Assembly: GCA_003022945.1 (NCBI GenBank)
Contig: PXRZ01000043.1
Coordinates: forward strand, 1-39,981
DNA: 39,981 nucleotides
Direction: 5' to 3'
From: Halobacteriales archaeon QS_8_69_73
GTDB taxonomy: Archaea; Halobacteriota; Halobacteria; Halobacteriales; Haloarculaceae
Part shown: piece after piece, positions 1 to 39,981 of the stretch
Position numbering within the stretch: the stretch's first letter is position 1
Layout: the number at the start of each line of letters is the position of its first letter
Translations under genes and position numbers: made by a program
Notes under the pieces: generated by a model
Seen by the model: only the letters and a program-made list of their open reading frames with translations
Database searches by the model: none
Told to the model about the DNA's origin: nothing

Positions 1-1
1 T

Positions 2-18
2 ACCCCGATAGACGGGGT
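2..18. repeat. Perfect 6-bp inverted repeat at window edge
   Basis: The arms ACCCCG and CGGGGT are separated by 5 nt. A second ACCCC-TGAA-GGGGT hairpin lies at 101-114, 22 nt before the DUF354 gene. Positions 1-135 hold no credible ORF, so these may be a terminator or operator belonging to an unseen upstream gene. Function is unknown; only the symmetry is seen. Confidence 0.35.
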
Positions 19-135
19 TGCGGGTTCTAAACGTACCGATTTCGAAACCCGGGCCGGCCGAAGCGCGGTGGTCGGCGGCGCATCCGACGCGCTTCCTCGT
101 ACCCCTGAAGGGGTGGGTTTCCGCGCTGTACCACT

Positions 136-1158
136 ATGAAGGTCGCCGTCACCGTCCAGCACCCGGCCCACGTTCACTTCTTCGACAGCGTCGCCGCCGA
201 TCTGGAGGCGGCGGGCCACGAAACGCGCGTCTACGCCCGGGAGAAGGGCGTGGTCGCCGACCTCCTGGCCCGCAGCGACGTCGCCCACGAGCTGCTGGCC
301 GGCGAGGCCGGCTCCATTCCGGCGCTCGCAGCCGTCCAGTCGCTGTACGAACTCCGGCTGCTGCGCCGGATCCGGCGCTTCGAGCCCGACGTCGTGACCG
401 CCATCGGCGGGGTCGCGGCCGCCCACGTCTCGACGCTCCTGGACACCCCCTCCGTCGTGTTCTACGACACCGAGCACGCGGCGCTCGTGACGCGGCTCGC
501 CTACCCGTTCGCGGACGTGGTCTGTACGCCCCTCACCTACCGCGAACCCGTCCCCGGCACCCACCGGCGCTACCCCGGCTGCCACGAACTGGCCTACCTC
601 CACCCGGACCGGTTCAGCCCCGACCCCGCGGCGGTCGAGGGGCTCGGCTTCGACCCGGCCGAGCGGTTCGTCGTGCTGAGAGCGAGCGACTGGTCGGCCT
701 CCCACGACGTCGCGGCCGGCGGGTTCCGGGACCTCGTCGCGGCGGTCGAGCGGCTGGAGGCGGCCGGCGCCCGCGTCGTGCTCCTGCCCGAGGGCGACCC
801 GCCGGCGGCCGTCGCGGACCGACAGCGGGAGGTTCCGCCCGACGCCGTCCACGACCTGCTGGCCTACGCCGATCTCTACGTCGGCGAGGGCGCCACGATG
901 GCCGCCGAAAGCGGGGTGCTTGGTACGCCGGCCGTCTACGTGAACTCCCTGTCGATGGGCTACACCGACTGGCTCGAACACCACGGCCTGTTGTTCGGCT
1001 ACCACGGCGACGACCGCCACGAGCGGGGCCTAGACCGGGCCGAAGCGCTTCTGGAATCGGACGTCGACTGGCAACGACGTCGCGACCGGCTTCTGGCCCG
1101 CGCGACGGACACGGCCAGCGTCGCCGTCGCGGAACTGAAACGGGCCGCGGCCGGATGA
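136..1158 (+). CDS. DUF354 family protein (GT-B fold, glycan biosynthesis)
   Basis: 340 aa, starting MKVAVTVQHPAHVHFF. The HPAHVHFF signature near residues 9-16 is typical of DUF354 proteins, which have a GT-B fold related to UDP-GlcNAc 2-epimerases and nucleotide-sugar transferases. A second conserved stretch, GEGATMAAESGVLGTPAVYV (about 250-270), corresponds to the C-terminal nucleotide-sugar binding half. There is no signal peptide, so it should be cytosolic. The stop overlaps the ATG of the next glycosyltransferase in an ATGA, so the two are almost certainly translationally coupled. The exact substrate cannot be read from sequence; a role in building a surface glycan is inferred from neighbours. 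No clear TATA box was found, and the promoter may lie outside the window. Confidence 0.82.
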   Translation: MKVAVTVQHPAHVHFFDSVAADLEAAGHETRVYAREKGVVADLLARSDVAHELLAGEAGSIPALAAVQSLYELRLLRRIRRFEPDVVTAIGGVAAAHVSTLLDTPSVVFYDTEHAALVTRLAYPFADVVCTPLTYREPVPGTHRRYPGCHELAYLHPDRFSPDPAAVEGLGFDPAERFVVLRASDWSASHDVAAGGFRDLVAAVERLEAAGARVVLLPEGDPPAAVADRQREVPPDAVHDLLAYADLYVGEGATMAAESGVLGTPAVYVNSLSMGYTDWLEHHGLLFGYHGDDRHERGLDRAEALLESDVDWQRRRDRLLARATDTASVAVAELKRAAAG

Positions 1159-2072
1159 AGGCCCTCCAGCTCGTGACGACGCCGCGGCCGTTCTTCGACG
1201 ACCAGCTCGCGGCCCTCGAGCGCCACGGCGTGGAGTGTACGACGGTGACGGTTCCGGGCGACCGCGGCGACCGAACTCCCGTCGATCTCCTCCGGTTCGT
1301 GCGACAGGTTCGTCGGGTCGCCGACGACAGCTACGACGTGGTTCACGCGAACTTCGGGCTCACCGGCCCGGCCGCCCTCGTCCAGCCGGTCCGGCCGGTC
1401 GTCCTCACGCTGTGGGGAACCGACGTGATGGGCGATCACCGGGCCGTGAGAACCCTGAGCCGGCTGTCGGCTCGCCGGGCCGACGCCGTCGTCTTCCCCT
1501 CCCGACGCCTGACCGACTACCTCGATTGTCCCCATCACCTGGTCCAGTTCGGCGTCGACACGGAGCTGTTCCGACCGATACCGCGGGATACCGCCCGCGC
1601 GACGCTCGGGTGGGATCCCGAGCAGCCCGTCGTACTGTTCCCGTACGATCCCGACCGTGCGGTCAAGAACTATCCGCGGGCGGTGGACGTCGTCGATCGG
1701 CTGGCGGCCGACGCCGACCTGCGCGTCGTGACGGGCGTGCCGCACGAGCAGGTGCCGACGTACATGAACGCCAGCGACGCGGTCCTGATCACGTCCCGCC
1801 GGGAGAGCGGACCGCTGGTCGTCAAGGAGGCGGCGGCGTGCAACGTCCCCGTCGTTTCGACGGACGTCGGGTTCGTCCGGGACGTCCTCGGTCCGGTCGA
1901 CGCCAGCGCGGTCCGGGAGACCGACGCCGGCCTGGCGGCGGCGCTGGACCGCGTACTGGCCGACCATCGGCGGTCCGACGGCCGTAGGAGTGCCCCGGAG
2001 CTGAAGGCAGACGAACTCGGCGCACGTCTCAGCGACCTGTACGAATCGCTCGCCGCTAAACGGTCGACGTGA
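1155..2072 (+). CDS. GT4-type glycosyltransferase
   Basis: 305 aa. The ATG overlaps the stop of the DUF354 gene (ATGA), and homology begins at MKALQLVTT; the much longer open frame upstream is out-of-phase shadow of DUF354. N-terminal half: VVHANFGLTGPAAL and LTLWGTDVMG, typical acceptor-side motifs of GT-B family 4 enzymes. C-terminal half: FPYDPDRAVKNYPRAVDVV (donor-side loop) followed by SDAVLITSRRESGPLVVKEA, whose E-x-x-x-x-x-x-E pattern is the GT4 hallmark for nucleotide-sugar binding. It probably adds one sugar to a lipid- or protein-linked glycan on the cytosolic face. Somewhat short for GT4 (usually 350-400 aa). The sugar and acceptor are unknown. Confidence 0.85.
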   Translation: MKALQLVTTPRPFFDDQLAALERHGVECTTVTVPGDRGDRTPVDLLRFVRQVRRVADDSYDVVHANFGLTGPAALVQPVRPVVLTLWGTDVMGDHRAVRTLSRLSARRADAVVFPSRRLTDYLDCPHHLVQFGVDTELFRPIPRDTARATLGWDPEQPVVLFPYDPDRAVKNYPRAVDVVDRLAADADLRVVTGVPHEQVPTYMNASDAVLITSRRESGPLVVKEAAACNVPVVSTDVGFVRDVLGPVDASAVRETDAGLAAALDRVLADHRRSDGRRSAPELKADELGARLSDLYESLAAKRST

Positions 2073-2151
2073 CGACGAGAGCCGAAAGCTGACGGCGGTA
2101 CGGTGTGGGGCCAGTCACCGCCGCCGGGACGGGGCCGCCTGCCCGGTCCGG

Positions 2152-3141
2152 TCAGCGGCCGCGGCGAAGCGTGACTCCGACGGCGCCCACGGCGATCAGA
2201 CCGCCGAGCGCGGCTACGGGGACGGCCTGGCCGCGGACGACGGCCCAGCCGACGCCGGGCACCTGTCGCGGCGCCACCGCGGCCCGCCGCAGGTGTGCGA
2301 GGCCGGTCCGGAGGTCGCCGTCGCGGAGCCGGGCCTTCGCGAGTATCAGCGCGTGGCGGCCCTCGACGTCGTGGCCCGCGGCCTCCAGCGCCGCGACCGT
2401 GTCGGCGAACGTCTCGAGGTAGTGTTCGTCGGCGGCCTCGACGGCGTCGGCCGCGGGGTCGTCGGACTCGTGCCGGACGACGAGCGGCTCCGGGACGTGG
2501 GCCAGTTTGCCCTGCCGAAGAATACGGACGAGGAACTCCGCGTCCTGGAACCGGTCGAAGGACTCGTCGAAGCCGCCGAGCCGCTCGGCGACCGCCCGTT
2601 CGACGAGGAGCGTCGAGCCGGCGTGGGTGTGGAGGTCGTCGAGCAGGACGTCGGCGACGAGCTCCTCGCCGCCCTCGACCGGCTCGGCCGACTCGGCCGA
2701 CTCGGCCGACCCGGCGTCGCGGAGGAGATCGGCCACCGCGACCTCAAGGCGCCCGAGGAGTCCGTCGTGGGTCCGCTCGACATCGCAGTACGCCGCGACC
2801 CACTCGTCATCGTCGCCGCGGTCGTCGAGCCGGTCGAGCTGTCGTTCGAGCTTGCGCGGCCGCCACTCGTCGTCGGAATCCAGGAACGCGACGTACTCGC
2901 CGGTCGCGTGCTCGATTCCGGTGTTCCGCGCCGCGGACGCACCGCGGTTCTCGTCGTGGGCGACGCGTTCCAGCCGCGGGTCCCGGCGCCGCTCGACGAC
3001 GGCCGCGGTCTCGTCGGCCGAGGCGTCGTCGACGACGACGACCTCGAGGTCGGTGTGCGTCTGTGCGAGCACGCTGTCGATCGCTCGCCCGAGCACCGGC
3101 GCCCGGTCGTACGTCGGAATGATGACGCTGACGGTCGGCAT
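2152..3141 (-). CDS. GT2 family glycosyltransferase
   Basis: 329 aa from MPTVSVIIPTYDRAP, the canonical GT2 beginning. DDAS near 40 and the catalytic DSD near 95 (YVAFLDSDDEWRP) bind the nucleotide sugar and metal. The middle contains an Ala/Glu/Ser-rich loop (about 150-165) made of short ESAE repeats. The last ~30 residues include one hydrophobic stretch (VPVAALGGLIAVGAVGVTL) ending in RRGR, so the enzyme may be membrane-anchored at its C-terminus. The open frame extends 49 codons upstream, but this start has a TATA-like box (GTAATAAAAC) about 28 nt upstream, fitting a leaderless mRNA. The shared TTAC-N7-GTAA palindrome lies just upstream. Convergent with the GT4 gene. Confidence 0.88.
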   Translation of the reverse strand: MPTVSVIIPTYDRAPVLGRAIDSVLAQTHTDLEVVVVDDASADETAAVVERRRDPRLERVAHDENRGASAARNTGIEHATGEYVAFLDSDDEWRPRKLERQLDRLDDRGDDDEWVAAYCDVERTHDGLLGRLEVAVADLLRDAGSAESAESAEPVEGGEELVADVLLDDLHTHAGSTLLVERAVAERLGGFDESFDRFQDAEFLVRILRQGKLAHVPEPLVVRHESDDPAADAVEAADEHYLETFADTVAALEAAGHDVEGRHALILAKARLRDGDLRTGLAHLRRAAVAPRQVPGVGWAVVRGQAVPVAALGGLIAVGAVGVTLRRGR

Positions 3142-3172
3142 CGGTCGGGCGGTCGGCGGCCGCGCGGTTTTA

Positions 3173-3187
3173 TTACGGGCCCGGTAA
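3173..3187 (-). promoter_or_regulatory. TTAC-N7-GTAA palindrome at GT2 promoter
   Basis: TTAC-GGGCCCG-GTAA, with the whole core self-complementary. It abuts the TATA-like box of the GT2 gene (start 3141), 32 nt from the ATG. Same architecture as 5209, 8430, 10782, 12008 and 12116. Candidate operator; the cognate regulator is unknown. Confidence 0.55.
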
Positions 3188-3259
3188 CCGGCGCGGTGCG
3201 GCGCGGAACGGCGCGGTCGGAACGCCGCGTGCGGCGCCCTCGATTGCGGAAGTCGGCGG

Positions 3260-5167
3260 TCAGGACTCGACGCAGAGCGTGACGTCACCGTTTGCGTAGA
3301 GGACGTCCCGGCCCGCGCAGGCGCCCCGGGGACCGACGCGCCGGACGGCCACCGTTCCGTTCCGGACGAACAGCGGTGCGCCGTTAGTCTGGTACCCCCG
3401 GTGGACCACCCGGTTGTTGGCCATCCGGCCGTTTTCGGTCACCGCGGCCTGGACGGCGAGGTGGCTGTCGGTCCGCCGGAACACGGTCGCGTACGGCGAG
3501 TCGGTCCACACCGGGTCGTCCGCGGAGACGATGGCGCCGACCGTGTGAACGCCGGCGACCTCGGACTCGGTGTATCCGAAGCGGAGCTGGTGTTCGGAAA
3601 ATGGCGGTGCATCACGCGTCGCGTCCCCGGCGACGAGCATCGTCGCGGGGAACGCGATCACGACGACGAGAAGACAGGCGGTCGCCACCCTGGGGTGGGC
3701 GCTGGTGGCGAGATACGCCAGCCCGAGGACGCCGAGGACGGCCATCGGGGCGTAGAGGAACGCGAACCAGCGGCCCGGCAGGAATATGTCGATGCCGAAC
3801 AGCGGGATGACGAGCGCGAAGGTGCCCATCGCGACGCTGCTCAGGACGAAGGTGAGCGTCGCGTGGGAGGCGCGAGCGCCGTTGAGGACGTACAATGAGC
3901 CGAGGATGCCGACGCCCGCGGTGAAGACGAAGCCGAAAACGTCGATGTAGGCCACGAGCGTGTCGATCAGCCCGGTCACGCCGGCGGCCGCCTCCGCCGC
4001 GGCGGCGTCGGTGGGTCGCTCCTGGAGCGTGAACAGCCCGAGACTCTCCCGCAGGCGGCCGGCGAACTGGACGGAGATCACCCCGAGGAACCGTCCGCCC
4101 CGATACGGCGTGATACTCCAAACGAACGTCATGATGCCGGTTTGAAACAGAAGAATGCCGGTGACATCGTTCATCGCGTCGGAGCGGTACGGGATGTCGG
4201 CCGCGAGCAGCAGCTGGACCGCGACGGCGCTGGCCAGGACGACGAACATCACGAAGGCCCCGACCTGGTGGATCAGCGGATTCGCGCCGATGACGACGGA
4301 AAGCAGCACGATGTCCCGTGGCGCCCGGAACATCATGATGCGGACGAGCAGATAGAGTCCGACGAGAAAGCCCACGAGCGAGAGGCTGTTCGGAATCAAC
4401 ACGAGCGACCAGCGTACGGCCTGATCGCTGATGGCGTACAGGGCGGCGGCGGCGAGCGCCCACCGGGGGCCGATGAACAGCCTGGCGGTCGCGTAGATCA
4501 CGAGCGGGACGAACACCATCGCGACGCCGAGCGAGAGATACAGCGCGACACGGATCGGAATGCGAGCCAGAACCGAGGTGGTGACGACGAGGAGGTGGTA
4601 CAGCGGCGCAGTGTAGTACTTCTGGGCGCGAGAGGGGAACTCGAGCATCGCGTCAAGGGTGCCGGCGTCGTGGACCGCCCGTACGAGCTCCACGTGGGTC
4701 CAGGTGTCGACGCCGATGACGCCGGCGGTGGTCGTGAGCGCGGCGAGCCTGACGACGGCGGCGAGCGCGAGCAGCTGGACGAGAACCGCGATGGGCCGCA
4801 GGTCCCCCCGTTCGGCGAACAGGACCTGGATCAGTATGAGCGTACCGACGCCGCCGGACAGGAGCAAGACCGGCACGGTCCGCCGGCCGTAGTAGGTGGT
4901 GAGTACGACGACGGCGGCGAGCGTGAAGAACACGGCCGCCGGGAGCAGCCGCAGGACGACCGTCGGGAGCGTCGGGAGCCCCGTGTTCGGGCGCGTTCGC
5001 CGGGTCGCCAGGAGGTACAGCAGGCAGGCGAGGATCAGCGCCGGCGGCAGGACGTCGGCGTAGAGATGGGTGACGACGACCCGGAGTGGGAGCCCGAGCA
5101 CGCCGACGATGGCGCCGACGACCGCCGCCATGCGGTCGATTCGCCAACCCCTCGGCTGGCCAGCCAT
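3260..5167 (-). CDS. Polytopic membrane protein, GT-C/GT39-like glycosyltransferase candidate
   Basis: 635 aa from MAGQPRGWRID, with about 12-13 hydrophobic helices followed by a roughly 130-residue soluble C-terminal domain. After several helices the first large loop carries VIGVDTWTHVELVRAVHDAG, an acidic loop of the kind that holds the catalytic Asp in GT-C enzymes, followed by YYTAPLYH. These support a membrane sugar transferase using a polyprenyl-linked donor on the outer face. It lacks the WWDYG block of AglB/STT3, so it is probably not the oligosaccharyltransferase. The frame stays open for 526 more codons upstream, antisense to the beta-helix gene; that part is shadow. Start chosen because hydrophobic helices begin right after it and a promoter palindrome lies 42 nt upstream. 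Confidence 0.75.
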   Translation of the reverse strand: MAGQPRGWRIDRMAAVVGAIVGVLGLPLRVVVTHLYADVLPPALILACLLYLLATRRTRPNTGLPTLPTVVLRLLPAAVFFTLAAVVVLTTYYGRRTVPVLLLSGGVGTLILIQVLFAERGDLRPIAVLVQLLALAAVVRLAALTTTAGVIGVDTWTHVELVRAVHDAGTLDAMLEFPSRAQKYYTAPLYHLLVVTTSVLARIPIRVALYLSLGVAMVFVPLVIYATARLFIGPRWALAAAALYAISDQAVRWSLVLIPNSLSLVGFLVGLYLLVRIMMFRAPRDIVLLSVVIGANPLIHQVGAFVMFVVLASAVAVQLLLAADIPYRSDAMNDVTGILLFQTGIMTFVWSITPYRGGRFLGVISVQFAGRLRESLGLFTLQERPTDAAAAEAAAGVTGLIDTLVAYIDVFGFVFTAGVGILGSLYVLNGARASHATLTFVLSSVAMGTFALVIPLFGIDIFLPGRWFAFLYAPMAVLGVLGLAYLATSAHPRVATACLLVVVIAFPATMLVAGDATRDAPPFSEHQLRFGYTESEVAGVHTVGAIVSADDPVWTDSPYATVFRRTDSHLAVQAAVTENGRMANNRVVHRGYQTNGAPLFVRNGTVAVRRVGPRGACAGRDVLYANGDVTLCVES

Positions 5168-5208
5168 CGCGTGCGTCACTACCCCCGGTTCGACACGACC
5201 CGTGGTTA

Positions 5209-5223
5209 CTACGTGGCGCGTAG
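5209..5223 (-). promoter_or_regulatory. CTAC-N7-GTAG palindrome upstream of GT-C-like gene
   Basis: CTAC-GTGGCGC-GTAG, a variant of the TTAS-N7-STAA element with the same 7-nt spacer. Read toward the 5167 start it is CTACGCGCCACGTAG, close to the flippase copy TTACCGCCCACGTAA. A weaker half-match, TTAG-GAAGTAC-ATAA, lies at 5271-5285 on the beta-helix side of the same divergent intergenic region. Confidence 0.42.
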
Positions 5224-5353
5224 CCCATTCGCCGGGAGCGAGGGCCGGTCGAGCGAGACTGTTTCGGCCCTTAGGAAGTACATAAACGCCGGGGGAGTCT
5301 CTCGTCGCCGACCATTCCACAATATTTAATCCTTCGAACGGAGAAGATCTACC

Positions 5354-6712
5354 GTGGACGATGACCTCAGCCGCCGGAGTTTCCTCGGGGGAGTCGGCGC
5401 CGCAGTATCGGTGGCGCCCATCGGTTCGGTCGACCGAGCCGGAGGGTCGTTCGACGCCGTCGTCGACGTTTCTGCGGTCGGGGGAGACCCTTCCGGCGGG
5501 GCCGCCGTCGACGACGTTATCACGGATGTCGCACGCGACGGCATGCTGCTCGAGTTTCCGGACGGCCGGTATCGGGTCGACGACCTGACGCTGACCGACC
5601 TGGAGGGGGTCGGCCTGTCGGCGGCCGGAGACGCCACCCTCGTTCCGGGGGCGGCCTGCGAGAACTGGCTGACCATGGCCGAGGTCGAGGATTTCCTGTT
5701 CGAGGGGTTCACGCTCGACAACACGGCCTCGGGCTGCGCCCCGACGGTGGTGATGCGGGCCAGCGACGGCCTCGAGGTCCGCGACGTGACGAAGCGGGGA
5801 TACCACGACGGCGACAACACGGCGTTCGGGTTCGCCGTCACCGACGCGACCGGTACGGGCATCGTCGAGCGCCTCCGGGTTCCGGACGGCAGCATCCCGG
5901 TGAAGCCCGTCGGCGTGTACGTCCAAGGCGAGGGCACGATCACGTTCCGGGACTGCCACATCGAGGGGTTCGGGAACAACGGCCTCTACGCGTCGATGGC
6001 CGACGGCCCCGTCCACGTCGAGGGGGGTCGCTACGTGGGCAACGACCGTGCGAACGTCCGTCTCGGCAGCCCGAACTCCTCCGTTCGTCGCGCCGACATC
6101 GTCGCCCGAGCGGCGGACCCGATGCCCCGGAACGCCCGGGGGGTTCGGTTCTCGGACGGGCCCGGCCCCGTCTTGATCGAGGACTGTCACATCCACATGG
6201 CGGGGGGCCGAGGGATGGGTGGCATCGTCAACGCATACAACGGAGGGACCCTGGAGGTCAGAGACACCGTGGTCCGTATCAGCCCGGAGTACCGAAATCT
6301 CAGGGGGACCCACACCGGCTACGGCGTGCTGCTCGACGAGGCGAGTGCCGCCCCGACGGGGACCCGGACGCTGGAGAACGTCCAGGTCGTCGGTGGGGGC
6401 AGCGGCGGCGCCGCACTCCGGATCCGACGGGGGGACACGACGCTGCGGGACTGCTGTATCCACCAGACCGGCGACCGCGACGGCCTCCGGTTCGAGCAGG
6501 ATCCGAGCGACGTCACGGTCGTCGACACCGCCATCGACGTGCCCGGCCGACGGGTCACCGGAAGCGCGGATCTCGACTTCGAGCGCGCGTCGGCGGGCAG
6601 GTGTACCGGCGACGACCCGTCTTCCGGCCCGAACGAGATCCGAGGGGACGGAAGGCGAGACGACGAAATCCCCGATTCCGGTGGAACGCTCCCGACGAAC
6701 TGGACCTGCTGA
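5354..6712 (+). CDS. Tat-exported right-handed beta-helix protein
   Basis: 452 aa, GTG start. The N-terminus DDDLSRRSFLGGVGAAVSVAPI is a twin-arginine signal (SRRSFLG plus short hydrophobic core), so it is exported folded, as usual for haloarchaea. The body has irregular ~22-residue repeats rich in Gly, Asn, Asp and Val (for example GTITFRDCHIEGFGNNGLYA), the pattern of a pectate-lyase-like parallel beta-helix. Cysteines appear in DCHIHM and DCCIHQ. TATA-like box AATATTTAAT sits about 28 nt before the GTG; an in-frame stop at 5327 leaves no earlier start. Divergent from the GT-C-like gene. It may trim or bind a surface polysaccharide; no catalytic residues could be assigned, so activity is uncertain. 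Confidence 0.8.
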   Translation: MDDDLSRRSFLGGVGAAVSVAPIGSVDRAGGSFDAVVDVSAVGGDPSGGAAVDDVITDVARDGMLLEFPDGRYRVDDLTLTDLEGVGLSAAGDATLVPGAACENWLTMAEVEDFLFEGFTLDNTASGCAPTVVMRASDGLEVRDVTKRGYHDGDNTAFGFAVTDATGTGIVERLRVPDGSIPVKPVGVYVQGEGTITFRDCHIEGFGNNGLYASMADGPVHVEGGRYVGNDRANVRLGSPNSSVRRADIVARAADPMPRNARGVRFSDGPGPVLIEDCHIHMAGGRGMGGIVNAYNGGTLEVRDTVVRISPEYRNLRGTHTGYGVLLDEASAAPTGTRTLENVQVVGGGSGGAALRIRRGDTTLRDCCIHQTGDRDGLRFEQDPSDVTVVDTAIDVPGRRVTGSADLDFERASAGRCTGDDPSSGPNEIRGDGRRDDEIPDSGGTLPTNWTC

Positions 6713-6748
6713 GACGCGACGGTCGCGCCGCGAGCGCCACGGCAATTT

Positions 6749-7333
6749 CTATTCCGATGATTCGGCGGGAGACTCCGGGGGCCGGCCGCGTCGGAGCCCG
6801 GGCGCACCGTCGAGAAGCCACAGCGCCGCCGCGGTCCCGAGAAACGCCAGTTCAAGCGCGACGAGGCGGCGAGCACCGGGCTGGGCTAGGCGGTGGAGAT
6901 GTCGGGTCAGGTACAGGATCGTTCGTTGCAGGGATCCGACCTCCACGGCGTACCCCGGGTGGGTGACGACCGGCCAGAGCACGCGCGAGAGCGCGGGTCC
7001 CTCGCCGAAGACGATCGGATAGCAGATGTCGGCGACGAGATGGGAAACGTAGGTCACGATGAACGCCGCACCGACGCGACCGTGGTCGCGGTCGGCGGCC
7101 ACGGTACCGACGGCCGCGATGACGGCGAGCGCGACGAAGGCGGAGTGAGCGACGGCGTACCCGGTGGGAAAGACATCGAGCGACCACGACAGCGGCTTGT
7201 CGATCAGGTCGGGTGCGAGCGCGCCGACGGCCACCGCGGCGGCCTCGTGCCGTCGTGGTGGGTCACCCGTCGCCAGCCGGACCGACAGCGAGTACGCCAG
7301 GTACCCCAGTGCCAGGTGCTCCCAGGGCCACAT
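6749..7333 (-). CDS. Membrane-bound metal-dependent hydrolase (DUF457/YdjM-like)
   Basis: 194 aa from MWPWEHLALGYLAY. It has 4-5 hydrophobic helices and the His/Asp pattern of the DUF457 (YdjM) family: EHL near the start, APDLIDKP, AHSAF and SHLVADICYP. These residues are thought to bind metal near the membrane surface. Its start overlaps the stop of the DUF1616 gene (TGATG), so it is second in a two-gene operon. The tail (about 170-194) is charged. Family members are poorly characterised; a role in lipid or glycan-lipid metabolism is inference. A longer open frame extending to 8203 is shadow. Confidence 0.77.
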   Translation of the reverse strand: MWPWEHLALGYLAYSLSVRLATGDPPRRHEAAAVAVGALAPDLIDKPLSWSLDVFPTGYAVAHSAFVALAVIAAVGTVAADRDHGRVGAAFIVTYVSHLVADICYPIVFGEGPALSRVLWPVVTHPGYAVEVGSLQRTILYLTRHLHRLAQPGARRLVALELAFLGTAAALWLLDGAPGLRRGRPPESPAESSE

Positions 7334-8400
7334 CAGCGCCCGTCCGGGCCGTCGTTGCCCGCCACGACGGCCGATTCCTCCTGGGGCGGTTGCACGCGCA
7401 CGTCGACCCCGAGAACCCGGTAGGCGTTCGCCGGCGCCGGCTCCAGCGGTACCCCACCGCGGAAGACGAGGTAGGTGAGCCGGAGGTCGGCGCCGGACTC
7501 GGAAGGGCGGATTTCGTGGCGGCGTTCGACCGACTCGCCGTGCTCGAGGGTGGCGGCGAACCGGTCGAGCTCTTCGACGGTCCGTCGTGTCCCGTCGTCG
7601 GAGCGGGCGATCTGAACGACGACCTGGTACTCCGCGCGCTCGTACTCGTGGTTGCGTAAACCGACGGCCAGCTCCGTCGACGCTCCGGCCGTGAGCTCGC
7701 GGGGAACGGCCGCCGTCGTCAGGTTCCCGTCGTCGTTTTCGGCGACGAGATAGGCCTCGGTGAACCGGTCGCCGGCCGGCGGCGGTGCGGTCGCGGCGAA
7801 AGCGACGCTTCCGGCGAAGGCGATCAGGCTCACCGCCACGGCGCCTCGGATCAGCCAGTCCTCGGCGGTGGCCGACGACCAGCCCACCAGCGGGCGGCTG
7901 CCCCCGGAATCGAGCTCCTGGGACACCGGCACCGGGCCGAACGGCGTGAACCGCTTCGGGGCCGGGAGCCGGAGCCGGCGAGCGAACGCGACGACGGCAA
8001 GCAGCACCATTGGCCCGCAGACGGCCGCGAGCAACGGGCCGGCCCGGAGCGGCGACGGCGAGATGTCGACGACGAGCGCGAGCAGCGGAACGATGACGAC
8101 GCTCACCGGGATGGCGAGGGCGAGCCGGTCGACGCGGCTGAGCCCGTAGCTCACCGGCGCGTCGGCGTGTGCGCCGCGTTGCTCCGGGTCGAACGCCTGC
8201 CATTCGACGTTCTCGCGGGGCATCCGTTCGGGGTAGAGAGCGGCGACCAGCGCGTACCCCGGTAGCAGGACGACCGTCGGCACCACCACGAGCGCGCGGA
8301 GGACCGGCGCGACCTCGAACAGCACGACGTAGGCCGTGAGCCCGGCGTGGACGACCACGCAGACCAGGTCCACGTACCAGAACCGCGGCGCATCCGACAT
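7333..8400 (-). CDS. DUF1616 domain membrane protein
   Basis: 355 aa from MSDAPRFWYVDLV. Four N-terminal hydrophobic helices (about 10-160) include VVLLPGYALVAALYPERM, the DUF1616 signature region, with DRLALAIPVSVVIVPLL. A fifth helix is near 195, followed by an extracellular domain (about 215-350) that reads as an Ig-like fold. DUF1616 proteins are common in archaeal surface-glycan clusters; their function is unknown. A GTG codon directly before the ATG is an alternative start. TATA-like CTAATAAAGC lies about 28 nt upstream, fused to a TTAG-N7-CTAA palindrome. Translationally coupled to the DUF457-like gene. Confidence 0.8.
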   Translation of the reverse strand: MSDAPRFWYVDLVCVVVHAGLTAYVVLFEVAPVLRALVVVPTVVLLPGYALVAALYPERMPRENVEWQAFDPEQRGAHADAPVSYGLSRVDRLALAIPVSVVIVPLLALVVDISPSPLRAGPLLAAVCGPMVLLAVVAFARRLRLPAPKRFTPFGPVPVSQELDSGGSRPLVGWSSATAEDWLIRGAVAVSLIAFAGSVAFAATAPPPAGDRFTEAYLVAENDDGNLTTAAVPRELTAGASTELAVGLRNHEYERAEYQVVVQIARSDDGTRRTVEELDRFAATLEHGESVERRHEIRPSESGADLRLTYLVFRGGVPLEPAPANAYRVLGVDVRVQPPQEESAVVAGNDGPDGR

Positions 8401-8429
8401 CACTCGGAGGAGAGCCGCACGGAGCTTTA

Positions 8430-8444
8430 TTAGACCCGGGCTAA
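8430..8444 (-). promoter_or_regulatory. TTAG-N7-CTAA palindrome at DUF1616 promoter
   Basis: TTAG-ACCCGGG-CTAA, 30 nt from the DUF1616 start and overlapping the stop codon of the Thr/Pro-rich gene (8441-8443). This separates two otherwise adjacent same-strand operons, so it is likely to mark a real promoter. Confidence 0.55.
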
Positions 8445-9229
8445 GTTCGGCGCCGGCGCCACGCGAGGACGAACAACCCGGCCGCGACGGCGACCGAGAC
8501 CGTTCTGGCGGGCAACTGGATTACGGACGTCGCCAGAATCGTGCTCGCGGCGGTCGCCGTTGCCGACGCGGTGTCCGTCGGAGTTGACGTCCCGTTTCCG
8601 GTACCGGTCGGCGTCGAACTGGCCGTCGATGTCGATGTGGCCGTCGGCGTCGGTGTTCCCGTCGGAGTCGGTCCGTCGCCCGTGCCGGTCGGCGTCGAAC
8701 TGGCTGTCGATGTCGGGGTCGGCGTCGGCGTCGGGGTTTCCGTCGGTGACATTGGGTCCGTCGGGGTTGATGTTGGAGTCGAGGTCGGCGTCGGGGTCGG
8801 TGTTGGCGTCGGGGTTGATGTTGGAGTCGATGTCGGTGTCGGTGTCGGGGCCGGGGTCGAGGTCGGGGTTGGCGTCGGCGTCGGGGTCGAGGTCGAGGTC
8901 GGGGTTGGCGTCGGCGTTGGGGTCGGGGTCGGCGTCGATGTCGGTATCAATGTCGGGGTCGATGTCGCGGCGGTCGTCGGCGTGCGGCGTGGAGTAGGCG
9001 GCGTTCCGGACGACGAGGAGGGGGTCGGCGAGACCGCGGAGGTCGGCGAGACCGTGGGAGTGGTGGTCGCGGTGTCGTTCGAGCCGCCGGCGTCGGGGGC
9101 GCTGCCGGTGACGCCGGGGTTGACGACCGCAAATGTCAGCCCCGAGGCGAGAAGGGCGACGCCGACGACGGCCAGAACCGATTCGATGGAGTCGATCGGG
9201 GACACCGAAGTCCGCCCTGAATCACTCAT
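8441..9229 (-). CDS. Thr/Pro/Ser-rich mucin-like membrane protein
   Basis: 262 aa. Layout: short cytosolic head, hydrophobic helix ([19 protein letters not shown], about 18-36), then ~180 residues almost wholly Thr, Pro and Ser in TPTPTSTP-type repeats (about 50-215), then a C-terminal helix ([14 protein letters not shown]) and RRRRT. This is the design of a heavily O-glycosylated stalk held at the cell surface. It does not have a PGF-CTERM motif. The start overlaps the 3' end of the flippase gene by 8 nt, so it is co-transcribed with an enzyme that exports lipid-linked glycan. A few N-x-T sites (NDT, NGT) are also present. Function as a glycan acceptor is inferred. The repeat DNA is prone to length change. 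Confidence 0.75.
8570..8965. repeat. Low-complexity GTCGGCGTCGGG-type repeat encoding Thr-Pro tracts
   Basis: Degenerate 6-nt periodicity (GTCGGN, GTNGGG and similar on the + strand) runs across this segment and encodes (TP)n and (TS)n on the minus strand. It produces long spurious open frames in other phases that read as Val-Gly repeats. Confidence 0.7.
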
Positions 9230-10745
9230 CGTAGCCCCCGTCGGTCGCGAGCCGCCGTTCGACGGCGGCCAGGTACGGGGCGAGCGGGGTCGAACGGAGG
9301 AGTTCGCGGACCTCCCCCCGGTCGAGGGCTCCGGTCCCGAAGGCGCAGGCGAGAAAGGCGGCGAGGCCGACCGGCGGCACCACGACGAGGGCGGCGGGGT
9401 CGCCGATCACCGTGGGGAAGGCGAGAATCGGGACGGCGGCGAGCGCGACCGTGACCGCTATGCGGGCCAGGCGGGCGTCGGCGAGGGGGTCGAAGCCGAG
9501 GTGTCGGGCCGACGCGACGTGGAACAGGAACATGGCCCCGTAGCCGACGCTGGTCGCCGCGGCGGCGCCGACCATCCCGTACCGCGGAATGAGCAGGAGG
9601 TTGAGCCCGAGATTCAGGCCGGCCGCGACGCCGGTCGCGGCGATGGGGGCCGCGAGGTCGCCCTTCCCTTGGCTGGCGGCGAGTATCGGGCGGGCGAGCG
9701 CGAACCCGAGCGCCCCCGGCAGGAGAATCAACAGTGGGGTGACGGCCGGCTCGGCTTGCGGCCCGTAGTACAGCGGGACCACGACGTCGGCCAGCGCGGC
9801 GAGTCCGAGCGCCATGACGGCGGTGAGCAGGAACGTGTACCGGGTGGAAACGGAGGTGACCTTCGTCACCCGCGCGACCCGGTCGTTCGACCACAGGTTC
9901 GACATCGACTGGACGAAGACCATCTGGATGGCCAGCGGCACGAACCAGAGGAACTCCGCCATCTGGAGGGCCGCCTTGTAGTGGCCGACGCTGGTGCTGT
10001 CGGTGAACCACTGCAGCAGCAGGATGTCGACGTGGTACAGCGACATCATCAGGAGTACGAGCACGATGCTGAGCGTGTTGAACGACATGAGACTGCGCCA
10101 CGGCAGCCCGTCGGCCGACGAACGAACCGCCCGGGTCACGGACAGTTCCCGGTGGACGAGCGCGATGCCGGCGACGACCACGACGGCGTTGGCAACGATG
10201 GTGCCGACGAGCACGCCGGTGACGCCGTAGCCGACGTAGACGAGCGGGATTGCGAGGCAGACGAACAGAATGCGGTTGCCGGCCTTTATCGGCTCCGAGT
10301 ACCGCTCGAGGCCGAACCCCATCAGTGTGCGCCGATTGACCGCGCGGAACTGTGCGAGAAGCACCATCGCCGCGAGCAGGTAGAAGTACGGCGCGAACTC
10401 CGGTCCGGCGTACCGGGCGACCAGGCCCGTCCGGGTGGCAACGACTATGAGCCCGGCGCCGACGACCCCCAGGACGAACGCGAGCCGGAGGTAGAAGCCG
10501 ACGACCCGGCGCTCCCAGTCCGGCCGGTCGCGGTCCTCGGCGAGGAACTTCCGGACGCCCTCGGTGACACCGGAGCTGACGAAGATCATGTACAGCGCGA
10601 ACGTCGACAGGAGGAAGGCGTAGACGCCGTACGACGAGGGCCCGAGTAGTCGGTACAGTATCGGCGTCGTGATCACGCCGATCATGAGGGTAACGACCTT
10701 GCCGCTCAGTATCGCGCCGAACCCCTCGAGGATGCTTCGCTGCAT
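9222..10745 (-). CDS. Polysaccharide flippase (Wzx/MATE-like, MOP superfamily)
   Basis: 507 aa with 12-14 hydrophobic helices. The N-terminus reads [20 protein letters not shown] then [18 protein letters not shown], the classical start of Wzx/RfbX and haloarchaeal AglR-type transporters. [19 protein letters not shown] near residue 385 is the matching conserved block in the second half. Such proteins move polyprenyl-linked oligosaccharides across the membrane. First gene of an operon with the Thr/Pro-rich protein (8-nt overlap). TATA-like AAGAATACAG lies about 26 nt before the ATG, fused to the TTAC-N7-GTAA palindrome. A longer antisense-like open frame over the same DNA is shadow. Confidence 0.88.
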
Positions 10746-10781
10746 GCGGCTCCACCGGCCATCGACGGGCGGGCTGTATTC

Positions 10782-10796
10782 TTACGTGGGCGGTAA
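10782..10796 (-). promoter_or_regulatory. TTAC-N7-GTAA palindrome at flippase promoter
   Basis: TTAC-GTGGGCG-GTAA, within the longer palindrome CTTACCGCCCACGTAAG on the coding strand. It sits 37 nt from the flippase ATG and directly abuts the TATA-like box. Confidence 0.58.
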
Positions 10797-10841
10797 GACC
10801 GGTGCCGAGCGGGCCGTCGACCGGACGCCGCGTGGCGGGGC

Positions 10842-11978
10842 TCAGCAGTTGTCGTGTTCGGCGAACGAGATGGTCCAGTTCCCCGGGTCCAGGAGGTCGA
10901 CGCCGCGGACGGTCTGGGAGGGCGGGTCGCCGTCGATGGAACGGGCGACGTGCGGCGTTGCCCCGGTGACCCGGGACAGCACGGGGGTATCCCGCTCGTG
11001 GAACCCCAGCGCGGCCATCGGCTCCCGGGGGAGCGGCGACGCCGGCGCGACTATCGCCGCCGCATCCCGGGCGTCCCGCGTGACCGCCCGGAGCGCCGCG
11101 ACGACCGCCGCCCGGCCGGGGTCGTCGTCCGTCCCGACGGCCGGTGGCGCAACGTCGACGATCCGGGTCACGGCCGCGCCGGCGTGGCGCTCGTCGGTGA
11201 CGACGACGCCGAACGCGGGCTCGCCGGCCCGTTCGGCCAGGTAGGTCGTGTACTCGGCCGGCGCCTCGCCGAACCGCCACCGGTAGAACTCCGCGTCCCG
11301 GACGGCGTGCAGCCCCGTCGGCGCCCGGTGCTGATAGCGGTCGGCCAGCGTGGCTGCGGGCACGGTCTCGTGGCGGGTGACGGTGACCTCTTCGTCTGCC
11401 CGGCCGAGGCCCCACCCGCGGGCGTGTACGTACCCGCGAGCGGCGGCCCGGAGGAGTGGCGTCGCGGCCCGGAGCGGTCGACCGGCGGCGCCCGCGAGCG
11501 CGGCGGGGTCGTGGATGCGGTAGTACGTCCGGAGTTCGTCCACCACGTCCCAGCCCTGGTCGAGGTTCCCGGTGAGGGAGGCCGGGTTCGGGAAGTTGAA
11601 GAAAAAGGCCGGTGCACCCGTCCGGTACCGGTCGATGGCCGCCGCCGTCAGCCGGGTGAACAGGCCCCGGCGGCGGTGGTCGGGGTGGACCATCGTGTCG
11701 GCGGGCTGGAGCGCGACGGCGGTGCCGTCGCCCACCCGCATCCGGAGCGCGAACAGGGGCCGGGCGCCGACGAGTACGCCGCCCCGCTCCGCGATCAGGA
11801 TGGGGACGTCGTCGACGTACGGGTTCGAGCGGTACTTCCAGTCCAGCCACGCCTCGCTCCGGCCGCTGTCGAACACGGTCCGGTACAACTCGAGGAAGTC
11901 GGCCGCGTCGCCGGGCTCGAAGGGACGGATCTCGTACTCGTCGGGTGCTGCCATCGGGCCGGACGCTGCCGGGGTCAC
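10842..11978 (-). CDS. GNAT family N-acetyltransferase
   Basis: 378 aa if started at the GTG at 11978, 370 aa from the ATG at 11954 (MAAPDEYEIRPF). N-terminal GNAT domain: YEIRPFEPGDAADFLELY (beta1-alpha1), then LQPADTMVHPDHRRRGLFTRL, whose VHPDHRRRGLF is the acetyl-CoA binding motif A (R/Q-x-x-G-x-G/A variant). The second half resembles a divergent second GNAT lobe, as in Eis-like proteins. In a glycan cluster it probably acetylates an amino sugar; that is inference. The GTG start is preferred because it sits 30 nt from the promoter palindrome, as at the sister promoters; the ATG would leave a 5' UTR of roughly 25 nt. Confidence 0.78.
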   Translation of the reverse strand: MTPAASGPMAAPDEYEIRPFEPGDAADFLELYRTVFDSGRSEAWLDWKYRSNPYVDDVPILIAERGGVLVGARPLFALRMRVGDGTAVALQPADTMVHPDHRRRGLFTRLTAAAIDRYRTGAPAFFFNFPNPASLTGNLDQGWDVVDELRTYYRIHDPAALAGAAGRPLRAATPLLRAAARGYVHARGWGLGRADEEVTVTRHETVPAATLADRYQHRAPTGLHAVRDAEFYRWRFGEAPAEYTTYLAERAGEPAFGVVVTDERHAGAAVTRIVDVAPPAVGTDDDPGRAAVVAALRAVTRDARDAAAIVAPASPLPREPMAALGFHERDTPVLSRVTGATPHVARSIDGDPPSQTVRGVDLLDPGNWTISFAEHDNC

Positions 11979-12007
11979 GGTCGTCCCGTCGGTATCACGC
12001 GTAATGA

Positions 12008-12022
12008 TTACGAGCCTGGTAA
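12008..12022 (-). promoter_or_regulatory. TTAC-N7-GTAA palindrome at GNAT promoter
   Basis: TTAC-GAGCCTG-GTAA. Read toward the gene it is TTACCAGGCTCGTAA followed by TCATTACG, a TATA-like stretch. Together with the copy at 12116 it brackets the divergent GNAT/deacetylase intergenic region, one copy per direction. Confidence 0.55.
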
Positions 12023-12115
12023 ACGCCCGCGGAGAGTCCGACAGCACCGGGCCGAGGGCTCATGCCGGTGATACCGTCCTGTCGGCCCCGAGCGATGCCG
12101 GACGGGTGACCCCAC

Positions 12116-12130
12116 TTAGCTGTCGCGTAG
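12116..12130 (+). promoter_or_regulatory. TTAG-N7-GTAG palindrome at deacetylase promoter
   Basis: TTAG-CTGTCGC-GTAG followed by GTAATGCC, a weak TATA-like box. It ends 30 nt before the deacetylase ATG, the same geometry as the minus-strand copies. Confidence 0.48.
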
Positions 12131-12159
12131 GTAATGCCCAGCCCGTTTTCGACCCCGGC

Positions 12160-13086
12160 ATGGGTTCGGTCGTCATCTCGCTCGACGCGGAACTCGGCTG
12201 GGGGTTCCACGACCGGGACCCCGTCCCCGCCGACCGCATCCGGTCGGCCCGGACCGCCTGGCGTGACCTGTGCAGGCTGTTCGACCGGTTCGACGTCCCG
12301 GCGACGTGGGCGGTCGTCGGCCACCTCCTCCTGGCCGACTGCGACGCCGAACATCCAGGACATCCGGCCGGACCGCGTTGCTGCGACGGGGCGCCGGGCG
12401 CGATGGCCGCCGACGAGGCGTGGCACGGTCGGGACCTGGTCGAACGGGTGCTGGCGGCGGACGCCGACCACGATCTCGCGAGCCACGGGTTCACGCACGT
12501 CCACTTCGACCACGGCCTGATGCGGCGTGAGTTCGCCGCCGCGGAACTCCGCGCATGGGGCGCCACGGCCGCGGCGGTCGATGTGTCGCCCGGCTCATTC
12601 GTCTTCCCCGTGAACCGCGTCGGTTACCGCGACCTCCTGGTCGAGCACGGGTTCGACGCCTACCGCGGCCGCCAGCCGTCGCGACGCGGCCGGGTGCGAA
12701 AGCTCTCCGACGCGCTTCGGGCCTGCGGGATGCCGCCGCTGGTCTCGCCCTCCGTCGACGAGTACGGCCTCGTGAACGTACCCGCGTCGGCCTACCTCTT
12801 CGGGTTCGATGGCTACGCCCGGTCGGCCGTGGAGGCCGTCCGCGGCGACCCGGTCGTCGACCGGGTGGAACGGGCCCTGGCGGCGCTCGACGAGCGCGGC
12901 GGCGTGCTCCACCTCTGGTTCCACCCCCACGACCTGGTCCGGGAGCGGGACTTCGAGCGGGTGCGGCGGGTGGTCGAGGCCGTCGCTCGGGCGCGGGCCA
13001 CGACGGACGTCCGGGTCGAGACGATGGCTGCCGTCGCCGACCGGGTCCGCGAGCGTCACGGCGAGGTCTCCACGGCGTCCCGGTAG
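12160..13086 (+). CDS. Polysaccharide deacetylase (NodB-like, CE4)
   Basis: 308 aa from MGSVVISLDAELGWGF. The Asp in SLDAE corresponds to the metal/base Asp of NodB motif 1; ASHGFTHVHF (about 107-116) supplies the His-x3-His metal pair; HLWFHPHDL (about 252-260) is the C-terminal catalytic-His motif. No signal peptide, so it acts in the cytosol, probably on a nucleotide- or lipid-linked N-acetylated sugar. The frame is open for 196 codons upstream, but that part is antisense to the GNAT gene. Divergent from GNAT; the two could be a modification pair (N-deacetylation, then re-acylation), which is inference. Its 3' end overlaps the convergent asparagine-synthase-like gene by 31 nt. Confidence 0.85.
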   Translation: MGSVVISLDAELGWGFHDRDPVPADRIRSARTAWRDLCRLFDRFDVPATWAVVGHLLLADCDAEHPGHPAGPRCCDGAPGAMAADEAWHGRDLVERVLAADADHDLASHGFTHVHFDHGLMRREFAAAELRAWGATAAAVDVSPGSFVFPVNRVGYRDLLVEHGFDAYRGRQPSRRGRVRKLSDALRACGMPPLVSPSVDEYGLVNVPASAYLFGFDGYARSAVEAVRGDPVVDRVERALAALDERGGVLHLWFHPHDLVRERDFERVRRVVEAVARARATTDVRVETMAAVADRVRERHGEVSTASR

Positions 13087-14747
13087 TCGACCGTGGCCGG
13101 GACGGGTTCGAGGTCCGGGTTCCGGAGTACGCGGTCCCGCCAGACGGCGTACGTGATGAGGTTCCAGGTGACCGGACCGAACGAGTCCACGTGGTCCGAC
13201 AGCATCCCCTCCGGAACGACGGACGGCGGCTCGTACCGGTCGAAGACGTCCGCGAGCGGGCCGTCATCGAAATACCGCTCCAGTGGGAGCGCGCCGCTTC
13301 CCTTCTTTCGTCCGGTCGGATACGACGGGAGCCGGCGGGCCAGCAGCCGCTTGAGCAGGTACTTGGCGTCCAGCGACCCGAGACCGGAGAGGCCCTGGAC
13401 GTACCGGCGGTCGGCGGGGATGGACTGCGAACACCGGGCCATGCGTCCGGTCTTGAACGGCGCCAGAAGCGATGCCCCGTGAGCGTGGGCCAGTTGCCGC
13501 CACTGGGCGACGGTATTGTGCTGGAAGAACGACAGCAGGTGACCGAGCTCCAGGTGGGCGGTCGCCGGGCCGGCGTCCGTGGTGGCGACGCGGTCGGCGA
13601 CGAAGGCCCGCTGGGCGCGGAGCCGCCGGTCGACGAGATCGTCGCCGACCATGCGGGCGACGACATCCGGGTCGGTGAAGAACGCGAACCGCTGGGCGAA
13701 GCCGCCCCTGTCGGCCGTCGGCCGGTCGAAGCGGCGGGCCAGGTCGTGGAGTTCGGCGAGACGGCGGCCGGCGGCGCCCGGGACACCGGCCGCGAGCGGT
13801 CGCGGGGTGCGGGCCAGAAGGGGCCGGAGCAGCGCCGCGATGCGCGCCCCTTTGCTGCCCGTGAGCCCGAAGAGGGCGTCGGCGCCTTCGCCGTTGACGT
13901 ACCGGCGGCCGTCGTCCGCCGCGAAGAGCGCGTGGGTGAGCGCGGTCTGTGAGAAGTGCGACGGGAATCCGAGGCGGTCCATGCTGCCCTCGAGCCACGT
14001 CAGGAACCGGGTCTCGTCGAGCGCGACGGTCCGGTGGCCGTCGGCGGTTAGAAGCTCGCGGGTGTCCCGGACGTAGCGGCGCTCGAACGCGAGCTCCGGG
14101 GAATCGATGGCCATGCTCACCGTCGGGGCGTCCAGGTAAGTCCCGAGAAGCGTCGAGTCGACGCCGCCGGAGAACATCACGGTCTGGTCGTTTCTCGAAC
14201 CGGCGGCGAGGACGGCCTCGAGCGCGTCGTCGATGGCATCGACCGCCGCGTCGGCGGTGAGGACCGGCTCGACGTCGAGGCGGCCACGCTGGTCCACCGT
14301 CGGACCGTCGTCGGTCCAGTCGAGCCAGGCGCCGCGGGGGACCGTCTCGATCTCCGCGACGTAGGCGTCCGGCTCGATCGGCGTCCGGAAGAGCAGGTGA
14401 TCGGCGACGGTCCGGTCGGGGACCGACCGGCCGTCGACCGGGAGCCGTGCGAGGGCGGTCCGGAAGTGGTCGGTCAGGATGACGGTACCGTTCGGCGTGC
14501 GGCAGTGATAGAGGCTGCGGGTGGCCGTGACGCTGCGGTAGGCGCGGAGACGGCCGTCGACCACTCCGACGGCGACGGCGTCCTCCGCGACGGACTCCAG
14601 TCGGCGGCGGACCTCCGAGCCGTCGTCGGCGGCCTCGACCGCCGCCCGGAGGGCCGACGGGGCGAGCCCGGCGACGAGCCAGGTCCCGGCCGTGGTCTCG
14701 ACCGTCAGCGCGTCGGGGTCCGTCAGCGTCACCTCGACGGGTGGCAT
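13056..14747 (-). CDS. Asparagine synthase-like amidotransferase, no glutaminase Cys
   Basis: 563 aa. C-terminal synthetase domain: PP-loop SGGVDST at 193-199, then YVNGEGADALFG near 278-289, typical of the AsnB ATP site. N-terminal part (1-150) keeps the class II glutamine amidotransferase framework (YRSVTATRSLYH, ILTDHFRTAL, VPRGAWL), but the protein starts MPPVEV, without the catalytic Cys at position 2, and is short at its start, so it probably cannot hydrolyse glutamine and would use ammonia or a partner. In surface-glycan loci such enzymes may amidate uronic acids; that is inference. Start chosen at the first ATG; weak TATA-like GGCTAAGG is about 26 nt upstream. It lies downstream of the phosphatase-superfamily gene on the same strand. 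Confidence 0.78.
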   Translation of the reverse strand: MPPVEVTLTDPDALTVETTAGTWLVAGLAPSALRAAVEAADDGSEVRRRLESVAEDAVAVGVVDGRLRAYRSVTATRSLYHCRTPNGTVILTDHFRTALARLPVDGRSVPDRTVADHLLFRTPIEPDAYVAEIETVPRGAWLDWTDDGPTVDQRGRLDVEPVLTADAAVDAIDDALEAVLAAGSRNDQTVMFSGGVDSTLLGTYLDAPTVSMAIDSPELAFERRYVRDTRELLTADGHRTVALDETRFLTWLEGSMDRLGFPSHFSQTALTHALFAADDGRRYVNGEGADALFGLTGSKGARIAALLRPLLARTPRPLAAGVPGAAGRRLAELHDLARRFDRPTADRGGFAQRFAFFTDPDVVARMVGDDLVDRRLRAQRAFVADRVATTDAGPATAHLELGHLLSFFQHNTVAQWRQLAHAHGASLLAPFKTGRMARCSQSIPADRRYVQGLSGLGSLDAKYLLKRLLARRLPSYPTGRKKGSGALPLERYFDDGPLADVFDRYEPPSVVPEGMLSDHVDSFGPVTWNLITYAVWRDRVLRNPDLEPVPATVDYRDAVETSP

Positions 14748-14790
14748 ATTCGCCGGCGGTGGCGGCCGGGCCTTAGCCGTCGCGGACCGT

Positions 14791-14874
14791 TCAGACCGTC
14801 CCGGATGCGGCGGGGTCGTGTAGGCCGATGCTAAGGGTCGTTCCGCCGATCGCCGTCGGAGTGGGGCGGGTCAT
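14791..14874 (-). CDS. 27-codon ORF coupled to phosphatase-superfamily gene (doubtful)
   Basis: The ATG overlaps the TGA of the upstream enzyme in an ATGA, the coupling usual for real downstream genes. The product begins MTRPTPTA and contains TLSIGLHDPAAS, faintly like the first strand of carbamoyltransferase N-termini (ILGIS-x-HDSAA), then stops. It could be the stump of a truncated gene or chance. No family can be assigned. Confidence 0.2.
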   Translation of the reverse strand: MTRPTPTAIGGTTLSIGLHDPAASGTV

Positions 14875-16487
14875 TGCATGTAGCCGAGGTCGGCGAGACG
14901 GTCCTCGACGGCCGCCGGGTCGGCCCGGCCGTCGGCGGATTCGTACGGCCCGTAATCGCGCGACCCGGGGTCCGTCACGAGGTCGAGCACGCGGCCGTCC
15001 ATCCGGTCGCCGTACGGGACGTCCATCGCGGCGAGGACCGTCGGGGCGACGTCGAGCAGGTGGGGCTCGGCGACGGAGGCGGTCGTGTCGACGTCGCCGG
15101 CCGCCACGAAGAGACCGGGGCGTTTGTGGTTCCAGGGCGTCCGATTCGGTCGGAACGGCTCCGTGCTCGGTTCGGCCGAGAGGAAGTGATCGTAGTCGCA
15201 TGGTTCGACGACGACGTCGGGTGCGTCCTCGACGTGGGGGCCGTCGAAGACGGCCTCGCGCGGCACCACGCGGTCGAAGGCGGGATCGCCGGCCGGGGTC
15301 TCGACGTCCTGGAGCATCGTGATGATCTCGCGGCGGATGTCGTCGTACTCGTCGCGGTCGACGGTGCCGTCGGGTTCGCGGCCCGCGACGTTCAGCCGGA
15401 CGCCGAGTTCGACGCGGGCCCGCATGTACGCCTGCGAGGCGGGGAAATCGACCTGTTCGGCGCCGGTCCGGCTGACGCCGTCCGGGAGATGTCGCGTGAC
15501 GATGCCGTCTATGCGGAGCGCCTGGAGCATACGGCTCACCAGGTGGGCCGTCAGGCCCACCCGGGCGAGACCGGCCGCGACGCGTTCCGTCGCCGTCAGT
15601 CGGCGCTGTTTCGCCGCGTTGCCGTGCTGGAGCCGGGATCGGATCGGTTGCCACGACGGCATTCCGCGCCCGCCGCGGGTGGTCTCCAGGTAGCCGGCGG
15701 ACTCCAGAAGCGTGTTGAGGTGTATCTGCTCGCTTTCGTAGCGGCCGATCCCGTGGTCGCTGACGAGCATCGTGACGTCCGGGTCGCAGGCGTCGACGAT
15801 CCGGCCGATCTCGTCGTCCGTAGCGGCGTAAATCCGCTCGACGAGGTCCCACCGGCCGTCGAACTCGTGGAACACGGTGTCGGTCCGCTGGAACTGGACG
15901 AAGCCGAAGGCGGGGTCGAACCGGTCGCAGAGGTAGCGGAACGCCTCGCCCCGCATCCGGGCGAGGGCACAGTACTCCGCGAGTTTCGCGTCGTCCGATA
16001 GGTCCGATTCGCCGCGGGTGTACTCCGGATAGACCCGGTAGGCACCGATGGCCTCTCTGACGTCGTCCAGGAGGCCGGGCGGGTGACAGGCGGGGTCTTC
16101 GGGGCCGATGAAGCCGGGGATTACGGCGCCGTCAATCTCGTCGGGCGGGTAGGTGACGGGCACGTTGACGACAACGCTCGAGCGGTCGTGCTCTCCGAGG
16201 ATGTCCCAGATCGCCCGCGCACGGACGTCGTCCCGGTCGACGACGTGGTAGTCGTAGCCGTCGTAGCCCGTGAAGCCGTAGACGCCGTGCTTGCCGGGAT
16301 TGACGCCAGTGTACAGCGAGGGCCACGCGCTCGGCGTCCACGGCGGCACCTGTGATTCGAGCGGGGCCGAGACGCCGCGGTCCCGGAGGGCGTCCAGGTT
16401 CGGAACATGGCCGTCGGCGGACAGGCGGTCCAGGACGGGAAGACACCCGGCATCGATGCCCACGAGCAGGACCGCTGGCCCCGACAT
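14871..16487 (-). CDS. Alkaline phosphatase superfamily enzyme (type I phosphodiesterase-like)
   Basis: 538 aa from MSGPAVLLVGIDAGCLPVL. GIDAG supplies the first metal Asp; PPWTPSAWPSLYTGVNPGKHGVYGF carries the Ser/Thr nucleophile region and the conserved NPGKHGV of archaeal type I phosphodiesterase/phosphatases; MLVSDHGIGRYES gives the Asp-His metal pair; a late His in PHLLDVAPTVL completes the site. There is no signal peptide or obvious membrane helix, so it is probably cytosolic. Relatives occur in haloarchaeal agl/exopolysaccharide clusters and may process nucleotide-sugar or phospho-glycan intermediates; the substrate is unknown. It starts 4 nt after the DUF7344 gene, so the two form an operon. 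The frame upstream of 16487 overlaps that gene and is rejected. Confidence 0.82.
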   Translation of the reverse strand: MSGPAVLLVGIDAGCLPVLDRLSADGHVPNLDALRDRGVSAPLESQVPPWTPSAWPSLYTGVNPGKHGVYGFTGYDGYDYHVVDRDDVRARAIWDILGEHDRSSVVVNVPVTYPPDEIDGAVIPGFIGPEDPACHPPGLLDDVREAIGAYRVYPEYTRGESDLSDDAKLAEYCALARMRGEAFRYLCDRFDPAFGFVQFQRTDTVFHEFDGRWDLVERIYAATDDEIGRIVDACDPDVTMLVSDHGIGRYESEQIHLNTLLESAGYLETTRGGRGMPSWQPIRSRLQHGNAAKQRRLTATERVAAGLARVGLTAHLVSRMLQALRIDGIVTRHLPDGVSRTGAEQVDFPASQAYMRARVELGVRLNVAGREPDGTVDRDEYDDIRREIITMLQDVETPAGDPAFDRVVPREAVFDGPHVEDAPDVVVEPCDYDHFLSAEPSTEPFRPNRTPWNHKRPGLFVAAGDVDTTASVAEPHLLDVAPTVLAAMDVPYGDRMDGRVLDLVTDPGSRDYGPYESADGRADPAAVEDRLADLGYMQ

Positions 16488-16491
16488 ACGG

Positions 16492-16944
16492 TCACCCGAA
16501 TAGCCTGCCGAAGAGTGACTCGACCCGCGAGGAGTTTTGGGCCGCCTCGGAGTCGTGCGTGAGGTCGACGCCGACGTCCAGGCCCTCCTCGACGTACGGC
16601 GCGAACAGGGCGATGGGCGGCAGCGGCCGGACGAACCCCCGCGCACGGTTGTACTCGATGATGTTGTGTTCGTCCAGCTTCGGAAGGTGGTTCTGGTACA
16701 GCGCGATGTAGACCCGCTGGCGCTCCTGGGACGTCAACTCGGCGACCGTCGTATCGTACTCCCAGGCCGCGATCTCCTCGACCATGTCGCGCATCCGGAA
16801 TTTGTCTTGGTCGTCGCGCGCCAGGATATAGCGGATGATGGCGCGTCGGCGCTTCGTCTGGAGGATATGGAAGGCGTCGTCCTTCGGGATACGTATCGTC
16901 TCGGCAGGTTGGGCGGCGTTGTCGGTGGAGGATTTTGCGCTCAT
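16492..16944 (-). CDS. DUF7344-type winged-helix protein, candidate regulator
   Basis: 150 aa. The core (about 20-115) reads DAFHILQTKRRRAIIRYIL...VEEIAAWEY...RQRVYIALYQNHLPKLDEHNIIEYNRARGFV, the haloarchaeal winged-helix module in which the segment NHLPKLDEHNIIEYN forms the last helix and wing. Such proteins often sit in exopolysaccharide or surface loci and are presumed transcription regulators. It precedes the phosphatase-superfamily gene by 4 nt. Upstream AT-rich DNA (TTATTCCTCTATTCA, about 25-35 nt before ATG) provides a probable TATA box; the cluster palindrome was not found here. The name DUF7344 is from memory of the family pattern. Confidence 0.75.
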   Translation of the reverse strand: MSAKSSTDNAAQPAETIRIPKDDAFHILQTKRRRAIIRYILARDDQDKFRMRDMVEEIAAWEYDTTVAELTSQERQRVYIALYQNHLPKLDEHNIIEYNRARGFVRPLPPIALFAPYVEEGLDVGVDLTHDSEAAQNSSRVESLFGRLFG

Positions 16945-17052
16945 TGTCTACGGCGAGTGAAGAGGGTGAATAGAGGAATAACCAATAGCAAATTCCGAAC
17001 CGTTTCAGACTGTTTCAATCCCGCTGGCGTACTGCGATTAGGAGGTGGATAT

Positions 17053-17106
17053 ATGACGCAGGTCAGCCGCGAACCACCCGTCGTAGTATCATTCAGATGT
17101 AATTAA
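17053..17106 (+). CDS. 17-codon ORF behind a consensus Shine-Dalgarno (doubtful)
   Basis: GGAGGTG at 17041-17047 lies 5 nt before the ATG, a textbook match to the archaeal 16S 3' end, unusual in a window where most starts are leaderless. The peptide starts MTQVSREPP and ends before a strong TATA-like box, GGTTATATTTT (about 17110-17120), ahead of the small DUF7344-like gene. It may be a leader peptide, a remnant or chance. Confidence 0.22.
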   Translation: MTQVSREPPVVVSFRCN

Positions 17107-17203
17107 ACGGGGTTATATTTTGGCGCTCGCGCCCGCGACGAACCGGAGCATTTTGCGCATAAGTCGGGTCGTAATAAGGTTGGTGGCCGACCGACTCAAG
17201 AGC

Positions 17204-17479
17204 ATGCAGTCCCGAGGTCCAGGGACCCCGGACGATCCAGCGCAGTTCACGGTCGACCGCGACGAACTGGTCGAACTCGTCGACGAGATCGAAACTCCGG
17301 CGACGCTCGATCGGGTCGCCGACGTCGTCTTTCGCCGGCGGGTCAGAGCGAACGCTCTCTCGAAGTCCTGGTACGACATCCACGGGAAACTGTATCGCGT
17401 CGATCTTCCACATCTCGATTCGGTCGGCCAGCTCGAGTTCGACGAGGAGCGAGGCCTCGTCGACTCCACGGACACGTAG
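17204..17479 (+). CDS. Small DUF7344-like winged-helix protein
   Basis: 91 aa from MQSRGPGTPDD. It reads as a minimal copy of the module in the 16492-16944 gene: DELVELVDEIETPATLDRVADVV (helices) followed by YDIHGKLYRVDLPHLDSVGQLEFDEERGLVD, which parallels YQNHLPKLDEHNIIEYNRARGFV. Probably a DNA-binding regulator. TATA-like GTAATAAGG lies about 28 nt before the ATG, preceded by GTCGGGTC, giving GGGTCGTAATAAGG, close to the GT2 promoter sequence GGGCCCGTAATAAAA. A TTG-initiated form beginning at 17120 is possible but less likely. Long minus-strand frames over this gene are shadows. Confidence 0.6.
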   Translation: MQSRGPGTPDDPAQFTVDRDELVELVDEIETPATLDRVADVVFRRRVRANALSKSWYDIHGKLYRVDLPHLDSVGQLEFDEERGLVDSTDT

Positions 17480-17769
17480 CGGCGCTTTTTCGACTCTGCG
17501 AAGAGCCCGGCTAAGCAGGTCGGGACGCGACACTCCGCCGTCGGTACGGGTGCAGCGACGACGGGGTCATCAGGCTTGAACGGCGCGAACGATGACGTAC
17601 GGGAAGGGTTATTGCGTCTAACCGACGCGAACGTATGGCTGAGTCGATGCCGATTCCCCGGGTGACCCGGCGGGTTGCGATACACCCTGGGTCCAGTCTG
17701 AATCCCGTCTAAGATCTCGTGTAACAGTTGCAATACGATGTCGAGGCAGAAGACCTAAGACTCGAATTT

Positions 17770-17929
17770 TTTCCAACCCCACGAAAGTTCATCTGAAACC
17801 GATGACCGGGGTTCTCGGCGGTCGCGACGCCCCAGCTTCAACCCCACAAGGGTTCGTCTGAAACCGCGACACGGGCGACCCGCCGGGATTCGTTATGTCG
17901 CTTCAACCCCACAAGGGTTCGTCTGAAAC
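17770..17929 (-). CRISPR. Orphan CRISPR mini-array: three repeats, two 35-nt spacers
   Basis: Two identical 30-nt repeats at 17835-17864 and 17900-17929 and one degenerate repeat (23/30 matches) at 17770-17799. Spacers of exactly 35 nt occupy 17800-17834 and 17865-17899. On the minus strand the repeat begins GTTTCAGACGAACCC and ends GGGGTTGAAGC, the haloarchaeal type I-B class. Degeneration at the low-coordinate end marks it as the trailer, so the leader is the 56-nt AT-rich gap before mutL. No cas gene is in the window, so crRNA processing would depend on Cas6 encoded elsewhere. Confidence 0.9.
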
Positions 17930-17985
17930 TACTTCATACCCCCGAATATTTAGATGCTCTGCACGAATTAGGCTAATATTATCAC

Positions 17986-20064
17986 ATGAGCCCGGACATC
18001 CGCGAACTCGACGCGCGGACGCGCGACCGCATCGCCGCCGGCGAGGTGGTCGAGCGGCCCGCCTCCGTCATCAAGGAGCTGGTCGAGAACGCCCTCGATG
18101 CCGACGCGACCCGCGTCGACGTCGCCGTCGAGACCGGCGGCACCGACCGCATCGTCGTCGCCGACGACGGCGTCGGTATGTCCGACTCGGAGGTCCGGCG
18201 GGCCGTCGAGGAGCACACCACGAGCAAGCTCCGCGACGTCGGCGACCTGGAGGCCATCGGCACGCTGGGGTTCCGGGGGGAGGCACTGCACGCCATCGGC
18301 TCGGTGTCGCGGATGACGATCCGGACGAAACCGCGCGGCGGGAGCCGGGGGACGGAGCTGGTCGTCGAGGAAGGCGAGGTCGTCGACCGCGGGCCGGCGG
18401 GCTGTCCCGGGGGGACGACCGTCGAGGTGACGGGCCTGTTCGGCAACGTACCGGCCCGCCGGAAGTACCTGAAGACGGCGGCCACGGAGTTCGATCACGT
18501 CCAGTCGGTGGTGGCGGGCTACGCACTGGCAGCCCCGGAGGTGGCGGTCGCCCTGGAGCACGACGGCCGCGAGCGGTTCGCGACGGCCGGCGACGGCGAC
18601 CGCCGAAGTGCCGTCCTCGCGGTGTACGGTCGGGAGGTCGCCGCCTCGATGATACCGGTCGGCGACGCCCGCCCGGAGGGGGCCGCCGACGGCCCGCTGG
18701 CGGGCGTCGAGGGGCTGGTCAGCCACCCCGAGACCAACCGTGCCGGCCGGGAATACATGACGACGCTCGTCGACGGCCGCTACGTGACCGCCGACGTCGT
18801 CCGGGAGGCGGTCGTCGAAGCCTACAGAACACAGCTGGGGCCGGACCGCTATCCCTTCGCCGTCGTCGATCTCGACGTGCCGCCGGGCGGCGTCGACGTG
18901 AACGTCCATCCCCGAAAGCTGGAGGTACTATTTGCCGACGACGAGGGCGTCCGCGAGCAGGTCCGCGAGACGGTTCGGTCGGCGCTGCTGGAGGCGGGGC
19001 TCGTCCGGTCGCGGGCGCCGCGCGGCCGGTCGGCGCCCGAGCAGACCGAGATCGACGCCGGCGGAGGTGACGGCGGCCGTGCCGACGACACCGGCGCGAG
19101 CGACATGAGCGACGTGAGCGACGCGAGCGGCGAGACGGCCCCCGCCGACGGCGACGCCGGCGACACTGGCGGGACGGCTCCGGCCGACCACGAGCGAGAG
19201 CCGAGTCGGCGCAAGGCGGGAGACGCGACGGACCGCGGCCGGAGCCCCGGTTCGGGCGGCTCCGACGCCATGCCATCGGAGCCGACGAGCGAGACGGGTG
19301 AGACGGACACCCGGGACGGGAGCGACGGTCGGGCGGCCGCCGACGCAGGCGGCGACGTTGGGGCCGCGAGAGGCGACGACGGGCCGGCGTTCCGTGCGCC
19401 GTCGACGCAGCGGACCCTCGACGGCGACGCGACGACCGGGACGCCGGACGGCCTCGAGCAGCTGCCGTCGATGGAGGTGCTCGGGCAGTTCGACGAGACG
19501 TACCTCGTCGCCGAGACCGACGACGGGCTGCTGCTGGTCGACCAGCACGCCGCCGACGAGCGGGTCAACTACGAGCGGCTGCAAGAGCGGTTCGCCGGCG
19601 ACGTCACCACCCAGACGCTGGCGGAGCCGGTCGAGCTGGCGGTGACGCCCCGGGAGGCGGCGCTCTGCGAGGAGCACGGCGACGCGCTGGCGCGGCTCGG
19701 CTTCCGCGTCCGGCGGGCCGACGACCGGACCGTCGCGGTGGCGACCGCCCCGGCGCTGCTGGCCGACGAGGGCATCGACGCGCCGGCGCTGGCCCGGGAC
19801 CTGCTGTCGGAGTTCGTCGACGGCGACCCGGCGGGGACCGTCGAGGGCGTCGTCGACGACCTGCTGGGGGACCTGGCCTGCCACCCCGCCGTCACCGGCA
19901 ACACGCCGCTACACGAGGGGACGGTCGCCGGGCTGCTGGCGGCGCTGGACGACTGCGAGAACCCGTACGCTTGCCCGCATGGCCGGCCGACGATGGTCGA
20001 GTTCTCCGCCGAGGAGATCACCGAGCGGTTCGAGCGCGACTACCCCGGCCACGGCGGCCGGTAG
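17986..20064 (+). CDS. mutL: DNA mismatch repair protein MutL with endonuclease motif
   Basis: 692 aa. GHKL ATPase domain: ERPASVIKELVENALDA (23-39, catalytic Glu31 and Asn35), DDGVGM (60-65), GFRGEAL (95-101). Residues about 345-470 are an acidic Ser/Gly/Asp-rich linker. The C-terminal domain carries DQHAADERVNYE at 519-530, matching the metal-binding endonuclease signature DQHA-x2-E-x4-E, and CPHGRP at 663-668, so this is a nicking-type MutL. It acts with MutS in mismatch repair. No mutS is adjacent. The promoter region (AATATTTAG about 17945-17955) is shared with the divergent CRISPR mini-array. Stop is 56 nt before the kinase gene. Confidence 0.95.
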   Translation: MSPDIRELDARTRDRIAAGEVVERPASVIKELVENALDADATRVDVAVETGGTDRIVVADDGVGMSDSEVRRAVEEHTTSKLRDVGDLEAIGTLGFRGEALHAIGSVSRMTIRTKPRGGSRGTELVVEEGEVVDRGPAGCPGGTTVEVTGLFGNVPARRKYLKTAATEFDHVQSVVAGYALAAPEVAVALEHDGRERFATAGDGDRRSAVLAVYGREVAASMIPVGDARPEGAADGPLAGVEGLVSHPETNRAGREYMTTLVDGRYVTADVVREAVVEAYRTQLGPDRYPFAVVDLDVPPGGVDVNVHPRKLEVLFADDEGVREQVRETVRSALLEAGLVRSRAPRGRSAPEQTEIDAGGGDGGRADDTGASDMSDVSDASGETAPADGDAGDTGGTAPADHEREPSRRKAGDATDRGRSPGSGGSDAMPSEPTSETGETDTRDGSDGRAAADAGGDVGAARGDDGPAFRAPSTQRTLDGDATTGTPDGLEQLPSMEVLGQFDETYLVAETDDGLLLVDQHAADERVNYERLQERFAGDVTTQTLAEPVELAVTPREAALCEEHGDALARLGFRVRRADDRTVAVATAPALLADEGIDAPALARDLLSEFVDGDPAGTVEGVVDDLLGDLACHPAVTGNTPLHEGTVAGLLAALDDCENPYACPHGRPTMVEFSAEEITERFERDYPGHGGR

Positions 20065-20120
20065 GCTCGGGCGTCGAGCCGGGCCGCGTGTTGAAGCCCC
20101 CCGGCGCCCCACGGGCGCGT

Positions 20121-21010
20121 ATGCGACTGGTGACACTCGGCGGGGCGGCGCTCCGGCTCGCCGCGCGCGGTAGAGAGCGACTCGAGACGGCCGACGCGCT
20201 GTCGGTCGGCGTCGAGGGCGCGGAGGCGACGACCGCGGCGACGGCGGGGCGACTGGGCGTCGAGGCGACGTGGTTCTCGCAGCTCCCCGACGGCCCGCTG
20301 GGACGGCGGGTGGCCGCCGAGCTCCGCGGCCGGGACGTCGAGGTGGCGGCGGCGTTCGGCGGCGACCGCCAGGGGCTGACCTTCTTCGAGCGCGGCGCGA
20401 CGCCACGGGGCGACGGCCGCGTCGACGACCGTCGCGGGGCGGCCGTCGAGAAGCTGTCGTTCGACGCGCTGCCGGTCGAGCGGATCGACGCGGCCGACGT
20501 CGCCTACGTCGCCGCCCGGACCCCGGCGACGTCGGCGTCGCTGGCGGAGACGACCGCACGGTTCCTCGAGCGGGCGGCCGACGGCGGCGCGACCACCGTT
20601 CTGGGGCTGTTCGAGGCCGGGGTCGACGGCGAGACGCTCGCGGAGCTGCTGTCGGCGGTCGACGTACTGGTCACGACGGCGTCGGCCGTCGAGGCGACCT
20701 TCGGCCGGAGCGGCGAGCCGACCGGAATCACCCACGCGCTGGCTTCCGAGCACGACCTCGAGACCGTCGGGCTGCTGCGGGACGGCGACGCGGCGGCCTG
20801 GCACGACGCCACCGTCCACGAGGTGACGCTGCCGGCGGTCGACGTCGTCGACGTCAGCGGGGCGGTCGACGCCTTCGCCGGGGCGTTCCTGGTCGGTCTC
20901 GCCGGCGACGTCCAGACGGCGCTGCGCGGCGCCGTCGCCGCGGCGGCGCTTTCGAAGACGACCCCCGGCGCGCTGCCGTCGTTCACCCGGGCGGACGTCG
21001 CCGAGCGTGA
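20121..21010 (+). CDS. PfkB-family carbohydrate kinase-like, 3' end altered
   Basis: About 296 residues of family sequence from MRLVTLGGAALRLAARG. PfkB features: LGVEATWFSQLPDGPLGRRVAAEL (early motif), VLVTTASAVEATFG (middle), and VVDVSGAVDAFAGAFLVGLA near 250, the signature-2 block. There the usual GAGD is GAVD: the catalytic Asp stays but one anion-hole Gly is Val, as in a haloarchaeal subgroup with variant loops, so sugar kinase activity is uncertain. Family sequence ends near TRADVAE (about 21002), yet no stop occurs and the frame runs to 21521 antisense through tetR. The natural stop appears to have been lost in a deletion. It is 56 nt behind mutL. Confidence 0.7.
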
Positions 21011-21515
21011 CCCACCGAATGCGGGCGCCCCGGACGGTCGCCAGCAGGTGCGCCGCCGTCCGCGCGGCGTCGACGGACACGAACCGCCCCTCGTCGATGC
21101 CGCGCTCGACGACGGCGGTGACGGCGGCGTGGATCCGGGCGTCGTTTTCGATCAACCGGGCGCAGAAGGCCTCGTTGTGCGGTGCCTGAGCCCGCAGCTC
21201 CAGCAGCGCCGTGTGGAACGCTCGGTGTTCCTCGCGGTCCCGCTCGCCGCCGAACAGGAACACGTCGACGAGGTCGACGAGCTGGTCGCGGGGGTCGTCG
21301 GACGCCGCGTCGAAGACCCGGGTCTCGAACCGCTCCAACAGGTGCGCCAGCAGTTCGACGAGCAGGTCCTCCTTCGTGTCGAAGTGGTAGTGCAGAAGCG
21401 ACGTACTGCGGTCGCACTCGTCGGCGATGTCCTGCATCGTCAGGGCGGCGTAGCCATTCGCACACAGCGCCCTGTAGGTCGCGTCCACGATGCGCCCGCG
21501 AGTCCCCTCCGGCAT
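20997..21515 (-). CDS. TetR/AcrR family regulator, C-terminus lost
   Basis: About 173 recognisable residues. N-terminal HTH: GRIVDATYRALCANGYAALTMQDIADECDRSTSLLHYHFDTKEDLL (7-52), the TetR DNA-binding domain. Ligand domain follows to VRGARIRWVTLGD (about 161-173), where homology stops; typical members continue 20-30 residues to a final helix. The frame has no stop until 20040, reading antisense through the kinase. TATA-like CAATAAAAAC lies about 28 nt upstream and a palindromic operator sits between it and the ATG, which indicates autoregulation. Target genes are unknown. As it stands the encoded protein would be a 491-residue chimera or the gene is dead. Confidence 0.72.
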
Positions 21516-21518
21516 CGT

Positions 21519-21536
21519 TGACTGACTGGTCAGTCA
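21519..21536. promoter_or_regulatory. Palindromic TetR operator
   Basis: TGACTGAC-TG-GTCAGTCA: perfect 8-bp arms around a 2-nt centre, beginning 4 nt upstream of the tetR ATG and lying between the TATA-like box and the start. This placement is typical for an autorepressed TetR gene. Binding is inferred. Confidence 0.7.
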
Positions 21537-21655
21537 GGTTTTTATTGCTTGCGGGTTCCGGGGGCGAGCGGCCCGCTCGCTCGGGAGGAGCGGCGTGTCA
21601 TCGTGTCCCACCTGCGGCCACGAAATTTATGTTACAACCCGGACAACCGCGAGAC

Positions 21656-22807
21656 ATGGCGTTTCGGACGGCAGCGCTGGCGCTGCTACTGGTAGCATCG
21701 GCGGTCGGAGCCGTCGCGGCACCGGCTGCGACACAGGAAGCCGAAGGCGAAGCCTACAGCGGGGCGTTCGTCGAGTTCGACGCGACGGGTGCCGCCGTCT
21801 CCGATTACGCCGTCGACGGGACGGTCGTCGTCGAGAACGTGTCGATGCAGTCCGCCAGCGAGGCCGGGGGCATCCTGGACGCGGGTCTGTCGAGCGTCAC
21901 CAGCGTCGACGCCGCCGGCCTGAGCGTCGATACCCGGACGGCCACCGGCGCGACGGTGACCTCTGAAAGCGGCGCGCAGCTGGAGGCCTCCGACAACCAG
22001 CGCGGCGTCGTCCAGGTTCGCGCAAACGGCGAGAGCCAGATCGTCCACGCCAGCGTCGACGGCGAGGCCGAGTCCGAAAGCGACAGCCGCGTGGTCGTCT
22101 CCGGCAACGACGGTACGCAGGGGGCCTTCCTCGTCGTCGGTGACGGCGAGGCCACCGTCAACGAGGAAGGCGACGTGGTCGCCCGGGTCGACGGCGACGG
22201 ACAGCTGGTCTACCGCCAGTACAACGGAGAGCGCTCCGAGGAGGACGGAGAGCAGGAGCGGATGATCCAGGACGGCACGGCGACCGCCGAGGTGTACGTC
22301 CACAGCGCCGCCGAGGGCGGCAGCGAGGCCGAAAGCAACGGTACGAGCGTTGTCGAGTACGACCAGGACACCACCGTCGAGGTACAGGAGCGCAGCGAGA
22401 GCCGGATCAACATGACCGCGGAGCGGACCGAACGCCAGGGGAAGGTCATCATCACGACCGTCTCCGACGGGACGTTCGGTAGCGCCGACGACACCGAGGT
22501 CCTCGTCGACGGCGAGGCCGCCGCGGAGGCGAACTCCTACGACGAGGTCCGGCAGGCCACCCAAGACGGCGACAACTCGCGGTATCTCGTCCGGCAGTCC
22601 TCCGGCGCGGAGGCGTCCTCGGACGTCGTGGTCGGCGTCAACCACTTCTCCGAGCGGCAGATCTCGATGCAGAACGACGGCAACTCGACCGACTCGACCG
22701 ACGGCAGCGACGGGGGCCTCTCGGACGCCGACGGCCCCGGATTCGGCGCGCTCGCCGCGATAGTGGCCCTCGGCGGGGCTCTCGTCGCACTCCGGCGTCG
22801 AGCGTAA
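21656..22807 (+). CDS. Secreted PGF-CTERM surface protein, paralog A
   Basis: 383 aa from MAFRTAALALLLVASAVG. Sec signal peptide (1-27, cleavage after an AAPAA-type site), then a ~310-residue acidic, Ser/Gly/Val-rich body with alternating beta-like pattern and Asn-x-Ser/Thr sites (NVS, NGT, NMT, NST), then DGPGFGALAAIVALGGALVALRRRA. PGF plus a helix plus Arg is the PGF-CTERM signal, cleaved by archaeosortase A and replaced with a lipid anchor. The body matches the next gene along its whole length. TATA-like TTTATG is about 28 nt before the ATG; the longer frame upstream is antisense to tetR. Family function is not recognised. Confidence 0.8.
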   Translation: MAFRTAALALLLVASAVGAVAAPAATQEAEGEAYSGAFVEFDATGAAVSDYAVDGTVVVENVSMQSASEAGGILDAGLSSVTSVDAAGLSVDTRTATGATVTSESGAQLEASDNQRGVVQVRANGESQIVHASVDGEAESESDSRVVVSGNDGTQGAFLVVGDGEATVNEEGDVVARVDGDGQLVYRQYNGERSEEDGEQERMIQDGTATAEVYVHSAAEGGSEAESNGTSVVEYDQDTTVEVQERSESRINMTAERTERQGKVIITTVSDGTFGSADDTEVLVDGEAAAEANSYDEVRQATQDGDNSRYLVRQSSGAEASSDVVVGVNHFSERQISMQNDGNSTDSTDGSDGGLSDADGPGFGALAAIVALGGALVALRRRA

Positions 22808-22850
22808 AAGACAACGCTTAAGTTTCAACCAAGTAACAATTTACACGCAA

Positions 22851-24077
22851 ATGAGAATCAAATCAGCGATCCTTACGGCAGCGCTGGTCGTCTCCCTGAT
22901 CGGAGCGGCCGCGGCACCTGCCGCGACACAAGGAACCGAAGCCGAAGGGTACAGCGGCGCGTTCATCGAGTTCGAGACGGCGAACGCCGCGGTGAACGAC
23001 TACACCGTCAACGGGCAGGTCGTCGTCGATAACCTGCGGGTGCAGTCCGCCGGCGAGGCGGGCGGCAGCGGCGAGGGCGGCGTCGGCGTCGGCGTCGGTG
23101 CCGACTCGACGGTGAGCATCGACGGCGCGGCGGTCCAGAGCCAGAGCAGCGGCGCGGCACGCGCCTCGGTGGCGTTCGAAAGCGGCGCGCAACTGGAGGC
23201 CAACGACAACCGGCGCGGCGTCGTCCGGATCACCGCCGACGGCGGCGACCAGGTCGTCCAGGCCAACGTCAGCGGCGACGCCAGCCAAGAGGGCGACAAC
23301 CGCGTGGTCGTTACCGGTGACGACGGCGCCCAGGGGACGTTCATCGTCGTCGGCGAGGGCAACATCTCGGCCAACGGCGACGGTCAGGTGACCGCCGCCG
23401 TCGGGGAGGGCGGCCAGGTCGTCTACCGGCAGTACGACGGCGAGCGCTCCGACAGCGAGCAGCAGCAGGAACAGCTCATCCAGGACGGCACCGCAGCGGC
23501 CGAGCTGTTCGTCCGCGGCGCGGCCGACTCCGAGGGCGGCAGCGACGGCGGCGACAACGAGACCAGCGTCGTCACCTACGACGAGGACACCAGCGCGGAG
23601 GTGACGAGCCGGTCCGAGAGTCAGATCAACGCGACCGTCGACCGCACGCAGCAGCAGGGCAAGGTCGTGGTCGTGACCGTCGCCGAGTCGGCGGTCCAAA
23701 GCGCCGAGTCGCTGGAGGTGCTCATCGACGGTGAGGCCGCCGCACAGGCCGACTCCTACGGCGAGGTCCAGCAGTCCGCGGAGGAAGGCGACGAGCCGCG
23801 ATACCTCGTCCGGCAGTCCTCCAGCGCGGAGGCCGCCGTCGACGTGGTGGTCGGCATCGACGGCTTCTCCGAGCGGCAGCTCTCGATACAGGACGCCGAC
23901 GACGGCGAGTCGACCCCGACCGACATGGGTAACGGCGACAACGGGACCGACGGTGACGGCGAGACCGACACCGACGGCGACGACGGGTCCAGCGCCGACG
24001 GCCCCGGCTTCGGCGCCCTCGCGGCCCTGATCGCGCTGACGGCCGCCCTCGTCGCGGCCGCGGCCCGGCGCCGCTGA
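22851..24077 (+). CDS. Secreted PGF-CTERM surface protein, paralog B
   Basis: 408 aa from MRIKSAILTAALVVSLIG, with a Sec signal peptide ending around AAAAPAATQ. It aligns along its length with the preceding gene: EGYSGAFIEFETANAAVNDY against EAYSGAFVEFDATGAAVSDY, and VYRQYDGERS against VYRQYNGERS; by eye about half of residues match. It carries an extra acidic linker (DGETDTDGDDGSS) before ADGPGFGALAALIALTAALVAAAARRR, the PGF-CTERM anchor. It has its own TATA-like stretch (CGCTTAAGTTT) in the 43-nt gap, so it can be expressed separately. Tandem duplication is the simplest origin. Function unknown. Confidence 0.8.
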   Translation: MRIKSAILTAALVVSLIGAAAAPAATQGTEAEGYSGAFIEFETANAAVNDYTVNGQVVVDNLRVQSAGEAGGSGEGGVGVGVGADSTVSIDGAAVQSQSSGAARASVAFESGAQLEANDNRRGVVRITADGGDQVVQANVSGDASQEGDNRVVVTGDDGAQGTFIVVGEGNISANGDGQVTAAVGEGGQVVYRQYDGERSDSEQQQEQLIQDGTAAAELFVRGAADSEGGSDGGDNETSVVTYDEDTSAEVTSRSESQINATVDRTQQQGKVVVVTVAESAVQSAESLEVLIDGEAAAQADSYGEVQQSAEEGDEPRYLVRQSSSAEAAVDVVVGIDGFSERQLSIQDADDGESTPTDMGNGDNGTDGDGETDTDGDDGSSADGPGFGALAALIALTAALVAAAARRR

Positions 24078-24136
24078 GACGAGAGGGCCGGGCAAACCAC
24101 CCGTAGTTAAGTGGGATGGGGGACGCAGTACGAAGT

Positions 24137-25336
24137 ATGTCCAGTAGCGTGAAACTTCTCGTCGCGGCGATGCTCATCGGGGGGATGCTCGCGGCCGTTC
24201 CGGCGGGGACCACGGCAACGCAGTCGGACACGACGCTCGAAGTAGTGGTCGTCGACCAGAACGGCGACGGTATCGGTGGCGCGACGATCGACGCCACGTG
24301 GGACGGCGGCAGCCGGACGGTCACGACCGCCTCCAACGGCCGCGCGTTCGTCGACGTCCCGGAGGGCGACGACGTCGAACTGAACGTGACCGCCGAGGAG
24401 TACGTCCGCAACCACCCATTGGTCGTCACGGACGCCACCAGCGAGGAGGTGACCGTCGACATGGCGCTGAAGGGCCGGTCGACGATCGTCGTCCAGGACA
24501 CGAACGGCGAGTCGGTCGAGGACGTCAGTATCGAGCTCCAGCAGGAGTTCCGCATCGACGTCGCCGGCGAGACCGACGTCACCGGCCAGTTCAGCACCGG
24601 GACGATAGAGCAGGGCGAATACGAGCTCACGGCGGTCAAGCCGGGCTTCTTCGAGGAGACGCGGACGATCACGATCGGCGAGGAAACCCGCGAGGAGGTC
24701 GAACTGGAGCGCGGGCAGGTCCAACTTGAGGTCACCGCCGTCGACGACCACTTCGCCGAGCCGCGGTCGCTCGAGGCGCAGGTCATCGTCAGCGCCGGCG
24801 GAGAGCAGCTCGCCGAACTCACCGCGACCGGCGGCCGGGCCTCCCTCGATGTCGACGTCAATAACCGCTACACGGTCGCCGTCGAGCAGGACGGCTACCA
24901 GCGGAGCGAGCGGATCGTCGAGGTCGACGAGAGCCCGCAGTCGGTGCAGATCGCGACCCAGCGGACGCCGGAGCTGACCCTCGAGCCGCGGAACGAGCGG
25001 GTCGTCGTCGGCGAAAGCACGACCGTCAGGGTCGTCAACGCCTACGACGAGCCCGTCGCCGGCGCCGAGGTGACCCGGGACAACGAGACGGTCGGCGAGA
25101 CGGACGGCAACGGCGAGCTGGCCGTGCCGATCGAGTCGACCGGCAGCCAGGGTCTGCAGGCGGTGCAGGGTAACCTCCGGTCGTCCGTCGTCGCCGTCGA
25201 AGGCGTCGAACCCGCCGAAGGGTCGACCCCGACCCCGACCTCGACGTCCGACACGGTCGGCGAAGCCCCCGGCTTCGGCGCCCTCGTGGCCCTGGTCGCG
25301 CTGACGGCGGCGGCGCTGCTGGCCCGGCGGCGCTGA
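24137..25336 (+). CDS. PGF-CTERM surface protein with carboxypeptidase-regulatory-like repeats
   Basis: 399 aa from MSSSVKLLVAAMLIGGML (an ATG 7 codons earlier is possible, but GTAGTTAAG lies about 28 nt before this one). Sec signal to about residue 30, then four or so Ig-like units: TLEVVVVDQNGDGIGGATIDATW, STIVVQDTNGESVEDVSIEL, VQLEVTAVDDHF and STTVRVVNAYDEPVAGAEV. Each has the D-x-x-G-x-P/V-x-x-G/A-A-x-V form of CarboxypepD_reg/PEGA domains. [10 protein letters not shown] linker leads to EAPGFGALVALVALTAAALLARRR, the PGF-CTERM tail. It is an extracellular, lipid-anchored scaffold protein; binding partner unknown. Same direction as the two paralogs before it. Confidence 0.82.
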   Translation: MSSSVKLLVAAMLIGGMLAAVPAGTTATQSDTTLEVVVVDQNGDGIGGATIDATWDGGSRTVTTASNGRAFVDVPEGDDVELNVTAEEYVRNHPLVVTDATSEEVTVDMALKGRSTIVVQDTNGESVEDVSIELQQEFRIDVAGETDVTGQFSTGTIEQGEYELTAVKPGFFEETRTITIGEETREEVELERGQVQLEVTAVDDHFAEPRSLEAQVIVSAGGEQLAELTATGGRASLDVDVNNRYTVAVEQDGYQRSERIVEVDESPQSVQIATQRTPELTLEPRNERVVVGESTTVRVVNAYDEPVAGAEVTRDNETVGETDGNGELAVPIESTGSQGLQAVQGNLRSSVVAVEGVEPAEGSTPTPTSTSDTVGEAPGFGALVALVALTAAALLARRR

Positions 25337-25378
25337 CCGGGCGCGGAGGTTTATTTTCGACCCCGGCGAACGGACGAC

Positions 25379-26743
25379 ATGGCCGAGACCGACGGCCACG
25401 ACGAACTCGGCGTCCGGGCAACCGTCCGGCGGCTGTTCGCCCTCGAACGGGACGTGCTCGTGCTCTCCGTCGCGATGTTCGCCTTCAGCCTCGGCTTCCA
25501 GATGACGAGCCGTTACGTCCCGCGGTACATGTCCGTGCTGGGCGCCGGCGCGGTGGCGGTCGGGCTGTTCGGCACGGCCGGCAACCTCGTCGGCGCGGTC
25601 TACCCCTATCCCGGCGGCGCAATCTCGGACCGCATCGGCTCCCGGCTCGCGCTGACGCTGTTCGGGTTGGCCTCGACGGTCGGGTTCGTGGTCTGGCTGT
25701 TCGCACCGCTGTTCGGGACCATCCGTCTCCCGGCGGTCGGGTCGACGATCGACGTCGCCGGCCGCGAGACCGTCGTCGGCTGGTCGGAGCCGGACGTCGT
25801 TCCCGTCGGGATCTTCCTCGGACTGCTGTTCGCGCAGGCCTGGAAGTCGTTCGGGCTGGGGGCGACGTTCGCCGTCGTCAAGCAGGCCGTCGAACCCGAC
25901 CGGCTGGCGACCGGCTTCGCCAGCACCGAGACCGTCCGCCGGACCGCTTTCCTCCTGGGGCCGCTGCTGGCGGCCGGGATACTCTCGATCTTCGCCTTCG
26001 AGTCCGGCTTCCGGGTGGTACTTGCGGTCGCCGCGGGGTTCGGCCTGCTCGCCACGGTCGTCCAGCACTTCCTCTACGACGCGAGCGGCGACACCGTCGG
26101 CAAGTCGTTCGAGGGCGTCGGAACCGTCGTCGACGACCTCCGGTCGCTGCCCGACCCGCTCCGGCCGCTCCTGCTCGCCGACACCGCCGTTCGGTTCGCC
26201 AACGGCACGGTGTACGTGTTCTTCGTCATCGTCGTCACCGAGTTCCTCGGGGTCGGCGCGACGCTGCCGGTCGTCGGGCGGCTCTCCCCGGACGCGTACT
26301 TCGGGGTGCTGTTGGCCCTGCAGTTCGTCGTCGCACTCCTGGTGATGGTGCCTGTGGCGCGGCTCACGCGCCGAATCGGGCTCAAGCCTGTCGTCGCCGT
26401 TGGGTTCGCCGTGTACGCCGTCTTTCCGGTACTGTTGATCAACGCGCCCGCGGACCCGGCCGTCGTGGCGCTGCTGTTCGCGTTCTCCGGGCTCCGGTTC
26501 GCCGGCCTGCCGGCGCACAAGGCGCTCATCGTCGGGCCCGCCGAGACCGGCGCCGGCGGCCGGGTAACCGGTTCCTACTACCTCGTGCGGAACGTGGTCG
26601 TCGTCCCGTCGGCAGCCGTCGGCGGCGCGATCTACGCCGTCTCGCCGCGGACGGCCTTCACCGCGGCGACCGTCGTGGGGCTGGTCGGGGTCGCGCTGTT
26701 CGTCCTCCTCGGCGAGGAGTTCGAGGCGGCCGTCGCGGCCTAA
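25379..26743 (+). CDS. MFS transporter
   Basis: 454 aa with about 12 hydrophobic helices in two halves joined near DTVGKSFEGVGTVVDDL. The loop after helix 2 contains GGAISDRIGSRLAL, the MFS motif A (G-x-x-x-D-R-x-G-R-R type), and the second half has PVARLTRRIGLKP at the matching place. An inserted hydrophilic segment (RLPAVGSTIDVAGRETVVGWSEPD) follows helix 4 or so. The substrate cannot be deduced. TATA-like TTTATTTT is about 28 nt before the ATG. Its stop codon overlaps the stop of the convergent small gene. Confidence 0.87.
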   Translation: MAETDGHDELGVRATVRRLFALERDVLVLSVAMFAFSLGFQMTSRYVPRYMSVLGAGAVAVGLFGTAGNLVGAVYPYPGGAISDRIGSRLALTLFGLASTVGFVVWLFAPLFGTIRLPAVGSTIDVAGRETVVGWSEPDVVPVGIFLGLLFAQAWKSFGLGATFAVVKQAVEPDRLATGFASTETVRRTAFLLGPLLAAGILSIFAFESGFRVVLAVAAGFGLLATVVQHFLYDASGDTVGKSFEGVGTVVDDLRSLPDPLRPLLLADTAVRFANGTVYVFFVIVVTEFLGVGATLPVVGRLSPDAYFGVLLALQFVVALLVMVPVARLTRRIGLKPVVAVGFAVYAVFPVLLINAPADPAVVALLFAFSGLRFAGLPAHKALIVGPAETGAGGRVTGSYYLVRNVVVVPSAAVGGAIYAVSPRTAFTAATVVGLVGVALFVLLGEEFEAAVAA

Positions 26744-26931
26744 ACGGCGCGGAACTCGCCGTGCTTGACGCCGAGGCCGAACGCCACCAGGCCGAAGACG
26801 AGCATCGACGGCGCGACCATCATCATGATGGTGTCGGTGCCCATCGGAATCGGGGCGGCTATCAGGCCGCCGACGCCGGCGGCGACGACCACGACCAGCG
26901 CGCCGAGCGCGACGGGGAGGCTGAACTTCAT
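26740..26931 (-). CDS. Small two-helix membrane protein (DUF7333-like)
   Basis: 63 aa from MKFSLPVALGALVVVVAAG. Two hydrophobic helices (about 6-25 and 32-53) are separated by PIPMGTDTIMMM and followed by GVKHGEFRAV. This pattern, ending in GVKHGE-type sequence, recurs as a short uncharacterised haloarchaeal family (I believe DUF7333). Start set by a TATA-like CTATTATG about 28 nt upstream. Tail-to-tail with the MFS gene, sharing 4 nt. 26932-27131 holds no gene that I can support. Confidence 0.6.
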   Translation of the reverse strand: MKFSLPVALGALVVVVAAGVGGLIAAPIPMGTDTIMMMVAPSMLVFGLVAFGLGVKHGEFRAV

Positions 26932-27131
26932 ATCCGGCGCTTGGCGGCTGTCGAACATAATAGCCCCGTCTCCGGCAGGGCGACGGTCACGGGAACCGGA
27001 CGGTCTCGGTCGCGGGGTCGACCGCGACACGACCGCCGGGCGACGGCAACGTGACGAACTCGTCTACGTCGGTCCATTACCCGACGCGGGCAGAAGCCTT
27101 CCCGGGGGTGGCAGGTCGTAACACGACCCCG

Positions 27132-27893
27132 TCAGCTCACCGAGAAGCCGCCGTCGACGACGAGTCCGTGGCCGGTGACGAACGATGCCTCGTCGGACAG
27201 CAGGAAGGCGATGGCGTCGGCGACCTCCTCGGGCTCGCCGAGCCGCTTCAGGGGGTACCGCTCGGCGGCGGCCTCCTTTGCGGCCTCGGGGTCGTCCTTC
27301 GACTGGAAGTACCGGTCGCCGAGCGGTGTCTCGATGAACCCGGGACAGACGGCGTTCGCCCGGACGCCGTCGCGGCCGGCCTCGGCGGCGACCGCCCGGG
27401 TGAAGTTCAGCACCGCGCCCTTCGTCAGCGAGTACACCGACTGCCGAGCCATCCCGAGGAACGACGCCAGCGAGCCGACGTTGACGATGGCGCCCGACCC
27501 CTGCTCCTTGAGGTGTGGCAGCGTCGTCCGGCAGCCGTGCCACACCCCCCGCAGGTTCACGTCGAGGACGTACTCGAAGGTCCCGTCGGTGACGTCCTCG
27601 ACGGTCGCCGGCGGGTGGCCGACGCCGGCGTTGTTGACGACGCCGTCGAGGCCGTACTCCTCGACGGTCGTCTCGACGACGGCCTCGAACTCCTCGGCGT
27701 CGGCGACGTCGAGGTGATGGAAGACGGCGTCGCCGCCCGCTTCCTCGACGGCGGCGACCGTCGCCTCGCCGCCGTCGTCGTCGACGTCCGTCGCGACGAC
27801 GAACCCGCCCCGTTCGGCGACGCGAAGCGCCGTCGCACGCCCGATTCCGGAGCCGGCGCCCGTGATGAACACCGTGTCGTCCTCGAATCGCAT
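27132..27893 (-). CDS. SDR family NAD(P)-dependent oxidoreductase
   Basis: 253 aa. Classical short-chain dehydrogenase: TGAGSGIGRATALRVAERGG (10-29, cofactor loop TGxxxGIG), ATDVDDDGG (Asp at the end of beta2 suggests NAD preference), NNAGVG (about 88-93), catalytic Ser in VGSLASF and Tyr-Lys in YSLTKGAV (about 150-157), then CPGFIETPLGDRYFQ. Substrate unspecified; FabG-like or glucose/alcohol dehydrogenase-like. TATA-like GCTTATACC lies about 27 nt before the ATG. Divergent from the bifunctional-nuclease gene. Confidence 0.92.
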   Translation of the reverse strand: MRFEDDTVFITGAGSGIGRATALRVAERGGFVVATDVDDDGGEATVAAVEEAGGDAVFHHLDVADAEEFEAVVETTVEEYGLDGVVNNAGVGHPPATVEDVTDGTFEYVLDVNLRGVWHGCRTTLPHLKEQGSGAIVNVGSLASFLGMARQSVYSLTKGAVLNFTRAVAAEAGRDGVRANAVCPGFIETPLGDRYFQSKDDPEAAKEAAAERYPLKRLGEPEEVADAIAFLLSDEASFVTGHGLVVDGGFSVS

Positions 27894-27988
27894 ACGTTCA
27901 CGACGGCGGTGACCGGTATAAGCCCAGCCCTGCCCGCTCCCGGCGGCGCGAAGGACGGGCTTTTGCCGCTCGACGCGTTCGGTGGGGT

Positions 27989-28432
27989 ATGGAGGCGCAC
28001 ATCGAGGCCGTCCGCGTCGCGGAGACGCCCGGCGGGCTCGCGGCGGTCGTCACCCTCGCCGTCGACGACGCGGCGGAGGTGCTGCCCATCTTCATCGGCG
28101 TCGAAGAGGCGACGAGCATCGCCCGCGGGCTCGACGCCGACGACATCGGCCGGCCGTTGACCCACGATCTCCTCCTGGACGTGATGGAGGAACTCGGCGG
28201 CCGCGTCGAGCGGGTCGTCGTCTCGGGACTGGAAGACGATACCTACGTCGCGGACCTCCACGTCGACACCCCGCGGGCCGACGCCGTCGTCGACGCCCGG
28301 CCGAGCGACTCGCTGGCGCTGGCCGCGCGGACGGACGCCGACATCGAGATCGAGCGGTCGGTGTTCGAGGCCGGCAGCGAGCCGCTCGAGGAGTACGACG
28401 ACTTCGACGACATCCGGGAGCTGATGGTATGA
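27989..28432 (+). CDS. Bifunctional nuclease family protein (DUF151)
   Basis: 147 aa. Contains LPIFIGVEEATSIARGLD (about 30-47) and RPLTHDLLLDVMEELGGRVERVVVSGLEDDTYVADLHV (54-90), the two conserved blocks of DUF151/BFN proteins, then DARPSDSLALAART, the conserved PSDS(L/I)ALA motif. Proteins of this fold in plants show RNase/DNase activity; the archaeal role is undefined. TATA-like GGGCTTTTGCC is about 28 nt before the ATG. The stop overlaps the hisE start (ATGA). Confidence 0.9.
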   Translation: MEAHIEAVRVAETPGGLAAVVTLAVDDAAEVLPIFIGVEEATSIARGLDADDIGRPLTHDLLLDVMEELGGRVERVVVSGLEDDTYVADLHVDTPRADAVVDARPSDSLALAARTDADIEIERSVFEAGSEPLEEYDDFDDIRELMV

Positions 28433-28725
28433 GCGACGACGCCGACGAGGTGCTGTCGGAGCTGTTTTCGGTCGTCGAGTCCCGGAAGGCCGAACTGCCC
28501 GAGGACTCCTACACGGCCTCGCTTTTCACCCACGAGAAGGGCGAGAACGCCGCCCTGGAAAAACTGGGCGAAGAGACGACGGAGCTGATCCTCGCCGCGA
28601 AGGACGGCGACGACGCGGAACTGACCCACGAGGCCGCCGACGTCGTCTATCACCTGCTCGTCGTCCTGTCGATGAACGACGTCGAGCTGTCGGAGCTGCG
28701 GGCGGAACTCGGCGAGCGGCGCTGA
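28429..28725 (+). CDS. hisE: Phosphoribosyl-ATP pyrophosphatase
   Basis: 98 aa. HisE hydrolyses PR-ATP to PR-AMP, the second step of histidine synthesis. The all-alpha MazG-like fold is shown by SYTASLFTHEKGENAALEKLGEETTELILAAK (26-57), with the EEttE metal-binding helix, and HEAADVVYHLLVVLSMNDV (66-84), with the conserved E-x-x-D. Length is normal. Translationally coupled to the DUF151 gene; no other his gene is near. Confidence 0.95.
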   Translation: MSDDADEVLSELFSVVESRKAELPEDSYTASLFTHEKGENAALEKLGEETTELILAAKDGDDAELTHEAADVVYHLLVVLSMNDVELSELRAELGERR

Positions 28726-28728
28726 CCG

Positions 28729-28941
28729 CTACGACCCGTGGTGGGTGTCGATGTGGTGGATCGTCGCCGGCGACAGCAGCCGACCGCTCGGCAGCTCCAC
28801 CCAGCCGTTGGCCCGGACCGTCGCCGGTCCCTCGTGGAGCACCGTCTCGCCGGCGGGGTCGGCGTAGACGACGACCCGCTCGTGATCGTCCTCGAAGAAC
28901 TCCCGGAAGGCTCCGAGCATCGTCTCTGCGGGGGCTATCAT
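28729..28941 (-). CDS. Small conserved-looking protein, unknown function
   Basis: 70 aa from MIAPAETMLGAFREFFEDD. The sequence has one compact alpha/beta-like domain (ERVVVYADPAGETVLHEGPATVRANGWVELPSGRLLSPATIHHIDTHH) with a His-rich end (HHIDTHHGS). Haloarchaeal codon pattern and a T-rich TATA-like box (GGTTTTTTGC) about 28 nt upstream argue it is real. Convergent with hisE, only 3 nt between stops. Family not recognised. 28942-29145 holds nothing else that I can support. Confidence 0.6.
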   Translation of the reverse strand: MIAPAETMLGAFREFFEDDHERVVVYADPAGETVLHEGPATVRANGWVELPSGRLLSPATIHHIDTHHGS

Positions 28942-29145
28942 ACCCTCGATTCGGCCGCGCCCTGCAAAAAACCCTCGGGCCCGTCCTACCGGCCATGTCC
29001 AGTCGAGCGAGAGCCGATCGGTCAGCCGACGTCGGGTGGGACCTCGACCGGGGCCGACCGCTCGCTCTGCAAGCGGGAAGGGGCGTTCGGACACGCCACC
29101 GTCACGTCGAAAGACGCTATTCCCTCCCAACTAAACACTGATGTT

Positions 29146-29466
29146 CTACTGACGTTCGAAGCGGTAGGTGACGATCTCGCTGGAATCGTCCCACTCGAAG
29201 TCGCCGGGGTGGACCTGCTGCATCCGGCGTCTGTACGCCTCCAGCGACGGCGACCCCTCGCGTCGGGCGTCGTCGTCGTCGAGGTCGCCGAGGGTGCGCT
29301 CCTCGACGCCCGTCACCTCGAAGGTCTCGCCGTCGAGCGCGAAGGTGTCGCCGGACTCGGCGTAGCGGTTCGCGTCGCCGCGGCTGAGCTGTGTCACGTC
29401 GCCGGCGAGAACGGCCTCCTGGACGCGGTCGTTCGGGAGCAGCGAGTCGGGATCGATGTCGGCCAT
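29146..29466 (-). CDS. ASCH domain-like protein
   Basis: 106 aa from MADIDPDSLLPNDRVQEAV. Features LLPNDRVQEAVLAGDVTQLSRG, GDTFALDGETFEVTGVEERTLGDLDDDDARREGSPSLEAYRRRMQ and a C-terminal EIVTYRFERQ fit the ASCH fold, a PUA-related RNA-binding beta barrel seen in small haloarchaeal proteins. The frame opens 8 codons earlier, but the TATA-like GATTAAGTG is about 28 nt before this ATG and overlaps the end of the DUF5518 gene. Function inferred only at the level of nucleic-acid binding. Confidence 0.7.
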   Translation of the reverse strand: MADIDPDSLLPNDRVQEAVLAGDVTQLSRGDANRYAESGDTFALDGETFEVTGVEERTLGDLDDDDARREGSPSLEAYRRRMQQVHPGDFEWDDSSEIVTYRFERQ

Positions 29467-29490
29467 ACCCGGGCTACGGGTCGAGGGCAC

Positions 29491-29739
29491 TTAATCGGCG
29501 AGGAAGCCGCCGACGGCGCCGCCGATCGCGCTATCGATGGCGAAGACGAGCGCGACGACGATGCCGGCGGCGAAGACGCCGAGCCCGCCCAGGGCGCCAA
29601 CGGGGCCGGCGAGGGCGCCCGCGGTCAACCCGGCGATCAGCCCCGCGCCGACGTGGCCGATCACCGGCAGGGCGAAGGCGAAGACGCTGGCGACGACGCC
29701 GACGACGAACCCGACGAGGACCGCGCTCCAGTCCGTCAT
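29491..29739 (-). CDS. DUF5518-like small membrane protein
   Basis: 82 aa, nearly all hydrophobic and Gly/Ala-rich, with three predicted helices (for example VLVGFVVGVVASVFAFALPVIG and GLGVFAAGIVVALVFAI) and Gly-zipper spacing. This matches the DUF5518 type of haloarchaeal glycine-rich membrane proteins. Function unknown. Divergent from the NOG1-like GTPase, with 98 nt between the starts; no clear TATA box was seen. Confidence 0.65.
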   Translation of the reverse strand: MTDWSAVLVGFVVGVVASVFAFALPVIGHVGAGLIAGLTAGALAGPVGALGGLGVFAAGIVVALVFAIDSAIGGAVGGFLAD

Positions 29740-29837
29740 ACCGGTGGGTCGGCGCCGCCGGACAAGTCGCTGTCGGCCAGCGACGCCGAGCGTGGCGGAT
29801 ACGCGGCGCTTATACGGCCGGGCGCCGAACCTCCGCC

Positions 29838-30815
29838 ATGCACTTCGAAGGCCTTCCGACGACGCCCCGGTCGGAGGAGCTGGTCGACAAGGCGTTCTCG
29901 CGGGCAGCGCGGGCGGGGCGGGCCAAGCAAGGCAAGGAGGCCCAGGAGTCGATGCTGCAGACGGCGGGCAACATCCTCTCGGACAACCTCCAGAACGTCG
30001 TCACGACGTGGCCGGACTTCGACGACCTCGATCCTTTCCACTACGAGTTCGCCGACGCGACGCTGGCCGACACGGACGTCGGCGGCGTCGACGCTCTGCG
30101 ACAGGACCTCTCGGCGGTGATGAACGCCGGCCGGCAGGCCGACAGCATCAAGGGGGAGTACCAGGGACGCATCCGGACGGCCGACACCGACACCGCCCGG
30201 AAACTCCGCGAGCAGGCGTTCGCCCGGCTGGCCGACATCACCGAGGGCGTCTCCGAGGCGCTGCTGGCGGTCGGCGAGGCGCGGGACGCCCTGCACGCGC
30301 TGCCGGACATCCGGGCCGACGAGCCGGCGGTCGTCGTCGCCGGCTACCCCAACGTCGGCAAGTCGTCGTTCGTCAACCGCCTCACGAACGCCGACAACGA
30401 AACCGCCGCCTACCCGTATACGACGACGGGGCTCGACGTCGGCCACGTCGAGGTCGACCACGCGCGGTACCAACTCGTTGACACGCCGGGGCTGCTCGAC
30501 CGGCCGGCCGAGGAGCGCAACGCCATCGAGTCGCAGGCCGTCTCGGCGCTGACGCATCTGGCCGACGCGGTGCTGGTGTTGCTGGACGCCAGCGGCGACT
30601 GCGGCTACCCCCTCAGCCGGCAGCTCGAGCTACTCGCGGAGATCGACGCGCGGTTCGACGTCCCGGTGCTGTCGGTCTGCAACAAAGCCGACCGCTCGCG
30701 GGACGTCGAGGCCGACCGCTACATGAGCGTCGAGACGGGCGGGAACGTCGAGGCGGTGCTCGAGGCAGCCGTCGAGGCTATCGGGTACGAGCCTGAGTTG
30801 CCGTTCGAGGAGTAG
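29838..30815 (+). CDS. NOG1-family GTPase (Obg-like)
   Basis: 325 aa. N-terminal helical bundle (1-155), then a GTPase domain: GYPNVGKSS (169-177, G1), YPYTTTGLDVGHVE (192-206, G2 and switch I), VDTPGLLDRPAEERNAIE (214-231, G3), CNKAD (about 280-284, G4). The helical domain plus this G domain is the archaeal NOG1/Obg-HflX arrangement, involved in large ribosomal subunit assembly in relatives. TATA-like GCTTATACG is about 28 nt upstream of MHFEGLPTTPRSEEL; the longer upstream frame is rejected. Confidence 0.93.
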   Translation: MHFEGLPTTPRSEELVDKAFSRAARAGRAKQGKEAQESMLQTAGNILSDNLQNVVTTWPDFDDLDPFHYEFADATLADTDVGGVDALRQDLSAVMNAGRQADSIKGEYQGRIRTADTDTARKLREQAFARLADITEGVSEALLAVGEARDALHALPDIRADEPAVVVAGYPNVGKSSFVNRLTNADNETAAYPYTTTGLDVGHVEVDHARYQLVDTPGLLDRPAEERNAIESQAVSALTHLADAVLVLLDASGDCGYPLSRQLELLAEIDARFDVPVLSVCNKADRSRDVEADRYMSVETGGNVEAVLEAAVEAIGYEPELPFEE

Positions 30816-30848
30816 GGCGGTCGAGCGCAGCGAGACCGCCTATAATGC

Positions 30849-31103
30849 GAGCGGGGAGCAACGCGACCCGCGAGCAGTAGCGAGGCCACAGGGAGCGAAG
30901 CAACCGAGGCCTCGGGGACGCGAGCGAGGAGACGCCGAACGGAGTGAGGTGTCTCGGCAAAGCGAACGGCGACCGGAGTGAGCCGTGAGTAGCGTGACCG
31001 ACCGTAGGGAGGTCACGTTGAGTCGGAGCGGGGAGCGACGCGACCCGCGAGCAGTAGCGAGGCCACAGGGAGCGAAGCGACCGAGGCCTCGGAAACGCGA
31101 GCG
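30849..31103. repeat. Duplicated 78-nt GC-rich repeat block with nested inverted repeats
   Basis: Units at 30849-30926 and 31026-31103 match at all but about four positions (GAGCGGGGAGC...GACGCGAGCG type). Within and between them are short imperfect palindromes such as GAGGCCTCGG and GCGGTGAACGCAGTGAACCGC. The block fills most of the 342-nt gap 30816-31157 between the GTPase stop and a broken gene. Long minus-strand frames across it (Leu/Arg/Ser-rich, with repeated SLRSP-type words) are artefacts of the repeats. Function is unknown; similar GAGTGAG-type blocks recur between haloarchaeal genes. Confidence 0.7.
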
Positions 31104-31157
31104 GTGAACGCAGTGAACCGCGAGCAGCAGCGAGGCCGCGGGAAGCGCCGGTGTCGA

Positions 31158-31543
31158 CTACGACGTCGGCAGCAGGACGTCGAGGCCGATTTCGACGCTC
31201 CGCTGGACGGTCGAGGTAGCCAGCGAGACCCCGGCGGCGGGCGAGTGGCCGGCACGTCGACGGCGGCGTGGCCGAGCGGGCGGTACCGGGGGTTGTAGCT
31301 GTCGGTCGTGACGACCCAGACGGCGGGGTACTCCCGGATCTGGAGGTGGGCGCCGGGTTCGCGCTCGCGGTAGACGGCGACGGCGCCCTTGTGGATCGAC
31401 CATGGGAAGTTCGACCGCCGGAGGTCGAGGTCGGCCGGCAGCGTCGGTGCGGCGGCCTTCGGGAGCCGAACCTCGGCGTCGGCGTCCAGCGAGCGGGCCA
31501 GCGTGACCGCCTCGTTCCAGTCGTCGACGACGCGTTCGTCCAT
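31158..31543 (-). pseudogene. Frameshifted small protein of unknown family
   Basis: From MDERVVDDWNEAVTLARSLD a normal-looking protein runs about 100 residues (HKGAVAVYREREPGAHLQIREYPAVWVV, NPRYRPLGHAAVDVPA). Near 31225-31245, in CCCGCCGCCGGGG, the sensible sequence jumps frame: the minus-strand phase ending at 31158 continues AAGVSLATSTVQRSVEIGLDVLLPTS and stops. Left in frame, translation runs into the repeat block. A single missing base (or two extra) explains it; the intact product would be about 127 aa. TATA-like CTTATGC is about 28 nt before the ATG. Could be true decay or a sequencing indel. Confidence 0.62.
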
Positions 31544-31590
31544 GTCGGACCGAGGGGCGCCGACAGCATAAGTGGCCCCCCGGACCGGAG

Positions 31591-32325
31591 TCAACTGCGG
31601 GTCGCGTTGTACGTCACCCGCACCTGGTATCTGACGCTGACGTCGCCGGTCTCGACGGACGTGCTGCCGTCACTTGCGGTCGTCAGCGGCGCGGCCGCGT
31701 CGTACTCGACGGGCCGGTAGCGCCGCTGGGAGGCGTCGACGGCGACGACGCTCGTCACCTGCAGGCCGCCGTTAGCCGCGACGGTGTCGGCCTGCGAGCG
31801 CGCGTCCGCCATGGCGTCTTCGATGGCCCGCTCCCGCAGATCGATGCGGCGGTCGTCCGACAGCGTGAACCGGACGGTTTGGACCTCGGCGCTGACGTTC
31901 GCCGCGGCGTCGATGGCGTCGCCGGCCCGCCCTGGGTCGTCGAGCCGGACGGCGAAGCGGTGGGTGCCGCGGTACGGGGGGAACTCGTCGCGGCGCTCGT
32001 CGATGCGGTACTCATCGGTTTCGTACTGGTCGGTGCCGATGCCGGTCGCCTCGAACTCCTCGCGGAGCGCGTCGGCACCCCGCGTGAGGTTGTCGCGGAC
32101 GACGCCGGGGCCGTCGCCCTCGGCGGTGACGGCGACCCGAACGACCGCCCGGTCGGGGGCGGCGTCGGCCGTACCGGTCGCGTCGACGGCGACCGTCCGG
32201 TCGGCGTTCGCGTCGGCCTCCGAGTTGGCGCCCTGTGCGCCGGTGGGCGCCACGATGGCGGCCCCGGCCAGCGTCGCGCCCAGCAGGGCGACGACGACCA
32301 GTGCCGGAAGACTGTCTCGTCGCAT
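31591..32325 (-). CDS. SIMPL domain (DUF541) secreted protein
   Basis: 244 aa. Signal peptide MRRDSLPALVVVALLGATLAGAA with an Ala-rich cleavage region. The domain is DUF541/SIMPL: RTVAVDATGTADAAPDRAVVRVAVTAEG (43-70), TDEYRIDERRDEFPPYRGTHRFAVRL, AIEDAMADARSQADTVAANGGLQVTSVVAV and a final VSVRYQVRVTYNA. Members are periplasmic or secreted and linked to oxidative stress or membrane integrity in bacteria; the archaeal role is unknown. A TATA-like GTTTATAGG is about 28 nt upstream. Confidence 0.9.
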   Translation of the reverse strand: MRRDSLPALVVVALLGATLAGAAIVAPTGAQGANSEADANADRTVAVDATGTADAAPDRAVVRVAVTAEGDGPGVVRDNLTRGADALREEFEATGIGTDQYETDEYRIDERRDEFPPYRGTHRFAVRLDDPGRAGDAIDAAANVSAEVQTVRFTLSDDRRIDLRERAIEDAMADARSQADTVAANGGLQVTSVVAVDASQRRYRPVEYDAAAPLTTASDGSTSVETGDVSVRYQVRVTYNATRS

Positions 32326-32369
32326 ACACGCGAGCCGACGAGTGGCGACGACCTATAAACGATGGAAGC

Positions 32370-33686
32370 TCAAACGCGCGTTTGAGCCTCGTCGCCGCGC
32401 TCGATCTCGAGATAGAGCACGTCGACGCCGATGGCGATATCGTGACGGTTCCGTAGCCGTCGCTCGACGGGGTCGGCCAGCCCGGGTCTATCGGCATCCG
32501 GCGGGACGCCGACGGTAATGGTGGCGTCCCGCGGCTGGCGGAACAGGACGCGCCGGGTCTCGGTTTGTACCTCGAGTTCGACGAGCTCGTACGCCTCGTA
32601 CCGCGGCTCCTCCAGTTCGGCGACGACGGCGCCGCGGATCTGCTCTTCGGTCTGTGCGGTCCGGTAGGAGTCGTACGTGATGCCGCCGAGGAACACCGAC
32701 AGCAGCGCGATGGCGGCGACGAGGACGGCGACCCGCTTCAGCGTCGCCGCCCGGGCGTCGTCCTGCCGGAACAGCCGATCCGGGCGGTAGCCGAAGTACC
32801 AGAGGACGACCAGCGCCGCGAGGTTGATCGAGAGGACGTTGACGGCGACGAGGACGGCCGACCCGATCAACAGCGCCGGCTCGCCGTAGGCGACGCCGAT
32901 GCCGACCGTCGCTGCCGGCGGGATGAGCGCGACGGCGATCATCACGCCGACGAGAGCCGTCGAAACGCCCGTCGTGAGGCTGATCGCGCCGGCGACGCCG
33001 GCGCCGATGGCGACCGCGAGCGACAGAAACGTCGGCGTGAGCCGCTCTTCGACCTCCGACAGCGACAGCGGGTCCAGCCCCGGCGGGACGAGATTCACCG
33101 CCCGGACGAAGACCGCGAAGCCGGTCGCGGCGGCGACGGCCAGCAGGACGCCCAGCACCTGCAGGGCGACGCCGCGGCGGAACAATTCGGCGTCGTCGAT
33201 GACGCTGCCGACGGCCGTCGACATCGCCGGCCCGATGAGCGGCGCGATGACCATCGAACCGACGACGGTCGCCGGCGAGTCCAGCAGCAGACCGGCCGTC
33301 GCGATGACCGCCGAGACGATCGTCATCACGAGGTACGTCGGCAGCGACGGCGCGAGGTCGCGGGCGCGGGCCTCCAGCTCCTGGCGGGCGATGCGCTCTT
33401 CGCTTTCCTCCCGCTCGGCGTACTCCTCCTGAAGCGTCTCGAACCGCTCGGAGACGACCGTTTCGGCGCTCAAAACGACCGTGTACGCTTCTCGCTCGAG
33501 GCCAGTCTCGCGGAGCGACTCCAGTATCGGCTCGACCGCGTTGGTCGGCAGCGGAAAGTACGCGACGGCGGTGTACTCGCGGCCGCTGATCTCGTCGGTG
33601 ACGACGTAGTCGATGCCCTCCTCGTCGAGCAATTTGAGCACCGCCTCGCGCTTGCCGGCCGGAATGGTCACCTGGACGAGTCGCAC
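32370..33686 (-). CDS. TIGR00341/DUF389 family membrane protein
   Basis: 438 aa, GTG start (MRLVQVTIPAGKREAVLKLLDEEG). A soluble N-terminal ACT-like part (1-110) is followed by about eight hydrophobic helices with VVGSMVIAPLIGPAMSTAVGSV (about 148-170), the hallmark MxIAPLxGP of DUF389, and LVGVMIAVALIPPAATVGIGVAYGE. A C-terminal soluble tail (370-438) is extra. Family members may be inner-membrane transporters or sensors; function not established. TATA-like GCGTTATCGG is about 26 nt before the GTG, again leaderless. Divergent from engB. Confidence 0.9.
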   Translation of the reverse strand: MRLVQVTIPAGKREAVLKLLDEEGIDYVVTDEISGREYTAVAYFPLPTNAVEPILESLRETGLEREAYTVVLSAETVVSERFETLQEEYAEREESEERIARQELEARARDLAPSLPTYLVMTIVSAVIATAGLLLDSPATVVGSMVIAPLIGPAMSTAVGSVIDDAELFRRGVALQVLGVLLAVAAATGFAVFVRAVNLVPPGLDPLSLSEVEERLTPTFLSLAVAIGAGVAGAISLTTGVSTALVGVMIAVALIPPAATVGIGVAYGEPALLIGSAVLVAVNVLSINLAALVVLWYFGYRPDRLFRQDDARAATLKRVAVLVAAIALLSVFLGGITYDSYRTAQTEEQIRGAVVAELEEPRYEAYELVELEVQTETRRVLFRQPRDATITVGVPPDADRPGLADPVERRLRNRHDIAIGVDVLYLEIERGDEAQTRV

Positions 33687-33819
33687 AGCCGGGGGTCGGC
33701 GCCCGCGCCGATAACGCTACCGCCGTGACCGCGCCGATCGGACCGACCTGGCCAACTCGGCTGACCGCGCCGACCGCGCCGACCGGTCGGCTTATACCCG
33801 CCAGCGGCCAACCGGCGGT

Positions 33820-34440
33820 ATGTTCGATTCGCGCCCGGACCGCGACGCCGAGGTCGTCCTGGTCGGGCGGTCCAACGTCGGCAAGTCGACGTTGATGCGG
33901 GAGCTGACGGGTCACGACTCCTTCGACACCGGCGGCAGTCCCGGTGTGACGACGGACCCCAACCACTTCGACTGGGCCGCCGAGGACTTCGTCATCACCG
34001 ATCTCCCCGGCTTCGGCTTCATGACCGGCGTCCCCGAGGACGTCCGCGAGCGCATCAAGACCGACGTCGTCCGGTACGTCGAGGAGCACGCCGACAGCAT
34101 CCTCGTCGGCGTGCTGGTCGTCGACGGCAAGGCCGCCGTCGACATCATCGACCGCCACTCCGGGCCCGACGAGATTCCCCACGACGTCGAGATGTTCGGC
34201 TTCCTCCGGGAGGTCGGCGTACCGACGGTCGTCGCCGTCAACAAGATGGACAAAGTCAACGACCGCGACGAGCGACTGGACGAGCTCGCCGAGCGCCTGG
34301 GCCTATATCCGCCGTGGCAGCAGTTCGATCATGTGTTGGCGCCGATCTCCGCCAAACGCGACAGCATCGGTCCGCTCGAAGAGGCCGTCCGGCACCACCT
34401 CCACGAACAGCAGCGGGACGACCTATTCAAGTTCTTTTGA
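33820..34440 (+). CDS. engB: GTP-binding protein EngB
   Basis: 206 aa. TRAFAC GTPase: GRSNVGKST (16-24, G1), [13 protein letters not shown] (G2), DLPGFGFM (G3), NKMDKV (G4), with [15 protein letters not shown] as the G5/SAK region. Archaeal EngB (YihA family) is thought to help ribosome assembly. TATA-like GGCTTATACC lies about 28 nt before the ATG. Just upstream (33725-33785) short GACCGCGCC-type near-repeats occur. 34441-34529 is non-coding and marks a drop in GC. Confidence 0.94.
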
Positions 34441-34529
34441 TCGAGTCGGGCGGACCGCCGGAGCCTCTGACGAAGGCTTCGGCCGGGTCTGTCGAAACGC
34501 TCAAACGCTGATAGAACGCGCGTATTGGA

Positions 34530-35213
34530 TTATTGTAAGTTATCAAAATACTCACGAACATTCTGAAGACGTTCTCTCCGCTCACTTAATTCGGAAGAGG
34601 CCAATAAAAAGACGCTCCCATCAACGAGTTCTACAGCCACCTCCGCCGGAGCTTCGAGTAACGTCTCGCGACCGATATCATCGATCATCTCCGACGAATA
34701 GAACGTGACGAATCGGGGATGGTCGTCGTACGCGGCGTCAATACTCGTCGGGATCAGTTCCTCCTCGCCATAGCGGGAAGCACCATACACGAAGTCGAAC
34801 CGCTGAAACACTGTTTTCGATAGTTCAAGAAATTCTTTGAGATGTTTCTCACCCCGAATATCAGCTATGTTGGTGCCAATCGATATCGTGTGGTTGTTAT
34901 CTCTGGGCGATACTTGTAAGAAACAAGGGAGTGCGGGGTTAGAATCGACATACGTGGTCATAATCCCGAGTCCTGTCGACGATGGACTAAAGCTGGCATA
35001 CTCGTCGACGGCATCGGCGAGTAGTTCGGTTCGATCGATATCGCCGGACTCGGTCACTACAACCTCTTCGGATGGATTTGATGGGACGATTCGATACGTG
35101 CCGTCGAAACCGTGAGAGTTGAAACGAAGTCCGTCCGCAACGGCGCAGTATAGCACACGTGAGAGTAGTCGGGGGTCGGGGTCGCCTTCCATCGAAAGTT
35201 CTATTCGGAACAT
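34530..35213 (-). CDS. Orphan protein in lower-GC island, unknown function
   Basis: 227 aa from MFRIELSMEGDPDPRLLSRV. No signal peptide or helices; an alpha/beta soluble protein with SNPSEEVVVTESGDIDRTELLADAVDEYASF and YGEEELIPTSIDAAYDDHPRFVTFYSSEMIDDIGRETLLEAPAEVAVELVDGSVFLLAS. The last portion, in which a residue run ends in a hydrophobic LVDGSVFLLAS, has the look of immunity-type (Imm52-like) or other polymorphic-toxin-associated proteins; that is a weak impression. Base composition is near 50% GC, far below its neighbours, suggesting transfer. TATA-like TATAATTTAG is about 45 nt upstream, so this mRNA may have a short leader. Confidence 0.55.
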   Translation of the reverse strand: MFRIELSMEGDPDPRLLSRVLYCAVADGLRFNSHGFDGTYRIVPSNPSEEVVVTESGDIDRTELLADAVDEYASFSPSSTGLGIMTTYVDSNPALPCFLQVSPRDNNHTISIGTNIADIRGEKHLKEFLELSKTVFQRFDFVYGASRYGEEELIPTSIDAAYDDHPRFVTFYSSEMIDDIGRETLLEAPAEVAVELVDGSVFLLASSELSERRERLQNVREYFDNLQ

Positions 35214-35385
35214 ACTGATTCAATTTCCGGTGATCACCGTGTACAGTATCTAAATTATAGAGTGTTCGGTCCAGTTCCTATGATTCTAACTCGATTTCAG
35301 CGGCCATGACCTGCAGAACCTCCTCGTCGTCATCGCAATCCCGCTAAACGGGTAGCCGCTCTCTTATGTTCTCGATTCAATCGCC

Positions 35386-35475
35386 CTATAGCAACCGGCC
35401 GCGCCGCCATAGGTACGTGGTGGCTCGGTGGAACGCCTCGTCACAAGGGGCTCGGCGGGGGTAATCGCTCGTCAT
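35386..35475 (-). CDS. 29-aa ORF in the 35.2-35.6 kb gap (doubtful)
   Basis: From MTSDYPRRAPCDE to a stop after RRGRLL. The middle CDEAFHRATTYLWRRG reads like a protein terminus rather than random frame. Elsewhere in the 35214-35606 gap a 19-codon fragment (minus strand, about 35278-35345) encodes acidic EEVLQVMAAEIELES between stops, perhaps the tail of a lost gene. Nothing else is supported in this gap. Confidence 0.2.
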   Translation of the reverse strand: MTSDYPRRAPCDEAFHRATTYLWRRGRLL

Positions 35476-35606
35476 CGCCACCGTCGGCGGTTCTCGACCG
35501 GCGGCAAAGAATCCATGGGTCAGGGCCGGCGAGCGACGGCCCGCGTGCGGCGGGGGTGGTTCTTCCCTCCGCCGCGAACGCCCGGCGGAATCGGCACATA
35601 ATAGTA

Positions 35607-37010
35607 TCAGCCGAGTTCCGTGGCGGCCGCCCGGAACAGCCCGTCGAGTATCTCCGGCGTGGTCGGGTGGTACGAGCGGTCGGGAATCTCCCGGACGTCC
35701 AGTTCCATCTCGACGGCAACCTGCATCGTCTTGGCCATCACGTCGGCGTGGTAGTGCAGTCCCTGGTAGCCGAGCACCGTCCCGTCGATCCCGACGACGA
35801 GTCGGGCCAGCCCCTCGGGGACGTTCTTGGTGGTGAAGACGCCGTCGCGTTCGGCCTCGCGGGTGACGACGACGTGGTCGACGTCGGCGGCCGCCGCGCT
35901 CTCGGCGGAGTGGCCGACCCGGGCGAACGGGAGGACGCCCAGCCCCGAGAACATCACGTGGTGGTGGACGTTCTCGTACGGCTCCAACGGCTCGCCGACG
36001 CGATGGCGGCGGATGTTCGCGGCGGCGGCGTGGCCCTGTTCCTTTGCGACGTGGAGGATCGGTTCGATGCCGTTGGCGTCGCCGACGACGAACACCCGCT
36101 CATGGCCGGTCGCCCGCATGGTGTCGTCGACCCAGCCGGGTTCGGGCGTCAACCCGGCCGCCTCGACGTCCAGCCCGTCGACGGCCGGCCGACGGCCGGT
36201 GAAGGCGAACAGCTGGTCGGCCTCGAGAACGCGCTCCTCGCCGTCGTGGTCGACGTGCATCCGGACGCCGCCGTCGTCGGTCGGCTCGACCCGCTGCTCG
36301 CTGGCATGCGTCAGCACGTTGACGTCGAAGTTCTCCCGGTAGTACGACAGCAACGCGTCGCCGAAGGGGTCGTCGGCCTCGTCAAGCGGCCGAGCGTCGT
36401 GCTCGATGACCGACAACTCCATGCCAGCGGCCTCGCTGAGGTACGGCATCATCTCGGTGCCGACGTAGCCGAACCCCATGACGATCCCCGAATCACCGAA
36501 TTCGGTGGCGTCGAGAACGTCGGCGCTGGTTTCGACGTCGACGTCGTCGATCCCGGGCAGGTCCGGGATGTCGACCGTCGACCCGGTGGCGACGACGACG
36601 TAATCGGGCTCCAGCGTCCGATCGCCGACCGCCAGCCGCGGGCCGTCGCCGACGAACCGGGCGGTCTCGTGGAGGAACTCCACGTCCTCGCGGCCGGCGA
36701 GGTCGGCGACCGCGCTCCGGCGGTGGGCGGCGAACGTCGCGGTGTGGTCGTTTTTCCGCTCGACGACGGTCTCGAGGTCGACCGACGGCAGCGGCCCGTC
36801 GAGGCGGTCGTCGTGGCGAGCGACGAAGCGGTGTTCGGCGGCCGAAAGCACCTCCTTCGACGGCATGCAACCGCGGAGGATACAGAGGCCGCCACCCGGT
36901 TCGCCGTCGTCGACGAGCGTTAACTCGATTTCCGGCGCGTCGGCGAGCCGTTCGGCGGCCGCGATGCCGGCGCTTCCGTAGGCGCCGACGACGGCGACGT
37001 GCGTCGTCAT
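35607..37010 (-). CDS. FAD-dependent pyridine nucleotide-disulfide oxidoreductase
   Basis: 467 aa from MTTHVAVVGAYGSAGIAAAERL. FAD Rossmann loop near 8-15; redox-active pair in GGLCILRGCMPSK (39-51; C-x4-C as in lipoamide dehydrogenase, glutathione and mercuric reductases, but with ILRG for the usual VNVG/LNVG); second nucleotide loop GFGYVGTEM (about 178-186); FVVGDANGI (about 320, FAD); C-terminal dimerisation domain ending HYHADVMAKTM and a His-Pro type motif in SYHPTTPEIL, matching the HPT(F/L)-E dimer His. Physiological substrate unknown. TATA-like CGTTTTGTTC is about 28 nt before the ATG. Confidence 0.9.
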   Translation of the reverse strand: MTTHVAVVGAYGSAGIAAAERLADAPEIELTLVDDGEPGGGLCILRGCMPSKEVLSAAEHRFVARHDDRLDGPLPSVDLETVVERKNDHTATFAAHRRSAVADLAGREDVEFLHETARFVGDGPRLAVGDRTLEPDYVVVATGSTVDIPDLPGIDDVDVETSADVLDATEFGDSGIVMGFGYVGTEMMPYLSEAAGMELSVIEHDARPLDEADDPFGDALLSYYRENFDVNVLTHASEQRVEPTDDGGVRMHVDHDGEERVLEADQLFAFTGRRPAVDGLDVEAAGLTPEPGWVDDTMRATGHERVFVVGDANGIEPILHVAKEQGHAAAANIRRHRVGEPLEPYENVHHHVMFSGLGVLPFARVGHSAESAAAADVDHVVVTREAERDGVFTTKNVPEGLARLVVGIDGTVLGYQGLHYHADVMAKTMQVAVEMELDVREIPDRSYHPTTPEILDGLFRAAATELG

Positions 37011-37063
37011 ACCCGAGTATCGGGGTCCGGCGAACAAAACGGTTCGGCCCGCCCGGCGAAGCA

Positions 37064-37762
37064 CTACACGGCTGCCAGGAGAACGTCGGCGGCCGCCTCG
37101 ACGGCCGTCTCCCACGCCGAGACGCCGGTCGCCATCGCCAGGACGGTGTCTAACCCGAAGAAAGCGAACAACCCGGCGGCGAAGAAGTGTGCCGTCCGCA
37201 CCTCGAAGAGATGGGCGAACCGGCTGAAGAAGTACGCGTTCGCCAGGCTGACCGGAACGATGGCGGCCATCTCGCCGACCCAGATGGCGGAGGTGGCGCC
37301 GTAATTGGCGGCCAGCCCGACCGTGACGAGCTGGGTCTTGTCGCCGAACTCGCCGGCGGCTATCAGCGCGAAGATGGGGAGGTAGCCGCCGAGGGCGTCC
37401 GGCACCTTCCGGTCGACGACCGGCAGCCGGACGTCCTCGACGACCTCGAGGCCGCCGTCGGTCGCGGCGGCGATGTCCTGGCCGGGGTTCGGTGCCGACC
37501 GCACCAGCAGGACCGCGAAGATCAGAAACAGTACGGCGGTGATCGCGTCGAGGACGACCGGCGGCAGCACCGCCTGCAGCGCGCTGCCGAACCAGATCTC
37601 CAGCGCCGTCCAGCCGGCGAAGGCCGCCCCGGCCGCCGCGACGACGCCCAGCGGGTGGTAGCGGGTCGACAACGCCGCGATGATGAACTGCCCCTTCTCG
37701 CCGGGCAGCACCGCCAGCTGAGCGAGAAGGGCGATCACCACCACGGTGGCGTAGTCGGCCAT
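37064..37762 (-). CDS. TMEM165/GDT1 (UPF0016) family cation transporter
   Basis: 232 aa, six to seven hydrophobic helices in two related halves. The second half has the canonical family motif AGEFGDKTQLVTVGLAANYG (E-x-G-D-K-T). The first half has PGEKGQFIIAALSTRYHP in the equivalent place: E and G remain, but the D-K-T is replaced by Q-F. Family members exchange Mn2+/Ca2+ for H+. A TTG two codons upstream is an alternative start. The ATG is 2 nt after the stop of a 22-codon ORF (37765-37833) whose ATG lies 20-29 nt below a TATA-like, palindrome-bearing promoter. Confidence 0.85.
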   Translation of the reverse strand: MADYATVVVIALLAQLAVLPGEKGQFIIAALSTRYHPLGVVAAAGAAFAGWTALEIWFGSALQAVLPPVVLDAITAVLFLIFAVLLVRSAPNPGQDIAAATDGGLEVVEDVRLPVVDRKVPDALGGYLPIFALIAAGEFGDKTQLVTVGLAANYGATSAIWVGEMAAIVPVSLANAYFFSRFAHLFEVRTAHFFAAGLFAFFGLDTVLAMATGVSAWETAVEAAADVLLAAV

Positions 37763-37764
37763 CG

Positions 37765-37833
37765 TCAATCGGCCTCCCGTCGGCCGGACGCGGCCGACCG
37801 CTGGCCTGGCCGCGCCGCGTCGTCCCGTTTCAT
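37765..37833 (-). CDS. 22-codon leader ORF before gdt1 (candidate)
   Basis: Starts MKRDDAARPG, basic, stops 2 nt before the GDT1-family ATG. A TATA-like CTTTAGATTAG at 37853-37862 places the likely transcript start at or near this ATG, so in a leaderless mRNA it would be translated first and the transporter reached by re-initiation. The peptide itself is not recognised. Alternatively the mRNA simply has a ~70-nt 5' UTR and the ORF is chance. Confidence 0.3.
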   Translation of the reverse strand: MKRDDAARPGQRSAASGRREAD

Positions 37834-37842
37834 CGGGAGATG

Positions 37843-37856
37843 TTAGACGCGGCTAA
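37843..37856 (-). promoter_or_regulatory. TTAG-N6-CTAA palindrome at gdt1 promoter
   Basis: TTAG-ACGCGG-CTAA; on the coding strand TTAGATTAGCCGCGTCTAA includes an additional TTAG half. It resembles the DtxR/MntR-type box TTAGGTTAGCC...CTAA as well as the glycan-cluster element (which has N7). Metal-responsive repression of an Mn/Ca transporter would make sense; this is inference. Confidence 0.4.
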
Positions 37857-37874
37857 TCTAAAGTGTCTTTCCAT

Positions 37875-38639
37875 CTAACCGCCGTCGTCGCCCGGCGACA
37901 GCTCGGCCAGGACGGGGAAATGATCGGAGGGATACCGCCCCCGGTCGTCTCGGTCGGGCAGGACCTCGAGACGGTCGACGCCGAGGTCGCCGGCGACGAA
38001 GACGTGGTCGATGCGCCGGCCGGCCTGGGGGCCGTCGAAGTCGTTGAACGTCGTCTCGGGGCCGGCCGAGGCGTCGGCGTCGTCTCGGGCGTCCCGGAAT
38101 CCCGCCTCGGTCATCGCCCGATACGGCGGGTCGGCCGGCGTGCAGTTGAAGTCGCCGGCCATCACCGTCGGAACGGGCCGATCGCCGAACCGCTCGGCCA
38201 GCAGGGCCGCTCCGCGCCGCCGGGCCCACTCGCTGCCGTGGTCGAGGTGCGTACTGGCGGCGACGAACGCCGCGTCGTCGCCGCGAAGGCGGGCCGCCGT
38301 CGTCACGCGGGGAACGGTCGTCTCCCAATCCATCGCATGACGGTCCGACGGCGTCTCCGACAGCGAGAAGACCTCCCGGTCGACGACCGACAGCCGGTCG
38401 GTCCGGTAGGCGACGGGCGTATGCTCGCCGCTGGAGGTCCGCTCGCGAACCCAGGCGTAGTCCGGCAGCCGGTCGGCGAGGTCCTCGAACTGCGTCTCCC
38501 AGACCTCCTGGAAGCAGACGACGTCCGGCGCCGCCGACCGGACGAGATCGGCGACCCCGTCGCGCCGCTCGGACCAGGCGTCCGGACCGTCGTCGAGCGT
38601 GGCATACCGGACGTTGTAGCTGAGGAGTCGGAGGCCCAT
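37875..38639 (-). CDS. Endonuclease/exonuclease/phosphatase (EEP) family protein
   Basis: 254 aa from MGLRLLSYNVRYATLDDGPD. EEP fold motifs: LSYNVRYA (metal Asn), DVVCFQEVWE (metal Glu), STHLDHGSEWAR (His), VMAGDFNCTPADPP (DxN, catalytic), RRIDHVFVAGD (Asp-His) and YPSDHFPVLAEL (SDH-P). All catalytic residues are present, so it should be an active Mg-dependent phosphoesterase; DNA, phosphoinositide or sphingomyelin-type substrates cannot be separated. No signal peptide. The frame extends 55 codons further up but TATA-like CTATTAACTC is about 27 nt before this ATG. Confidence 0.92.
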   Translation of the reverse strand: MGLRLLSYNVRYATLDDGPDAWSERRDGVADLVRSAAPDVVCFQEVWETQFEDLADRLPDYAWVRERTSSGEHTPVAYRTDRLSVVDREVFSLSETPSDRHAMDWETTVPRVTTAARLRGDDAAFVAASTHLDHGSEWARRRGAALLAERFGDRPVPTVMAGDFNCTPADPPYRAMTEAGFRDARDDADASAGPETTFNDFDGPQAGRRIDHVFVAGDLGVDRLEVLPDRDDRGRYPSDHFPVLAELSPGDDGG

Positions 38640-38665
38640 CGGGCGTACCACTATTCCGGACCGAG

Positions 38666-38840
38666 TTAATAGTCCTCGGTCGTCGCACCGAGTCGGCGGT
38701 CCGCCCGAGCGGTCAGTTCGGCATGGTTGGCCGCGTCGCGCCGGCGGACCGACAGCAGCTCCGGGCCGCGTCGGAGGAGGCCAGGCAACGACGGCGGCCT
38801 CCACGTCGGTGGCGAGACGCCCGTAGCCGTCGTATCTCGC
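38666..38840 (-). pseudogene. Frameshifted remnant of a small gene, unknown family
   Basis: On the minus strand one frame reads ARYDGYGRLATDVEAAVVAW (about 38840-38785) and the next reads LLRRGPELLSVRRRD then HAELTARADRRLGATTEDY and a stop at 38666. They join in register if one C is removed from GGCCTCCTCC near 38788. Together they look like one ~57-residue helical protein. I could not find a start codon, and its 5' side runs into the cofE promoter, so the N-terminus may also be lost. Family not recognised. Confidence 0.38.
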
Positions 38841-38893
38841 GCCGTCCCGCCGGAACCGCGACGCTCTTGGCCCGGCGACCCCCAGCGTCGCGC

Positions 38894-39549
38894 ATGGAGG
38901 TGTCCGCCGTCGAGGGGCTGCCGGAGGTGCAGGCGGGCGACGACCTCGCCGCGCTCGTCGCCGAGCGGGTCGATCCGACTGACGGCGATATCGTCTGCGT
39001 CGCCAGCACCGTCGTCTCGAAGGCCGAGGGCCGGAAGGCCGACCTAGAGGAGTTCGCGCCGGGCGACCGCGCCCGGGCGGTCGCCGACCGCCTGGAGGCG
39101 GTCACGGGCGAGCCGAAGGACCCCCGGTTCGCCCGGGCGGTGCTCGAGGAGAGCGAGGAGCTGCTGACGGAGGCGCCGTTCCTGCTGGCCGTGACCCGGT
39201 TCGGCCACGTGACGGTCAACGCGGGCATCGACCGCTCGAACGTCCCGGGTGCGGACCTACTGCTGCTGCCGGAGGACCCGACGGCGTCGGCCGAGCGGCT
39301 CTCGGCGGCGCTCGACGCCCCGGTCGTCGTCACCGACACCTCGGGGCGGCCGTTCCGCTACGGGCAGCGCGGCGTCGCCGTCGGCTGGCACGGGCTCCCG
39401 GCGGCCCGCGACTGGAGGGCGGCGGCGGCACGCCGGCGGCGGTCGTCCGCGGGTGGGAGTTCGGCGACCACGACAGCAGCGACGAGCTGTTCCGGGCCGA
39501 CGAGGACGACGTCGTCCGGGCAGCACTCCGGGACTGGCGGCCCAGGTAA
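38894..39549 (+). pseudogene. cofE: Coenzyme F420:L-glutamate ligase with internal deletion
   Basis: CofE adds glutamates to F420-0. Residues 1-175 from MEVSAVEGLPEVQAGDD are normal: DIVCVASTVVSKAEGR, GHVTVNAGIDRSNVPGAD (the GIDxSN block), VTDTSGRPFRYGQRGVAVGWHGLPAARDWR. Then the frame breaks. The + strand phase from 39421 to the stop at 39547-39549 reads GGTPAAVVRGWEFGDHDSS...VRAALRDWRPR, the correct C-terminus. About 35 residues expected between them (DREGRELGVT...ANLVTGE region in relatives) are missing, in a number of bases not divisible by three. Breakpoint lies in GGCGGCGGCGG at about 39417-39428. Loss would affect polyglutamylation of F420; could be an assembly collapse. Confidence 0.75.
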
Positions 39550-39604
39550 ACGCGTTTTGCCACTACTCCCCGGGTAAAAGACCGTCCGGGGCCAACCGCC
39601 GATC

Positions 39605-39981
39605 GTGATCGGAGTCGAGCTCACACCGGAGCACCCGGTCGACCGCGCCGCCGCGCTGGGCGAGCGCGCCGAGACCGAGGGCTTCGACGCCGTCTTCGCG
39701 TCGTGTCACTACAACAACCGCGATCCGTTCGTCGCCCTGGATCGCATCGCCCGCCGGACCGACGGGATCGCGCTCGGGCCGGGCGTCGCCAACCCCTACG
39801 AGACCCACCCCGTGACGCTCGCCTCCCGGGTGGCGACGCTGGAGGAGGCCTCTGGCGGCCGGGCGATGTACGGCCTTGGGGCCGGCGACCCCTCGACGCT
39901 GTCGAACCTCGGCTACGACCACGAGAAGCCGCTGCGGCGGGTGCTGGAGGCGTTCAAGACCGCCGAGCGGCTGTTCGACGG
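39605..39981 (+). CDS. LLM-class F420-dependent oxidoreductase, mer-like (partial)
   Basis: GTG start; at least 125 codons to the window end. Begins VIGVELTPEHPVDRAAALGERAE and continues EGFDAVFASCHYNNRDPFVALDRIARRTDGIALGPGVANPYETHPV and ASGGRAMYGLGAGDPSTL. These are the N-terminal strand, the substrate/cofactor loop GPGVANPYETHP and GLGAGD of 5,10-methylenetetrahydromethanopterin reductase (Mer)-type luciferase-like proteins, which use F420. TATA-like GGGTAAAAG is about 28 nt before the GTG. It directly follows cofE, consistent with an F420 context. The 3' end lies outside the window. Confidence 0.88.
   Translation, partial: MIGVELTPEHPVDRAAALGERAETEGFDAVFASCHYNNRDPFVALDRIARRTDGIALGPGVANPYETHPVTLASRVATLEEASGGRAMYGLGAGDPSTLSNLGYDHEKPLRRVLEAFKTAERLFD

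Follow-up and report, generated by a model that had tools for sequence, protein, structure and literature searches.

To our knowledge, little is known about the control of the S-layer and exopolysaccharide glycan genes of haloarchaea, and a literature search returned no recognisable description of the element reported here, the nearest being TATCA-N4-TGATA, the CsmR motif. In Bacillus, operators of the HxlR/DUF24 family, such as those of CatR (TTAC-N5-GTAA) and YodB, have TTAC/GTAA halves, form an inverted repeat over promoter elements and serve repression; they differ from the present element in being bacterial and in having a spacer of 5 nt instead of 7.

In Haloferax volcanii, the TATCA-N4-TGATA operator of CsmR is described as a semi-palindrome with TATC/GATA halves and a fixed place beside the TATA box of many promoters, and CsmR itself, being one haloarchaeal winged-helix regulator, is counted here among the shared traits (PMC13286277). 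The same source gives 6 nt between TATC and GATA, whereas the present element has 5, and describes motility and shape targets and a site upstream of BRE/TATA without TATA overlap (PMC13286277). The halolysin promoter sptA of Natrinema J7-2 carries two semi-palindromes, SPS1 and SPS2 (GAAAT-N7-ATTTC and TTCTT-N10-AAGAA), which likewise touch core promoter elements, the 3' half of SPS2, a negative element, covering the BRE; as described there, their sequences are different, they serve a single gene and their regulator is not known (PMC6085418).

The DNA analysed here (the window) is a stretch of 39,981 nucleotides from Halobacteriales archaeon QS_8_69_73. A sequence-only reading had proposed that a palindrome, TTAS-N7-STAA, is fused to six promoters of its glycan cluster. 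A pattern search of the window located all six sites where they had been placed, each with a 7-nt spacer. The proposed form holds strictly in four of them (3173, 8430, 10782 and 12008), while those at 5209 and 12116 satisfy only a relaxed form, which has one further match in the window, at 39563, beyond the cluster. Two half-matches that had also been pointed out, at 5271 and near 17171, have no intact arm, and nothing was found in their support.

Five of the sites point to minus-strand genes. Site 1 (3173..3187, TTACCGGGCCCGTAA(TAA), 22.2 bits in the profile described below) lies 31 nt before the start codon of a GT2 glycosyltransferase gene (2152..3141), and site 2 (5209..5223, CTACGCGCCACGTAG(TAA), relaxed form CTAC..GTAG) lies 41 nt before a GT-C-like membrane glycosyltransferase gene (3260..5167), whose PMT_2 match is slightly below the cut-off. 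Site 3 (8430..8444, TTAGCCCGGGTCTAA(TAA), 18.0 bits) precedes by 29 nt the gene of a DUF1616 protein (7333..8400), which is abutted by a YdjM-like gene (6749..7333, minus strand) and probably forms one operon with it. Site 4 (10782..10796, TTACCGCCCACGTAA) is 36 nt from a Polysacc_synt flippase gene (9222..10745), and site 5 (12008..12022, TTACCAGGCTCGTAA, 7.4 bits) precedes a GNAT acetyltransferase gene (10842..11954), with a gap of 53 nt to the ATG at 11954 or 29 nt to a GTG at 11978. Site 6 alone (12116..12130, TTAGCTGTCGCGTAG, relaxed form TTAG..GTAG) points to a plus-strand gene, 29 nt away, labelled deacetylase-like by eye and after the sequence-only reading (12160..13086; no Pfam match). 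Thus both orientations are used, as had been claimed, and the claimed distance of 30-42 nt is about right, its value for GNAT hinging on the start codon chosen. The cluster also holds, on the plus strand, a gene of the DUF354 family (136..1158), present in 52 of 77 loci, and a GT4-type glycosyltransferase gene (Glycos_transf_1, 1155..2072).

Four strict sites in the window compare with 0.12 expected (mean of 100 dinucleotide shuffles, strict form only), and no shuffle reached four. The organism's own 2.63-Mb assembly contains 12 strict sites (30 for the reversed control), four of which are those of the glycan cluster, within 9 kb; for 12 random points, four falling within 8.85 kb has a scan p of about 4e-5. 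The surroundings of the other eight were viewed for about 85 bases on either side; around one of them, TTAGCCACCACGTAA, which is common to a close relative (genome G125, locus L093), no gene matches the glycan families. In this relative, the six 15-mers of the window are identical at 88 of 90 positions, both changes falling within spacers, and their flanks at 620 of 670.

The comparison was extended to 76 loci of other Halobacteria encoding a GT-C glycosyltransferase. There, TTA-N9-TAA occurs 297 times and TTA-N12-TAA 248 times, the latter excess being due to the TATA tail of the same element, while the remaining spacings from 3 to 15 give 25-49. For TTAS-N7-STAA the count is 42, against 1-15 at other spacings from 0 to 21, with the exception of spacing 10, whose 33 are accounted for by the TAGTAA tail; the reversed control is flat (16-38). 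De novo motif discovery in the upstream regions of GT2 and DUF1616 genes gave CTTAYC-N4/5-GATAATAA. Both the spacing counts and this motif describe an inverted repeat with a fixed spacer, as for the operator of a dimeric regulator. The general consensus is TTAYC-N5-GRTAATAA, with core TTA-N9-TAA; the element first written as TTAS-N7-STAA is real, but its consensus is broader, the S positions being the form of the window and its nearest relative. The window's own sites diverge from the general profile, which at 11 bits recovers two of the six; a calibrated model (R1) found one of the six in the window's own genome and no site in that of the close relative. The arms are unequally palindromic: in the averaged sites, position 14 is A in 91% and its partner T in just 46%.

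At 10 bits or more, the profile is present in 215 of 1200 upstream regions, and the reversed profile in one of 1200; when the two training families (GT2 and DUF1616) are left out, 147 of 1114 still have it. At 11 bits or more there are 304 sites, spread over 65 of 77 loci, no site being found by the profile in the other 12. Coding sequence makes up 81% of the total, yet 299 of the 304 sites are intergenic, in no called gene. Among genes with usable upstream sequence, the element precedes 28 of 28 GT2 and 40 of 58 DUF1616 genes. The palindrome is thus very unlikely to be due to chance, conserved in homologous clusters and larger in extent than first noticed.

Nor is it equally frequent at promoters genome-wide. 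In whole-genome searches with the profile, 40 of 43 matches lie within about 50 kb (at most 53 kb) of a GT-C gene, and 17 of these 40 fall outside the stretches that supplied the profile. A search of the family-set genomes placed 30 of 45 matches no farther than 53 kb from a GT-C gene, some of the genomes concerned, G123 included, being absent from profile training; with the settings of this search (E 1, stricter filters), only 13 of 46 GT-C genomes gave such a match. Five of the 15 matches away from GT-C precede other glycan-type genes. The other ten are so far without such support.

What the computation shows directly is that the site exists, with an exact spacing and a set place, that it is conserved and that it is concentrated at a glycan gene set. 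On these grounds, the palindrome very probably serves as operator for one sequence-specific regulator, itself probably dimeric, and defines a surface-glycan regulon. The earlier proposal that one regulator serves the flippase, GT2, GT-C-like, DUF1616, GNAT and deacetylase genes is supported by a candidate operator that is conserved and concentrated at the cluster, neither of the two outcomes that it had named as refuting having been seen. The predicted regulon would comprise the glycosyltransferases, flippase, sugar-nucleotide enzymes, DUF1616 and modifying enzymes of the haloarchaeal surface-glycan cluster. The upstream arm of the palindrome (TTAYC) stands about 11 bp before the TATA box, and the downstream arm is part of the TATA box itself (ATARTAA), which is found about 30 nt ahead of the start codon. 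Averaging the sites also reveals, downstream of the box, an A/T pair and one A-rich position whose distances fit the WW element and the start point. We infer that a dimeric protein binds the palindrome. Since the TATA box doubles as an arm, such a protein would be in competition with TBP, and repression would therefore be the simplest mode of the predicted regulator, one to which we lean slightly; activation from a position next to the TATA box would be the main alternative.

As to the protein that reads the operator, the candidate judged most likely, if only tentatively, is a cluster-linked DUF7344 protein, represented in the window at 16492..16944 (minus strand); a second, small DUF7344-like protein, under the Pfam cut-off, is encoded at 17204..17479 (plus strand). 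Binding of the palindrome by DUF7344 is plausible by linkage. In a hand count from locus positions, 26 of 28 genomes with the motif have a DUF7344 gene no more than 40 kb from GT-C, the other two being not assigned either way, and so does one of five genomes whose GT-C loci are without sites; in two of these five, a motif match lies 62-67 kb from GT-C and is itself about 8 kb away from a DUF7344 gene. The AlphaFold model of the 16492..16944 product (mean pLDDT 80) has a winged-helix-like order of elements, and in Foldseek it gave many winged-helix-type matches, the best with E 0.019 and none at or below 0.001. The profile found the element in none of 43 upstream regions of DUF7344 genes, which thus show no autoregulation signature, and the literature search found no paper on DUF7344. 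Some DUF7344 promoters carry a different element, GAAACAGTCTG-like.

That the operator is real but read by another protein, namely the cluster's DUF7343 membrane HTH protein, one of the HxlR-receiver-HalX type or a regulator not linked to the cluster, is given a slightly better than even chance. The DUF7343 gene bears the palindrome in its own promoter. However, the window's genome contains no close relative of it, the sole match at or below 1e-12 (E 1.5e-13, 37% identity) being on another contig, which weakens DUF7343 as the general regulator. HxlR-receiver genes have a site in five of seven upstream regions, and in Bacillus, repressors of the HxlR family recognise TTAC palindromes of a similar kind. 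Close full-length relatives (at least 56% identity) of the HxlR-receiver-HalX protein occur in only six of 35 genomes, a further one being interrupted by a stop, and distant matches over both parts (31-38%) in at least eight others. Among the matches listed, the protein does not accompany the motif in every genome that carries it, and no full-length copy was found in the window's genome, so it is unlikely as the general regulator.

An unlikely alternative is a special core promoter, in which an alternative TFB/TBP pair would read TTAYC and ATARTAA with no separate operator. Haloarchaea have several TFB and TBP, and the sites found by the profile keep a constant distance to the TATA box, with which the downstream arm coincides in the general consensus. 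Against this, TTAYC lies upstream of the place expected for the BRE. Moreover, of the 38 genes in the DUF7343 family, 31 have promoters that can be anchored on a TATA-like sequence, and in all 31 the palindrome TTA-N9-TAA stands 33-34 bp before the TATA box, compared with 11 bp elsewhere, and is therefore separable from the core promoter. Nor does the element behave as a general haloarchaeal core promoter, its matches gathering at one cluster instead of occurring at promoters of all gene kinds.

It is very improbable that the protein reading these sites is CsmR, which in H. volcanii is a regulator of the Lrp/AsnC-like type. Although its half-site and its place beside the TATA box are similar, the targets stressed in its description are archaellum, chemotaxis and shape genes (PMC13286277). 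Its identity with the present regulator was rejected on spacing: in the 76 loci, TATC-N5-GATA occurs 45 times and the CsmR spacing, TATC-N6-GATA, nine times (other spacings 5-19, except 35 at spacing 0). Finally, an artefact of chance or composition, arising where a handful of promoters are A+T-rich and the genome is G+C-rich, can practically be dismissed even for a short motif picked post hoc. The shuffles, the reversed controls, the comparison of spacings and the searches of whole genomes all speak against it, and counts equal to those of the element were seen neither at other spacings nor in the reversed control.

Returning to the operator reading, its boldest form, which we consider doubtful, would be a surface-glycan regulon spread over a large part of the Halobacteria, in which the TATA box is an operator arm, read by DUF7344 winged-helix proteins that in most genomes are membrane-anchored and that would pass the state of the cell surface directly to promoters. 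The analysis provides a precise, genome-scannable candidate operator, a list of the predicted regulon across many named genera and a small set of candidate regulators, and the question of regulation thereby becomes testable in culturable hosts such as Haloferax, Natrinema and Natrialba. It also yields many natural promoters in which a predicted regulator site and a TATA box are joined in constant phase, which should help in work on the encounter of archaeal regulators with TBP and TFB.

The six palindromes that the sequence-only reading had placed in the window (3173, 5209, 8430, 10782, 12008 and 12116) were found by a direct pattern check to lie at exactly those positions, all with a 7-nt spacer. 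The strict form, TTAS-N7-STAA, occurs four times in the window vs. 0.12 expected from shuffling, and four of the 12 strict copies in the whole assembly (2,633,186 bases) fall inside 9 kb (scan p ~4e-5). The nearest relative found, the MAG Halobacteriales archaeon QS_4_69_225 (genome G125), contains 14 such sites, five of which lie in the same cluster. When the two genomes are compared, the 15-mers of all six sites agree at 88 of 90 positions, with both differences inside spacers, and their flanks at 620 of 670.

Judging from its gene content, the window cluster looks like a locus for glycan assembly and modification, with an S-layer glycan or exopolysaccharide as possible product. Pfam assigned the GT2, flippase, GNAT, YdjM, DUF354, DUF1616, Asn-synthase-like, type I phosphodiesterase, GT4-type transferase and DUF7344 genes. 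The GT-C gene was assigned from a PMT_2 match just below the cut-off and the appearance of its protein, and the deacetylase-like gene, which had no Pfam match, by sight. The GT-C frame is open far upstream (3260-6745, minus strand), antisense to a beta-helix gene (5354-6712), and the start that the gene caller chose in this open frame is false. Between DUF1616 and the flippase, 8441-9229 (minus strand) encodes a protein composed mainly of TPT-type repeats with a hydrophobic C-terminal end, for which no Pfam family was found. In the nearest relative, Cas4-, Cas1- and Cas2-like and other cas-like genes were seen by eye to the right of the glycan cluster (about 10000-17600 of stretch L271, G125:C9:14000-33000).

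At E 1e-30, 46 of the 146 family genomes encode a relative of GT-C. A search based on 15 aligned members retrieved 76 loci, each taken with up to 10 kb of flank (1.6 Mb in total), which, by record titles, span many genera of Halobacteria (Natrinema, Natrialba, Haloferax, Haloarcula, Halorientalis and others). In these loci, TTAS-Nk-STAA peaked at k=7 (42) and k=10 (33), with counts of 1-15 at other k; the second peak comes from copies of this element that have a TAGTAA tail, and the reversed-pattern control was flat (16-38). The broader TTA-Nk-TAA peaked at k=9 (297) and k=12 (248), with 25-49 at the remaining k from 3 to 15.

De novo search of the DUF1616 and GT2 upstream regions yielded the motif cGCTTAtCcgggCGATAATAAAcC. 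At 10 bits or better, its profile was found upstream of 28/28 GT2, 40/58 DUF1616, 30/58 UDP-sugar-dehydrogenase-like, 32/50 lipoprotein/deacetylase-like and 6/6 nucleotidyltransferase-like genes, and in 215 of all 1200 upstream regions, against a single one of the 1200 when the profile was reversed. GT-C, which other cluster genes closely precede in most loci, had it in 4/76. At 11 bits or better there were 304 sites (214 non-redundant) in 65 of the 77 loci, window included, and 299 of the 304 centres lay outside called genes although 81% of the sequence is coding. The window's form, with G or C replacing A before TA, is in the minority. Averaging the sites places ATARTAA about 30 nt upstream of an ATG and reveals an A/T pair and an A-rich position in between; for this reason we take the downstream arm to be the TATA box.

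A sequence-only profile built from 85 sites and run on 10 whole genomes (E 10 or better) gave 43 matches in nine of them, G125 having none; 40 lay no further than about 50 kb from the GT-C gene, and of these 17 fell outside the stretches used for making the profile. The other three lay about 320 nt upstream of a flippase gene, 36 nt upstream of an aspartoacylase-like gene (a family often bearing the motif), and at a contig end (L195, the start of contig G147:C69, in the genome of locus L111) in sequence that we take to be adaptor-like. In 142 family genomes, under stricter filters and E 1, 45 matches were obtained in 24 genomes, 30 of them no more than 53 kb from a GT-C gene of the E 1e-30 search (13 genomes). 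Five of the remaining 15 precede, on the same strand, other glycan-type genes (GlmS-like, two DegT-like aminotransferase, one of which adjoins DUF1616, GT4-like and aspartoacylase-like), and ten have no established glycan-gene context.

The CsmR motif of H. volcanii, described in PMC13286277 as TATCA-N4-TGATA beside the TATA box, is separated from the window's element by the spacing test. The sptA promoter semi-palindromes of Natrinema J7-2 (PMC6085418) were also used for comparison; no published description of the present element was recognised in the literature search. Two further reports place the H. volcanii DUF1616 protein HVO_2173 on an N-glycoprotein list (PMC8241124) and its gene in a region tied to cell shape (PMC10869688).

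Among the DUF7343 membrane HTH genes of these clusters, the promoters with a TATA-like anchor (31 of 38 family members) all carry an upstream TTA-N9-TAA palindrome, 33 bp (27 promoters) or 34 bp (four) from the anchor instead of the usual 11 bp. A shift of 22 bp corresponds to about two turns of the helix; the palindrome is thus separate from the TATA box, yet its helical face would be kept. This arrangement argues for a predicted bound regulator over an alternative TFB site.

As for that regulator, 41 of the 77 loci contain a DUF7344 member; all 41 have sites, and none of the 12 loci without sites contains one (Fisher p 3e-5). It should be noted that several other cluster genes associate with sites likewise, and the association is therefore confounded by clade. 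By hand count, 26 of 28 motif-bearing genomes have a DUF7344 gene no more than 40 kb from GT-C (the other two not placed either way), as does one of five whose GT-C loci have no sites. In two of these five (records of loci L117/L143 and L141/L148), a match precedes DegT-like genes at a distance of 62-67 kb from GT-C, with a DUF7344 gene about 8 kb away from that match; gene and motif thus travel together also where GT-C is not close by. The predicted DUF7344 structure has a winged-helix-like order of elements, and the model gave no significant match to solved structures. By eye, 19 of 22 aligned proteins have a C-terminal hydrophobic stretch resembling membrane anchors, which the window's copy lacks. 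None of 43 DUF7344 promoters has a site. The HxlR-receiver-HalX and DUF7343 proteins are alternative candidates of narrower distribution.

Some side observations concern these genes. Genome G123 has two GT-C copies (G123:C1:1162900-1166895 and 1977165-1979674), and a DUF7344 gene lies no more than about 2 kb from either copy. A GAAACAGTCTGAAACGG-like element, different from the palindrome, lies upstream of some DUF7344 genes, both in the window (gene at 16492-16944) and in other loci; AAACAGTCTG occurs 11 times, eight before DUF7344 and two before DUF1616. In Haloferax and its relatives, several DUF1616 promoters have AACGGTC or AACAGTC directly before a T-run.

Because the TATA box is part of the putative operator, a dimer occupying both arms would be expected to exclude TBP. 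The simplest reading would be repression that is relieved by a signal from the surface or envelope. The arrangement at the DUF7343 genes would be compatible with activation or with a further level of control.
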